Below the pieces are notes generated by a model. The model searched no databases. It had not been told where the DNA came from and saw only the letters and a program-made list of their open reading frames with translations. Both the position numbers and the translations under genes were made by a program. A stretch of 50,329 nucleotides of DNA from a virus: positions 1 to 50,329 of IMG/VR virus record IMGVR_UViG_3300031607_000005; one strand, 5' to 3'. Shown piece after piece: positions 1 to 50,329 of the stretch. The stretch's first letter is position 1; the number at the start of each line of letters is the position of its first letter.

Positions 1-797
1 GCCGTCTGACCAGTTAACTCTTGTTGACCTGTAAATGTCTTTTCACCCGCAATAGTTTGATCTCCCGTAAGATTAACAGTGCTATCTATAGGTGCCTTAC
101 TTGGATCACTAGCATTTAATACAGACCACAAGCCATTCGCGCGGATGAAACTATGCATGCCGCCAGCAGGTATATCAACATAGTCAACCGAGTTTCCAAA
201 CTGGTCTTTGTATTGTGCGGCAGAACCATCTAGGTAAATTCGACTGTTGCCTGTTGCAGCTGCTTTAATATGGACAATACCGTCTACTGTAGTGTTTTCC
301 AAGACGTAATAGGTTTCACCTGCAAAATCACTTTGTATTGAAAAACCTAAGTCAGAATCAGTAATGTCGTAAGTTGCTGGAGTTGTCCCAACAGTAGTTG
401 CCACCTTAAAACCATTGATGCTCTCTTTTGGCAGCTTGCTGGAGAGAGCTGTCTGCTGAGCTGTGCTTACTGGTTTATCCGCATCGCTTGTGTTCTCAAC
501 GTCCCCGAGACCTATGGTAAATTTTGACGTTGATCTTTTACCTACTTTAGTGAATCCAACTTGTAAATTTCCAGTCCCAGCAGAAACTAGAACCCTGATT
601 CGGTTTGATGTCACTAGTATAATGTGGTTTTGATCTGTAGATCCTGATGTAGTAGTTCCAATAATACTATGCCAACCAGATAAATCACGATATTGCAATG
701 CAACAGTATGTCCTGCGGTTAATCCAGTTATTGTAACCCCATAATACGCCCCTACTTCAAGGTTGTCAAAAATGTTTGTGTCTGTTATGGTTGCCAT
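1..797 (-). CDS. Tail fibre-like protein (3' part cut by window edge)
   Basis: Open reading frame starting ATGGCAACCATAACAGACAC on the minus strand and still open at base 1, so at least 265 codons with the C-terminus missing. The visible part is beta-rich, and its last visible portion carries the phrase VNLTGDQTIAGEKTFTG, a wording typical of repetitive phage tail-fibre shafts. It is the most promoter-distal gene seen in the late block and follows a hairpin at 824-860 and a pair of TTGCAA palindromes. Likely a host-contact or side-fibre subunit; this rests on repeat style and gene order, not on a recognised receptor-binding domain. Confidence 0.7.
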   Translation of the reverse strand, partial: MATITDTNIFDNLEVGAYYGVTITGLTAGHTVALQYRDLSGWHSIIGTTTSGSTDQNHIILVTSNRIRVLVSAGTGNLQVGFTKVGKRSTSKFTIGLGDVENTSDADKPVSTAQQTALSSKLPKESINGFKVATTVGTTPATYDITDSDLGFSIQSDFAGETYYVLENTTVDGIVHIKAAATGNSRIYLDGSAAQYKDQFGNSVDYVDIPAGGMHSFIRANGLWSVLNASDPSKAPIDSTVNLTGDQTIAGEKTFTGQQELTGQT

Positions 798-823
798 AAT
801 TTAGTTTTGTTAAGTGTTGGTAA

Positions 824-860
824 AACCTTACCTCTGCATCGAAACTATAGAGGTAAGGTT
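824..860 (-). terminator. 12-bp perfect hairpin between fibre genes
   Basis: AACCTTACCTCT (824-835) and AGAGGTAAGGTT (849-860) are perfect inverted repeats with a 13-nt loop. Read on the minus strand the second arm runs into TTTTACC, a weak U-tract. It could be a leaky terminator or an mRNA stability hairpin. Two TTGCAA palindromes (864-869, 877-882) lie immediately upstream in the transcription direction. Confidence 0.55.
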
Positions 861-885
861 AAATTGCAATATTAAGTTGCAATAA

Positions 886-1131
886 TTATCCAGCGGATAG
901 AGTTAGAACTCCACTGTCTGACCAGATTGCACCTGCTACTGACGGATCAGTCGTGGGGACGTTGGTTAGGACTGGTGCATTTAGTGCCGCTAGGATTGAA
1001 TTAGGGACATCAGCAGCGTTAGCGTTGATGACGTCTTTTACTTCATTCATGTCTTTAGTTTCAAAGCGTGAATTTCCTAGCTTGCCGAAGTTACCTTCCT
1101 TTTTTTCGTATGTTATTTGTGTTTGTGCCAT
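886..1131 (-). CDS. Small tail-region protein, unknown function
   Basis: 81 residues, begins MAQTQITYEKKEGNFGKLG. The N-terminal half is charged; the C-terminal half is Ala/Val/Pro-rich and ends GVLTLSAG. No signal peptide or membrane segment. It lies between two tail-fibre-like genes on the late strand, so it may be a fibre accessory or chaperone. I do not recognise the family. Confidence 0.6.
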   Translation of the reverse strand: MAQTQITYEKKEGNFGKLGNSRFETKDMNEVKDVINANAADVPNSILAALNAPVLTNVPTTDPSVAGAIWSDSGVLTLSAG

Positions 1132-1165
1132 TGTATTGTTTGGTTATTGGTTAGTTTGGTTTTGG

Positions 1166-2914
1166 TTAGAGCTTAGTGATTGTTAGTGACATTTCAAGTG
1201 GGGTGAAAGCTTTTGAGGTTTCATCACAAGCTACTCTTGCAACTATATCATCAGATGCAGTTGCATTAATGATACCAGAGAATGATACTGAATCAGTCAA
1301 TGTCCCCGTCAAAACCTCTCTCTTACTTTTGCAGTTACCGTAAACCGCTGTTTGAGTTGAGTTGTATAATTGGAAAGCATAGGTTGATGCTGTGACGCCA
1401 GTAAATGAGCAAGAGAATGAAACTAGGTATTTAGATGTTTGACCCACTGTTATCTTGTTTGTGGCTTTAGCGGGTGTAGATGTTACAGCGTGACCATCTA
1501 CTCCTTGAGCGGTGTTGAATCCAGTGATGGTGTCAAATGTGTCTCCTGTCCCGTTTGTGGTTTGTGCGGTAGATCCTGCTGTGACGTATATCTCAGCGTA
1601 GTCAACTTCTGCTGACAACTCTTGCTGGACAAACGCTGTGTTTGCAACTTGCGTAGTATCCGTGGTTGTAGCGGCTGTAGGTGATGTAGGGACTCCAGTT
1701 AAGTCAGGGCTTGCTAATGGTGCTTTTAGAGCTAGGTCAGCCACTAGATCAGTGATCGTTGATTGCGCTTGGGTGTGAGTCCCGTTAAATTCTTCTAGTA
1801 TGTATTCTCCACCAGAAGCGTCATATTGGACTAGTAGCGCATTACTGGCTAAGGTATGTGGTGATGTCAGTTCAGTTCCTTGAACGTCCTTAACTGTTGA
1901 GGTTGACCATGTTATTTCGGATGCTGTAGCACCAGTGTCGATGAGTGAAACGTAACCTACTTGAGTCACGGAATCTAAAGCTAAAGTTGACGCGCTACCT
2001 AATACAATCAAACTACCCATGTCAGAGTTAGCTAGATTCTTAGATCCTGCATCGGCTACTGTATCTAATATTGAGAAAGCACCCTTTTGTAGAGCCGTTA
2101 TATCAGTCTCGTTAGTCTCTATGTTGGTGGTGTTTGTGGCTATGTCTGCGGTATTCGTTCCAGTAGATGCTGCTACTGCGGCATCTGTATAAGCGGTGGT
2201 TGCAATTTGTGTTGAGTTAGTAGAAGCAGATGCGGTAGGTGCTACTGGTGTGCCTGTCAATGTAGGACTAGCTAGTGGAGCTTTATCTCCAAGGTCAGAT
2301 ACTAGATCAGTAATGGTAGATTGCGCTTGAGATCCAGTATGAGATGATCTTGCAACACTAGCTGTAGCGGCTGTATCCGCATACGCTGTGGTTGCAATTT
2401 GTGTTGTGTTAGTCGAGGCAGATGCTGTTGGGGCTAATGGTGTCCCTGTAAGCTCAGGACTAGCTAGTGGAGCTTTATCTCCCAGATCAGATACCAAGTC
2501 GGTGACTGTAGATTGTGCCTGTGCGCCCGTGTGATTTCCTCTAGCTAGTAGGTTAGCAATAGTGTAAGTAGAGTATGACCTGCTATCTAGTGATTGATTA
2601 ACATTATCCCCGTCAGGTAAAACCAGTATAGCGTCTCCCGTGCCTGATGATGATGCAATAGTGAATGTTCTGGTGGCTACGGCGTCCTCAACGAATGCGG
2701 TAGTTGCAATCTTGGTAGTGTCGTCTTCTGATGATGGGGTGGTAGATAAAGGAACTCCTGTAAATGTAGGGCTTGCTAATAACGCAACTCTGCTACCGTT
2801 CTCGTATATTTGCAATCCATCAATAGAGTCAGAATACATGTAGCTCCATCGTAGTGATGATTCTCCGAATTGTCCTTCTCCGTCTGCTCTTGGATTTATG
2901 TTTGGGGTAGCCAT
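1166..2914 (-). CDS. Tail fibre protein with shaft repeats and C1q-like tip
   Basis: 582 residues. Four copies of a shaft repeat of the type APLASPxLTGxPxxPTA followed by TTQIATTAY (roughly residues 45-90, 145-185, 205-245, 395-440), a wording common in phage tail fibres. A short helical or coiled segment with TNTTNIETNETDITAL separates repeats 3 and 4. The last 130 residues are a beta-rich domain with GFNTAQGVDGHAV, KYLVSFSCSF and TLTDSVSFSG, resembling C1q/TNF-like jelly rolls that form trimeric fibre tips. Probable receptor-binding fibre. The near-identical repeats are also a likely site of recombination. Confidence 0.8.
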   Translation of the reverse strand: MATPNINPRADGEGQFGESSLRWSYMYSDSIDGLQIYENGSRVALLASPTFTGVPLSTTPSSEDDTTKIATTAFVEDAVATRTFTIASSSGTGDAILVLPDGDNVNQSLDSRSYSTYTIANLLARGNHTGAQAQSTVTDLVSDLGDKAPLASPELTGTPLAPTASASTNTTQIATTAYADTAATASVARSSHTGSQAQSTITDLVSDLGDKAPLASPTLTGTPVAPTASASTNSTQIATTAYTDAAVAASTGTNTADIATNTTNIETNETDITALQKGAFSILDTVADAGSKNLANSDMGSLIVLGSASTLALDSVTQVGYVSLIDTGATASEITWSTSTVKDVQGTELTSPHTLASNALLVQYDASGGEYILEEFNGTHTQAQSTITDLVADLALKAPLASPDLTGVPTSPTAATTTDTTQVANTAFVQQELSAEVDYAEIYVTAGSTAQTTNGTGDTFDTITGFNTAQGVDGHAVTSTPAKATNKITVGQTSKYLVSFSCSFTGVTASTYAFQLYNSTQTAVYGNCKSKREVLTGTLTDSVSFSGIINATASDDIVARVACDETSKAFTPLEMSLTITKL

Positions 2915-2926
2915 TGTGTTTATTTA

Positions 2927-3163
2927 TTAGATTGATTTAGGGACGATTGTAGATCCAGACTCTTCCCATAGGGTGTCTGTCTGCTCGTTTGAAATATTGA
3001 TACGCATTGTGTTTCCTATCCCCCGCCATATAGATGTCTTAAATCTCTTTAGTAGGGAGGAGTCTGCTGGAACTAAACTAGTAACACCGCTCGACACTAC
3101 TGTCTCCCATGGCTGTCCATCGGAGTTCGTTTTAAGTAGGTTTATGCCTGATCTGGTTCTCAT
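2927..3163 (-). CDS. Small late protein, unknown function
   Basis: 78 residues, start MRTRSGINLLKTNSDG, with Ile/Asn-rich beta-like segments (TSIWRGIGNTMRINI). Its start overlaps the stop of the upstream gene as TAATG, implying translational coupling. Placed between adaptor-like and fibre genes, it is probably a minor tail component. Family not recognised. Confidence 0.6.
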   Translation of the reverse strand: MRTRSGINLLKTNSDGQPWETVVSSGVTSLVPADSSLLKRFKTSIWRGIGNTMRINISNEQTDTLWEESGSTIVPKSI

Positions 3164-3510
3164 TATGCTGATCCTAGTGTTACTGGATTCTTCTGTTGAA
3201 TTGGTATCGAAAATTTAATGGTCACTCCTTCACCTTCTTTAGTCCCGCTTGATGTGGTGGTGTCTTTACTAGTTCCTTTCACTGATCCAGTTCCGTCACC
3301 TGATGTTACTCTGGTTTCGGTGACGTCACCTTTATTGGTGGTGGTGTTAGTCAACTCACTGCCCACCATGGTCTTAGTATTAGTAGAACCAGCTTGGGTG
3401 GTGGTCGTGTTTCTGGTGGTATCGGCTGAGTGTCCTTGCGTTGACACGGTTCCTTTACCAGATTTAGAATCTGTTTCCCTTTTAACTATTACCCATACGT
3501 TTTCAGCCAT
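3163..3510 (-). CDS. Thr/Ser/Gly-rich late protein, unknown function
   Basis: 115 residues. A short N-terminal strand (MAENVWVIVKRE) and a C-terminal strand (EGVTIKFSIPI) flank about 75 residues of Thr/Ser/Gly/Asp low complexity with no hydrophobic core. The layout matches the neighbouring 142-residue protein, suggesting two related flexible tail or virion proteins. Overlaps the next gene by TAATG. Confidence 0.6.
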   Translation of the reverse strand: MAENVWVIVKRETDSKSGKGTVSTQGHSADTTRNTTTTQAGSTNTKTMVGSELTNTTTNKGDVTETRVTSGDGTGSVKGTSKDTTTSSGTKEGEGVTIKFSIPIQQKNPVTLGSA

Positions 3511-3530
3511 TGTTTTGTAGTGTTTATGTT

Positions 3531-3959
3531 TTAACCTCCCTGCTTATACTCCCATTGTTGGGTCATGTCCTCTTTGTTGGTATCCGCTCCTGATGATGTA
3601 GTTACAACATTAGGGTGGGTGATTATAGTATTACTTGTGCCAGCTACACCCGATGGTGCCGTTACTGATGTTGAGTCTCCACCAGTCTTATCGGTGAGTT
3701 GTGTAGATTGTGCTGTAGCGGTAGTAGATTCTACTGTGCTTATTGTTCCATCCACTGACCCTGTGGTGTCCTCTCCATCTTTGACTTGGAGTCCAGTGTC
3801 TGATCCATTGTTGATCGTCACCTCAAAATCTATTTGAGTAGGTAGTAGCACAGTCAACCCTCTCTGCCTCATTGCTAGGCATGAGTTATTAACAGCCTCC
3901 AACGCTTGTGTGATGGAGTCTTCTAGTTGTGATGGGGTAGCTGTGATTACTATAGGCAT
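3531..3959 (-). CDS. Late protein with ordered N-terminus and Thr/Ser-rich tail
   Basis: 142 residues. Residues 1-52 look folded: an amphipathic helix (SQLEDSITQALEAVNNSCLA) followed by a strand (TQIDFEVTI). The rest is Ser/Thr/Gly/Asp low complexity ending in MTQQWEYKQGG. Located directly downstream of the adaptor-like pair. Function unknown; the composition is shared with the next gene. Confidence 0.6.
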   Translation of the reverse strand: MPIVITATPSQLEDSITQALEAVNNSCLAMRQRGLTVLLPTQIDFEVTINNGSDTGLQVKDGEDTTGSVDGTISTVESTTATAQSTQLTDKTGGDSTSVTAPSGVAGTSNTIITHPNVVTTSSGADTNKEDMTQQWEYKQGG

Positions 3960-3965
3960 AATGTT

Positions 3966-4913
3966 TTACCAACCTCTACGGGTTCTTACTCTGTTTGATG
4001 GTGTCCCTGTATTAGGGAAGACTTCGTTCGTGATCTTAGGGAAGATTGAAGCGCCTGATCCTTTGTCCATTGCGATTTCTCTGGTGCGCTCGTTTGCCCA
4101 TATCTCTGTCTCAGCTAAGTCTGCCTTAGCCATAGGTAGAACGTGAGGGATGATGTATTGATCAGGAACTGGTAAGATTGTGCCGTTATCTAATGATTCA
4201 AGTCCTAGTGTAGATGCGTCAATAGCGGCGTCAAACTGGACTGTGGATTCAGTTGTAGGCATAGGGTCAAGACGTAGCATGATTCTAGCTTCATCTCTCT
4301 GTGATGCCCCTGTGTTCTCAATGGTGTATCTGTATGGTGATCCTGTCTGTCTGGCTACTGTCGATCCGTATAGTATTCCTTGACCAGCACCGATGCCGTA
4401 TCCTGCTCCTCTTCTCTCAGCACCCACTCCCTTTAGACCGTCATCATCTCTCACTAGCTTTACACCAGTGTCGAGTATGCGGGGGTCGTTAGTGATTCTA
4501 CTAACGTTGTAGTCAGTAAGCATGATAGTGTCGAAATAGATTTTTGCTGAGTGGCTTCCTGCTGTCCCACGGAACTCATTGAGTAATGTTGCAACGTCAT
4601 CTTTAGTAGATATGATCTCGTTCATGTTGACCTCATCACCAATTAGGATGGAAGCACCTAGCATATAGTCCTCTGCCACTAGTCCACCTACTGTAAGACC
4701 ACCTTCTGTCATAGTAACAGTAACGTCTTTAGGGGCGCGGATGAGATGGGATACTGTTGTGATCCTATATCTCTCAGGGACTGCGGCGAACCAGTTGTAG
4801 GTCGCTGAGTTAATGCAATCCACGATGGTTATCTGATCCCTAACGTCCATCGCTGAGAGAGTCCCTGTTAAGGTAAATCTTGCGAGTCGTTCAGCTAGTT
4901 GTTTTGCAGTCAT
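3966..4913 (-). CDS. Probable tail tubular / neck protein
   Basis: 315 residues. Starts with helices (KQLAERLARFTL, MDVRDQITIVDCINSATYNWF), then long beta-rich sections and a C-terminal helix with Arg-rich end (NRVRTRRGW). The helix-start, beta-insert and late IPHVLPMAKADLAE segment recall podovirus neck and tail-tube adaptor proteins. It overlaps the upstream adaptor gene by TAATG, so the two are translationally coupled and probably stacked on the portal. Assignment is by architecture and position only. Confidence 0.55.
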   Translation of the reverse strand: MTAKQLAERLARFTLTGTLSAMDVRDQITIVDCINSATYNWFAAVPERYRITTVSHLIRAPKDVTVTMTEGGLTVGGLVAEDYMLGASILIGDEVNMNEIISTKDDVATLLNEFRGTAGSHSAKIYFDTIMLTDYNVSRITNDPRILDTGVKLVRDDDGLKGVGAERRGAGYGIGAGQGILYGSTVARQTGSPYRYTIENTGASQRDEARIMLRLDPMPTTESTVQFDAAIDASTLGLESLDNGTILPVPDQYIIPHVLPMAKADLAETEIWANERTREIAMDKGSGASIFPKITNEVFPNTGTPSNRVRTRRGW

Positions 4914-5626
4914 TAGATCGGTGCGGATTGTTCGTTTTTAGTTCCTGCGTCTGGGTTAGCAACTCCAATGAATGCGGCGGCACGTTTAGCGTCACCATTG
5001 ATCATTGAAAGCTTATCCTTCTCAAAGAAGAAATGGGATCTTGTTGCAAAGAACCTAGCCATTGGAAGGAGGGTTGATTCAACATACTTATGAGGCATAC
5101 CTACTGTCTCAGTCGTTAGGTTGGTTATCTGGGATACACTGTAAGATGGTGCTTCGGTAGTAGCTAGGTAGGTTATGTCAAGGTCTGCTAGTGGTGGTGG
5201 TGTTACCATTAGTGTCACCTTAGCGTTATCCTCGCCTACTTGATTCCTAGTCTTGATGAAATAGTATGATGCCTCTGATACACCGTCAGCCTTAGCTTCT
5301 GCTTGTGTCTTGCCGTGGAAGCGTTGGTAGAATTGATTGAACTCAGATTGATCTGTTATCCTATGAAGCTCCCTGCTGTTATCAGATGGAATCCATAGTG
5401 GGGTCTGCACCTCTTGAATAGAGTCAGGTAAATCAACGCTCCCTCCTGTGGGAACGGTTGCGGTCAACTCGTTCTGCCTAAAGTAGGAATGGGGGGAAGT
5501 CCAGATAAGCTGATAAGCCGAGTTGATCGCAGTAGTTACGTCCTCAAAAATATAGGCAGGGGCGAGCGATGGACACTCTATCCAAAGCACTCTTAACACG
5601 TTATTTCTGAGTTCTAAAAGGTTCAT
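4913..5626 (-). CDS. Head-tail adaptor-like protein
   Basis: 237 residues. Pattern typical of portal-bound adaptors: N-terminal helix with WI..CPSLA, DVTTAINSAYQLIW, a strand-turn with VPTGGSVDLPDSIQEV, an LHRITD..EFNQFY segment, a middle beta part (KVTLMVTPPP) and a C-terminal helical run MPHKYVESTLLPMARFFATR. Known relatives (P22 gp4 and T7 gp11 type) form a ring under the portal. The VPTGGS turn is encoded by a copy of a dispersed 15-base repeat found elsewhere in this genome. Confidence 0.65.
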   Translation of the reverse strand: MNLLELRNNVLRVLWIECPSLAPAYIFEDVTTAINSAYQLIWTSPHSYFRQNELTATVPTGGSVDLPDSIQEVQTPLWIPSDNSRELHRITDQSEFNQFYQRFHGKTQAEAKADGVSEASYYFIKTRNQVGEDNAKVTLMVTPPPLADLDITYLATTEAPSYSVSQITNLTTETVGMPHKYVESTLLPMARFFATRSHFFFEKDKLSMINGDAKRAAAFIGVANPDAGTKNEQSAPI

Positions 5627-5629
5627 TTC

Positions 5630-6205
5630 TTATTCTGGTTTAGGTCTATTCTTTGACCGCCTTCTCTTGACTACCTTCTTAGCGGTCTTCTTGACAGCAG
5701 GTGGTGAAGGCATTGGTGGTGTAGCAAGTAGATTAGGTGTAGTAGGGTCAGTAGTGAGCTTGGTGGCTACCTCTGGGTCTTCTTGTTCAGTATCTACATC
5801 TTCTTCGTTGTAAGTTACTGGTTCTGGTGCTTCTGGTTCAGCAGGTTTCTCTCCCATTGACTCATCTAAATTGTCTATCTTTGATTTAGCGTAATCTACT
5901 AGTTTTTTCTCTTCTTCTGATTCAGCTTTGAAATCTTCTGGTTTCTCTACTGCTACTTCAATTAAAAATGTATAGGCGAATGCCTGTAGTTTGTGCTTAT
6001 ATGCAGAAGGTGTGACCCTTACACATAGTTCGTTAAATTCTGTTTGATCAGTGTAGATTTTGCCATTGGCTATCCACATGTCTTCTAGTCCATTAGGCAT
6101 CTTAGTCCTGATGAATTTTGCCTCTTGGCATCCTACCTTAATAGGTGCGAAATTTCCCTTGCGGGGAAGACGTAAAACGTATGCTGTTGTTTGTGTATTT
6201 GTCAT
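5630..6205 (-). CDS. Acidic-linker protein downstream of capsid gene
   Basis: 191 residues if started at MTNTQTTAYVLRLPRKG (base 6205); an upstream in-frame ATG at 6250 would run through the hairpin at 6223-6258 and is unlikely. A folded N-terminal beta part (to about residue 100) is followed by a Glu/Pro-rich linker and a strongly basic C-terminus (KKTAKKVVKRRRSKNRPKPE). The acidic then basic tail suggests nucleic-acid or capsid contact. It sits between capsid and adaptor genes, where head-completion proteins are common. Confidence 0.65.
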   Translation of the reverse strand: MTNTQTTAYVLRLPRKGNFAPIKVGCQEAKFIRTKMPNGLEDMWIANGKIYTDQTEFNELCVRVTPSAYKHKLQAFAYTFLIEVAVEKPEDFKAESEEEKKLVDYAKSKIDNLDESMGEKPAEPEAPEPVTYNEEDVDTEQEDPEVATKLTTDPTTPNLLATPPMPSPPAVKKTAKKVVKRRRSKNRPKPE

Positions 6206-6222
6206 TGTGTTCGTAATATAGA

Positions 6223-6258
6223 AGAAGGGGTCGAAGCTTGCAAGCCTCAACCCCTTCT
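6223..6258 (-). terminator. Long hairpin after the major capsid gene
   Basis: AGAAGGGGTTGAGGCTT pairs with AAGCTTCGACCCCTTCT (17 positions, two G-T wobbles). It lies just past the capsid stop codon and before the next start. No U-tract follows, so it is more likely a processing or 3'-end stabilising hairpin, or a partial terminator that keeps capsid mRNA in excess. Confidence 0.6.
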
Positions 6259-6299
6259 AATAACGATTTATTTAATCGAACCCGAAGGGGCTAGTTAAT

Positions 6300-7808
6300 C
6301 TAGCTGACTGTAGGGAAGGTAACTCCAGCGATTTCAATCGCGTGGGTAAGGATGAGATAACCCACCTTACGTCCAGAAGCGTCCTCGCATGGCTCTTGTC
6401 CGAAGACAGATGTAACGAATACGTCTTTAACAAATCCACCTTCATGTGAATCTTCTGTTCTGCTGTTACGGTGCTTACCATATCCTCGTCTAGCGGCTTG
6501 CGCTCCTAGAACTAGAGTATGACCGATAGGGACTCCACTTGCATTTACAAGGTAAATGGTAGAAGTTCCAGCATCGTGCGTGTTGGTGTGAAGATCACCA
6601 TCCCATGCAGGTGAGCCTGTCCAAGCGTCACCAACTGTGGTGTCACCTGATACGAACTTATCTCCAACGGTAAGCTTGTTACCATCGTTAGCAGAGATTT
6701 CATAGAAACCTACTTTTCCAGGATCAGTAGCGGCTTTCGAGCTGTTCACAACTGCAATATAGAAGTCATCATCACCGTATAGGCTAGAAGCCGCAGTGAG
6801 TGTGTCAGCTGCAAGGAACTTAAACGTGTGAAGTGGGAAATACTTCATGTAAGATGCACTAAGCGCACCAGCGGCGGCTGAACCACCACCAAGGATAATG
6901 CCCGACTGAGTAGTGAAACCATCAGTAGTAGATGATCCGCTAAACGCTTTAGGGTTAAGTGGTGAACCAACTGCTCCATAGCCATCATGGTCAATTGGGT
7001 TATACTTCTTGATGATGTTTCCACGAATGTCCGTGTAGCCACCTCCGAAGATGTAGTTTGCGTCTCCGCGAACACCAGCTTCTACCTGATAAGTCTTGTA
7101 GTCACTGTCTTGCTCAAGAGAGAAGAGAGTGTCAAGAGTTGCAACAACACAATACTTATTGATTGCGTTACCGTTCTTATCAGTTCCCATCTTAGCAGGT
7201 TTACCGTTAAGACGTTGTAGTTGGGTATTACCAGCTACTACAGTGTCGTAATCAAGAACGTCAGCACTCACAAGTGAAGCGATGTTTGCCTTGTTACTAG
7301 CGAAGACTTGGTTCTCTGAACCGCCTCTGTGGAGGAAGGACATGAACATCTTCTCTGATTTCTGGCGACCCATCCACTTACCAAGTTGCTCAGGGATACC
7401 TACGGTGATTTCTCCACGCATTCCCATGAACTCCTCAGAGCGTTCGGTATAACGAACACCATGACGAAGGTAATCGACTGACAACGTGTAAGTGTGGATC
7501 TTGATTGATTCAAAATCGTTCTCATCGTTGAACAGTTCGTCACCATGCTTAGGCTCATTGTAGAGACCAGCCATTTGTGTGAACGTAATCTTCTGCCCCC
7601 GACCCTTAGTAGTGTCAGAGATAGTTTCGATAATTGCTGAACTGCCACCCTCCATTGGAGCGAAGAAGTCAGTTGTCTGCTCGAAAACTTCAACGCCTTT
7701 GCGCCATAGTTCACGAACTGCACCTGCGTCACCGAAGGCGTTAGATGGGTCATTAGATAGGGCGTTGCCGATACCTTGACCTGTGATATTTGATGTATTA
7801 TAAGCCAT
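6300..7808 (-). CDS. Major capsid protein, N4 gp56 type
   Basis: 502 residues. The N-terminal region has ELWRKGVEVFEQTTDFFAPM, then TKGRGQKITFTQMAGLYNEP, HTYTLSVDYLRHGVRYTERS and a helix with LGKWMGRQKSEKMFMSFLHR: the order and wording of the N4-gp56 / DUF4043 major capsid family, an HK97-fold shell protein. An Ala/Gly-rich insertion near residues 295-320 could be an exposed loop. Flanked by the scaffold-like gene upstream and the hairpin downstream, as expected for the most highly expressed late gene. No N-terminal cleavage site could be judged. Confidence 0.85.
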   Translation of the reverse strand: MAYNTSNITGQGIGNALSNDPSNAFGDAGAVRELWRKGVEVFEQTTDFFAPMEGGSSAIIETISDTTKGRGQKITFTQMAGLYNEPKHGDELFNDENDFESIKIHTYTLSVDYLRHGVRYTERSEEFMGMRGEITVGIPEQLGKWMGRQKSEKMFMSFLHRGGSENQVFASNKANIASLVSADVLDYDTVVAGNTQLQRLNGKPAKMGTDKNGNAINKYCVVATLDTLFSLEQDSDYKTYQVEAGVRGDANYIFGGGYTDIRGNIIKKYNPIDHDGYGAVGSPLNPKAFSGSSTTDGFTTQSGIILGGGSAAAGALSASYMKYFPLHTFKFLAADTLTAASSLYGDDDFYIAVVNSSKAATDPGKVGFYEISANDGNKLTVGDKFVSGDTTVGDAWTGSPAWDGDLHTNTHDAGTSTIYLVNASGVPIGHTLVLGAQAARRGYGKHRNSRTEDSHEGGFVKDVFVTSVFGQEPCEDASGRKVGYLILTHAIEIAGVTFPTVS

Positions 7809-7889
7809 AATTATTTAGTGGGTTGTTTGTTTTGGTTGTTTGGTTTGGTTTGGTTAAACGGAACAACACTAAATACTTATTAGGACAAT

Positions 7890-9140
7890 CTATGCACTTT
7901 GACCCATAGACCTTGCCATTTCAGCAAATTGTTCGGGGGTCTTTACTGCATTAATCATCTGTTGCAAGTCTTTAGTAGCTCCAGTGTTTACACCAGTTCG
8001 CGATCCTCCGCTGGCTGATGGTAATGGTGCTGATTTCTCTGTCCTTGCAGGCTGGGGTGAGGTGGTTTGCTTGGCTGATTTAGGCGACTCTTTAACTACC
8101 TCGGCTACTGGCGCAGGTTTTTGTCCTGCATAGTATGGGGCTACGTTAAGTTTCCTTGCCGCCATTTGAGCTACAAGCAATGGCTTGTTGGCGTCATAAT
8201 AACGGGGGTCATTAGTCGTCTCCAAAGCATTATCTATCTCCTTACATTCTCTAAAGAAATCTGTATCTTCTTTAGCGAAATCAGGGAATGACTCTACTGC
8301 TTTGGTGTATGAACCTTCAAATTGAGTGCTTCTCTCGCTTTCTTCAGAGCGGGATGCGGTAGCTTCTCTTTCGCCAAGAACCTCAATGAGTTCCTCCGCG
8401 TCAATGATCTGCTCTCCAAAATCAGCGGCTTCATCCAAGTCACCTTCACGTAATGCCTTGTTTTGCCCCTGACGGAGTTCTTTAAGGTTACTTCTAGCTT
8501 CTACTTGGGTTATTCCGTCAAACACATCATCTTCTGATTCAGCTTTGTTATCTGCAACATCATCGGAAGACTGCGCTCTTTGCGCGGGGTCTGGTAGTCC
8601 TAAATGATTTCTTGCAAGTGACAATGCCTCCGTCATGGAGATAGGCGCTTGTGCGGAATTAGCCGCTTTGAAAATTCTAAATGCTTCTGCATCCACTTCT
8701 TCCTTGGGGCGAAATCTGAATTGGGGATCGCGCTTTTCAGCGTCTTCCTCGTCCTCTTCAGTGTTGCTTTCAGTCTCGGTCTCTGTAGCTTGATCTGCCT
8801 CTAGTGCTTCTGCTGACATCGTATCTGTAACAGGGGATTGCTCCTCCTCTTCTTCAAATTCTGCCTCTACAGGTGCATCATCAAGCTCATTAGGGTTCTG
8901 CTGGAGTTGGGCTTTCATAGCCTCATACTCGTCTTGATCACCAATGTTATTAACTCTGTCTGTTGGCGATGGATTATCTTCAGTTGCAATTGCAACGTCT
9001 AATTGATCCACCTCACCCGAACCTGCATGGTCTGAACCAGCTTGGTTTTCGGATTGGATATTAGTGGTATCGGCTTGCGCCTGACCCTCTACCGTCTCTG
9101 TATGTTCCTCTATGGAATCGGTGTTTACCTGATCGCTCAT
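7890..9140 (-). CDS. Probable scaffolding protein
   Basis: 416 residues from MSDQVNTDSIEEHTETV (9140). An in-frame ATG 21 bases upstream lies inside the TTGCAA promoter region and was not chosen. The first 140 residues are extremely Glu/Asp/Gln-rich, the middle is helical and charged (RSNLKELRQGQNKALREGDL), and the end has a short helix LQQMINAVKTPEQFAEMARS. Acidic, helical, directly upstream of the capsid gene: the usual profile and place of a phage scaffold. First gene behind the divergent promoter region. Confidence 0.7.
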   Translation of the reverse strand: MSDQVNTDSIEEHTETVEGQAQADTTNIQSENQAGSDHAGSGEVDQLDVAIATEDNPSPTDRVNNIGDQDEYEAMKAQLQQNPNELDDAPVEAEFEEEEEQSPVTDTMSAEALEADQATETETESNTEEDEEDAEKRDPQFRFRPKEEVDAEAFRIFKAANSAQAPISMTEALSLARNHLGLPDPAQRAQSSDDVADNKAESEDDVFDGITQVEARSNLKELRQGQNKALREGDLDEAADFGEQIIDAEELIEVLGEREATASRSEESERSTQFEGSYTKAVESFPDFAKEDTDFFRECKEIDNALETTNDPRYYDANKPLLVAQMAARKLNVAPYYAGQKPAPVAEVVKESPKSAKQTTSPQPARTEKSAPLPSASGGSRTGVNTGATKDLQQMINAVKTPEQFAEMARSMGQSA

Positions 9141-9232
9141 ACACACATATTGCAATTGCATGGGATTATTGCAATAACTAAATTAAATTTTTTGACATTT
9201 ACTTTTCATTTTACGACATGTAGTGTTCTGGT
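9141..9232. promoter_or_regulatory. Divergent promoter region with TTGCAA palindromes
   Basis: Separates minus-strand scaffold/capsid genes from two plus-strand genes. TTGCAA occurs at 9150-9155 and 9169-9174, start-to-start 19 bases, with TTGCAT at 9156. On the minus strand this gives TTGCAA-17-AATATG, similar in geometry to a -35/-10 pair. The same 19-base spacing recurs at 28016/28035. On the plus strand TTGACA at about 9193 lacks a good -10. Probably bound by a phage or host regulator. Confidence 0.55.
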
Positions 9233-9865
9233 ATGGCACTTCCAAATTCAGATTTTACCCACCCACCACTCATTTATCCGCTTACTGGACTTAACCCAGA
9301 TGAGATGGATTTAGCTGGTGAGTCCAAGAGAAATATAGATGTCACCAACGAGCAAGGAGGTAAGGTTAAGGGTGCGCTAAACTACTTAGCGGGGTTCTCA
9401 GAGAATAAGATCACTGATCAAGATGGCTCTCAGCACATAGTATTGTCTCAGAGAATGGGGGATAGCGGGGTAGTTACTGGGGCATCTATCCACCCATGGG
9501 TAGTTACGGTTGCTGATGGGTTGGCTACCGTAGGTTCTGGAAAGGTTTTTGACGGTTTACTTAGCGTAACTGAGTTACTAGTTACCTTGTCTACACAAAC
9601 AGTGGTTGCGGGTGATGTTGTTTATCTTACTTACACTTATTCTACAAATGCTCTTACTGTGGGTGTTAGTTCAGTAGCTGATTTTGAACCTTTTACTCCG
9701 TCAACCGCTGACCCCATTACAGCGTCACACACACCAGTTGCCGTAATAGTTGAGGGGGTTGATGACCCCGCTGTTATAACTATCGATCAAATAGCTCGAA
9801 ACAACTTCGCATTAGTTATGGCACTATTGAACGGTAAATTCATAAAAACCTTACTACCACGATAA
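9233..9865 (+). CDS. Plus-strand protein within the late block, unknown function
   Basis: 210 residues, starting MALPNSDFTHPPLIYPLTG. Charged N-terminal third (DLAGESKRNIDVTNEQGGK), then beta-rich Val/Thr/Ser segments (HPWVVTVADGLATVGSGKVF, QTVVAGDVVYLTYTYS). No signal peptide. It is coupled to the next gene by TAATG. Beta content and position suggest a surface, fibre or decoration protein, but I do not recognise it. The opposite strand to all neighbouring virion genes is unusual. Confidence 0.65.
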   Translation: MALPNSDFTHPPLIYPLTGLNPDEMDLAGESKRNIDVTNEQGGKVKGALNYLAGFSENKITDQDGSQHIVLSQRMGDSGVVTGASIHPWVVTVADGLATVGSGKVFDGLLSVTELLVTLSTQTVVAGDVVYLTYTYSTNALTVGVSSVADFEPFTPSTADPITASHTPVAVIVEGVDDPAVITIDQIARNNFALVMALLNGKFIKTLLPR

Positions 9866-10809
9866 TGGGTGAGAAGATACATACTTACGATTCTCGCATT
9901 ACCTTCGTAGATGGTTGGCTCACAGGAGGCACAGATCCCGCAGATGGTAGTGTTGAGTGTGGAGACGGCACAGCCTACCCGCTGGAGGTTACAGTTGACC
10001 AACTGGCAGAGATATTTTATAGGGTTAGGGATGCTTGGTTTACATCGGGAAGGATGAATATTGATTTTGGAAGCGGGTCTGAGGAATGGCTATCTTTCTA
10101 TGGAAGCCCTATAACAACACAATTAGTCAATGAAGAAAATTCGGGAGATAACTTTTCATTCCGTTCATACCATACTGATGGCACATTACCGACGCATCTT
10201 AGTTCTTATTTCGGAATCAAATACACCGTCAGGGCTACAGACTATTATGATGTGTCTGATAACGAATTAGCTATGTGGTTGCCTTACGTAAGCGGTGAAG
10301 CTCCTGCATTTAACGGATCAGGATCTAACGATTTCAAATGTGGTTTTACGCATTATTCTGAATACGTGGGAGTCACAAATACACCTTCTTTTTACGGTAT
10401 CTACAACCCATACGCAGTAAGCACCTCTTATGAGCCAGCGAATATTACAGTGGAGATAACAGGCAAGGTCGCTTTCCTGGATGATAATGGATCTGGCGAC
10501 CCTATGGACTCAGGTAATAAGTTGTATTTAGGTGTGGAATTAAAAGGAGGTATTCAGAGTGCTGATGTTTTTTCTACAGACAGTGATTATGATACTATTA
10601 GCTCTATGATGTATGCGGGTGTTGATATGGTATTTAAACTGAGCAACTCAAGCCCATCATGTCCAATTTACCATACTGATAATGGGGATAGTTTCCCAGC
10701 GGGGACTAATTTCACTTTAGAGGCAAAAAAATGGTGGGAATATGCAGATAGTAACGGAGACCCTGCATTTGATTCAACTACAGGCGCTCCTATAAATGAA
10801 GGGGTTTAA
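9865..10809 (+). CDS. Plus-strand beta-rich protein, unknown function
   Basis: 314 residues, start codon overlapping the previous stop as TAATG. Rich in Gly, Ser, Asp, Tyr and aromatic strands (TYDSRITFVDGWLTGG, EEWLSFYGSPITTQLV); about residue 185 begins PANITVEITGKVAFLDDNGS, Ig-like in feel. Possible decoration or adhesin protein. Its stop codon falls inside the palindrome GGGGTTTAACCCC that also contains the stop of the convergent minus-strand gene. Confidence 0.65.
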   Translation: MGEKIHTYDSRITFVDGWLTGGTDPADGSVECGDGTAYPLEVTVDQLAEIFYRVRDAWFTSGRMNIDFGSGSEEWLSFYGSPITTQLVNEENSGDNFSFRSYHTDGTLPTHLSSYFGIKYTVRATDYYDVSDNELAMWLPYVSGEAPAFNGSGSNDFKCGFTHYSEYVGVTNTPSFYGIYNPYAVSTSYEPANITVEITGKVAFLDDNGSGDPMDSGNKLYLGVELKGGIQSADVFSTDSDYDTISSMMYAGVDMVFKLSNSSPSCPIYHTDNGDSFPAGTNFTLEAKKWWEYADSNGDPAFDSTTGAPINEGV

Positions 10810-10813
10810 CCCC
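10801..10813. terminator. Palindrome shared by two convergent stop codons
   Basis: GGGGTTTAACCCC holds the TAA of the plus gene (10807-10809) and the TAA of the minus gene (10806-10808), so convergent genes overlap by four bases. The short G/C arms could act as a weak bidirectional transcription barrier. Confidence 0.4.
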
Positions 10814-11084
10814 TGTTACTAGCCATATTACTCTTAGATGCATCCTTCTTTACGTTAGGTAGGTTCAGTAGGGCATTACAGGCGTCTAGCACCCCACGCT
10901 GGAAGTCAGCCTCTCTGAGGTCTGTATTGACGTTGTTGACCGCCTCCTGAGCCTCATCCCTCTTCTTAGTGAACTCTGGGACTACGACTTTAGCCCATCC
11001 CTTACTGCTCTCTAATCTCTCTACGTCTTCTCCTAGCTGTTGAGCTATGCCGTAGTTTCTCTTTCTATCGTTTATATCAATCAT
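10806..11084 (-). CDS. Small helical late protein near portal
   Basis: 92 residues: MIDINDRKRNYGIAQQLGED, then SSKGWAKVVVPEFTKKRDEA and FQRGVLDACNALLNLP. Almost wholly helical with a central Trp and an RGxLDAxxALL end. Small helical proteins of this look are frequent beside phage portal genes, but no function is established that I can name. Overlaps the convergent plus-strand gene by four bases. Confidence 0.6.
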   Translation of the reverse strand: MIDINDRKRNYGIAQQLGEDVERLESSKGWAKVVVPEFTKKRDEAQEAVNNVNTDLREADFQRGVLDACNALLNLPNVKKDASKSNMASNRG

Positions 11085-11111
11085 GGTATCTTGGATATTC
11101 AGAGGTATGGT

Positions 11112-11276
11112 TCATTGAGATTTTAGAGGACGGTAAGTTATCTTGTGTTGATCCATTGATTTAGTTTTGTCTATCCGTCTCCCTGTAATTGGATGAATAG
11201 TATATTGACCCTTTTCATCTTCCAACGCTTCACAAGTTAGACTTTCTGATACATTTTTATTTGTTTTTTCTTTCAT
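11112..11276 (-). CDS. 54-residue protein between portal and helical protein
   Basis: ATG at 11276, TGA at 11112-11114. Sequence starts MKEKTNKNVSESLTCEALED and ends KITYRPLKSQ, with a YTIHPITGRRI segment. Start context is A-rich, as in neighbouring genes. Fills the gap between the portal and the 92-residue gene in the same direction, supporting it as real. No recognised domain. Confidence 0.5.
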   Translation of the reverse strand: MKEKTNKNVSESLTCEALEDEKGQYTIHPITGRRIDKTKSMDQHKITYRPLKSQ

Positions 11277-11305
11277 AATATTGATTGGTTTAGCTTCCTG
11301 TCAAA

Positions 11306-13555
11306 TTATAAATTAGCTTCTGGCTCTGCCGCCATGTTGTTAGATGTGTTTATCGCCTGTGATCCTTCACCACCACCCGCTCCCTCCTGTGGGAGAAAGC
11401 CTCCGCCAGATGATTGCGGTGGAAGTTGGAATTCAGATGGTGCGATGATCTCATCTACGTGCGTTATCTGGAAACTCTTGAGCATAGTGCGATATAGGGA
11501 CGCTAGGCGCTGTTGTAGGGCAGGGGGCAGTGAATAGTATTCGATTACCTTAGCTGTTGCTTGAGACGCCTGTTGAAGCTCCTGCTCGCTCTTATACTTG
11601 GTCATCTCTAATCTGATGTCCATCTCAATTGATCTCTCAATATCGTTAGGATCAAACTCTACCTGCAAAGCCTTGTCGTTCTCCGTATAAACAAACATTT
11701 CCTTTTTGTCTGCATACGCCATTGAATAGGTCACGAAGGATTTCAACACTTCCTCTAAGCCGTCTTGCATGACCGTTAGGGCAATAGAGAACATCTCCTG
11801 ACCTGACTTCTCAATATTACGGACACCAGTAGCAAGTTTTGCTGTATCCATGCCTAACATAGCCGCATCATTTGTATTAGAAACACCGCTCATATTAAGG
11901 GCTACCTGCATAAAAAACTCAATCTCCTTGTATATCTCGCGACCTTTGATGTCGTAAATAGGCACTACGGTTAGGATTTTTGATGGGTCTACATTGCCTT
12001 TAGGGGTATATACTTCGCCTCCATTAAGCTCTAAGTGGGGGTTGTTCTCACCTTCTACTACTTGATCCTTTCTCCAGAAGATGACATTACCAGAACGTGA
12101 CTGAGATAGACTCCAGCGGTTTACTAGCAGATCGACTACTTCTTGGAGTGGCTGAAATACTTCCATAGTTCCAATACCATGCCAACGACCGTCAACACGG
12201 TTTGCTCTGATTACGTCAAATGGTCTTCTGCCGTTAGGTGTGCGGTTAGCTACATAGTCATAGAAGAGTGGGCGCTTGTTCTTACGGTCTAGCATCATTA
12301 CGATGTCCTCTTGGACTCCATCTTCATCTGCGTCAAAGTGTAGGAACACCTCTGCAATCTCAATGATCGGTTCAGTGATTTGATCCTCATCTGTGCCACC
12401 AGAATCTCCAGAGTCACCACCAGCAGACTCTCCTGCTTCTGGTCTAGGCTTGTTGGCACTTGCATTAGGTGCGCTCTCTCCATTGACTAGCTCCTGTAGT
12501 GATTCGTAAATCTTAGCTGATGTCTCTCTGGTAGTTCCACCTTCTCCTTCTAGTGCTGATACGTAGAGTGATGCTACCTCAATTGCTGGCTTATCGTAGA
12601 GATGGACAACACAATCTGCCTCATCTAGTGACTCTGCATCAATCGGTGCTAGGAAGTCTTTATAGTAAACTGTCTTAGCCTCTGCACCAGCGTATCTTAC
12701 CTTCTGGCGTTGGACTACCCTCTCTTCAAATATGAGTTCTTCTGGTGATTGATATGGTTCTGGAAGCTGTGTTTCTTGATCTCTCTCAAGTATCCACACT
12801 TGTCCTTCTTCTGACTCCATGATTACCCAAGTATCCATCTGTGTGATGTACTCACTGTCAGCGGCTACGAATGGTTCACCGTTTTCTTCTGATACAGCTA
12901 CTGATAAGCGACTCTTGAATGATGTCCAGTCTTGGCGATAGACCGTCTTGACTACTGACTCACCACGTATGATAGCACCTTCCAACGAACTAATGACTGT
13001 ATTCTTTAGCTCAGACTTCTTAGCCTTGTATTTAAGATACTTGTCTAGGATTGTCGCTTTGTCATCATCCTGTGCGCCTACTGAGTAAGCACCGAACCAT
13101 GGGTCTGTTCCAAGGAAGTAACTAGCTGATCTAGCTATCTGTTGCTGTGCGATTCTGCGTGACATTGGCACAGTCAGGTTTGATTCAGCAAATATACCAC
13201 CAATGAGATACGATCTCCAATCAAGTTGGTTGTGGTAGGTCATCTCATAGAGTTGTCTCTTGCCCATGAATGATCCAGCCGCTTCTTTAATCGTTGCGTT
13301 CTCACCACCACCATACCAGCTATGTTGTGCTGTATTGTTTCTGCCTAGTTCTTTCTCAAGGCTAGTGATACGTTGTAGGGCGTGATCTACCATCTTTTGT
13401 TCCTGTTCCTCAGTGAGTTCTAGGGGTGACGGAAAGACTACTTTGGTGTTCCTGCTATTCTTACTGTTAGCGTTCTTTAGTGGTTTAGCGGTAGCCATTT
13501 TCTCGGCTACTACTTGAACTTGGCTCTTAGGTGATGTGTCTGCTGATGTGTCCAT
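11306..13555 (-). CDS. Portal protein
   Basis: 749 residues. After a basic disordered N-terminus (to about 45) come helices with EQEQKMVDHALQRITSLEKE, then DWRSYLIGGIFAESNLTVPM, RSASYFLGTDPWFGAY, an RGESVVKTVYRQDW strand, an acidic linker (about 370-395, SAGGDSGDSGGTDED), FLHFDADEDGVQEDIVMMLD, NRTPNGRRPFDVIRANRVDG, PLQEVVDLLVNRWSLSQSRS and a C-terminal helical crown. This order matches podovirus/P22-like portals, the dodecameric ring through which DNA is packaged. Start overlaps the giant gene's stop by TAATG. Confidence 0.85.
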   Translation of the reverse strand: MDTSADTSPKSQVQVVAEKMATAKPLKNANSKNSRNTKVVFPSPLELTEEQEQKMVDHALQRITSLEKELGRNNTAQHSWYGGGENATIKEAAGSFMGKRQLYEMTYHNQLDWRSYLIGGIFAESNLTVPMSRRIAQQQIARSASYFLGTDPWFGAYSVGAQDDDKATILDKYLKYKAKKSELKNTVISSLEGAIIRGESVVKTVYRQDWTSFKSRLSVAVSEENGEPFVAADSEYITQMDTWVIMESEEGQVWILERDQETQLPEPYQSPEELIFEERVVQRQKVRYAGAEAKTVYYKDFLAPIDAESLDEADCVVHLYDKPAIEVASLYVSALEGEGGTTRETSAKIYESLQELVNGESAPNASANKPRPEAGESAGGDSGDSGGTDEDQITEPIIEIAEVFLHFDADEDGVQEDIVMMLDRKNKRPLFYDYVANRTPNGRRPFDVIRANRVDGRWHGIGTMEVFQPLQEVVDLLVNRWSLSQSRSGNVIFWRKDQVVEGENNPHLELNGGEVYTPKGNVDPSKILTVVPIYDIKGREIYKEIEFFMQVALNMSGVSNTNDAAMLGMDTAKLATGVRNIEKSGQEMFSIALTVMQDGLEEVLKSFVTYSMAYADKKEMFVYTENDKALQVEFDPNDIERSIEMDIRLEMTKYKSEQELQQASQATAKVIEYYSLPPALQQRLASLYRTMLKSFQITHVDEIIAPSEFQLPPQSSGGGFLPQEGAGGGEGSQAINTSNNMAAEPEANL

Positions 13556-16500
13556 TATTTGTTTTTGTTTTCAGATTGTTGTTTCGCGTGTCTAGCTCTT
13601 GCTTCCTTCATGAACCAACCTTCACCTTTTGCGTCATCTTTCGCAAGCTTTTTAGCAAGTGCTTTATTAGCCGCGTCATTTTTCACTGATTTAAGGACTT
13701 GGACTTCAGTAATACGATTGTAATGTGAAGCGTAACGTTCATTGATAAAGTCGAACTGCTTTCTGGACATGTCTATCTCAACGCTCTTACCTATAGTAAG
13801 GTCATCAAATCTGAATTTCTTACTAGGCTTGCCTCCAATAGGTGCTTGAGTGCTGAATGGGAACTCTTGATTGTATTTGTCAGATCGTTGATCCTCTGGC
13901 ACTACCTTAGCGTCTTGTGGGTCTAGCATCCAATCTAGCATGTGACCTACTACTGGAACTTTCTTTTGGAAGTATTTACCACGTTCAACTTTTTCTCCGA
14001 ATTGACCACGCTTTGCGGTTGGTGCATTAGGGTTCTTAGACATGATTGCGTTATCGTCTGCACTAGGTATCACCTCGTATAGTATCATTCTAGCTAATCC
14101 AGCCTTTCCCTTCTCATCTAATCCAGTTTGATCCCTGTATTTGTTAGAGTCTTTGATAGGCTGGCGGAATAGATTAGGGATAATAAATGTAGCTATGTTT
14201 CTAGCTACCACTGAATTCCCTGACTTCCTCTCGTTTGCAATCATTATTGCGTCATTCAGACTGCTAAACATGGTCTTGTTCTTTAATGCGCCATAAATAG
14301 TATTGGCTGCCAAATCTTGAATTACGTCTCCTACATCAACTTTACCCTTTATGAGATTCTTTAAGTTCCTGCCTAAGTCGACAGTTGTGGATAAGGATGT
14401 GGCTAATGGGTCAATATTACTGTAGTCAAATGTCTTCTCACCTACTCTTATTCGTAGTCCACCCATGCCTTTTCCTCTGGCTAATGAGTTTTTGGCTTGA
14501 GATCCTTCACCTCCCTGATCATCATTTCCGCTAATTAGAATGAATTTCTCATCATCATCGTCATCACCTTCCCCCCAGCTAAGTACCATAGCACCCATTG
14601 CGAAGGCTACAATCTGCTCACTTAATTTAGTGATTGCGTGGGCGGCGTCCTCATCAGGGTTTCCGCGATTCATTGCAGCGTATCTAGCTACTTTTGCTGC
14701 CGCTATTAAGGCTACTAGTGGGTTGGGAACACGGATTAATGCCGCTCTGAATATGCTCATTATAACATTATTGAATGGTATTAGTCCCACGCGTAATCCT
14801 GATCCTAATATTCTAGCTGATTGGAATCCAAATTTACCACCTAGACCACTTACCTCTGAGTGTGCTTTAGCATACTTATCAAGGTCTTTTAGACCTTTGT
14901 CAGCTAATGAGGCTACAGCAGATGCAAAGTCTGCCACAAGTGCTAATACATCGCCATCTTTAGACGCTCTTTTAGCCGCGCTGAACATGTCAGGGGCTCT
15001 ATCCATGAATACGGACTCAGTTGCTTTTGTTCCCGCCGCTTTCCATGAGTCTGATCCTTCTGTGTGGGTTTCTATTTTAATAAAGTCCTTTAGATCTTGA
15101 CCTTTAAGACCTTGTTTCCTCCCTTCACGTAATGCTAGTGCAGTTACCTCCATGCCACCAACTGTGTAGCGAACGAAGTCATCTACACCCATGTTGAATC
15201 TCAGGATTGCCCTAGCAGACTTTCCTAGTTTTAGTTCAGTAGATTTCTTCTTACCACCGAAAATGCCTAGTATAGTCGGTCTTTTTAGCCCTTTATCTCC
15301 AATAAACTTATTTCCAATAAAATTATTTCTAATTAACCTTGGAATACCTGTCTTCTGGGCTAACTTGCTCTTTAATGCACTAGATAGAGCTTCATCTACA
15401 TAGTCAAGAACGTGACCCATTTGATAACCTCTTGTATCTTCACTTGTGTCACCAGATATTTGATCAGCGGCATCACCACCATCAATGAACTTCTGGAAGT
15501 GTGCGCGTTCTACATCATATGCTATTAGGGCTTGTTGTGCGGCTCTTGGAAGCCATTCTTTCATTCCAATAGCTAGATACTTGTATTCTTCTACCCTTGC
15601 TGAATCTGGGTTCTTCAGAAACTCATTCATGACCACTTCTGGTAATCTTTCAAACAGCATTTTGTATCCTGCAAATGGTATGGATAGAGCGTTTGCAGCC
15701 CATGTCTTGAGTGAGAATACGTTAGCATACCATGTTCCTACAGCCTTTGTTAAAAAGTCTTCATCTAGCTTCTCTAGTGATCTAGCTACGCCCATTACAT
15801 CACGGGGGTCAAGTATGTTGAATGTTTTAGCTCTGTTCTTTCCTCCACGGAATGACGTCTCTACGATGTCTGCAACTGCTTTGTCTAGTTCTGCTTCAGT
15901 TGGATTTTCTGGCATCTTAGATGGTTGGCGACCAGCTCTGTAGTCTTCCATCGTATCTACGCGGAATCCTTGTTCTGCGAGCTTCCTAGCTTGCTTTTTA
16001 GCCTCTACGTTAAACTTAGCTAGAACTTTATCTTGAGATCCACCGCTTACACCCAACACATCCTTGATTTCTTGAGGGCTTTTACCTTCACGCCACATCT
16101 TAACTAGAGCCTGCTGTTTTTCAGTTAACCCTTTGAGTGCGTCTGTGTCTGCCTGAGTGTCTACCGCTAGACCTTCGTTCTTGGAGTTGAATACCTCTGC
16201 TATGTCGTATCCGTCTTTCTCAAGTTGCTTCTTAGCTTTGTCGTATCGCTTCCCTTGGAACTCAGCTAACTCTTTATAGTATGCTTCCCTGTTCTCAGGT
16301 GGAACTTTTCCGTATCCACTAGATGTCCCGCCGTCTTTATCGTTTTTAGCACCATGCTTATCTTTTAAAGCCCTAACCATCTCATTTGATGGGGTCTGGA
16401 TGAATATGCCTAATGAATACGCCGCACGTTGCTGTGGACTCTGGAATGGGTCTTGCATTGCTCTCATTATACGAGCAAATGTAGCCCTTCCCTCTGTCTG

Positions 16501-19500
16501 GGTGAATCCTAATACAGAAGCACGAACAACAGCATCTCTGTCACCACTAGCCATAGCCGCTTGTGTTTCATTGGCTGTTACACGGGTTGCGGCTATGATG
16601 AACGCTGGAGTAGGCTGGACTGTAGAAGTTCCGTTAGCAAACTCAAACATGGTCTGCTTCATCCAATCTACGTCTTGCATCAATAGGTCAGCATCAGCGT
16701 TCCATTCAGCTATTGTTTCTGGTGTGGCTGATTTATTGTAAATCTCAATAGATATGTCATTGAAGTTTCTAACGCTCTGATCTCCTGATATGTTTGCACG
16801 TTTAGGGTTACTTGGGACTACCTTAGTTCCATCAGGGTTACGCTCATCCTTGTCTGCTATGAGTTGTTCAAACTCCTCATTGGTGACGTTCATTCGTGAT
16901 GCCGCCGCTCTACCTGCTGGTGAGTCTGATGGGTCTGTCTGGAAGTTTGGTGTCTGTTCTGGGTTTAAGGAGTCTTTGACTCTAGTTCTTAGATTACTTG
17001 GTTGAGTGGCTGGTATATCACTTTGGAATAGTGGAACTCCTCCTCTTACTGACCGCTCTAACTCAGGGGTGATTTCTACCATCCATCCAGAGTCGTTATT
17101 AACGGTCATGTTAGTATTCTTCTCTACTTTACCTCCCATTGGCTTGATTAGCTTCTGGACTGCTTTAGGTAGCATTACATCGTAGAATCCTTTCATCCCT
17201 TCTCCACCTAACTCTAAGTTATATCTTTCGTTATGGACTTCACCTTCTGACCAACCAATCCACTTCTTCCCGCTATTAACAGCTTCTAGTAATGCACGTT
17301 TAAACATTTGAACTCCCCAGTCTTTACGGTATGGGGCGTCTGGAACACGGTCATCAAATCTCTGGTTAGCTAAAGTTTCGATCATCTCAGCCTTGTAGTC
17401 AGCAGGGTTAGCATTGTCTGATAAACCAAAGTATTCAATTATTTCAGCGTCAGTTGGATTGGTTTCACTTCCTGTATATCCTTTCTTCCTCCCGTCTTGG
17501 TGACGGTCAGATTGTATCTCTTCAATGAGTGTTCCTTCTCCTATTGAAGACGATTTATCTTTGAGCCGCATGTGTGCTACATAGTTAGGTGATCTAAAGT
17601 GACTTGATGTGTATTCTGATGAACCTTCCTTCTCTTCAATTATGTAATTTTGATTCATGCTATCTTCCAGTGTCGCAAATTTACTGAAATCATTGATTTC
17701 AGCTATGGATACTTTTTGGACACCAATTCCTCCTGAGACGCCAACAACATTAACCCCTTCATTTATTAGTTTTTTAGCTTTTTCAATATCAAAGGTATTA
17801 AGTGTAGGGGGGGTTTCTGGCTTAGTAAGAACTACCTCTCGGTAATTAGTCCCGCCTTCTGATGAGTATTCTTCGTATTTAGGCTCAAATCCAGACGACT
17901 CTGGTATCTCATTAGAATCCCTGTCTTCTAGTTCAGAAAGTAAGTTTTCATCATTTTGATTTATTGATCTACCAGAAGATACTTCTTCAAAGACCACAGA
18001 TCCTTCACCTTTAAGGTAATTCATGATGTCTGATTTGAGTATTGATTTACTCTCTTGGCTATCTAACCACTCCATTACTCCTGACCACTTAACTTCTTCT
18101 GGCTTTAGTCCAGCCTTATTTATTAATCCTTTGATCTGGTTTACTGCCGCCTTCTTTCCTTGTATCTTCTGATCTAGGGTAGTTGCAAGTTTGGAGTATA
18201 GTTTAGCTTCGTTGTTATTAGCGTCACTCTGGAAATTCATCTGATCACCCTCATTCTTTACGTTGAATGGGACTGCTGGTTGCTCATATACTGCGTAGAA
18301 CTTACCGTCAAACTCTTGGACATAGATACCACCATGTTTGGGGACTAGTGATGTTCTGATTGCTTTGGCTATTCTCTCACTCACGCCTTTCTGCTTATTC
18401 CCATTCACTGTAGGGGGGATGACTACTCCATCTCTAAGGACTGTCTTTCCGTCACCATCTAGCTTGTTAGTAGCTCTCCATCGTTTAGCGTAAAATGCAG
18501 TTTCTCTAGTTGAGGCTGTTCTTTCGGTATTAAATAGCTCATCTAGCACTCCTTTCACAGAGTCGTTGTATTGCATAGATCCTGCTGTCTCACCTGCGGT
18601 AGAGTTGTAGTATTGAGCCGCACCTTCTGAAAGGATGTCAACTGATGCGCGTATGTTATTAGGCGCTACTCCTCTGCGTAGATACTTCTCCATCGCTTCT
18701 GCTAGTAGTTCCTTTCTGTTTCCACCCTTCTCTACTCCGTCTTTGATCCATCCTTGAAGGCTGTCCATACCGCTTTGACCTAGTGCATCTGCTAGTAGTG
18801 ATCTTCCCGTAGTAGGGTTCTTCATTGTCTCTATGACATGGATGAACTCATGGGCTGGGCTGGTAGCGTTTGCTTTCCTGCTGAACTGTACTGTTTGCTT
18901 GGCGATGTTGGCTTTAGTTTTACCACCTGCACCCATTTGAAGGGCGTTTACTGACTTGTCACCTCTACGGGCTTTCATGTCAGATGCTACATCGTCATAG
19001 ATTTCAGCAATCTTAGTGTCAATTGCATCCATTTTATTGTAAATATTGTCAACTACCTTCTTCATCTCAGCGTTAGCCCAGTCATTTTGCTGTTCTTCTG
19101 TGAGTTTAGCCTTCTGATCTGGGTCTTGCTTGGTGAGGTAGTCCTGTAGGGTTATACCTTGTATCTCAGTAATCAGTTCTGATCTGGTTTTGAGTAGTGG
19201 GGTAGCCTCTGATGCCTTAGCCTTCTCAGTGGCATTTGCTGCTTTCTCTATGAGTGATGTGTTGGCGTCTAGGAGTAATCCAAAGTATATCTTGTTCTTG
19301 GTGTTCTTGAGTAGCTTTCTGAACATGCCTTCGTTGGAGATCATCTGTCTCATCTTACGGGCTACGGATGATGTGCTACCTGTAACTGATTCTTGTGATG
19401 CGGTATCTGATACTTCTGCTCCTAGTTTGATATTAGCAAATTTAATAGCATCAGCATGGACTGCTCTTCCTTTTTCGTCTAGGTTGTTACGTAAGTCTGT

Positions 19501-22500
19501 AACGAATGCAGATAAGTCACCAGAAGATTGTGATAGTTGGGATACGTCAATAGCGGCAAATATGCTCTCAGCACTATAACCACTCTTGGCGGCTACTGCT
19601 TTCACTAGTGCCACCACTAGGTCTATTGAAGCATCTACTTGTTTAGGTGTCTGTGACTCAGCTATGATTGACTCAGCACTTGCGGATAGCATGTTCTTAC
19701 GCATTTCACCCTCGAACTTAGTAGCGTTGAGGTTAATAGCCTCCTCCAATGATCTTGTTAGCTCCTTAGATCCGTCTGGAAGAGTGATTTCATAGACATC
19801 ATTTTTCATTGGTCTAATACCTTTAGGTAGAGTAGCGTCACTCATCTTAGTCACTCTGGTAGCTGGTAGGGCTATTCCAAGGTTGTCTAGTGCTTGTGGG
19901 GTTACGGACTCCTTGATCATTGCCATAGCGAAGTCCTCATACATCTTGAGGTTTTGCTTTACGCTGTCTGGTGATTTTTTGATTAGCATCCTAATGTTGC
20001 TAACGAACTTTCGGAAGAACTCTAATAGTGGTTTGATGAACTTTCTGTCTCCACCACGGATATGCTTCTTTAGTGTGGCGCTGAATATCTTCTCGCTAAC
20101 TAGGTTGGTTAGCATAAATCTAGTTGCCGATAATGGGGTCATTTCTAAACTTCCGCTCATCTTCCTAAATCTTATTGCGACTATCTTCTGTAGTTGAGTA
20201 GGCATTGACGCCCAGATAGTCTCTGCTTCTGAATCAGTAATCGACTTGTTTGATGCTTGTGTGGCTAGTGCTTCTGCAATAGCCATTTGAGTTTCCGCTT
20301 TGCCCATTCCCGTTTTAAGAGTGAGTGACCCGTCATCGTTGATTCTGAAGTCATCGGTGATGTTTTCTTCAACTACATCTGTGAACATTCCTTCCAATGC
20401 TTCTTGATTATCTACTACAGCCTCAGTCTTTACAGGTGCTGGTTTAGCTTTGGTGGGTTTAGATGCGTTATCGTCTTGGAAGGGTATTTCACCTGCCTCA
20501 TTATCTGTGTCATCCTTTTTAGAAGGTGTCTTAGCTTTAGGTGTATTGTTTTGTTTATTTGGTGTAGATGCAGATTTTGCAATTAATTCACCTTCTCGTT
20601 TTTTTACATCTATTTGTGCTTCACTAATTTTCTTAGCTAACAATCTAGTTTCAAATTTAGCACCACTTTGCGGGTTTTTACTGTTGATCCTAGCAGATTT
20701 AAGTAGAGATAAAGCTAATTCATAATGGTTTATTTTTTTATCAAGTTCGTCTGATTCGCCTCTTCTGGTTAGAGCTTTTTTAAGGTCGTTTTTTAGTTTT
20801 AGTTTTAGTTTTGATTCACTAGATAGCTCTTCTATAAAAGACTCTATTTGACTTACTTTTGCGTTACTGAATTTCTTTCTTACTTTATCGCGTTTTGTTT
20901 TAGATAATGATCTGGATGATAAGTATCTACTCACATCTGCTGAATCTAAAAGAAAATCATTTATTACATTTTCGTGAAAATCAGGGTATTGTTTTATTTT
21001 TTCTAATGTCTCTTTAGGTATGTAACTAATATCCTTCTCTACAGGTTTGTCAGGTTTGTTAATCTTATCTGATTCTGATTCTGCTTTAGCTTTAGGTGTG
21101 GTATTTAATTTCTTTACCTGTCCATTAATAATGTTTTTCTGAACCAATTCTGAAAACTTATTAAGATCAACGCCTACGGGTTCTGTATTCTGAATAGCTT
21201 CTATTTGTGAATCTGTTACATTTTCAAGACCGCCTAAATCAAACGCTACGCCATAAACTTTACCGTCCCTTATTTCTAGTCCGAAATTCTTACCTCCATT
21301 ATCTGTCTCAATTATCTGCTCTTTTAAGACGGGGTTACCGTCCATTACTTCTTGCATTAGCTCTTTAGGCACATTTCCTACATCGCTCGCCTCTACTGCG
21401 GTAGGTGATTGAAGCTGTAACACTAAGGCTACTTTCCCTTCATACTTCATGCTTGTAACATTTGTGTCAGTAATAAAGGGCGTAGTGCCGACTCTCTCCA
21501 TAAGGGCATTATCTATCTGAACGTCACTTGCGTCTTGTGTGACTTTCATGAAGTCGCCTGTTCTAGTGTTGCGGAATACCATTGAGATGCCGTTTCTGAT
21601 GAACTCAACTTCCGATGCAGGGATTCCTGCCCATTCTGCAAATGTAGATTCAAGTTCTTTCTTGGACTCAGTATCAACAACACCTTTATTGTTCGTAAAG
21701 GCTCTATCTCCCACTGCTTGATAACCATCTTTATCATTACCAACCTTAGATTCTAACACTTTGTAGAGATTCTGCGTCTTATCAAAAAATTCAGTGTCCT
21801 CAGTTAATTCAACTTCCCCTTTATTTGATAAAGGTTCTTTTTTGGTTTCGGGCTTACCAATTTTATCAGTATTTTTTGATTTTTGTTTGTTAGATATTTG
21901 TATCTCATTTAATGATTTAATCACCAAGTCTGCTGTAGATTTAAGTTCAGCGTTGGCTTTTGTTAGATTAGAAATATAATTACTAATATCCTTAAACACC
22001 TTAATTAGTTCTTTTAGTAATAACCTTCCAGAGTGTTCCACACCTGCTTCTTCCGTGAGGTATCCTAGTATGGATTTATCCTTCTGAACAACCATGCGAA
22101 TAACCTCATGCCCTCCTGAGTATGGAGTTAGCCCTTGTTCTTTGTTCTTTGGGTTATTAGCGTAGTAAACTTCTGTTACTTTGGTTTTTATTTCATCAGT
22201 AAGATTATTCCATATTGATGTGACTTGTTCATTTGTGATAACTTCACCCGCTACAAAATGAATTAATTCTTCATTAAGTGTCGCTTTTAACCATTTTTTA
22301 CCGCTGACATCAGAACCAATCATCATTGAGTCTATTAAAGTCTTTGGGTTAATTTGTAACGTCCCATCAATGTAAGATGCGGGGGCATCTGTTTGATTGG
22401 AGTCAACTATTTTAACTCCATTTGGAAACAAATTAGAGGCGTCCTCTATTTCTGCCTTAACCGTATCCCACTTTTTTTGTGATTTTGGGTCTGAGAACTT

Positions 22501-25500
22501 ATGGTTTAGTTTAGATGAATCATCCTTTTTGGTAGGTGTTTCAGATTTAGGCGTGGTCTTTTCTTCTGCTGTCTCTTTAGGAGTTTCAGCTTTAGGGGTA
22601 GGTTGTGATCCGATCTTTTCAATAGAGTTGAAATTTACCGTTTCATTGCTTTTATCTGGAATGTGGTCTGTAATAGCTTTATTGCCAGCTTCTTTCTGTG
22701 AGTTCGCTTTTACTACAACAAATCTAACTTTTCCACCTTCCTGTGATATAGCTACCTTGAATTTACCTGTTGGGGCGGTCTTCTTCTTCGCTGGCTTCCC
22801 TCCTGTGGGAGCGGTTTTCTTGGGTGTTCTAGGTGTAAGCTCAAATCCACCACCCTCTACTGGGGTTACTTTGTGGGTTTTGATGTGCTTATTATCCTTA
22901 TTGTAAATGTTGGCGGATTTCTTAGTGCTGAATACCTCGTTATTATTAAACGTATTGCGGATGGTCTTTGGCTTCTCAGTAGATTTAGTCTCAGTAGGTT
23001 TAGCTTCTGCCTTCTTAACCTTGGTTGCGGGTATATCTCCACCAGTTTCTTCATTTACTGCCTCGGCATCAGCTTTATCTTTCTCAAGAACCTCATTGAT
23101 CTTAGCGCGTTGCTGAGTCTCATTCATTGGGACTAGACCATCCGCTGCATCTGGGAAGTCCCTAGCTAGTTGGTTGATTGCGGTGTCTGTTATAACTACC
23201 TCACCACCAACCATATCAAAACCTGCTGAACCGTCTGCTAGGTCAGCCTTGACAGCTTCTCGTTCAGCCTTTGGCAGGGACTCAAGGTTAGCACCGTTAG
23301 CAATCTTGATTATACCAATATTCCTGTTCGCGTCTTGAACCGCTTGCATACCATCATTGGTCATCTGCTCATCATTAGTCTTCTGACCTAACTTAATATC
23401 CGCATTAGCATCATTCTTCTGGATAGTAATTGCTGATTGAGTCTCAATGGCTGTTTTTAGATTCTTGGCTACAACATCTGGATTGGTAGAGCCTTTTGAC
23501 GGGGTATTATTAACCAATAGAAATCCTGCTTCAATCTGTTCTTTTGAAAATGTTCCTTTCTTACCAAATGCCTGAGTTAGTGCTTCACCTGCCATGTTTG
23601 GGTCAGATAGGTTTTTAACATTTACCCCTGTAGATGTAAATGATCTAATTGAACCTACTCCACCTAATACCGCACCGACTTTAAATGCCTCCCATGATCT
23701 TTCTAGGGCTTGCTCAAATGATGCTCCATTAAGGGTGAACTCCTGTAGAAATTGATCTGTCATCTCTTCTGTTCCTTCATGAGCCATAGGTCTTAATACG
23801 TCTATGATCCCTTTTCTAAGTAACACCATCCTTTGAGAGGTTGACATCGCCTTGTTGGTTGAGTTTTTCAAGAAATCCTTGAATGTAGCGCCTCTGATTA
23901 CAGAACCTGACTTAAATATCCTGTCTATACCAGTCATGCCGAATGATAACATTACTGATCCAGTTATAGCTCCCGCGACCATGGCTCTACCTCTCACGTT
24001 TTCACTATTCCCTATTTCATCTTTTTCTTCTCTGGTGAGTTCACTGCCTTTTAGTTCTTCAGCTTTATCTATAGCCTCAGTGTAGTATTGACCATATGTT
24101 ATACCAGCAGATTGAATGGCTCCTAATCCCGCTGAAGTTCTAAAGCTTATTTTAGGAATCATCTTTGAAATGACCTCTTTAGTTGCAAACCTCTTAAACG
24201 CTCCTTTAGCGGCTAACGCTTTAACTCCTAATCCACCAGCCATACCACCACCTATGGTTATTGCCATGGACTGAGCTTCTTCAAGGATTACGTCAGTAAC
24301 CCATGTTCCGAATCCACCAGAATCCGTGTTAATATCTCTGGACTCTCTTTTTTTATTGCCTTTTCTTACAATAAATTCATTTGTGTCTCTAACATATGGG
24401 TTATCAGAAATAATGGATATTCCACCCCATATCATGCTGGAAGCTTTGTTAAGACCAAGGTGAGAAGAGTATCCAGCACGTTTCCAGAAGTCATCTCCGT
24501 CTGAGAAAGATATTTGACCTTCTCCTTCTGTGTTGTATTTTTCAATGAACTCGTTATACTTAGCCCCTGCCGTTCTGCCTATCCAAGTATTAGCCCAAGG
24601 TTGATTCTGTTGTTCTGGAGTTAAATGTTCGTTTTCAAATGTTTCACCAGATGTCTTGGATTCTTCTATCCTCATGTTCTCCCACTCATCGTATGAGGGC
24701 ATGTTATCATTGGCTTCTGATGCTCTTCTAATTCTAGGTAAGTTCATGGCTACAACATTGGCTTGATGTTGCTCAAGAGCCGCTGGTGTAGTCCTTCTTT
24801 GCTTTTCGTAATGAGGTGCATTAGTCTCATTGATTAGCCTCTTATAGTAATCTTTATTAGCGGTATTTAGCGCTGGGTTGATTAGGATTCTTCCATTACT
24901 TAAAACTCTACTTTCCTCGTTATCATCATAATCACCATGTTTGAGCTGGAAGTCTGAATACATTCTGATCATGTCTTCATCACTGTATCCGCCTTTGTCT
25001 TGCATTTGGTGTAAGAACTCAGCCGTTCCAGTAGCTCCGAACTGTCTTAATCCAGCGACTACTCCTTGCCGTGTTATATCACCAATGTTACCCATAGCAT
25101 CCCACATTTTTCCTGGAACATTATAATCGTGACGGTTTTTATCTATGGTTTTACCACCAGCGTAGGCTTCTACTATCCATTTTCCGTTAATCTTCTCTAG
25201 TTTGTCCCCGTTTGCATATACGTCTTTAGCACCTTCTCCAGTGTTTCTTATTAAAGTGTCGTAGATCTCATCAGATCCTGCGTCCATCTTCTTAGCTTCA
25301 ATTCCGAACTCTTGGTGTAATTCTTTGTATCCTTTGACAACCTCTTCTGGGGTATAGTCCCCATTTTTGACTTTATCTCTAAAGACCATGGCTTTCTTAT
25401 GAGTTTTAGGTGCGTAGTCCTTGAAGGTTTCGGCGGCTGAAAAGATATTATCTGTAAACTCTTTTTTAGCTTTCTTGATCTCCTTAGCATATTCCTCGTT

Positions 25501-26541
25501 GTGAGTTCCAATAACGTCATTAATAAATGGTCTTAGTAGTGCTAAAGACTCTTTCTCTACATCCATTACCTCATCAAACCTTACGTTATCATCATAATTT
25601 TGCTGAATGTATTGAATGTGTGATTTGCTTAGTGCGTTGTCTCTTGATTTTGTCGCCTCTGCGATTTGATCTGGTGTCCCGCCTTTTTTGCGCCACTCTT
25701 CAAAGCTGGATCTTATTCCTGTATCTCTTTCTAGCCTAGATTGTAGGTTAGATTGTGTAGATACGTTTCTAGCCTTGGTGCTTTCATTGAATCTGAATTG
25801 TCTTTTGTTGTATGAGTCTATGAACTCAACTCGTTCCTTTGGGTCTTCTGGGACTGCCTCGGGCATCTCAAATCCAGCAGGATACCTATTTGCGTTCTTA
25901 GATGCGTTCCACTCCTTATCAGCCTCTTCAAACTTGGCTGAATTATTGTCATGTAGGGAAACTTGTTCACGTAAGGCATCGCGTCCTAATCTAAGCTTTT
26001 CTTCGTCCTCCTTGTATTTTTTCTCATCAAACTTTTCACCACCAGCGGCGGCTAGTTGTTCGTTAGCCGCATGTTCACTCTCATATTGGGCTAGTTTTTC
26101 TCCTAGCGCCTCTCTCTTAGAAGGAGACAGCATACTTTCTTTGAGCCTAGATTTAACACCAGCTTGGTAAGCCACGTTAGCCTTAGCTTCAAGCTGCCTT
26201 ATGTTCTCATCAGCTTCTTTTTTACGTGTTTCAGTAAGGTGAGTATTTTGTTCATCTGTCAAACCTGACTTGAGTTCACCACCTTCTCCCTCATAAAGGT
26301 AGTCATCGTATCCACCTGCTTTAGCCGCTGTCTTAGTTAGCTTGTTTCTAGCGGTCATTGACTGAGCCGCCGCTCTAGCTGATTCACGTTTCTCTTTAGC
26401 GCGTTCAGCCTCAATGGAAGCTGTGATTCTATTAGCTTGTGCTTCAGCTTGCCTAACATTCCTACTGTAGGTATCAACTGATGAAGAGAAATCCTTTCTA
26501 GGATCGGTAACGGGTGCGTCTGCGTAAGGGTTTCTTGCCAT
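13555..26541 (-). CDS. Giant polyvalent virion protein (4328 residues)
   Basis: One uninterrupted frame of 13 kb. Visible modules: helical, charged N-terminus (1-600); glycine-rich hydrophobic stretches near 750-780, 855-875 and 950-965; Lys/Thr/Pro linkers (1090-1340); a zincin-like module with NEELIH (about 1423-1428); a possible kinase-like segment near 1680-1770; a second zincin-like helical copy near 2050-2210; an intact HEFIH metallopeptidase motif at 2564-2568; the phage large-polyvalent-protein domain with LIEEIQSDRHQDGRKKGY (about 3000) and DWGVQMFKRALLEAV (about 3075); and a C-terminus with hydrophobic helices near 3940-3985 followed by DDDDDE. Relatives are packaged and injected with DNA to modify or protect in the host. 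Which modules are active is unknown. Confidence 0.8.
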   Translation of the reverse strand: MARNPYADAPVTDPRKDFSSSVDTYSRNVRQAEAQANRITASIEAERAKEKRESARAAAQSMTARNKLTKTAAKAGGYDDYLYEGEGGELKSGLTDEQNTHLTETRKKEADENIRQLEAKANVAYQAGVKSRLKESMLSPSKREALGEKLAQYESEHAANEQLAAAGGEKFDEKKYKEDEEKLRLGRDALREQVSLHDNNSAKFEEADKEWNASKNANRYPAGFEMPEAVPEDPKERVEFIDSYNKRQFRFNESTKARNVSTQSNLQSRLERDTGIRSSFEEWRKKGGTPDQIAEATKSRDNALSKSHIQYIQQNYDDNVRFDEVMDVEKESLALLRPFINDVIGTHNEEYAKEIKKAKKEFTDNIFSAAETFKDYAPKTHKKAMVFRDKVKNGDYTPEEVVKGYKELHQEFGIEAKKMDAGSDEIYDTLIRNTGEGAKDVYANGDKLEKINGKWIVEAYAGGKTIDKNRHDYNVPGKMWDAMGNIGDITRQGVVAGLRQFGATGTAEFLHQMQDKGGYSDEDMIRMYSDFQLKHGDYDDNEESRVLSNGRILINPALNTANKDYYKRLINETNAPHYEKQRRTTPAALEQHQANVVAMNLPRIRRASEANDNMPSYDEWENMRIEESKTSGETFENEHLTPEQQNQPWANTWIGRTAGAKYNEFIEKYNTEGEGQISFSDGDDFWKRAGYSSHLGLNKASSMIWGGISIISDNPYVRDTNEFIVRKGNKKRESRDINTDSGGFGTWVTDVILEEAQSMAITIGGGMAGGLGVKALAAKGAFKRFATKEVISKMIPKISFRTSAGLGAIQSAGITYGQYYTEAIDKAEELKGSELTREEKDEIGNSENVRGRAMVAGAITGSVMLSFGMTGIDRIFKSGSVIRGATFKDFLKNSTNKAMSTSQRMVLLRKGIIDVLRPMAHEGTEEMTDQFLQEFTLNGASFEQALERSWEAFKVGAVLGGVGSIRSFTSTGVNVKNLSDPNMAGEALTQAFGKKGTFSKEQIEAGFLLVNNTPSKGSTNPDVVAKNLKTAIETQSAITIQKNDANADIKLGQKTNDEQMTNDGMQAVQDANRNIGIIKIANGANLESLPKAEREAVKADLADGSAGFDMVGGEVVITDTAINQLARDFPDAADGLVPMNETQQRAKINEVLEKDKADAEAVNEETGGDIPATKVKKAEAKPTETKSTEKPKTIRNTFNNNEVFSTKKSANIYNKDNKHIKTHKVTPVEGGGFELTPRTPKKTAPTGGKPAKKKTAPTGKFKVAISQEGGKVRFVVVKANSQKEAGNKAITDHIPDKSNETVNFNSIEKIGSQPTPKAETPKETAEEKTTPKSETPTKKDDSSKLNHKFSDPKSQKKWDTVKAEIEDASNLFPNGVKIVDSNQTDAPASYIDGTLQINPKTLIDSMMIGSDVSGKKWLKATLNEELIHFVAGEVITNEQVTSIWNNLTDEIKTKVTEVYYANNPKNKEQGLTPYSGGHEVIRMVVQKDKSILGYLTEEAGVEHSGRLLLKELIKVFKDISNYISNLTKANAELKSTADLVIKSLNEIQISNKQKSKNTDKIGKPETKKEPLSNKGEVELTEDTEFFDKTQNLYKVLESKVGNDKDGYQAVGDRAFTNNKGVVDTESKKELESTFAEWAGIPASEVEFIRNGISMVFRNTRTGDFMKVTQDASDVQIDNALMERVGTTPFITDTNVTSMKYEGKVALVLQLQSPTAVEASDVGNVPKELMQEVMDGNPVLKEQIIETDNGGKNFGLEIRDGKVYGVAFDLGGLENVTDSQIEAIQNTEPVGVDLNKFSELVQKNIINGQVKKLNTTPKAKAESESDKINKPDKPVEKDISYIPKETLEKIKQYPDFHENVINDFLLDSADVSRYLSSRSLSKTKRDKVRKKFSNAKVSQIESFIEELSSESKLKLKLKNDLKKALTRRGESDELDKKINHYELALSLLKSARINSKNPQSGAKFETRLLAKKISEAQIDVKKREGELIAKSASTPNKQNNTPKAKTPSKKDDTDNEAGEIPFQDDNASKPTKAKPAPVKTEAVVDNQEALEGMFTDVVEENITDDFRINDDGSLTLKTGMGKAETQMAIAEALATQASNKSITDSEAETIWASMPTQLQKIVAIRFRKMSGSLEMTPLSATRFMLTNLVSEKIFSATLKKHIRGGDRKFIKPLLEFFRKFVSNIRMLIKKSPDSVKQNLKMYEDFAMAMIKESVTPQALDNLGIALPATRVTKMSDATLPKGIRPMKNDVYEITLPDGSKELTRSLEEAINLNATKFEGEMRKNMLSASAESIIAESQTPKQVDASIDLVVALVKAVAAKSGYSAESIFAAIDVSQLSQSSGDLSAFVTDLRNNLDEKGRAVHADAIKFANIKLGAEVSDTASQESVTGSTSSVARKMRQMISNEGMFRKLLKNTKNKIYFGLLLDANTSLIEKAANATEKAKASEATPLLKTRSELITEIQGITLQDYLTKQDPDQKAKLTEEQQNDWANAEMKKVVDNIYNKMDAIDTKIAEIYDDVASDMKARRGDKSVNALQMGAGGKTKANIAKQTVQFSRKANATSPAHEFIHVIETMKNPTTGRSLLADALGQSGMDSLQGWIKDGVEKGGNRKELLAEAMEKYLRRGVAPNNIRASVDILSEGAAQYYNSTAGETAGSMQYNDSVKGVLDELFNTERTASTRETAFYAKRWRATNKLDGDGKTVLRDGVVIPPTVNGNKQKGVSERIAKAIRTSLVPKHGGIYVQEFDGKFYAVYEQPAVPFNVKNEGDQMNFQSDANNNEAKLYSKLATTLDQKIQGKKAAVNQIKGLINKAGLKPEEVKWSGVMEWLDSQESKSILKSDIMNYLKGEGSVVFEEVSSGRSINQNDENLLSELEDRDSNEIPESSGFEPKYEEYSSEGGTNYREVVLTKPETPPTLNTFDIEKAKKLINEGVNVVGVSGGIGVQKVSIAEINDFSKFATLEDSMNQNYIIEEKEGSSEYTSSHFRSPNYVAHMRLKDKSSSIGEGTLIEEIQSDRHQDGRKKGYTGSETNPTDAEIIEYFGLSDNANPADYKAEMIETLANQRFDDRVPDAPYRKDWGVQMFKRALLEAVNSGKKWIGWSEGEVHNERYNLELGGEGMKGFYDVMLPKAVQKLIKPMGGKVEKNTNMTVNNDSGWMVEITPELERSVRGGVPLFQSDIPATQPSNLRTRVKDSLNPEQTPNFQTDPSDSPAGRAAASRMNVTNEEFEQLIADKDERNPDGTKVVPSNPKRANISGDQSVRNFNDISIEIYNKSATPETIAEWNADADLLMQDVDWMKQTMFEFANGTSTVQPTPAFIIAATRVTANETQAAMASGDRDAVVRASVLGFTQTEGRATFARIMRAMQDPFQSPQQRAAYSLGIFIQTPSNEMVRALKDKHGAKNDKDGGTSSGYGKVPPENREAYYKELAEFQGKRYDKAKKQLEKDGYDIAEVFNSKNEGLAVDTQADTDALKGLTEKQQALVKMWREGKSPQEIKDVLGVSGGSQDKVLAKFNVEAKKQARKLAEQGFRVDTMEDYRAGRQPSKMPENPTEAELDKAVADIVETSFRGGKNRAKTFNILDPRDVMGVARSLEKLDEDFLTKAVGTWYANVFSLKTWAANALSIPFAGYKMLFERLPEVVMNEFLKNPDSARVEEYKYLAIGMKEWLPRAAQQALIAYDVERAHFQKFIDGGDAADQISGDTSEDTRGYQMGHVLDYVDEALSSALKSKLAQKTGIPRLIRNNFIGNKFIGDKGLKRPTILGIFGGKKKSTELKLGKSARAILRFNMGVDDFVRYTVGGMEVTALALREGRKQGLKGQDLKDFIKIETHTEGSDSWKAAGTKATESVFMDRAPDMFSAAKRASKDGDVLALVADFASAVASLADKGLKDLDKYAKAHSEVSGLGGKFGFQSARILGSGLRVGLIPFNNVIMSIFRAALIRVPNPLVALIAAAKVARYAAMNRGNPDEDAAHAITKLSEQIVAFAMGAMVLSWGEGDDDDDEKFILISGNDDQGGEGSQAKNSLARGKGMGGLRIRVGEKTFDYSNIDPLATSLSTTVDLGRNLKNLIKGKVDVGDVIQDLAANTIYGALKNKTMFSSLNDAIMIANERKSGNSVVARNIATFIIPNLFRQPIKDSNKYRDQTGLDEKGKAGLARMILYEVIPSADDNAIMSKNPNAPTAKRGQFGEKVERGKYFQKKVPVVGHMLDWMLDPQDAKVVPEDQRSDKYNQEFPFSTQAPIGGKPSKKFRFDDLTIGKSVEIDMSRKQFDFINERYASHYNRITEVQVLKSVKNDAANKALAKKLAKDDAKGEGWFMKEARARHAKQQSENKNK

Positions 26542-26554
26542 AATATTGTATGTG

Positions 26555-27979
26555 TTATACTAATGAATTGTTTCTCTTCTTCTTATTTGGATCAGTAACT
26601 GGTGAGTTAGACGCTACTGAATCAGGTTTCTTGTTTTGAGGTATCCTTGTTACAGAAGATATTGGAGTGGATGGTTCTTTGTTGGGTTGTGATACTGGTG
26701 ATGTTATCCCTCCTCTATTAGGATTCAAGTCTTTATCAGTCTTTAATGCTTCTTGCGAATCACTTATTACTTTGTTAGCCCTGTCCATGATCCCCTTACT
26801 CCTAGCCGCACCCTGTTCTCTGGTTTCACCTTCCCTTGATTCTGCTATACCACTTATCCTTTTGTCTTTAGCTTCTGCTTCCTTTTTTCTTGCCTCTCTG
26901 CCTTCTTTCCTTTTTATACTTGCCTCTCTCATTACTAAGCCACTGGCAGTAATGGAACCATCTGCTGTGCGATAGTTGTTTTTATTCCTTTCGTCTCTAC
27001 GCGCATCAATTACTGCTACCTCTTCACTAGTTCTAGGGACTTTTTTAAATGATCCGTCAGGTTGCTCTTCTTGTTTGAAGCTTATATTTAACTCTTCATT
27101 CCAGTCCACATCATCTTTACGTGCTTCTATATGGTCGTCTATTGAACCATACCCTTCATTCTCTGGATAAGCGTTATCCTCACCACTTTCTCCATTGGCT
27201 TTCCTCTGTTGCATCGTATCTAGCGTTTCCTTGTCCCTTTCAATGTATTTGTTTGAGAAACGTCTGTTTTCATTCTCCTTAGACTCTTCTTTGCTATATG
27301 TTACATTAGACTTTGTTTTTTTTTTGACTGGATTAGGTGGCGTGTTTTCTGGTGCCCCAGTAATATTTGGTTTTGATGGATCACTAGTGGGATTGGCTGG
27401 AGTTCCAGTTTGTTCTTTAGGTCTGGCTATACCTATTGGTATTCCTGAAGAATTAGTTCCTGATCCTCCTGACCCAGATGAGTTGGGTGGTGTGTATGGT
27501 GTGTTGTTTCCACCTCCTGTTGCTCCACCTTGAGCTACCTTTTCTGCGTATACTTCAGCACGGGTTTTAGCCGCCTCACTTCTAGCGAAGTCTGCATCAC
27601 CTTGCCTTATTTTAATCCTATCGTCTTCTGCTCGTTTGTAATCACCACTTGTTACTTTACGGAATTTATCTCGTTGACCTTCTGGCATCTTTCTCCACTT
27701 AGCCATGTCTTTACCATCTGCCTCACCGATGGTCATTCCTTTATATTTACCAGATGTATATTTGTTTCCAGTCTTAGTTGATCTCTGACCTCTACGCCCA
27801 CGGGCTTCTGCAATAAATGCTTCACGACCTCTACCTCCTCCCGCCGTCTCAGATACTGGGTTGTTCGATTGGTTCTGTTTGCGATCACCAGCTTTCATAT
27901 CTAATCCTTCTGTAGATCGTTTTCTTTTATCAAAGGTAACAGGGTTAATTTTAGGTGAGGTATAATCTATTTCTGCCAT
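26555..27979 (-). CDS. Basic, disordered protein upstream of the giant gene
   Basis: 474 residues from MAEIDYTSPKINPVTFDKRK (27979); an upstream ATG at 28009 overlaps the TTGCAA element and was not used. Very rich in Lys/Arg/Glu/Gly/Ser/Pro, with segments TSGKYKGMTIGEADGKDMAK and long charged helices (REASIKRKEGREARKKEAEA). No hydrophobic core. First gene behind the minus-strand promoter region, immediately before the giant polyvalent gene, so it may be an internal virion or ejection protein, or a linker that binds DNA. Not recognised as a family. Confidence 0.65.
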   Translation of the reverse strand: MAEIDYTSPKINPVTFDKRKRSTEGLDMKAGDRKQNQSNNPVSETAGGGRGREAFIAEARGRRGQRSTKTGNKYTSGKYKGMTIGEADGKDMAKWRKMPEGQRDKFRKVTSGDYKRAEDDRIKIRQGDADFARSEAAKTRAEVYAEKVAQGGATGGGNNTPYTPPNSSGSGGSGTNSSGIPIGIARPKEQTGTPANPTSDPSKPNITGAPENTPPNPVKKKTKSNVTYSKEESKENENRRFSNKYIERDKETLDTMQQRKANGESGEDNAYPENEGYGSIDDHIEARKDDVDWNEELNISFKQEEQPDGSFKKVPRTSEEVAVIDARRDERNKNNYRTADGSITASGLVMREASIKRKEGREARKKEAEAKDKRISGIAESREGETREQGAARSKGIMDRANKVISDSQEALKTDKDLNPNRGGITSPVSQPNKEPSTPISSVTRIPQNKKPDSVASNSPVTDPNKKKRNNSLV

Positions 27980-28053
27980 AATTTCAAGTGGGGTAAGTTT
28001 AACTTGCAAGAACTATTGCAATAATTTAAGGTGATTGCAACCACTAATATAAC
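27980..28053. promoter_or_regulatory. Bidirectional control region at the strand switch
   Basis: Gap between the late (minus) and early/middle (plus) halves. TTGCAA at 28004-28009, 28016-28021 and 28035-28040; the latter two are 19 bases apart as in the 9141-9232 region. On the minus strand they form TTGCAA-17-AATAGT ahead of the late genes. No canonical -10 is seen for the plus gene. Likely operator or promoter elements coordinating both directions. Confidence 0.55.
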
Positions 28054-28692
28054 ATGAGCGATATAAACGACACACCTAATTTCATTACAAATAAATCATC
28101 TGCTTCTTCTTCTGAGGAAGTTGTGAAATCCGATAAGAATAATAACGAACTCAAGGAGGCGGCTAATGAGGGTAGAGTAAACATGCGTCCTAAAGATATG
28201 AGCGTGGCAGTTACTGCTAAGATCAATGAGAAGTTTGGCGCTGATGCAGTGGTCAATGTTCTTGCTGAGTGTATGGAGGCTACCAAGACTATTGCTATTG
28301 GGGGTCGCCCAATGGAAGTCCCAGACTACAAGATTAGATTAGACTCAGCCAAGACTGTGATGCTTTATCAGGTAGGTAGTGCTGTTACTAGGTCAGAGGT
28401 AGTCACTCATAATGTTGATACCTTATCCTCACTACAATCTAAACTCCAGAAATCACCAGCTCTACGCCGTGCAGTTGGCAACATGATCGTAGATAGTGGT
28501 GGTGACGTTGTTGATGTTTCCCCCCAGAGGGAGCTGAGTAGTGATGAAGAGTCTGAGGCAGTATCCGAGTTGAGCAGACTATCCCAAGAGGACGATACCG
28601 AGGTAGGTAAAGCGATTAGGAAGGTTGTTCCTGTTGAGGGAGTGAGGTCATCTACAAGCAAAGGTGACGCTTCTGTCAAATATGGCAATTAA
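28054..28692 (+). CDS. Possible small terminase subunit
   Basis: 212 residues. Disordered Ser/Asn-rich N-terminus, a helix-turn-helix-like stretch (RPKDMSVAVTAKINEKFGAD, VVNVLAECMEATKTIAI), then EVPDYKIRLDSAKTVMLYQVG, a wording like the central helices of small terminases, and an acidic Ser-rich C-terminus. Small terminase recognises viral DNA and stimulates the large subunit. It stands first on the plus strand next to the packaging/portal genes. A coupled large terminase is not in the window, so this is a tentative call. Confidence 0.4.
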   Translation: MSDINDTPNFITNKSSASSSEEVVKSDKNNNELKEAANEGRVNMRPKDMSVAVTAKINEKFGADAVVNVLAECMEATKTIAIGGRPMEVPDYKIRLDSAKTVMLYQVGSAVTRSEVVTHNVDTLSSLQSKLQKSPALRRAVGNMIVDSGGDVVDVSPQRELSSDEESEAVSELSRLSQEDDTEVGKAIRKVVPVEGVRSSTSKGDASVKYGN

Positions 28693-28748
28693 ACGACAAT
28701 GATTTTATTGTTGTGCTTTGGCGGTGTTTGTGTTTTATTTAAGACATC

Positions 28749-28979
28749 ATGATTAAATCAATGCCAATTAGACATCTAATCCCAGACTGCTTAACTGGTG
28801 GTCTGTGGGTGGATATTGGTCATCTTAGTGCTATACGACTAGTTACCAGCAAAGGAAAATCAATGATCGAACACGATTTTGAGGGTAAGGTTAAATCGCT
28901 ACCCCTTAGTTGGTTAGTGGATGATATGCCTATCCTGATGCTCATTCTTGAAAATAAATGTGAGAAAGTCATTGCTTAA
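28749..28979 (+). CDS. Small protein, unknown function
   Basis: 76 residues, start MIKSMPIRHLIPDCLTGGLW. Compact alternating hydrophobic segments (VDIGHLSAIRLVTSKGKSM, LSWLVDDMPILMLILENK), no clear membrane helix. Follows an AT-rich gap in which ACAAT/ATTGT can form a weak hairpin. Family not recognised. Confidence 0.5.
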   Translation: MIKSMPIRHLIPDCLTGGLWVDIGHLSAIRLVTSKGKSMIEHDFEGKVKSLPLSWLVDDMPILMLILENKCEKVIA

Positions 28980-29033
28980 TTAGGTAACTTACGTAGGTTT
29001 ACTTTAGTTAAACGAAAATACATAAACAACTAG

Positions 29034-29333
29034 ATGCCAAAAACTAAATACTGGGATACAGAAGAAGATGTCGAATTTGTGCTACCTAAGTGGTTACGCG
29101 GTGGTGGACATGTCACAAGACAAGATAACTACACACTAGACAAAGTTACTATCGGTAATGCTGTGAGGAAACGCAGGAAAGCCTCTGGATTATCTCTTAG
29201 AGCTTGTGCTAAGTGGGTAGGGATCAGCCATACCCACATGAGTAACCTAGAGACAGGTAAGAAGGCGTGGAGCGCCAGTAGGTTGCAAGATGTAACTAAT
29301 GTCCTATCAATGCAGGAAAGATCAACAAACTAA
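29034..29333 (+). CDS. XRE-family helix-turn-helix regulator
   Basis: 99 residues. A 35-residue N-terminal extension (YWDTEEDVEFVLPKWLRGGG) precedes a classical HTH_3 domain: IGNAVRKRRKASGLSLRACA then KWVGISHTHMSNLETGKKAW. The SLRACAKWVGISHTHMSNLE part is the two-helix DNA reader. Early position suggests a repressor or timing switch of the early region; binding sites may include the TTGCAA palindromes, which is inference. Confidence 0.75.
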   Translation: MPKTKYWDTEEDVEFVLPKWLRGGGHVTRQDNYTLDKVTIGNAVRKRRKASGLSLRACAKWVGISHTHMSNLETGKKAWSASRLQDVTNVLSMQERSTN

Positions 29334-29337
29334 AACT

Positions 29338-29538
29338 ATGAAAATAACCACAAAAACAAAAGTTACCACGAAGACAAAATTTACAATAGAGTTAAATGAA
29401 GACCAAGCCTACGCTCTTATGTCTACATTAGGAGAAACTAGCCTGACTCAACACGTTGCAAACGGACTAACGGATAAACAGGCTGATATGATGTATGATC
29501 TATACTTCAAATTAACCGAAATTGAAGAAGCTAACTAA
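29338..29538 (+). CDS. Small protein, unknown function
   Basis: 66 residues from MKITTKTKVTTKTKFTIELN (29338), four bases after the regulator's stop. A longer frame back to 29299 would overlap that gene. Contains a Thr/Lys-rich strand pair and a helical C-terminus (QADMMYDLYFKLTEIEEAN). Likely cotranscribed with the regulator; family not recognised. Confidence 0.5.
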   Translation: MKITTKTKVTTKTKFTIELNEDQAYALMSTLGETSLTQHVANGLTDKQADMMYDLYFKLTEIEEAN

Positions 29539-29546
29539 ATAAAACT

Positions 29547-30263
29547 ATGAACACGTATCCAGAAATAGGCAAAACCAACATCCTAGACATATCCTCACCT
29601 AAAAAGTGTAGTGATCAGGTCAATAGGGATAATATACGTGGTCTTAGTGAAGAGTTTGATTTGGATGATCCTCAAAAAGTTTATTCCCTTGAGCATAATG
29701 GTGAGGAATATAAGTTCGATCCTAGAGGCACGCCAAGGCTAGATGCTAGAGACTGGAAATACAGTAGATCTCCTATTGGTTACGTCACTATATTCATGGA
29801 TCTACCTACTCTTGCGGCTTGGAACTACGGATCTTTTAATGAATTTGGTGCTTATGACTCATCATGCAGATGCGCAACAATGTCAATGTTTGACGCATCC
29901 ACTAATTTTGGATTATCAATGGAGATCAGCACCGTTTATAATGATGGTGAGGGGTATCTCTCTAAGAGAATACTGCCAGCAACGGAAGGTAGTAATGGTC
30001 ACATCGGATACGTTGATGCTGGTTGGGCTATCCTTGAGGCAATGCACCATTTAGGGTTCGATACAGGCAAATTCCGTGCTTTGGTCAATTTTAAGCACAA
30101 GGACAAAGCCAAACGTGGGTTATACATGACTTTCAAGTTACCAACAATAGAAGAACCAGCCATTGAGCGGTCAGCTTCTGAAATATACAATTCTAACGAT
30201 CCAATCACAAAAGGTGATATTGGACGAATCTTTCAAGATGCCCTCAATAATGGGGGTGTATGA
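29547..30263 (+). CDS. Hypothetical phage protein
   Basis: 238 residues, start MNTYPEIGKTNILDISSPKK, eight bases after the preceding stop. Mixed alpha/beta with PIGYVTIFMDLPTLAAWNYG, YDSSCRCATMSMFDASTNFG, VDAGWAILEAMHHLGFDTGK. No catalytic motif or membrane segment seen. Soluble, cytoplasmic and early by position. Not recognised. Confidence 0.6.
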   Translation: MNTYPEIGKTNILDISSPKKCSDQVNRDNIRGLSEEFDLDDPQKVYSLEHNGEEYKFDPRGTPRLDARDWKYSRSPIGYVTIFMDLPTLAAWNYGSFNEFGAYDSSCRCATMSMFDASTNFGLSMEISTVYNDGEGYLSKRILPATEGSNGHIGYVDAGWAILEAMHHLGFDTGKFRALVNFKHKDKAKRGLYMTFKLPTIEEPAIERSASEIYNSNDPITKGDIGRIFQDALNNGGV

Positions 30264-30287
30264 AACCAACACAAACCAAATAATAAT

Positions 30288-30686
30288 ATGTCAAATAACA
30301 ATATGATCCACTTAGGACACTCTAAATACATCGACTCAGCATACGTAGCATCTATTAGCACCCAGAAGTCAGCGGTATTCCGCGCGACTCAGGATGGGAC
30401 TCTTGACGGAGTAGCTATCTCAGAGCTATCTGAAGATGCTCTTTCAATTGATGCCTTTATCCTAGTTTATCCGAAGGTAGGTAGCCCTATTGGTCTATGC
30501 ACCACTGATGAAGTCCTAGATGACTACGCATTTGAGATCCGTAAGGCGATCCAAGAAGATAGAGATATTGATAATGCAGAACTCTACGAATACATTCCAC
30601 CAGCTAAAGGTGAAAAATCTCAAGAGTCTTTAGAGTCCTCTGCGAAGGTAGCATCAAATGTGGTTGATTTCCCATCTAAGAACTAG
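30288..30686 (+). CDS. Hypothetical phage protein
   Basis: 132 residues, start context AATAATATG. Beta-alpha pattern with SKYIDSAYVASISTQKSAVF and EDALSIDAFILVYPKVGSP, then a Ser/Lys-rich tail ending VVDFPSKN. A strong hairpin at 30702-30729 follows, so it probably ends a transcript unit. No family recognised. Confidence 0.55.
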   Translation: MSNNNMIHLGHSKYIDSAYVASISTQKSAVFRATQDGTLDGVAISELSEDALSIDAFILVYPKVGSPIGLCTTDEVLDDYAFEIRKAIQEDRDIDNAELYEYIPPAKGEKSQESLESSAKVASNVVDFPSKN

Positions 30687-30701
30687 ACAAACCAATAACA
30701 T

Positions 30702-30729
30702 GTAGGGGGTGGAATATACCGCTCCCTGC
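30702..30729 (+). terminator. Hairpin terminator
   Basis: GTAGGGGGTGG pairs with CCGCTCCCTGC (11 positions, three G-T wobbles) across the loop AATATA, followed by TTTAA. The U-tract is short, but the G/C-rich stem fits a Rho-independent terminator for the 29034-30686 group. Confidence 0.6.
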
Positions 30730-30753
30730 TTTAACCCAAAACAACAATAAATT

Positions 30754-31038
30754 ATGAATCCAGGAACAGAAACAAAAATACCAAACGAATTAAGCCCTAT
30801 TCAGATTTCAGTAGGTGGAATTCAAGACAGTGTCCAAAATCTTGAAAGTATTATACTGAAAATAGACAAAAAAACAAAACCTATTCAATTAGAAACAAGT
30901 TCGCGAGGAGAAGTAGCGCAGTCTACTCCAGATGTAAAGAAATCATCTCCTATGAATGTTGAGCTTTCTCTATTAAATGAAAGAATAATTAACTCAATTG
31001 TTGATTTAGAACACATCATTGATGTAATTGAACTGTAA
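30754..31038 (+). CDS. Small helical protein, unknown function
   Basis: 94 residues. N-terminal segment GGIQDSVQNLESIILKIDKK and C-terminal NVELSLLNERIINSIVDLEH with HIIDVIEL look like coiled-coil heptads separated by a polar linker. Could oligomerise. Preceded by AATAAATTATG. Family not recognised. Confidence 0.5.
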   Translation: MNPGTETKIPNELSPIQISVGGIQDSVQNLESIILKIDKKTKPIQLETSSRGEVAQSTPDVKKSSPMNVELSLLNERIINSIVDLEHIIDVIEL

Positions 31039-31104
31039 CTAGATAACCTGTGTGACACTTGGGGAAGGACACCACAACAAATACCCCCAAACTTAACAAC
31101 AACC

Positions 31105-31275
31105 ATGAAACTACCCGCAATGATAATCATCCATGTGACTGAGGATGAGAAAAAGCAGTATCTCAATGATTCAATGTCACAAGCGGATATAGGTGATGCA
31201 ATACTCACCGCACACACCAAATGCATCTATGCAGGAGTCCCTGTAGAAGATGTCATACTCAAGGTAATAGACTAG
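31105..31275 (+). CDS. 56-residue protein
   Basis: ATG at 31105, TAG at 31273-31275. Sequence starts MKLPAMIIIHVTEDEKKQYL and ends GVPVEDVILKVID. Beta-alpha-beta-like small fold. The next gene starts five bases downstream, fitting an operon of small early genes. Confidence 0.45.
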   Translation: MKLPAMIIIHVTEDEKKQYLNDSMSQADIGDAILTAHTKCIYAGVPVEDVILKVID

Positions 31276-31279
31276 AATT

Positions 31280-31585
31280 ATGAGCGATACAGAGAAAATA
31301 CCTAAACATATCTACGATTGGCTAGATGAACCAGCTAAAAACACAGGTGAAATGAAGGCTAAAGCTTGGTTACATTTAGCTTGTCTTCCTGCCCACCAAA
31401 AAGAGGATGAAGATGTGGCAAAACTCCTTAAAAAGAAATTATTCTGCACATGGAGATCAAAGAGATACCAATGCACGGGGGCGTCACGATTAGGTGATGT
31501 CTGGATTAAATCAAAGGGCAGTCCAGACTACTATGATCATAGGGTGGACGTAGAGGAGCTTTCATCTTGGTCAACATTACTATAA
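31280..31585 (+). CDS. Small basic protein, unknown function
   Basis: 101 residues: MSDTEKIPKHIYDWLDEPAK, AWLHLACLPAHQKEDEDVAK, KLLKKKLFCTWRSKRYQCTG, ASRLGDVWIKSKGSPDYYDH. Rich in Lys and Trp; the SKRYQCTGASRLGDVWI segment resembles small beta-rich nucleic-acid-binding folds, but this is weak. N-terminus (MSDTxKIP) is shared with the next gene, hinting at paralogous starts. Confidence 0.5.
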   Translation: MSDTEKIPKHIYDWLDEPAKNTGEMKAKAWLHLACLPAHQKEDEDVAKLLKKKLFCTWRSKRYQCTGASRLGDVWIKSKGSPDYYDHRVDVEELSSWSTLL

Positions 31586-31590
31586 AAATT

Positions 31591-31929
31591 ATGAGTGATA
31601 CAAATAAAATACCATGGACAGATGCTGAGAATAACGACCTCTGGTGCTTAATGAAAGATGGTGACAATAATTGGGTTAGGATTTTATCCAGCATAAATGG
31701 AGAACACCTTAACGATAGGACAGTAGAGGGTTGTGCAGAACAATTCGGAATACTATTAAAGGAAAATAATCTTAGAAGATGTCGTATTGCTGGTAAAGAG
31801 GTAGCCGCCAGAATAGCCAAAGACAAAATAGTAGTAGATGAGATCAGGGAAATATTAAAACACCACCCAACAGTCAATGTCCTAGATGAAGAAGCTTGGG
31901 AAGCTAGAATACACGCAGATATACAATAG
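31591..31929 (+). CDS. Myb/SANT-like small DNA-binding protein (tentative)
   Basis: 112 residues from MSDTNKIPWTDAENNDLWCL (31591). Pattern W-T-x3-N-x2-L-x2-L followed by NNWVRILSSI, RTVEGCAEQF and ILLKENN matches the three-helix spacing of Myb/SANT domains, with the usual tryptophans. A second helical part (RIAGKEVAARIAKDKIVVDE) follows. Could bind DNA or another protein. A hairpin plus T-tract directly after the stop may end the transcript. Confidence 0.45.
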   Translation: MSDTNKIPWTDAENNDLWCLMKDGDNNWVRILSSINGEHLNDRTVEGCAEQFGILLKENNLRRCRIAGKEVAARIAKDKIVVDEIREILKHHPTVNVLDEEAWEARIHADIQ

Positions 31930-31952
31930 CCCAATAGGGCAGAAATTTTTTT
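31929..31952 (+). terminator. Short hairpin with T-tract
   Basis: GCCC-AATA-GGGC (31929-31940) starts on the last base of the stop codon and is followed after AGAAA by seven T (31946-31952). Short stem, so a modest terminator. A run of nine C (31964-31972) lies just downstream. Confidence 0.45.
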
Positions 31953-31985
31953 AGCCCATTTTACCCCCCCCCTTACAACAACACC

Positions 31986-32270
31986 ATGAAATATAACAAA
32001 ATAATACCAGCGCTCTTTTTAGGTGGAAGCTTGATGTCTATAGTTCTAGCTTATGGAGTAATGAACGGAAGCATCATTTGTGAGTCCATCGTATTCTGGA
32101 TATTCACGATATGTGCAATCATCTGTATCGTTAAATCTACCAAATACATCATCAACCACCATAAGGAGAAAAAAGAGAAGGCTCGGAAAAAGAGGATAAA
32201 CAAACTGTGGAAAGAGAACAGGAATGTTATGGATCAAAATAAAGACTTCTTAAACCACTTAAATAAATAA
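31986..32270 (+). CDS. Small two-helix membrane protein
   Basis: 94 residues. Two hydrophobic helices, about residues 6-26 (IIPALFLGGSLMSIVLAYGV) and 33-52 (CESIVFWIFTICAIICIV), then a very basic tail (KEKKEKARKKRINKLWKENR). Positive residues after helix 2 place the tail in the cytoplasm. A superinfection, holin-like or membrane-remodelling role is possible; nothing specific is seen. Confidence 0.55.
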   Translation: MKYNKIIPALFLGGSLMSIVLAYGVMNGSIICESIVFWIFTICAIICIVKSTKYIINHHKEKKEKARKKRINKLWKENRNVMDQNKDFLNHLNK

Positions 32271-32274
32271 TATT

Positions 32275-32472
32275 ATGAAACTAACCAAAAAAGGAAAGAA
32301 AATGCCAGACTCCGTAATCAAAGGAGTTTGTATCCATTGCCAAGCAGAATACGAAGATGTAGAGTCAAAGCTAACATTAAAAGAATACTTGATGCATGAT
32401 GGTGTAGATTACGATAATGAATTCTGCTCAGAATGCAACAATGGATTTACTGTGGAGTTCGTTAAAAGGTAA
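32275..32472 (+). CDS. Small zinc-ribbon protein
   Basis: 65 residues. Two CxxC knuckles (GVCIHCQAEYED and EFCSECNNGFTVEFV) about 30 residues apart, which would bind one zinc. Basic N-terminus MKLTKKGKKM. Small phage zinc ribbons often bind nucleic acid or host RNA polymerase. Last gene before the 1.5 kb non-coding region. Confidence 0.55.
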   Translation: MKLTKKGKKMPDSVIKGVCIHCQAEYEDVESKLTLKEYLMHDGVDYDNEFCSECNNGFTVEFVKR

Positions 32473-32483
32473 CTCTATATAGG

Positions 32484-32511
32484 TTGACACTCTTCTCCTT
32501 AAATATATAAA
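32484..32511 (+). promoter_or_regulatory. Sigma70-like promoter
   Basis: TTGACA (32484-32489), 16-base spacer, TATAAA (32506-32511). Downstream is AGGAGG and a five-codon frame (Met-Ala-Gly-Val-Pro-stop), then non-coding sequence, so it may drive an RNA rather than a protein, or an origin primer. Confidence 0.6.
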
Positions 32512-32727
32512 AAATATTACAGAAAAGGAGGCACTTACCATGGCAGGAGTCCCTTAAAAGGTATGTGAGATAATTGGAGTGGGGTCAGTCTATAGAGGGA
32601 ATAAAAAAAGGCGTGAGATACTACAGGCGTGTCTGGTCTATAGAGGCGTTTGTCTTCTCGGACACCATCGAGCGAGGACACGTTCCTTTCGGGGTTCCCT
32701 ACTGCTCATGTGGTGGAAAAACTATTA

Positions 32728-32820
32728 TTGCATGCTGTAGAATTGCAATTGCAACACGCCCCCCCTACCATATTGCAACGGTGTAGTGATGGCTCGTAGT
32801 ATATTGCAATGTGATTGCAT
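32728..32820. repeat. Cluster of TTGCAA/TTGCAT motifs
   Basis: TTGCAA at 32743, 32749, 32773 and 32804; TTGCAT at 32728 and 32815. Six hits in 93 bases is far above expectation. The same palindrome sits in the two late control regions, so one factor may bind both promoters and this origin-like region. Confidence 0.6.
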
Positions 32821-32863
32821 GGGCTGGCTGTTGTGTGCTGGTGTCTCTACTATGTGACGGTGA

Positions 32864-32948
32864 TGCATGTCATGTGCTGGTGTATCGTGATGCATGTGCT
32901 GGTGTATCGTGCTGCATGTGCTGGTGTATCGTGCTGCATGTGATGATG
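32864..32948. repeat. 22-base tandem repeats (iteron-like)
   Basis: Three full direct copies of a 22-base unit beginning CATGTGCTGGTGTATCG at 32871, 32893 and 32915 (one A/C difference at position 20), flanked by partial units. Direct, in-phase, two helical turns: the layout of replication-initiator iterons. Confidence 0.7.
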
Positions 32949-33977
32949 ATAGTTGATTGCATGGCATGCGGTGCTACCTGGTAGCGTATGGCGTGCATGT
33001 TTGCCTTGTCTTCACCCCGTGGGCAGAGTAGCCTTTACCTTACATAACTCACTGATAACACAGTATGATGGAAGAGCACCGTTTTTAGCACCCTATCGAA
33101 GCATATAGGCTCAGACCTACTGGGATCATGATAGCACGGCACCAAGCAGGGGCGATGCAGGCACAATGAGCGCGCATTACACCTCATCTATGATCCATTA
33201 CAGCCGTATAGGTGGCGCATTATGTATGGTTTAGTGTCGCATTACGCATAAATGACACGTTGCTATAGTATGCGTTTTATACATATTGTCTAATCATTGA
33301 CGTTACGTTCAGCCCTTACCACGTATAGCTTATAGCCTGCTTTAGGCTTGGATATATACAATTTACTTACTAGGGCGGATTGAGTGATTGAATGAATGAT
33401 GGTGTTTATAGTAAAGATTGTTGTAATGAAGCCATGCTGATGAAACGAAAAGCTATAGGGTTGTTTTGTATCTATTACTATCTATTGAATGGTTTGTCTA
33501 AGATGACGCTTGGCTAGGTTAGGGCTTGGCGGTCAGGTGGTGGCTGGGTGGTGGGAGTTGGCTGGCTTAGGTGGTGGGCTGGGAGGGATTAGAGCTTAGA
33601 TCGTGTTGCTGTTATTGGCTATCTCCATGCTTGTTTTTGTTGTGTGTTGTAGTGTTGTTTACTGGTCTCTATGAGTAGGGATTAGGGCATGGAAAGGCGC
33701 GGTCATTTCCTTGGTTTGGCGGCTGGCTTAGTGGTCTATTTGTAGGTGTAAAATGTCTCTCCCACAGGAGGGAAGGGAATGTGTTTTTTATGTCTGTTAG
33801 ATGGTGGTGGTCTACTTGGTTGCCACTAATTGCAATTTTTGTTTTGTTGTGTCTTAGTGTGTTATGACTTAAATGTAATTAATCTGTAAATAGGTGTTGC
33901 TAAAAGACAATCAATAGCCTAGTCTGTTTTTAATGAGATGCACAACGCCTCTCTTAACCATAGCAAAACACAATATT

Positions 33978-34556
33978 ATGAGAACAGAAACAATTACAAA
34001 GCAGTATCTAAAATTCGAAGAATTAAATGATGAGCAGAAATCAAAGGCTATATCAGATAATTATGATATAAATACAGACTACGAATGGCATGATTGTGCC
34101 ATAGAAGACGCAAAGGAAATCGGTAATCTAATGGGGTTTGATATTGACGATATTTATTTCAGCGGTTTTTCTAGCCAAGGTGATGGAGCTTGTTTTAATA
34201 GCTCATTTAGCCATGTTAAAGGCATCCTAGCTAATGTTAAGGACTACGCTCCATTAGATACTACCTTGCACGCTATCGCTAAGGACATTCAAGACTTGCA
34301 TCGAAAGGCATTTTATACTGTGTGTGGATCTACAGTGCAATACGGGCATTATAGTCATGAGTATTCCATGAGAATAGGACTAGAGGAGGAAAAAGGAGAA
34401 TGCGATTATGAAGAATGGAAAGAGGTTCTCGCAGACTTTGCACGTTGGATTTACTCTAATCTGGAAAGCCAGTATAATTTTCTAACTAGTAACGAAGCAA
34501 TCGCGGAGTCATTAATTAGTAATGAAGTTGAATTCGATATAGAGTGTTTAAGCTAA
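33978..34556 (+). CDS. Conserved phage protein with SGFSSQGDGACF motif
   Basis: 192 residues from MRTETITKQYLKFEELNDEQ (33978); an in-frame ATG at 33933 precedes the CCATAGCAAAA leader and was not used. Contains FDIDDIYFSGFSSQGDGACF, a signature I recognise from many phage and plasmid proteins of unknown function, then HVKGILANVKDYAPLDTTLH and VQYGHYSHEYSMRIGLEEEK. Acidic overall. First gene after the origin-like region and shares its ribosome-entry sequence with the next three leader-bearing genes. Confidence 0.65.
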   Translation: MRTETITKQYLKFEELNDEQKSKAISDNYDINTDYEWHDCAIEDAKEIGNLMGFDIDDIYFSGFSSQGDGACFNSSFSHVKGILANVKDYAPLDTTLHAIAKDIQDLHRKAFYTVCGSTVQYGHYSHEYSMRIGLEEEKGECDYEEWKEVLADFARWIYSNLESQYNFLTSNEAIAESLISNEVEFDIECLS

Positions 34557-34593
34557 TTAACACACTAGCCGCCGCCTCTTATCGGGGCGCGGT

Positions 34594-34636
34594 GTTCCGT
34601 TCAGTTTCTACTATTCGAGAAGAGATTGAAGGGAGC
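34594..34636 (+). promoter_or_regulatory. Structured leader, copy 1
   Basis: GTTCCGTTCAGTTTCT at the 5' side pairs with AGA...GATTGAAGGGAGC: five pairs, a one-by-one G-G mismatch, then a long stem. It ends 34 bases before the ATG at 34670 and is followed by ACCATAGCAAAATAAATATT. A second hairpin (CCGC-C-GCC with GGGGCGCGG, about 34569-34592) lies just upstream. Confidence 0.6.
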
Positions 34637-34669
34637 AAATAAGCTCTACACCATAGCAAAATAAATATT

Positions 34670-35023
34670 ATGAAAACTACATTATCAACTACACAAGCCG
34701 CTAATAAACTTATTCAAGACGACAATGCAAATTGGTCATACAGGGGAGCGATTGCCCTTATCGAATACTTGGAGGAGTTAGAAGAGGACATGGGAGAAGA
34801 GATAGGACTTGATTTCGTTGGCCTTCGTTGCGACTACTCAGAATATAATGACCTTGAAGACTGGGCAGAGGGATACTGGGGAGCTACGACTAATTGGATG
34901 CATGAAATTAAGATAGATGATGGAGCGGATGCAGATGAGATAGATGAAGCTATCCGTGAATATATTCAAGACCACGGACAACTCATCGAGTTCACTGGCG
35001 GTGTCATTGTTTCTTCATTCTAA
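34670..35023 (+). CDS. Conserved acidic phage protein
   Basis: 117 residues: MKTTLSTTQAANKLIQDDNA, WSYRGAIALIEYLEELEEDM, FVGLRCDYSEYNDLEDWAEG, ending TGGVIVSSF. This start-to-end wording (STTQAAxxLxxDxxANWSYxGAxALxEYLEE) recurs in phage and plasmid accessory proteins; function unestablished, with acidic DNA-mimic-like character. Behind structured leader copy 1. Confidence 0.65.
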   Translation: MKTTLSTTQAANKLIQDDNANWSYRGAIALIEYLEELEEDMGEEIGLDFVGLRCDYSEYNDLEDWAEGYWGATTNWMHEIKIDDGADADEIDEAIREYIQDHGQLIEFTGGVIVSSF

Positions 35024-35036
35024 CCATCACAAAACA

Positions 35037-35132
35037 ATGAAATCAATTACATTAATCCTAAGCATGGTATTGCCCGCCCTCCTAGTGCTGGCTGTTGTCT
35101 TTGCTTGTATCCACCTTTTAGCCGCCCTTTAA
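35037..35132 (+). CDS. 31-residue single-helix membrane peptide
   Basis: ATG at 35037. Sequence MKSITLILSMVLPALLVLAV continuing to a C-terminal LLAAL: one hydrophobic helix with almost no soluble part. Could be a small membrane effector. Ends in TAGCCGCCCTTTAAACCATGA, a stretch repeated downstream at about 35751. Confidence 0.45.
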   Translation: MKSITLILSMVLPALLVLAVVFACIHLLAAL

Positions 35133-35135
35133 ACC

Positions 35136-35333
35136 ATGAAACTAATCTATACTAATTGCAAAGGATCTAATCAAGTGATATGTCTCATCAAGCACAAGTT
35201 TGATAAGGCATTAACTAAAGCGGATCAGATGTCTATGGTGCTATTTCGTATCATAGATAGATACCCAGACGCAAAGAACGAGGTCTTTTATGAGCAGGGG
35301 GGGGCGTTAAATTGCTGCATCTTCAAACCTTAA
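35136..35333 (+). CDS. Small protein, unknown function
   Basis: 65 residues: MKLIYTNCKGSNQVICLIKH, ADQMSMVLFRIIDRYPDAKN, ending ALNCCIFKP. Four cysteines but not in zinc-knuckle spacing. Starts three bases after the membrane peptide's stop. Family not recognised. Confidence 0.5.
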   Translation: MKLIYTNCKGSNQVICLIKHKFDKALTKADQMSMVLFRIIDRYPDAKNEVFYEQGGALNCCIFKP

Positions 35334-35340
35334 AAATCAC

Positions 35341-35420
35341 TTGCAATCCTTCTCTCTCCCTCAGGAGGGAAAGGGGTTGCTTGTTCCACTCAGTTTACAT
35401 TTAGGTAGATTGAGCGGAGC
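35341..35420 (+). promoter_or_regulatory. Structured leader, copy 2 (duplicated element)
   Basis: Two hairpins. The first: outer arms GCAATCCTT and AAGGGGTTGC with inner TCCCT-CAGG-AGGGA. The second (35383-35420): GTTCCACTCAGTTTAC with GTAGATTGAGCGGAGC, loop ATTTAG, an A-C mismatch at position 6. Ends 31 bases before the ATG at 35451. The whole roughly 115-base block is repeated at 35773-35882. Confidence 0.65.
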
Positions 35421-35450
35421 AAGACTCCAAACCATAGCAAAATAAATATT

Positions 35451-35738
35451 ATGAAAATAGAAACAATTAAAGAAATCAATAAGAGCTTTGAATTATTTGA
35501 AGCGAAAGAACAAGCAGAACCGACTTGCCGATGCCTCGAAGGTCAGTATGAGCAGGAGAATATGCAAGAATGGGAAGAATCAGGAGAAATCCAAGGAGCA
35601 CCCGCAAAGGTCTATTACATCTTTGAAAATACAGAGGCTGAAGTCGAGGACGGCTTGTATATGCCTTTTGATATTGATCACATTAGCCGCATTGAAATAG
35701 CTGAAAAAGACGACGAGGGGGATTACTATTTTGATTAA
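35451..35738 (+). CDS. Small acidic protein, unknown function
   Basis: 95 residues, very Glu/Asp-rich: MKIETIKEINKSFELFEAKE, YEQENMQEWEESGEIQGAPA, VYYIFENTEAEVEDGLYMPF. One CRC motif, no zinc site. Net charge suggests a DNA-mimic or protein-binding role, but that is inference. Enclosed by two near-identical leader elements, so the gene and leader probably arose by tandem duplication. Confidence 0.55.
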   Translation: MKIETIKEINKSFELFEAKEQAEPTCRCLEGQYEQENMQEWEESGEIQGAPAKVYYIFENTEAEVEDGLYMPFDIDHISRIEIAEKDDEGDYYFD

Positions 35739-35772
35739 ATCTTAACACACTAGCCGCCCTTTAAACCATGAC

Positions 35773-35851
35773 TTGCAATCCTTCTCTCTCCCTCAGGAGG
35801 GGAAGGGGTTGCTTGTTCCCCTCAGTCCATATCTTGTGGATTGAGCGGAGC
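35773..35851 (+). promoter_or_regulatory. Structured leader, copy 3
   Basis: Same two-hairpin layout as copy 2. Second hairpin (35815-35851): GTTCCCCTCAGTCCAT with GTGGATTGAGCGGAGC, C-C mismatch at position 6. Relative to copy 2, stem positions change in both strands (TTTAC/GTAGA to TCCAT/GTGGA), keeping pairing. Ends 32 bases before the ATG at 35883. Confidence 0.65.
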
Positions 35852-35882
35852 AAGACTCCAAACCATAGCAAAATAAAATATT

Positions 35883-36200
35883 ATGAAAACTAAAGAACTA
35901 GCCAAATTACCAACTCAATGCCCTAGCTGTGACAGCTTCCATTTCACAGGTCGATTCTGTGAAAAATGTTCACACTCAGACTTTTTAAAAGGCACTATGT
36001 GCAGTCTAGCACAAGATTGCTATAATGATGACCAGCTAGGCACTTTCCTTTTTACAGGTGATACGGCTAAAGACGTTAATGATAAAGAGTCTAGATGCTC
36101 CCCTTTATGCAAGGATGAGTATGAACTTTTTATGTGGATGAAAACTCAGAAATTCACCCGTTTAATAAATAATGGGGTAAGCAGGTTTATCATAGGCTAA
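35883..36200 (+). CDS. Cysteine-rich zinc-binding protein
   Basis: 105 residues. QCPSCDSFHFTGRFCEKCSH contains CxxC and CxxC knuckles ten residues apart, and later MCSLAQDCYNDDQ and SRCSPLCKDEYEL supply four more cysteines, so two zinc sites are likely. Soluble. Follows structured leader copy 3. Function unknown; probably binds nucleic acid or protein. Confidence 0.6.
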   Translation: MKTKELAKLPTQCPSCDSFHFTGRFCEKCSHSDFLKGTMCSLAQDCYNDDQLGTFLFTGDTAKDVNDKESRCSPLCKDEYELFMWMKTQKFTRLINNGVSRFIIG

Positions 36201-36219
36201 CAATGAACACACAAATATT

Positions 36220-37764
36220 ATGAAATACAACGTAACACACTCCCGTAAATTAATAGGGCGGATAGCTAAAAGCGCGGATGATGACACGCCATGGGGAAGA
36301 CTCAACGTCTCTAGTGTCACCACTGGGAGCGATGGCTGGAACAGGCAACGAATCAATCCAATCATGGATGCGATAGCCAATCATTACGGCATTGAGTCCA
36401 CCGATGAGACGATTGATAAGGTGAGCAGGTGGATGGATGAGGAGACACCTGTAGCTGATCAACTAAGTTATCCTAACCCTATTGACTGGGAAGAGTTATT
36501 CAGCCAGTCACCGCCCGTCATAGTAGATTTTAATGAGGTGATGCCATGGGATGAACCTATACCACAACCGCCCGCCGACTCTTTCAAGTCCAAACTCGAA
36601 CGTATGAGACATGAGAAGGTCGTCATTGAAAGGGAGATAAAGCATGAATCAAGCGCGCTCAGTGAGATTCCAATATTGAGAAAAGAAATCCTAGACCTTG
36701 CAAAAAACATAGGAAGTGAATTATCAGAAATAAAAAAGCAGAATGATTCAAATGTAAATCAGACAGAATCAAACGCTGTAATAGATGTCTCTAGTATTAA
36801 AGGAGTTGTGGCACAATCGATTAAAGATTTATATGATAGTTCGACCGATCAAGAAAAGGCAGAGCTGTTAAAGAAAGCTAATGAATTGCCTAACCTCTAC
36901 CCGATTGACTCAACGTTCATCGCACCTGACTGGTTTGACCGTCTCAAGGTTTGGATCAATGCAGGTGTTCACGTTGCAATCGGTGGATCAACAGGGGCGG
37001 GCAAGACATTTCCAGCTAAACAAGCGTGTGCATCCCTTGGACTACCAGCCAAGACAATCGCAATGAATGGAGGGATTGACGCTGAAACATTGGTTGCTAT
37101 CCCTCACCTAAAAGACGGCACAAGCAGTTATGTCGATGGATTCTTAACCCATGCCATGCGCCACGGTTACTGCCTAATCCTAGACGAAGCTGATTCTTTA
37201 AGACAGGAGGAGGCTTTAGTTCTCAACGATGCGATTGAGTCAAGGATGATCACAGTCCCGTTCACTGGTGAAGTGGTCAAAGCATCGGAGGGATTTGTCG
37301 TCATCTTCACTTCTAATTCGTTAGGTGATGAGTTAGGTCTATACAATCGGGAAGGGTTTGACGCTTCATTACTTAACCGTTGCCGTATGGTCTTAGCTAA
37401 TCCTCTTTCAGTAGAGCAGGAGGTCGCGATACTAACGCTTATCAAGTCACCATCGGGACAATCAATCTCAGATACAGATGCTAGGCTATTAGCTCAGTGG
37501 GCAAAGATAGCCAGAACCGCACACTTTGGAAATCAAGGTCAAGATCCCGTGCTTAAAACTAACCCATCGACACGTGTGCTAGTCAACACGGTAGCTGAAT
37601 GGCTAGGCTTCAATCCAGAGACAAACAAGACGATGCCAGCCTATAAAGACGATCCTGCTTTTAAATCAGATATTCGTAAGGCTTTGAAATATACTTTTGC
37701 AAGTTGTCTAAATGATGACGAGCGCACCTGCCTAAAGAGCTTGGACTTATGGGCATGGGAATAA
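36220..37764 (+). CDS. MoxR/CobS-like AAA+ ATPase
   Basis: 514 residues. About 230 N-terminal residues are variable and partly coiled-coil (SKLERMRHEKVVIEREIKHE). The AAA+ core has Walker A GGSTGAGKT (about 255-263), Walker B CLILDEAD (about 318-325), a sensor VVIFTSNSLGD (about 361) and NRCRMVL for the arginine finger region, wording typical of MoxR/CobS/CbbQ ATPases. Such ATPases remodel protein complexes with a VWA partner, which here is encoded 465 bases downstream. Acts in the cytoplasm; substrate unknown. Confidence 0.85.
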   Translation: MKYNVTHSRKLIGRIAKSADDDTPWGRLNVSSVTTGSDGWNRQRINPIMDAIANHYGIESTDETIDKVSRWMDEETPVADQLSYPNPIDWEELFSQSPPVIVDFNEVMPWDEPIPQPPADSFKSKLERMRHEKVVIEREIKHESSALSEIPILRKEILDLAKNIGSELSEIKKQNDSNVNQTESNAVIDVSSIKGVVAQSIKDLYDSSTDQEKAELLKKANELPNLYPIDSTFIAPDWFDRLKVWINAGVHVAIGGSTGAGKTFPAKQACASLGLPAKTIAMNGGIDAETLVAIPHLKDGTSSYVDGFLTHAMRHGYCLILDEADSLRQEEALVLNDAIESRMITVPFTGEVVKASEGFVVIFTSNSLGDELGLYNREGFDASLLNRCRMVLANPLSVEQEVAILTLIKSPSGQSISDTDARLLAQWAKIARTAHFGNQGQDPVLKTNPSTRVLVNTVAEWLGFNPETNKTMPAYKDDPAFKSDIRKALKYTFASCLNDDERTCLKSLDLWAWE

Positions 37765-37787
37765 TCACTACCGCTATGGTGAAAAGT

Positions 37788-37813
37788 CCTCGCTCCCACA
37801 GGAGGGAGCGGGG
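37788..37813 (+). terminator. Hairpin built on the dispersed repeat
   Basis: CCTCGCTCCC and GGGAGCGGGG pair over ten positions (one G-T) around ACAGGA. It lies 24 bases after the ATPase stop. No T-tract, so processing or attenuation is as likely as termination. Core CTCCCACAGGAGGGAG equals the dispersed repeat family. Confidence 0.5.
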
Positions 37814-37859
37814 CAACCAATTTAAACTACAAACAACTAAACAATAGAAAACAAATAAT

Positions 37860-38225
37860 ATGATAACATTAGAAGCATTAGAGAACACGAATGAGCAGGA
37901 AGTATTTGATAAGATAGTCACACACTTACGTGAACAAGGTGAGCCAAGCATAGATTCCTCTAATGAATGCGTCTACAGGGGTGAAACTGATGGTAAAGTG
38001 ACGATGTGCGCCGCTGGTTGCTTGTTTTTAGATGGTGAGTATAAGGCAGAATATGAAAGAAAAGACTGGAATACTTTAATATATGATTATAATTTAAACC
38101 CTAAATTCTCATCTCTTATTGATGATATGCAGGACATACATGATAGATCGAGTGTTAGTAAGTGGGAAGAAAGATTCAAGGAGTTAGCTACTGATAGAGT
38201 GTTAATCTACACACCAGTAAAATAA
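37860..38225 (+). CDS. Conserved phage/plasmid protein with CVYRG...CAAGCLF motif
   Basis: 121 residues. NEQEVFDKIVTHLREQGEPS, then CVYRGETDGKVTMCAAGCLF with a following acidic loop: a signature seen in many phage and plasmid proteins (FDKVVxHLxxQG...CxYRGxDGxxCAxGCLI). Function not established. Sits between the AAA+ ATPase and its VWA partner, four bases before the latter, so it may be part of the same system. Confidence 0.65.
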   Translation: MITLEALENTNEQEVFDKIVTHLREQGEPSIDSSNECVYRGETDGKVTMCAAGCLFLDGEYKAEYERKDWNTLIYDYNLNPKFSSLIDDMQDIHDRSSVSKWEERFKELATDRVLIYTPVK

Positions 38226-38228
38226 TCA

Positions 38229-39968
38229 ATGAATAATCCAATCACATTTGAATCACTAGGTTTCACCTCTGAAAGAGAGGGGGAGATCAAGTCTCTGCTT
38301 TCCAAGATAGCTCCGACCGATACGGATGCACAGCTTCGTAGCTGGTTTCCATCGGCAGTAGCTAAAAGGGAAGGGCATGAGATAGTCCTAGCCGCCGCCC
38401 ATGGCTTTCTAACTCAGGAGGAAGTGGATGAGGTTAAGGAGGATATTGAGAACCCAGAGGAAGGTGATGATGATTCACAGGATGATGCTGGTGATGAGGG
38501 TGAAGATGACGCAACACCTGACAAGGAAAATGGTAATGAAGACGCTGACGGGCAACCTCAGAGCAATCAAGACAATCCTGATGGTCAAGATGATGATAGC
38601 ACCACGGCACAAGGTCACAGCACACAGCAGGAAGAGGACATAGACAACGAGGAAAGCGTAAACACCGATGACCATTCAGCACATGCAGATGATGAGACAA
38701 TCAGAAAAGCACTAGAGAGACTTCTAGGAAACGGTGGAAAGCTACCGCCACGTTGCCCTATCCCGTCATGTGATCCAGTAGATGCTAAGAAAGCATTGAA
38801 ATTCTGGCTTACTAATATGAGTGGATTAGCCAATGAGATCAAGCGGAGGTTTGTAGCGTGTGCTAGGACTGAGAGGACTAGGAATTGTAAGACTGGCAAG
38901 CTATCCCTCAGAAATACGGTCAAGATAGGGTCAGATTCTAACTTTGTATTCGACAAGAAAACTAAGGGAACAAATCGGAGAGTTGCCTTTGCAGGTGCAT
39001 TAGACTGGTCATCATCAATGAACGGTTTCAGTGATGTAGTTGGAAGAGCCGATTGCCTGTTGAAGCTAAAAAAGTTAGCCAAGTTAGACACTTGGTTTAA
39101 TGAGCCTTTACTTGCGGTGACTAAAAGGAGGAATGACTGTAAAATAGATGCCTGTTCTGTTTCTATACATGGTGAGAATGGTCAGATCATGGGGACTGGT
39201 AGCGGTGGTCAGAACTTTAACTCACCCGCGTATGGCACGGTAAGTTTGAGATACGGGGTAAAGATCATAGCCTCTAAGAGATACTACGGTGATGATCCAG
39301 TGGGGGCTAAGATACTCATGAGCTTCACGTTGTCATACGGTCAATGGGTCGGTGCTAACCTGATTCGTAAGGCATTGACCAAACTTTCTATCCCTAACTT
39401 TTGGAGTGGATTCACACACAACTCATACACCATTAGGGACTGGAATGAAAGAGGTGACATCAACATGCCCCTGTATTCATTTGGCTTAACTAACTCAGCG
39501 TGTGGATTTGCCACTATGATCGACCAGCTAAGGACACGCAATGAAGAGAGGAAGATTGCAATCCTATTCACTGATGGAGCAGTAAACCATGACGATCATG
39601 TGAATAAGAGCAGAGAGAACCAGACTCAGACTAATGTGGAGAGTGCTAAGTTATCAAACAAGGGTAATGATCTAGCGTTAAGCCGAGCGGTGAAAGCTAA
39701 TAAAGAAGAGAAAGATAAGCTGGGATCAGAGAGAGTGAATGATCTAATCAGGCAGGGATGGAAACAAGGGATAGAGATTTACGTCATCGGACTCAACCTA
39801 CAAGGATTCAATATAGAGACCATTGAGAGGGTCGTAGGTAAGGGTCACGTAGTATCTGTGCAAGACATAGCTACTGAGTTACCCGCCGTGATAGCAGAGA
39901 TCATCGGCAATGATCCACACGATTTGAAGAAGACAAGACAAGGCAAAGGATATTTACTAACTAACTAA
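38229..39968 (+). CDS. CobT-like VWA-domain protein
   Basis: 579 residues. A helical N-terminus is followed by a long acidic linker (about residues 68-155, EGDDDSQDDAGDEGEDD and more), as in CobT. The C-terminal VWA domain has a MIDAS metal site DWSSSMNG (about 259) and a later AILFTDGAVNHDDH (about 443). VWA proteins of this type act with MoxR/CobS ATPases, which is the gene 465 bases upstream. In cobalt chelatase this pair loads metal; in phages the client is unknown. Confidence 0.8.
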   Translation: MNNPITFESLGFTSEREGEIKSLLSKIAPTDTDAQLRSWFPSAVAKREGHEIVLAAAHGFLTQEEVDEVKEDIENPEEGDDDSQDDAGDEGEDDATPDKENGNEDADGQPQSNQDNPDGQDDDSTTAQGHSTQQEEDIDNEESVNTDDHSAHADDETIRKALERLLGNGGKLPPRCPIPSCDPVDAKKALKFWLTNMSGLANEIKRRFVACARTERTRNCKTGKLSLRNTVKIGSDSNFVFDKKTKGTNRRVAFAGALDWSSSMNGFSDVVGRADCLLKLKKLAKLDTWFNEPLLAVTKRRNDCKIDACSVSIHGENGQIMGTGSGGQNFNSPAYGTVSLRYGVKIIASKRYYGDDPVGAKILMSFTLSYGQWVGANLIRKALTKLSIPNFWSGFTHNSYTIRDWNERGDINMPLYSFGLTNSACGFATMIDQLRTRNEERKIAILFTDGAVNHDDHVNKSRENQTQTNVESAKLSNKGNDLALSRAVKANKEEKDKLGSERVNDLIRQGWKQGIEIYVIGLNLQGFNIETIERVVGKGHVVSVQDIATELPAVIAEIIGNDPHDLKKTRQGKGYLLTN

Positions 39969-39977
39969 AATTAAATT

Positions 39978-40307
39978 ATGAAAACAATTACAATAGACAC
40001 ACCATATAATAAGCTGGACTGTTTGAGGCTATACGCCGCTAAGATCATTAAGTCTGCACCTGATGGTGTATTAGGCGAAAAGGTTAAGATATTAGGATCA
40101 CACCACCTACTCACCATGGATGACATAGAGGGGGCTGTTTCCCTTCACACTCTTAAACAAGTAGAGAAGGATTACTTTTGGGAGATAGCCAAGAAGTCTG
40201 CCCTTGCCGTAGTTGGTAATGGTTCTGTCTGGCATGTGAGTAAGCCAGTCACAGTAAACGTCAATAATAACCCATTCTGGACATACAGATTCCACCCTTT
40301 TAAATAA
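39978..40307 (+). CDS. Hypothetical protein upstream of helicase
   Basis: 109 residues: MKTITIDTPYNKLDCLRLYA, KVKILGSHHLLTMDDIEGAV, and an aromatic C-terminus NPFWTYRFHPFK. Begins nine bases after the VWA stop and ends one base before the helicase start, so it is clearly in the operon. No family recognised. Confidence 0.5.
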   Translation: MKTITIDTPYNKLDCLRLYAAKIIKSAPDGVLGEKVKILGSHHLLTMDDIEGAVSLHTLKQVEKDYFWEIAKKSALAVVGNGSVWHVSKPVTVNVNNNPFWTYRFHPFK

Positions 40308-40308
40308 T

Positions 40309-42471
40309 ATGAACCCACCACCACCACTTAAAGCCAAGCTCCCTAAGTCTAATTTTCCCTACCTCACATGGAGGGACGTAGGTATCGTGCCTACTAAGAC
40401 TGGAGATAAACACCTATTCACTGCCATCACTCCTTCTGGATGGTGGGAGTATTGGAGATTGAACAAGGATGCCCTTAAAGATGCTGGCGTGTCATGTGGT
40501 AAAGATAAGGCTGGTAGCTGGCATATCACGTATTGGGGTAAACCAAAAGGTGATAGCAACCCAGTCACAGAGTTTAGTAATGACAGAGCTACGATGAGTA
40601 AGGCAGATAAGCCTAGCCCATCATTCGTTCCAGTAGTGCCTGATGGTGTGATCCCTTTCCCTTATCAGTCAGCAGGGGTAGAGTATTGTTTGCCTTTAGA
40701 GCGTTGCATTATCGGTGATGATATGGGGACTGGAAAATCACTTATGTCAATAATGGTGTGTAACAAGTTGAACCTAAAGAATATACTAGTAGTCTGCCCT
40801 GCTTCATTAAGGTTAAACTGGAAGAATGAATTTAAGAAGTTTGGGACTAATCAAGACCTGACCACTTGCGCTGTTCTCACAGGTAAAGATGTAGCTGAAG
40901 CGGCTCAGTCAAATATAGTGTTCGTTTCATACGAGTTGATGATAAGACCAGCCATGCAAAAGGTAGCCAGAGAAAGGACATGGGACATCGTGATTGCTGA
41001 TGAGGCTCACATGATGAAGGGGTCAAAGGTTCGTAGATCAACTCACCTTCTGGGATTACCACCACGTTCAAGGATGCCAAAGGATAAAGACGGTAATGAG
41101 ATCCCCCATCCTAGAGAACCTATCCCTTCTAAGAAATGGATTCTACTTACTGGCACACCGATAACCAATAAGCCCGTTGACTTCTGGAATCTGCTTAGGT
41201 TTGTCGATCCCCTCCACTTCGGAGACTACTACCAGTATGTTAAGCAGTTCTGTGATGCCAAGAAGGGATTCGGTAAGTCACTTAATGTCGATGGATCATC
41301 TAATCTGTCTCAGTTACAGCAGATCATAAGGGGGTCATGTATGGTTCGCAGGTTGAAGACTGATGTTTTGAAGCAGTTACCAGCCAAGACTAGGCAGATC
41401 ATTTTACTACCTACACCCGCTAAGGTTAAAAGAGAACTCAATGCCCTTACCTTGGAGGCTACGCTATCCGATGAGACTATTGATGAGATCAATGATGCGG
41501 TAGCAAACGCTAAGTCAGCTAACTCTACTGATGAGTGGGATCAATCAACGCAGAACCTAACTAAGCAGAAGATACACTTTGAGCAGATAGCTAAGGCTCG
41601 GTCTATTCTTGGTCTGGCTAAGGTCGATTTAGCCATTGAGCATATCAAGTCAATCCTAGATGGTGACTCTACTAAGAAGCTAATAGTAGGCGCTCACCAC
41701 TCTGAGGTCATCGTTCAGTTGATAGATGCACTAAAGAAGTATGGAGTTACGTCAATCACAGGATCTACCAGCGCACACAAAAGGCAGGATGCGGTAGAGA
41801 AGTTCCAGAGTGAGGCATCATGTCGTGTATTCGTAGGTAACATCCTAGCGGCTGGCACAGGCATCACATTGACTGCATCATCACATGTGATATTTGTAGA
41901 GACTGACTGGGTTCCAGCTAACAACCGTCAATATGAGGATAGACCGCACCGCATCGGTCAGAAAGATGCTGTATTGATTCAGTATCTTGCTATGGATGAT
42001 ACGCTAGACGTAAATATAATCCAATCAAATGCTAAGAAGATCAGGGTGATTGAGTCTGCATTAGATAAGGATCACTTCGGAGAGAAAGAACTAACTCAAG
42101 AAGCTGTGACTAATGCAACTACCTCCCTCCAGAGGGAAGAGAAGACACCAGAGCAAACAGAAAGTGATGATAGTGCAAGGAGAGCAAAGGTATTAGCTAC
42201 ATCTGCATTAGGTCAAAAGTCATCCATTCGTCAGATACAGATAGCTCACCAATGTATTAAACATGTCCAATCACTTGATGAAGATGGAGCTAGACACGCT
42301 AATGGTATAGGATTCAACTCTGTAGATACTGACTACGGTAAGAGACTAGCCAACAAAGAACAATCTTACTTAACCAACTTCGATAAGGGTAGAGTCCTGC
42401 AATTAGCATGGAAGTATAGAAAACAAGCGAGGACTCACCTTGCAGAACAATTAACTAAACCAATAATATGA
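40309..42471 (+). CDS. SNF2-family DNA translocase/helicase
   Basis: 720 residues. After a 120-residue N-terminal domain come superfamily 2 motifs: FPYQSAGVEYCL (Q-like), GDDMGTGKSL (motif I, about 137), VCPASLRLNW (Ia), VIADEAHMM (DEAH, about 230), LLTGTPITNKP (III, about 279), and in the second lobe GSTSAHKRQDAVEKF, GTGITLTASSHVIFVE and RQYEDRPHRIGQ (VI, about 540). Closest in style to SMARCAL1/HepA-like annealing or remodelling translocases. Probably acts on replicating phage DNA. Start context AAATAATATG. Confidence 0.85.
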   Translation: MNPPPPLKAKLPKSNFPYLTWRDVGIVPTKTGDKHLFTAITPSGWWEYWRLNKDALKDAGVSCGKDKAGSWHITYWGKPKGDSNPVTEFSNDRATMSKADKPSPSFVPVVPDGVIPFPYQSAGVEYCLPLERCIIGDDMGTGKSLMSIMVCNKLNLKNILVVCPASLRLNWKNEFKKFGTNQDLTTCAVLTGKDVAEAAQSNIVFVSYELMIRPAMQKVARERTWDIVIADEAHMMKGSKVRRSTHLLGLPPRSRMPKDKDGNEIPHPREPIPSKKWILLTGTPITNKPVDFWNLLRFVDPLHFGDYYQYVKQFCDAKKGFGKSLNVDGSSNLSQLQQIIRGSCMVRRLKTDVLKQLPAKTRQIILLPTPAKVKRELNALTLEATLSDETIDEINDAVANAKSANSTDEWDQSTQNLTKQKIHFEQIAKARSILGLAKVDLAIEHIKSILDGDSTKKLIVGAHHSEVIVQLIDALKKYGVTSITGSTSAHKRQDAVEKFQSEASCRVFVGNILAAGTGITLTASSHVIFVETDWVPANNRQYEDRPHRIGQKDAVLIQYLAMDDTLDVNIIQSNAKKIRVIESALDKDHFGEKELTQEAVTNATTSLQREEKTPEQTESDDSARRAKVLATSALGQKSSIRQIQIAHQCIKHVQSLDEDGARHANGIGFNSVDTDYGKRLANKEQSYLTNFDKGRVLQLAWKYRKQARTHLAEQLTKPII

Positions 42472-42650
42472 AAACAGAAGACAGAAAGACATTTAGACGA
42501 TGGAAGGTATTAGGTTACGATAAATTCATGACTCCAGAGATGAACTTATTACCTAATATAGAGTTGAGTTGGACGAATGAAAGACCAGCCCTGAGAATAG
42601 AGTTATTTTTCTGGGGTGTAGTGATATGGTCTGATGTTAGATATTCTTAA
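42468..42650 (+). CDS. Small protein overlapping the helicase stop
   Basis: 60 residues: MKTEDRKTFRRWKVLGYDKF, ending FFWGVVIWSDVRYS. Its ATG overlaps the helicase TGA (ATGA), implying coupled translation. Hydrophobic aromatic C-terminus. Family not recognised. Confidence 0.5.
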   Translation: MKTEDRKTFRRWKVLGYDKFMTPEMNLLPNIELSWTNERPALRIELFFWGVVIWSDVRYS

Positions 42651-42679
42651 ATCAAAATTAACTAAACCAATAATATAAT

Positions 42680-42955
42680 ATGAAAAACAATAAAATAAAA
42701 CTAAAGATGACAAGTCAGCCATGCCTCAAAACATTGGCTAAGGATCTAAATGATAAGATAGGCGGGCATCCAGCTCATATATCAGAGCAGAGTAACAGTT
42801 ACCTCGCCTCTTCATCGAATACTGAATATATAATTACATTATTCAAATGCAATGAACTAATCACTCAGAGAAGGGGTGTAAACCTCGATGAAGTAATAGC
42901 ATTGGCATTAGATAATTACCAAAAACACACAAAACCAGACCATGAATCTAAGTAA
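42680..42955 (+). CDS. Small protein, unknown function
   Basis: 91 residues: MKNNKIKLKMTSQPCLKTLA, YIITLFKCNELITQRRGVNL, DEVIALALDNYQKHTKPD. Beta-strand pair plus a C-terminal helix. Its end overlaps the next gene by 14 bases in another frame. Not recognised. Confidence 0.5.
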   Translation: MKNNKIKLKMTSQPCLKTLAKDLNDKIGGHPAHISEQSNSYLASSSNTEYIITLFKCNELITQRRGVNLDEVIALALDNYQKHTKPDHESK

Positions 42956-43376
42956 CTTATCAAGACAGGTAATCAGCCAAGTAGGGGAGTCTCAAGGAGG
43001 AATGTTCTTCATGAGGCTATCCCCTATACAGATCCTTATCCTCACATCTACTAGAGAGATGGAGTGGAGGATACATAAAAGGATGAGAGGGAAGAAAAGA
43101 ACCTCAACCTCTGATATGTTATTCGCCTCAGACATAAGGAAGAAGATCGAAGAACTCTACAAAGAGAGTAACAACCAGCCATACACTACTCAGGGATTTT
43201 GGGTAGCTATGAAACAACTAAAGAGGGATGGGTTGATCTACGTTAGTCCCCATAAGAGAGGGACATCGAAGAGAACAGTATGCTTGACCGCAGAAGGTGA
43301 AGCTCTATTCTCTTACCCCTCATCAATCGCATTATACACCACACATATAGAAGAAGAAGAAAATGAAACTAAATAA
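42942..43376 (+). CDS. Winged-helix-like protein
   Basis: 144 residues. SPIQILILTSTREMEWRIHK and DIRKKIEELYKESNNQPYTT lead to GFWVAMKQLKRDGLIYVSPH and RGTSKRTVCLTAEGEALFSY: the helix 3 plus wing layout of winged-helix regulators (PadR/MarR-like spacing of xLxRDGLI then a wing and TAEG). Possible transcription regulator. Overlaps both neighbours by 14 bases. Confidence 0.6.
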   Translation: MNLSNLSRQVISQVGESQGGMFFMRLSPIQILILTSTREMEWRIHKRMRGKKRTSTSDMLFASDIRKKIEELYKESNNQPYTTQGFWVAMKQLKRDGLIYVSPHKRGTSKRTVCLTAEGEALFSYPSSIALYTTHIEEEENETK

Positions 43377-43914
43377 AAACATAATCAAAGCACGAGTCAT
43401 TAGCCAAGTATTAACGTTCACGGGGATAATAACCACGGTGTTACTCATGACGTTAGTTGACTCTCTCACTGATGAATGGTGGGGTAAAGTAGCTGTCGGT
43501 GTGGCACTTGGATTAGGGTTTACTACATGGAGGACGTTAAACGATATAGGTGATCGTATGGTTCGTGAATCTATTTTTGAAAAACATGATAGCATAATGG
43601 CAAATTGTAAACCGTTACCACAGGAGGGAAAGAAAGTTGACCCTGATCCAGATAAGGCGGAAGAGCTAGATGTAGCCTTAGCGAAGTATATTGTGCATGG
43701 TGAGCATAAGTTACTTCGTGAGTATGTTGATAAATATGGCTACCCTGTTAGGGAGGATGGAGACGAAATTGACCTCCATCAATATATAGAAAAGAAAAAT
43801 GAGACTGATTTTGAGAAAATCAGAAACATAAATACCGCTATGATACAGTCGGTTGTGCATGGTGAGCATGAGTTACTCGAAAAGTATATTGAGAAATATG
43901 TGAAAAAAGTTTGA
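43363..43914 (+). CDS. Membrane protein with twin VHGEHxLLxxY motifs
   Basis: 183 residues. Two hydrophobic helices (about 12-32, VISQVLTFTGIITTVLLMTL; about 39-56, WWGKVAVGVALGLGFTTW) then a cytoplasmic part with an internal duplication: YIVHGEHKLLREYVDKYGY and SVVHGEHELLEKYIEKYVK. The LPQEGKK turn is encoded by a dispersed-repeat copy. Could be a membrane-anchored effector. Its last bases contain the -35 of the following small-RNA promoter. Confidence 0.6.
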   Translation: MKLNKNIIKARVISQVLTFTGIITTVLLMTLVDSLTDEWWGKVAVGVALGLGFTTWRTLNDIGDRMVRESIFEKHDSIMANCKPLPQEGKKVDPDPDKAEELDVALAKYIVHGEHKLLREYVDKYGYPVREDGDEIDLHQYIEKKNETDFEKIRNINTAMIQSVVHGEHELLEKYIEKYVKKV

Positions 43915-43938
43915 CTAACTCACGGGTATAGGTATATT
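43911..43938 (+). promoter_or_regulatory. Sigma70-like promoter for a short transcript
   Basis: TTGACT (43911-43916), 16-base spacer, TATATT (43933-43938). Same 16-base geometry as the promoter at 32484. Start expected near 43945, and a strong terminator follows about 100 bases on. Confidence 0.6.
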
Positions 43939-43944
43939 GAAGGA

Positions 43945-44052
43945 GTAATTGGTTAGACATTGATTGCAAAGCTTTTTCATAATAGAGCGTGTTATAAAAA
44001 AACACCTTAGCCCCGTAGAATTCGTCTAACCATTCTACGGGGCTTTCTTTTT
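43945..44052 (+). ncRNA. Candidate small RNA of about 105 nt
   Basis: Promoter upstream, no open frame, and a Rho-independent terminator at 44009-44052. The 5' part has TGGTTAGAC (about 43950), perfectly complementary over nine bases to GTCTAACCA in the terminator loop (about 44024-44032). This could make a pseudoknot, or an attenuation switch if RNA polymerase reads through. A TTGCAA lies inside. Confidence 0.55.
44009..44052 (+). terminator. Strong Rho-independent terminator
   Basis: AGCCCCGTAGAAT (44009-44021) and ATTCTACGGGGCT (44032-44044), 13 perfect pairs, ten-base loop, then TTCTTTTT. A-run upstream (43996-44002) gives a U-tract on the other strand too, so it may work in both directions. 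Confidence 0.85.
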
Positions 44053-44059
44053 ATACGAG

Positions 44060-44411
44060 ATCAATAGACCGTCTTAGACTGAGAGCCTAGCCAAAATTAA
44101 TTAGTTACACTCCTAACCAACGGCAGGTGTATTCGGGATTAAGAAGGGTTTTTATCAGGGTCGTAGGTGTGGACAAAGAATCAGCACCTACATAAAAAAT
44201 ACGCCAGTTGAGTAATTTCTTCTGGGGCTTTGATATACTGAGAGGAGTTAGTGAGTAATACCCGCCTCGTTATTAGGTATATTACCTACGTTAAGTCGTA
44301 GGGTAAGGAAGATTGGATATGAATTGTGCCAGTTAATACCTTGGATGGGTTCGCTGAAAAGCGGACTTGTCTGAAAAATTAAGAGAATGATTGATTAAGT
44401 TAATACCAAGG
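44060..44411 (+). ncRNA. Possible structured RNA region
   Basis: 350 bases without a credible frame but with several helices: GTAGGTG/CACCTAC; TTACCTACG with CGTAGGGTAA; and GTTCGCT-GAAA-AGCGGAC (about 44349-44366), a seven-pair hairpin with a GNRA tetraloop, on the plus strand only. A direct repeat AGTTAATACC-tt/aa-GGATG (about 44335 and 44401) differs so that CCTTGG can pair with CCAAGG around that hairpin. I cannot match it to a known RNA class. Confidence 0.4.
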
Positions 44412-44522
44412 ATGAGTAACAGGATAACAAGTGAACTACAGTATGACCTCGATAGAGGTTATCTGTCCAATGGAATGCAATACAACAACCAAGAGAACGT
44501 TCCCACAGGAGGGAGCTACTAA
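44412..44522 (+). CDS. 36-residue possible peptide
   Basis: ATG at 44412 to TAA at 44520-44522; begins MSNRITSELQYDLDRGYLSN and ends NVPTGGSY. The end is encoded by a dispersed-repeat copy, giving the same VPTGGS as in the adaptor protein. The next gene starts seven bases later. Real coding is uncertain. Confidence 0.35.
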   Translation: MSNRITSELQYDLDRGYLSNGMQYNNQENVPTGGSY

Positions 44523-44528
44523 ATAGAT

Positions 44529-44708
44529 ATGAATACATTCCAAAGATTAATTAAAGAAGAGATAAAGTGCGATATATGTGGTGGAGAAACCATGATCGGA
44601 CTATACGGTGGAGGCTGGGATAACGACCGACTAATATGCGGTGATAAGGACTGCCAAGCTGAGATAGAATTCCCAACAAGCACGGAACACGAAGAACCAA
44701 ACAACTAA
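44529..44708 (+). CDS. 59-residue zinc-ribbon protein
   Basis: ATG at 44529. MNTFQRLIKEEIKCDICGGE then GGGWDNDRLICGDKDCQAEI: a CxxC and a C-x4-C pair about 20 residues apart, one likely zinc site. Short acidic tail. Followed by a 160-base gap that holds only a 15-codon fragment (MKTITELQAWKAGSL, 44713) that may be a gene remnant. Confidence 0.55.
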   Translation: MNTFQRLIKEEIKCDICGGETMIGLYGGGWDNDRLICGDKDCQAEIEFPTSTEHEEPNN

Positions 44709-44869
44709 ATATATGAAAACAATAACAGAACTACAAGCATGGAAGGCTGGAAGTTTGTAAAAGATAAATAAAGATAAATGAAAATAGCAACAAATAAAAC
44801 TTGCATTAACTGGTAACCAACATAGAATGACCAATAAATAGACAACAACCCATATAAACAAATAACAAT

Positions 44870-45085
44870 ATGAAACAAAACTTAGAAGCAACAATATACG
44901 ATGAATATGAAAAACCAATACATGTCACTGGAGTTTTCATTAAAGGCATGGCAAGTAACAGTAGAGACTCACCAGATGATGAAGATGAACACTTCATTAC
45001 TGGAGCTACAGACCACAACGGCTACGATGCCGAGTTGACCGCAGAGCAAGAAGAAGATGCGATGAAGGAATTTTACACACACTAA
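44870..45085 (+). CDS. Small acidic protein, unknown function
   Basis: 71 residues: MKQNLEATIYDEYEKPIHVT, a beta start, then SRDSPDDEDEHFITGATDHN and a helical acidic end AEQEEDAMKEFYTH. Start context AATAACAATATG. Next gene three bases downstream. Family not recognised. Confidence 0.5.
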   Translation: MKQNLEATIYDEYEKPIHVTGVFIKGMASNSRDSPDDEDEHFITGATDHNGYDAELTAEQEEDAMKEFYTH

Positions 45086-45088
45086 ATC

Positions 45089-45622
45089 ATGAAACATACA
45101 ATAACAGCAGAATTACCAGAGTTGCCCGCAGCAGAGAAATGGATGAAGTGGGCAGAGAGAGAGTTAGGATCACCAAATAAGGGAGAAACTTATTTCTATG
45201 GCGGGGGTTGGATAAAGGCAACCGAGTATTTTTACCTCTCCGACTTCTACCCCACCACCCGCCAGATCCCGATGACCCACCAAGAGGTTTTCGAGGCTCA
45301 AGCCTACGAGGTAGGTGATACGGTCAAAGTGACTAGGATAGCTAAATCAGATGAAAATGACTGGGGGTTTTCATGGGTCTCTGAAATGGACGCTATGGTG
45401 GGTAATCTCTATGAGATAAAATCACGCCAAGAAGAATTAGGCTATGATCTAGGCGAATTCTACTTCCCCGCGTTCGTCTGCGAGAAGGTAGATCCAGCCA
45501 AGACAGAGCTAGAGGAAGAGTATAAAAAGCTAGAAAGACTTGAAGCGGAAGCTGATGAGGCACGCATATCTCTATCAATACAACTAGCAAAGGTTAAAGC
45601 ACTAAGAAAGGAAAACAAATAA
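45089..45622 (+). CDS. Hypothetical protein with C-terminal coiled coil
   Basis: 177 residues. N-terminal part with many aromatics (EKWMKWAERELGSPNKGETY, FYGGGWIKATEYFYLSDFYP), a middle beta domain, and a C-terminal coiled coil (TELEEEYKKLERLEAEADEA onward). Soluble. Unrecognised family, in a run of tightly spaced small genes. Confidence 0.55.
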   Translation: MKHTITAELPELPAAEKWMKWAERELGSPNKGETYFYGGGWIKATEYFYLSDFYPTTRQIPMTHQEVFEAQAYEVGDTVKVTRIAKSDENDWGFSWVSEMDAMVGNLYEIKSRQEELGYDLGEFYFPAFVCEKVDPAKTELEEEYKKLERLEAEADEARISLSIQLAKVKALRKENK

Positions 45623-45623
45623 T

Positions 45624-45788
45624 ATGGAAGACACAGAAAAAGCAGTAGAAGCGATAGAGCCAGTAATGGACAAGCACGGAAGACACCAAGCAATGCTGGA
45701 AAAGCATAAGCTAGAGAAGATCGAACGCAGGGAAGACCATATCCACCCTAATAGGAAGAAGAAGATCCCTGCCAACAGCCTAATTTAA
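45624..45788 (+). CDS. 54-residue charged protein
   Basis: ATG at 45624, TAA at 45786-45788. MEDTEKAVEAIEPVMDKHGR, HQAMLEKHKLEKIERREDHI, ending KKKIPANSLI: one long charged helix. Starts in an AAATAATATG context one base after the preceding gene's stop. Confidence 0.45.
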   Translation: MEDTEKAVEAIEPVMDKHGRHQAMLEKHKLEKIERREDHIHPNRKKKIPANSLI

Positions 45789-45809
45789 ACTAACCCAAAT
45801 AATAATACC

Positions 45810-46217
45810 ATGGAAGCACATATAAAAGTAGGTGGTAACACCACAATCAAAGTAACAGGAGAGACAGCAGTTGATCTAATCAAGGCAGTATCTCAATTCT
45901 CACAGCTACCTACGTCATGTGGTCATTGTGATAGCAAGGATCTGGCACTCAAACACAGGACAGCAGGTAACTCAAACGAGTATTCCTACCTCACCCTGCA
46001 TTGTAACGGGTGCGGAGCGGCGCTTGATATAGGTCAGCAGAAGACAGGCGGCGGGATATTCCCTACCTTCACACCGAAGGACGCTAACAAGAATCTGAAG
46101 GTGAACGTTAAAGGAGGGTTTTATAAATGGAAAGATCAACCTCAATCACAGTCTGGTAACTCAGCACCACAACAGCAGAGTCAGCCTGACTTGAATTCAG
46201 ACCCGCCACCATTTTAA
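45810..46217 (+). CDS. Zinc-ribbon protein with SSB-like C-terminal tip
   Basis: 135 residues. A beta start (HIKVGGNTTIKVTGETAVDL), a zinc knuckle pair TSCGHCDSKDLALKH and LHCNGCGAALDIG (about 25 residues apart), then a Lys-rich region and a Gln/Ser/Pro tail ending LNSDPPPF. The acidic-Pro-Phe tip resembles the DDDIPF end by which bacterial SSB recruits partners. Suggests a single-stranded-DNA-associated protein. Nuclease gene directly downstream; cassette array follows. Confidence 0.55.
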   Translation: MEAHIKVGGNTTIKVTGETAVDLIKAVSQFSQLPTSCGHCDSKDLALKHRTAGNSNEYSYLTLHCNGCGAALDIGQQKTGGGIFPTFTPKDANKNLKVNVKGGFYKWKDQPQSQSGNSAPQQQSQPDLNSDPPPF

Positions 46218-46226
46218 CCAACTAAC

Positions 46227-46637
46227 ATGAGCCTACGACCACACAAGAAACACGCAAGTTGCAACGGAAAAGGTTGCGATGAGTGTGGTCAACGGGGCTG
46301 GATGTTCCCAGAGAGGAAACCACGTAAGGCAATGAAGAAGGCTAAGACTAGAATCAAACCAAGGTCAGTCAAGATGACAGCCAAGATGAAGACATACAAC
46401 GTCCTACGTAAAGAGTTTCTTACTGATAACCCAGTCTGCCAATGCGTGATAGCAGGTAAGCGGTTGGAATGTTGCCAATATGAGGCTACAGACATCCACC
46501 ACAAGAAAGGTAATCTAGGCGAAATGCGGAACGATACTCGGTATTGGATGGCTCTATGCCGTCTCTGCCACTGCCATATCGAGAAAGAAAGAACGTGGGC
46601 GATGGAGCATGGGTTTTTAATCAGTAGAAACAAATAA
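46227..46637 (+). CDS. HNH endonuclease
   Basis: 136 residues. N-terminal zinc knuckles (CNGKGCDECGQRG), a basic linker (KPRKAMKKAKTRIKPRSVKM), then CQCVIAGKRLECCQYEATDI and HHKKGNLGEMRNDTRYWMAL leading to CRLCHCHIEKERTWAMEHGF. IHH, a mid-domain N, and CHxHIE fit an HNH fold with supporting zinc cysteines. Phage HNH enzymes cut DNA in recombination or packaging. Last gene before the cassette array. Confidence 0.7.
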   Translation: MSLRPHKKHASCNGKGCDECGQRGWMFPERKPRKAMKKAKTRIKPRSVKMTAKMKTYNVLRKEFLTDNPVCQCVIAGKRLECCQYEATDIHHKKGNLGEMRNDTRYWMALCRLCHCHIEKERTWAMEHGFLISRNK

Positions 46638-46641
46638 TATT

Positions 46642-46893
46642 ATGACAGAACCACAAGAAAACCTCGCTACTCCTGCGCCGATGAGGTCGAATACTGCGAT
46701 TTGTTCGCCTTTTGTGGTCGGTGATCCCGTTGACATCTCTCGCTGGAATCAAGCGACGAATAAAGGGAGCGGCATCGGTGACAAGGGTAAAGTAGTCAGG
46801 GTCTGGCGGGATAATTCCTCGTCTGGAATAATGATAAAAGTAAGAGGCAAAGGGACTGTAGAAATTGACTCTCAATGGGCATCCCACCTTTAG
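46642..46893 (+). CDS. Cassette 1 protein, unknown function
   Basis: 83 residues. The first 22 (ending RSNTAICS) lie before the core GTTCGCC at 46703 and are encoded by the leading half site; the cassette part begins at PFVVGDPVDISRWNQATNKG, with GDKGKVVRVWRDNSSSGIMI, an SH3/KOW-like small beta barrel. A GTG inside the cassette could be an alternative start. Stop TAG overlaps the R'' of site 1. Function unknown. Confidence 0.55.
   Translation: MTEPQENLATPAPMRSNTAICSPFVVGDPVDISRWNQATNKGSGIGDKGKVVRVWRDNSSSGIMIKVRGKGTVEIDSQWASHL
46685..46709 (+). other. Leading half site (right arm only)
   Basis: GGTCGAATACTGC, spacer GATTT, core GTTCGCC (46703-46709). Same right arm as site 5. No matching left arm is seen upstream in the nuclease gene, so it resembles an attI-like entry point or a decayed attC. 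Confidence 0.55.
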
Positions 46894-47018
46894 GCGAACG
46901 CCTAAGCATAACGCCGCAAAAACCAAACAACATGAATGAAACTATGAGTATTGAAAAAGAAGAAAGCCCCGCTAAACCCTCCGACGTGGTAGCGGTCGAT
47001 TACTGCGATTTGTTAGCC
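46893..47018 (+). other. attC-like site 1
   Basis: R'' GGCGAAC (46893-46899), L'' AGCATAACGCCGC (46905-46917), L' GCGGTCGATTACTGC (46992-47006), core GTTAGCC (47012-47018). Arms pair with extrahelical G, T and A. R'' matches the start of cassette 1 (GTTCGCC). The 74-base loop holds the ATG used by cassette 2. Confidence 0.75.
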
Positions 47019-47273
47019 CTTGGAAAGGGTGAAGGTTTGACGCAAGCAGACCAAGCTAGATCTCTCAATTTAAAGGTAGGTAATACTATAATGGGAAGGG
47101 AATCGGATGATAATAGGTGGCATGATGTTAAACTAAGAGTCATGTGGATAGGCGAAAAGGTGGTTGTTTATTCTAGGATGTGGAGAAATAACCATGATCC
47201 AGATAAGTGGTATGATGAAGGTGAAACGGCTAATTTCTGTTTATGTGATAGATTATGGTATCTTTTATGCTAA
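46932..47273 (+). CDS. Cassette 2 protein, unknown function
   Basis: 113 residues from ATG 46932 in the loop of site 1. The first 27 residues (MNETMSIEKEE to VAVDYCDL) are encoded by the site; the cassette proper starts LALGKGEGLTQADQARSLNL. Core region LKVGNTIMGRESDDNRWHDV and KLRVMWIGEKVVVYSRMW with DEGETANFCLCDRLW resembles small phage proteins that I cannot name. Stop TAA is inside R'' TGCTAAC of site 2. Confidence 0.6.
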   Translation: MNETMSIEKEESPAKPSDVVAVDYCDLLALGKGEGLTQADQARSLNLKVGNTIMGRESDDNRWHDVKLRVMWIGEKVVVYSRMWRNNHDPDKWYDEGETANFCLCDRLWYLLC

Positions 47274-47333
47274 CGCTGAAGACATACACGAAGAGAGGAA
47301 CGAACGGAGTTGATATGCTCTGATTTGTTCTAC
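47268..47333 (+). other. attC-like site 2
   Basis: R'' TGCTAAC (47268-47274), L'' AGACATACA, L' TGATATGCTCT (47311-47321), spacer GATTT, core GTTCTAC (47327-47333). Arms pair as AGA-(G)-CATA-(T)-CA. Only 66 bases and no ATG in the loop; R'' matches six bases of the cassette 2 core GTTAGC. Confidence 0.7.
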
Positions 47334-47354
47334 GCCGACAACACTGAAAAATTT

Positions 47355-47564
47355 ATGAACTGGAAACAATACAAACGTAAAGGGCTGTCAGAAATGAGAG
47401 CATACGAAATCGGTGAGGACGTATCGCACGTCAGCATCAGCGACGAAGATCGCAAGAACGGGTCGCCAAAAGTAGGTGACATGATCGCACGCAATCCGAA
47501 AAACCAAGCTGACCAATGGCTAGTCGCTCGCAAATACTTCGAGGATAACCTAGAGCCAGCGTAG
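47355..47564 (+). CDS. Cassette 3 protein, unknown function
   Basis: 69 residues from MNWKQYKRKGLSEMRAYEIG (47355), wholly inside the cassette. A TTG at 47310 would extend it back into site 2 but has no support. Continues ISDEDRKNGSPKVGDMIARN, PKNQADQWLVARKYFEDNLE. The phrase GSPKVGDMIARNPKNxxDQWLVA is a pattern I have seen in small phage proteins of unknown function. Stop lies in R'' GTAGAAC. Confidence 0.6.
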   Translation: MNWKQYKRKGLSEMRAYEIGEDVSHVSISDEDRKNGSPKVGDMIARNPKNQADQWLVARKYFEDNLEPA

Positions 47565-47651
47565 AACGTATTAGGATAGATACCACTGACTAACGACACA
47601 GAAAACAAAATTGACTCGGATCAGTGGTTATCTACTCCTGCTTGATATGCC
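47561..47651 (+). other. attC-like site 3
   Basis: R'' GTAGAAC (47561-47567), L'' GGATAGATACCACTGA (47574-47589), L' TCAGTGGTTATCTACTCC (47621-47638), spacer TGCTT, core GATATGC (47644-47650). All 16 L'' bases pair with two extrahelical bases (G, A). R'' matches the cassette 3 start GTTCTAC. Core is GAT instead of GTT. Confidence 0.8.
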
Positions 47652-47670
47652 CAGATAAACCAGAAAACTT

Positions 47671-47934
47671 ATGAAAACGATATATAAATACGAGATACCA
47701 GCAAACAGAGATCCTATCAGGATGCCTATAAATTCTAAAATACTCACAGTGAAGTATCAAGGCGAGAAAATATGCGTGTGGGCTGAGGTAGATAAGAATG
47801 AAGAAATGTATGAAAGGTCTTTTGATGTGTTCGGGACAGGTCACGATATGAATGACAGCCCAGTGTGGAATAGAGAATATTTAGGAACGGTGTTCATGGC
47901 TGATCTCGTCTTCCATGTGTATGAGACTTTTTAG
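47671..47934 (+). CDS. Cassette 4: conserved phage protein of KYEIP...WAEVD...GTGHD type
   Basis: 87 residues: MKTIYKYEIPANRDPIRMPI, NSKILTVKYQGEKICVWAEV, DKNEEMYERSFDVFGTGHDM, ending FMADLVFHVYETF. This IYKYxL...IxMPxxxxIL...GTGH...FHVYE pattern is a widespread small phage/plasmid family of unknown function. Start codon is inside the cassette, 27 bases after the core. Stop TAG gives the first base of R'' GGTATATC. Confidence 0.7.
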   Translation: MKTIYKYEIPANRDPIRMPINSKILTVKYQGEKICVWAEVDKNEEMYERSFDVFGTGHDMNDSPVWNREYLGTVFMADLVFHVYETF

Positions 47935-48055
47935 GTATATCGTATAAGCATAACGCCGCATCGAGTGGCATAGAATAGAAAAAAATATGGGAAATAAAGA
48001 AGAAATTAAAACAGGCGAACACGCCGTAGCGGTCGATTACTGCGATTTGTTAGAT
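47934..48055 (+). other. attC-like site 4
   Basis: R'' GGTATATC (47934-47941), L'' AGCATAACGCCGC (47947-47959), L' GCGGTCGATTACTGC (48029-48043), spacer GATTT, core GTTAGAT (48049-48055, the one canonical GTTRRRY). R'' pairs with the cassette 4 start GATATGCC with one wobble. Loop carries the ATG of cassette 5. Inner arms identical to site 1. Confidence 0.75.
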
Positions 48056-48262
48056 TGTCCTTTTTGCGGAAAGGTTGAGTCAGAAGATTACGACTTCCCT
48101 GCTACCATTTATAATGGGTTTGATGAATTCACAGATAAATATGAGCGTGGTAATCCGCCTTACTATATACAATGTGAGCATTGCTTGGGCAGAGGTCCCA
48201 CGGCTGACAACCCTGTAGATGCTTCAAAATGGTGGAATGACCGCAAGACCTGTAAATCTTAA
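47987..48262 (+). CDS. Cassette 5: Lar-like zinc-ribbon protein (possible restriction alleviation)
   Basis: 91 residues. Residues 1-21 (MGNKEEIKTGEHAVAVDYCD) come from the loop of site 4; the cassette starts at LLDCPFCGKVESEDYDFPAT. CPFCG, then YYIQCEHCLGRGPTADNP and ASKWWNDR: the CPFCG...VxCxxCGxxGP...AxxxWN layout of Lar and related phage zinc ribbons. Lar modulates type I restriction/modification in Rac prophage. No ATG lies between the core and CPFCG, so the site-encoded start is needed. Stop precedes R'' ATCTAAC. Confidence 0.65.
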   Translation: MGNKEEIKTGEHAVAVDYCDLLDCPFCGKVESEDYDFPATIYNGFDEFTDKYERGNPPYYIQCEHCLGRGPTADNPVDASKWWNDRKTCKS

Positions 48263-48388
48263 TCTAACGTCTCAGCATACCGCCGAAAGAAACCAATCAA
48301 CTAAACTACACAAAAACATGATAGAACCACGAGATACACAGCCAAAAATTAACGCGCCGATGAGGTCGAATACTGCAATTTGTTCGCC
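48262..48388 (+). other. attC-like site 5
   Basis: R'' ATCTAAC (48262-48268), L'' GCATACCGCC (48275-48284), L' GGTCGAATACTGC (48364-48376), spacer AATTT, core GTTCGCC (48382-48388). R'' exactly matches the cassette 5 start GTTAGAT. Loop carries the ATG of cassette 6. Confidence 0.75.
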
Positions 48389-48611
48389 TGATTTAAGGTG
48401 GAGATTCCCTCGATTCATCAAGCTTAGAAAACCTTGTGAGTGCAGGCTCTGCGGTGAAATAATGCCTATAGGAGAAGCCGTTTGTAAATGGGTTACTTTC
48501 GATGATAGCCCTCAAACATGGAGATCTCACCCAGTATGCTATGATAAAACGCTAACAGATCGCTGGGACTCATGCGATTGGGAGAGTCACGCGCCTGGTG
48601 ATGATTTTTAG
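48318..48611 (+). CDS. Cassette 6: small zinc-binding protein
   Basis: 97 residues from ATG 48318 in the loop of site 5; the first 22 residues (MIEPRDTQPKINAPMRSNTA plus IC) are site-encoded. The cassette part has FIKLRKPCECRLCGEIMPIG then WRSHPVCYDKTLTDRWDSCD: a CxC/CxxC knuckle and an HxxC pair, a treble-clef-like zinc site common in phage proteins. No ATG between the core and the first cysteines. Function unknown. Confidence 0.6.
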   Translation: MIEPRDTQPKINAPMRSNTAICSPDLRWRFPRFIKLRKPCECRLCGEIMPIGEAVCKWVTFDDSPQTWRSHPVCYDKTLTDRWDSCDWESHAPGDDF

Positions 48612-48666
48612 GCGAACGCCGTAAGATAGATACGCCGTAGGCGTTATCTACTCTGATTTGTTCGTT
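48611..48666 (+). other. attC-like site 6 (most compact)
   Basis: R'' GGCGAAC (48611-48617), L'' AGATAGATACGCC (48624-48636), three-base loop GTA, L' GGCGTTATCTACTCT (48640-48654), spacer GATTT, core GTTCGTT (48660-48666). 13 pairs with extrahelical G and A. 56 bases: the size and shape of a classical attC. Confidence 0.85.
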
Positions 48667-48743
48667 TTGGATTTAATTTGAGAAAAGTGAAGAAACATTG
48701 AAATAGTGCTAGACATAAATCAAATCAAGTGCATAATAAGGAC

Positions 48744-48998
48744 ATGGAAATTCAAAACGTCATCAACTCAAAAGGCATTAATTCACTGGTCCTCATTAAG
48801 AACCCAGCAGGCGCATGGAATTTTGTGGGGAAAGTCCCCACTGAACTAGCTTATGTAAATGCAACACCTGAACAGATTAAAGCCGCCCAGTTTGGCGGAA
48901 GATTTGGACCGAAAACTAGAGTGTTTAAGACTAAGAACGAAGCAGTTTTATTCGCTTTTAAACACGATCAAATGATTAGCCAGATCGTAGGAGTGTAA
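48744..48998 (+). CDS. Cassette 7, gene 1: small protein, unknown function
   Basis: 84 residues from MEIQNVINSKGINSLVLIKN (48744; an ATG 15 bases earlier is also in frame). AAGGAC six bases upstream is Shine-Dalgarno-like, unlike the rest of the phage. Continues GAWNFVGKVPTELAYVNATP and RVFKTKNEAVLFAFKHDQ. Stop overlaps the next start (TAATG). The pair in one cassette could be a toxin-antitoxin-like unit; unproven. Confidence 0.55.
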   Translation: MEIQNVINSKGINSLVLIKNPAGAWNFVGKVPTELAYVNATPEQIKAAQFGGRFGPKTRVFKTKNEAVLFAFKHDQMISQIVGV

Positions 48999-49243
48999 TG
49001 GAATACTTAACAATATATGAAATGATAGATCAGGCAAATGCTAGAATTAAGCAACTAGGAGGCGTTGAAATGAGAGGCGGTAAACGCAAAGGAGCGGGGC
49101 GAAAGCCTCGCGAGACCGCACGCAAGCAAGTCAATCTACGCCTTGAACCCGAGATGAAGGATAAACTAGATCGGATCTGCGAAGCGGAGGAAATTAGCCA
49201 AACCGAGATAGTCACACGCTGGGTTGACGCTCATGAGCTTTAA
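48998..49243 (+). CDS. Cassette 7, gene 2: ribbon-helix-helix-like DNA-binding protein
   Basis: 81 residues. A linker MRGGKRKGAGRKPRETARKQ (typical basic lead-in of phage/plasmid regulators) is followed by VNLRLEPEMKDKLDRICEAE, EISQTEIVTRWVDAHEL: one strand and two helices as in ribbon-helix-helix folds. AGGAG lies seven bases before the ATG. Likely a small repressor of its own cassette. Stop TAA overlaps R'' AACGAAC of site 7. Confidence 0.6.
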   Translation: MEYLTIYEMIDQANARIKQLGGVEMRGGKRKGAGRKPRETARKQVNLRLEPEMKDKLDRICEAEEISQTEIVTRWVDAHEL

Positions 49244-49375
49244 ACGAACGCCCTTAGCATAGCCACCGCTGACACAAAAACATATGAATAAAACCAATAC
49301 ACTACTAGAGCCTAACGACTCCAAAACCCCGCCAGACCTCAGCCGTCAGCGGTTGGATACTGCGTGTTGTTCTCC
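49243..49375 (+). other. attC-like site 7
   Basis: R'' AACGAAC (49243-49249), L'' GCATAGCCACCGCTGAC (49257-49273), L' GTCAGCGGTTGGATACTGC (49345-49363), spacer GTGTT, core GTTCTCC (49369-49375). Sixteen pairs, one mismatch, two extrahelical bases. R'' exactly matches the cassette 7 start GTTCGTT. Loop carries the ATG used by the methyltransferase. Confidence 0.8.
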
Positions 49376-50141
49376 TTTTTTGGAGGGAGTGCAACTAATG
49401 AAAGGCGATTGCCTAGAAAAAATGAAGGAAATTCCAGATGGATCAGTTGACATGATTCTGACAGATCCGCCTTACGGGACGACCGCTTGCAAGTGGGATT
49501 CGATTATACCACTAGACGCAATGTGGAAGCAACTGAAGCGAATTATCAAGCCTAATGGTGCGATTGTGATGACCGCAAGCCAACCGTTCACCTCAACCTT
49601 GATTTCTAGCAATATGAAAATGTTCAGGCAATCCCAAGTCTGGGATAAGAAGATGCCAACGGGGCACTTGAATGCTAAAAAGAAAATCCTTAGTAGGCAT
49701 GAAGATATTGTAATGTTTTCGGATTCAAAGTTTGGGCACTTCACATACAACCCGCAGAAAACAAAAGGGAAACTCCGCAATAAAACACCCAAAAGGAAGG
49801 CGGATGACTATGAGGGCAGGGTGTATGGTAAAGTGAAACACGGTGGAGACAACTTCAACGCTGATTATTATCCCACCTCGATTCTCGAATTGAGCAACGC
49901 CAACCAAAGAGGCAAAGTCCACCCCACCCAAAAACCTGTTGCCCTCATGGAATACCTGATTAAAACCTACACCAACGAAGGCGAAACCGTCCTTGATTTC
50001 ACGATGGGGAGTGGGACAACTGGCGTTGCTTGTGTTAATACGGGTAGAAATTTCATAGGCATTGAACTCGATGAAGACTATTTCCATATAGCATGTAAAC
50101 GGATAGAACGTGAGACCAGCCAAGCGACTTTGAACCTTTAG
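49284..50141 (+). CDS. Cassette 8: DNA methyltransferase (beta-class N6A/N4C)
   Basis: 285 residues from ATG 49284. Residues 1-29 (MNKTNTLLEPN to DTACC) are encoded by site 7. The enzyme proper starts VQLMKGDCLEKMKEIPDGSV; an ATG at 49398 with GGAGG upstream is a plausible cassette-internal start (247 residues). Motif IV DPPYG at 61-65, a target region, then HPTQKPVALMEYL and SAM-binding motif I LDFTMGSGTTG at about 238: DPPY-first order fits beta-class enzymes. Probably protects phage DNA or modifies host sites. No cognate nuclease nearby. Confidence 0.85.
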   Translation: MNKTNTLLEPNDSKTPPDLSRQRLDTACCSPFLEGVQLMKGDCLEKMKEIPDGSVDMILTDPPYGTTACKWDSIIPLDAMWKQLKRIIKPNGAIVMTASQPFTSTLISSNMKMFRQSQVWDKKMPTGHLNAKKKILSRHEDIVMFSDSKFGHFTYNPQKTKGKLRNKTPKRKADDYEGRVYGKVKHGGDNFNADYYPTSILELSNANQRGKVHPTQKPVALMEYLIKTYTNEGETVLDFTMGSGTTGVACVNTGRNFIGIELDEDYFHIACKRIERETSQATLNL

Positions 50142-50253
50142 GAGAACGTCTAAGGATAGCCACCACCGACAGACTCAACCGAAACAAACAATAACCAAAC
50201 AACCAAGCAGGACTGCCACGCCATAGGTGGTTGGCTACTCCTGCTTGATATAC
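50141..50253 (+). other. attC-like site 8
   Basis: R'' GGAGAAC (50141-50147), L'' GGATAGCCACCACC (50154-50167), L' GGTGGTTGGCTACTCC (50226-50241), spacer TGCTT, core GATATAC (50247-50253). Fourteen pairs, extrahelical G and A. R'' exactly matches the cassette 8 start GTTCTCC. GAT core like site 3. Confidence 0.8.
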
Positions 50254-50264
50254 TAACTAACAAT

Positions 50265-50329
50265 ATGGAAGACCACGAAAAATTACAATCCCCATCAAGG
50301 CACTCATTGCCAGAGCTATTCCGCGCCTT
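50265..50329 (+). CDS. Cassette 9 protein, cut by window edge
   Basis: ATG at 50265, 12 bases after the site 8 core, reads MEDHEKLQSPSRHSLPELFR and is open at the end of the window. It shows that the array continues. Too short for a functional call. Confidence 0.4.
   Translation, partial: MEDHEKLQSPSRHSLPELFRA

Follow-up and report, generated by a model that had tools for sequence, protein, structure and literature searches.

Origins of replication in phages and phage-related elements have been traced to non-coding regions of quite different design. In PLE, the satellite of the Vibrio phage ICP1, one repeat is an iteron that is bound by the initiator and required for replication (PMC7145576), and in extrachromosomal mycobacteriophage prophages, RNA-based origins lie beside parABS and act in the prophage state (PMC7157519). 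A different kind of sequence signal is the HIP1 element of cyanobacteria (GCGATCGC), a highly iterated palindrome that goes with matching methyltransferases (PMC4390886). Here we describe a non-coding locus of 1.5 kb in a linear viral contig of 50,329 bases (IMG/VR record IMGVR_UViG_3300031607_000005, positions 1 to 50,329; this whole stretch is called the window below), which shares features with each of these systems. As in PLE, direct repeats lie within non-coding DNA of a phage-related element (PMC7145576), but the window has no recognised RepA_N or other initiator gene, the repeats are not kept in relatives, and the locus is known from sequence alone. With the RNA-based mycobacteriophage origins (PMC7157519) and the R-loop origins of the ColE1 type, it has in common an untranslated, probably transcribed region proposed for replication without an adjacent Rep protein; unlike the mycobacteriophage origins, the window shows no parABS, and the transcription of its locus is predicted.

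The window carries no end repeats. Its bases 1-28,009 hold chiefly minus-strand structural genes (an SU10-like portal and adaptor, a major head protein, a tail fibre and a very long ORF), and plus-strand genes fill 28,054-50,141, including an XRE regulator, an AAA_5 ATPase, an SNF2-type helicase and a DNA methyltransferase (Table 1). DNA-level relatives were found in the phage collection neither by megablast of 24 kb nor by blastn of the locus; tblastn of the portal and major capsid proteins against that collection was equally without a match, as was the search of genome_contigs for a relative. Related contigs were retrieved from IMG/VR by means of the portal, AAA and SNF2 proteins. The phage belongs to a family not previously described, whose portal is SU10-like. 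A Shine-Dalgarno sequence is absent before all 33 window gene starts checked; A/T-rich leaders stand in its place, which may hint at the host group.

Table 1. Positions of the locus, its motifs and the genes and regions discussed in the text (window coordinates unless a contig is named).
Feature	Position	Strand	Remarks
Whole non-coding locus	32473-33977		From plus-strand ORF stop (32472) to ATG of next ORF (33978)
Near-consensus sigma70-type promoter, TTGACA-16-TATAAA	32484-32511	+	Left edge; 11/12 matches
GGAGTCCC motif	32546-32553	+	Upstream of TTGCAA cluster; common to all four relatives (2-3 copies each)
GTCTATAGAGG copy 1	32588-32598	+	Exact direct repeat
GTCTATAGAGG copy 2	32636-32646	+	Exact direct repeat
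TTGCAA cluster	32743-32809		Starts 32743, 32749, 32773, 32804; steps 6, 24, 31
22-bp direct repeat, iteron-like	32871-32942	+	3.3 copies of CATGTGCTGGTGTATCGTGCTG; 98% matches
GCGCATTA copy 1	33172-33179	+	Two copies in locus
GCGCATTA copy 2	33215-33222	+	Diverged 16-nt repeat 22 bp further (33212/33234)
G+T-rich tract	33501-33680	+	76% G+T; G2-type runs, no G3 quadruplex motif
TCTCTCCCACAGGAGGGAA element	33756-33774	+	Recurs between later genes at 35353, 35785, 37790
TTGCAA followed by T tract	33830-33839	+	Relatives: TTGCAT(7) before conserved TTGACA
Related element, TTGCAA x3	28004-28040		Early/late divergent intergenic region
4,328-aa ORF	13555-26541	-	Adjoins SU10-like portal; kept in relatives; no Pfam match
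XRE/HTH_31 regulator	29034-29333	+	41-57% identity to relatives' homologues; candidate binder
AAA_5 (CobS/MoxR-like) ATPase	36220-37764	+	Heads operon downstream of locus in relatives
N6_N4 DNA methyltransferase	49284-50141	+	Window only, among 14 contigs checked
Syntenic non-coding region	L031:7043-8605
Syntenic non-coding region	L032:7990-9582	-
Syntenic non-coding region	L034:1-1563	-
Syntenic non-coding region	L042:8150-9472
parS-like palindrome	L031:7486-7501; L032:9119-9134; L034:1098-1113		Once per locus
~570-aa protein	L031:17599-19302; L033:8408-10102 (-); L042:17681-19288; L054:8992-10737		Upstream of primase in relatives
TerL (phrog_2)	G018:38356-39393	-

An earlier note on this DNA had proposed the locus as a replication origin, and most of the features that it named are indeed present. 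The stretch is without genes, as claimed: none of its ORFs is longer than 82 codons, the six main ones have no PHROG match, and no protein-family match was obtained for the 1.5-kb locus; a coding explanation was therefore dropped. The 22-base direct repeats form the top-scoring tandem array of the whole window, and the left-edge promoter is one of two equally good plus-strand matches in 50 kb, where 0-2 would be expected by chance; promoters of the Bacteroidota type do not occur in the locus. The repeat of GCGCATTA exists as well, as a weak and unremarkable pair. Of the G-rich tract, the one-sidedness held up, the plus strand being G+T-rich, but the canonical G-quadruplex (four G3 runs, loops up to 7) is absent from both strands, and enrichment is confined to G2 tracts, which make up 96 nt where 16 would be expected. 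The TTGCAA/TTGCAT cluster is likewise real without being peculiar to the locus. The locus as a whole holds five TTGCAA and three TTGCAT, in 500 dinucleotide shuffles of it the TTGCAA count is 0.69 and never as high as five, and a grouping of four of the window's TTGCAA within 61 bp anywhere has P=0.001; yet the hexamer occurs 44 times in the window against 18.6 expected.

Allowing one mismatch, the genome-wide count of GTCTATAGAGG is not significant. The TCTCTCCCACAGGAGGGAA-type element, written as TCTCTCCC[T/A]CAGGAGGGAA, matches six times against none expected, on the plus strand at the four positions of Table 1 and on the minus strand at 11380 and 22796; two of its copies sit within a 59-nt intergenic repeat beginning ATCACTTGCAATCC or ATGACTTGCAATCC. 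CTATAG might be read as a T7-like promoter, but TCTATAGAGG within one mismatch does not rise above chance level, and this reading was dropped. So was a leader minigene at 32540 (AGGAGG, ATG and a few codons), because its ATG is missing from the relatives and a Shine-Dalgarno sequence precedes none of the 33 window starts. Elsewhere in the window, a second non-coding stretch of ~0.7 kb at 43915-44630 holds a terminator-like inverted repeat near 44010-44050, and a 36-nt direct repeat of the GCGCCGATGAGGTCGAATACTGCGATTTGTTCGCCT family occurs six times between 46675 and 49376, with 64-97% identity to the reference copy.

A key finding of the comparison is that four related contigs have a gene-free region of 1.3-1.6 kb in the matching position, with the first early genes on one side and the AAA-ATPase/SNF2 operon on the other, even though the neighbouring genes share only ~40-48% protein identity with those of the window. 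In G006 and G017, homologues of the window genes at 28054, 28749 and 29034 lie upstream of the locus, and AAA, VWA/peptidase-like and SNF2 genes lie downstream; G018 (L042) has the same gene order, and G014 shows the upstream part of the synteny as far as its contig end. Common to all five loci is a GGAGTC motif followed, at offsets of ~247-332, by a cluster of at least three TTGCAA. Calculated from each genome's own TTGCAA rate, the probability that any 31-bp stretch of the locus contains three copies is 0.0004 in the window, 0.005 in G006, 0.018 in G017 and 0.004 in G018. The coding-strand bias of G over C also has the same sign in all five loci, two of which are stored reversed. Taken together, the shared place and length, the order of GGAGTC and TTGCAA and the sign of the G bias make us highly confident that this non-coding region is genuine, conserved and cis-acting. 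The loci of G006, G014 and G017 align well with one another, and their 3' half is well conserved. Local alignment of the window locus with the relatives barely exceeds that of shuffled sequence, and its homology is therefore one of position and motif order rather than overall similarity.

What this region does is less certain. The leading single reading is still that of a replication origin, which we hold tentatively, at somewhat short of even confidence. In its favour are the recurrence of so long a region at one place in five phages whose genomes are otherwise gene-packed, the motif order with its improbable clusters, the common sign of the G bias, the left-edge promoter and the window's strongest tandem array. 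In addition, the locus stands directly upstream of the AAA/SNF2 operon; in the more complete relatives, among them G017 and G018, this operon extends to a Toprim primase and DnaB. In the mechanism that we infer, the locus would be an untranslated cis-acting control region whose likeliest job is starting replication. The left-edge promoter would send a transcript rightward across the G+T-rich stretch, and a phage DNA-binding protein would occupy the TTGCAA palindromes and, in the window lineage, perhaps the 22-bp repeats as well. Once bound, this protein may open the DNA or expose an R-loop, at which the phage primase and DnaB helicase would load.

An origin is thus a plausible interpretation, and we cannot tell whether it is correct, as no origin-specific test was positive. 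The cumulative GC-skew, which the earlier note had put forward as a check, has its minimum not at the locus but at 27.9 kb, 4.5 kb away, at the switch in transcription strand. The minima of G006 and G017 fall at the equivalent strand switch; because the skew tracks gene orientation in the relatives too, it argues neither for nor against an origin. Skew at fourfold-degenerate sites is -0.20 to the left of the locus and -0.11 to the right, a change that is not significant with so few sites. No perfect DnaA box (TTWTNCACA) occurs in the locus, and sites with one mismatch number four there and 77 in the window. The most AT-rich 60 bp of the locus reach 77% AT, a value equalled at 0.8% of window positions. 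With its 3.3 copies of 22 bp, the tandem array has the form expected of iterons (at least three direct repeats of ~18-22 bp), which would also be kept in related replicons; no equivalent is present in G006, G014, G017 or G018, and the G018 locus has other repeats, of 11/21 bp. PHROG and Pfam scans of most proteins of the incomplete window contig, many of them without a family, recognised no initiator family. A further point against an origin is that TTGCAA clusters occur at another junction as well, and that one is clearly a region of divergent promoters.

A region devoted to transcription control fits nearly as well, although we consider it somewhat doubtful as the full explanation. Under this interpretation, the locus would hold promoters and operators of the middle or replication operon, an array of TTGCAA operator half-sites for a phage regulator (e.g. 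XRE) and a long leader, and would have no direct role in replication. The distribution of TTGCAA in the window is consistent with such a function: its density is 2.5 per kb in non-coding DNA (15 copies in 6,000 bases) against ~0.65 per kb in coding DNA, and the ten non-coding copies beyond the locus still amount to ~2.2 per kb between genes. Moreover, a pair of TTGCAA 30-31 bp apart marks the early/late divergent junction of G003, G006, G007, G014, G017 and the window, and the same spacing recurs within the locus, where the copies at 32743, 32773 and 32804 are 30 and 31 bp apart. The left-edge promoter, the conserved XRE gene and the repetition of an intergenic element of the locus among later genes point in the same direction. 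On the other hand, 1.3-1.6 kb is long for mere operators and promoters, and a regulatory region of that size serving transcription alone would be unusual; TTGCAA in the relatives is also dense inside genes, unlike an operator.

The most surprising result of this analysis goes beyond the original claim of an origin: TTGCAA is a palindrome iterated across the phage family beyond codon usage, and in this it resembles HIP1. It reaches 2-4 per kb in the relatives and ranks first among ~4,000 hexamers for over-representation in nearly all contigs of the family, and third in the window. When synonymous codons are shuffled within genes, its z-score is 7-22 in the relatives and 4.5 in the window. The bases flanking it show little preference, and in distant phages that share only SNF2-like helicases it is not enriched to the top. 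Since TTGCAA is iterated genome-wide, the cluster at the locus is part of a signal spread over the whole phage genome and does not speak specifically for an origin. As with HIP1, a short palindrome is over-represented throughout the genome, in and between genes, beyond what composition and codon usage explain (PMC4390886). In contrast to HIP1, TTGCAA belongs to a phage family, is 6 bp long and AT-rich, and is not accompanied by a matching methyltransferase in the TTGCAA-rich relatives, as judged by two Pfam families and one PHROG. Among 14 contigs, which are incomplete, phrog_67 and PF01555 were found in the window only and PF00145 in none; a methyltransferase as the reader of TTGCAA is unsupported, the sole one detected sitting in the TTGCAA-poor window. 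We found no report of such a palindrome in phages in the literature searched.

TTGCAA is least dense in the window phage, with few copies inside genes and clusters retained between them. L004, the contig whose portal is nearest to that of the window (97%), contains a single copy in 5.5 kb, from which it follows that the enrichment has faded in the window lineage. A protein of ~570 aa and of no known family, encoded upstream of the primase in relatives, has no detectable homologue in the window, where TTGCAA density is lowest; its AlphaFold model is poor (pLDDT 58). It is tempting to speculate, though we rate the chance as fairly low, that throughout the genomes of this family TTGCAA signals to a protein dedicated to it, of phage or host origin, that this protein loads at the cluster of the locus, so that origin firing, gene control or genome marking would be tied to a single motif, and that the window lineage is losing the system.

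Another proposal, which we regard as improbable, is that a protein reading TTGCAA genome-wide, for compaction, packaging, partition or the marking of self-DNA, loads or nucleates at the locus, the cluster being its strongest site. The family-wide iteration and the clusters of at least three copies at the locus of five phages would suit such a role. Chromosomal parS sites are of the TGTTCCACGTGGAACA type, and the loci of G006, G014 and G017 each hold one similar palindrome, TGTTCCAC[A/G]TGGAACA, within 1-2 mismatches, with none elsewhere in the scanned loci. Against this, the window combines the lowest TTGCAA density with the lack of a parS-like site (no 16-bp palindrome near TGTTCCACGTGGAACA within 3 mismatches), and G018 also lacks one. 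Furthermore, the sole TerL found, that of G018, is ~18 kb from the AAA gene bordering the locus, phrog_2 detected none in the window, and the binder of TTGCAA is still only putative.

More improbable again is that the locus encodes a long functional non-coding RNA. The left-edge promoter, the G+T-rich plus strand and the conserved 3' half within the G006/G014/G017 group would be compatible with one, but Rfam gave no match in the window or in three relatives, almost nothing can be aligned between window and relatives, and the folding of the window locus does not point to a structured RNA, its mean z-scores being near 0 (0.07 plus, 0.10 minus; a weak 0 to -0.8 in the relatives). A functionless spacer left by the decay of early genes, which the poor conservation between window and relatives might suggest, is very hard to reconcile with a place and length alike in five phages, a motif order that is kept and a skewed, non-random composition.

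If the locus is an origin of replication, it would open a way to study how replication is controlled in this environmental phage family, which has no close match in the phage collection searched. A palindrome that is iterated family-wide and clustered at two conserved control loci could, in addition, reveal a phage counterpart of HIP1, whose function is debated.
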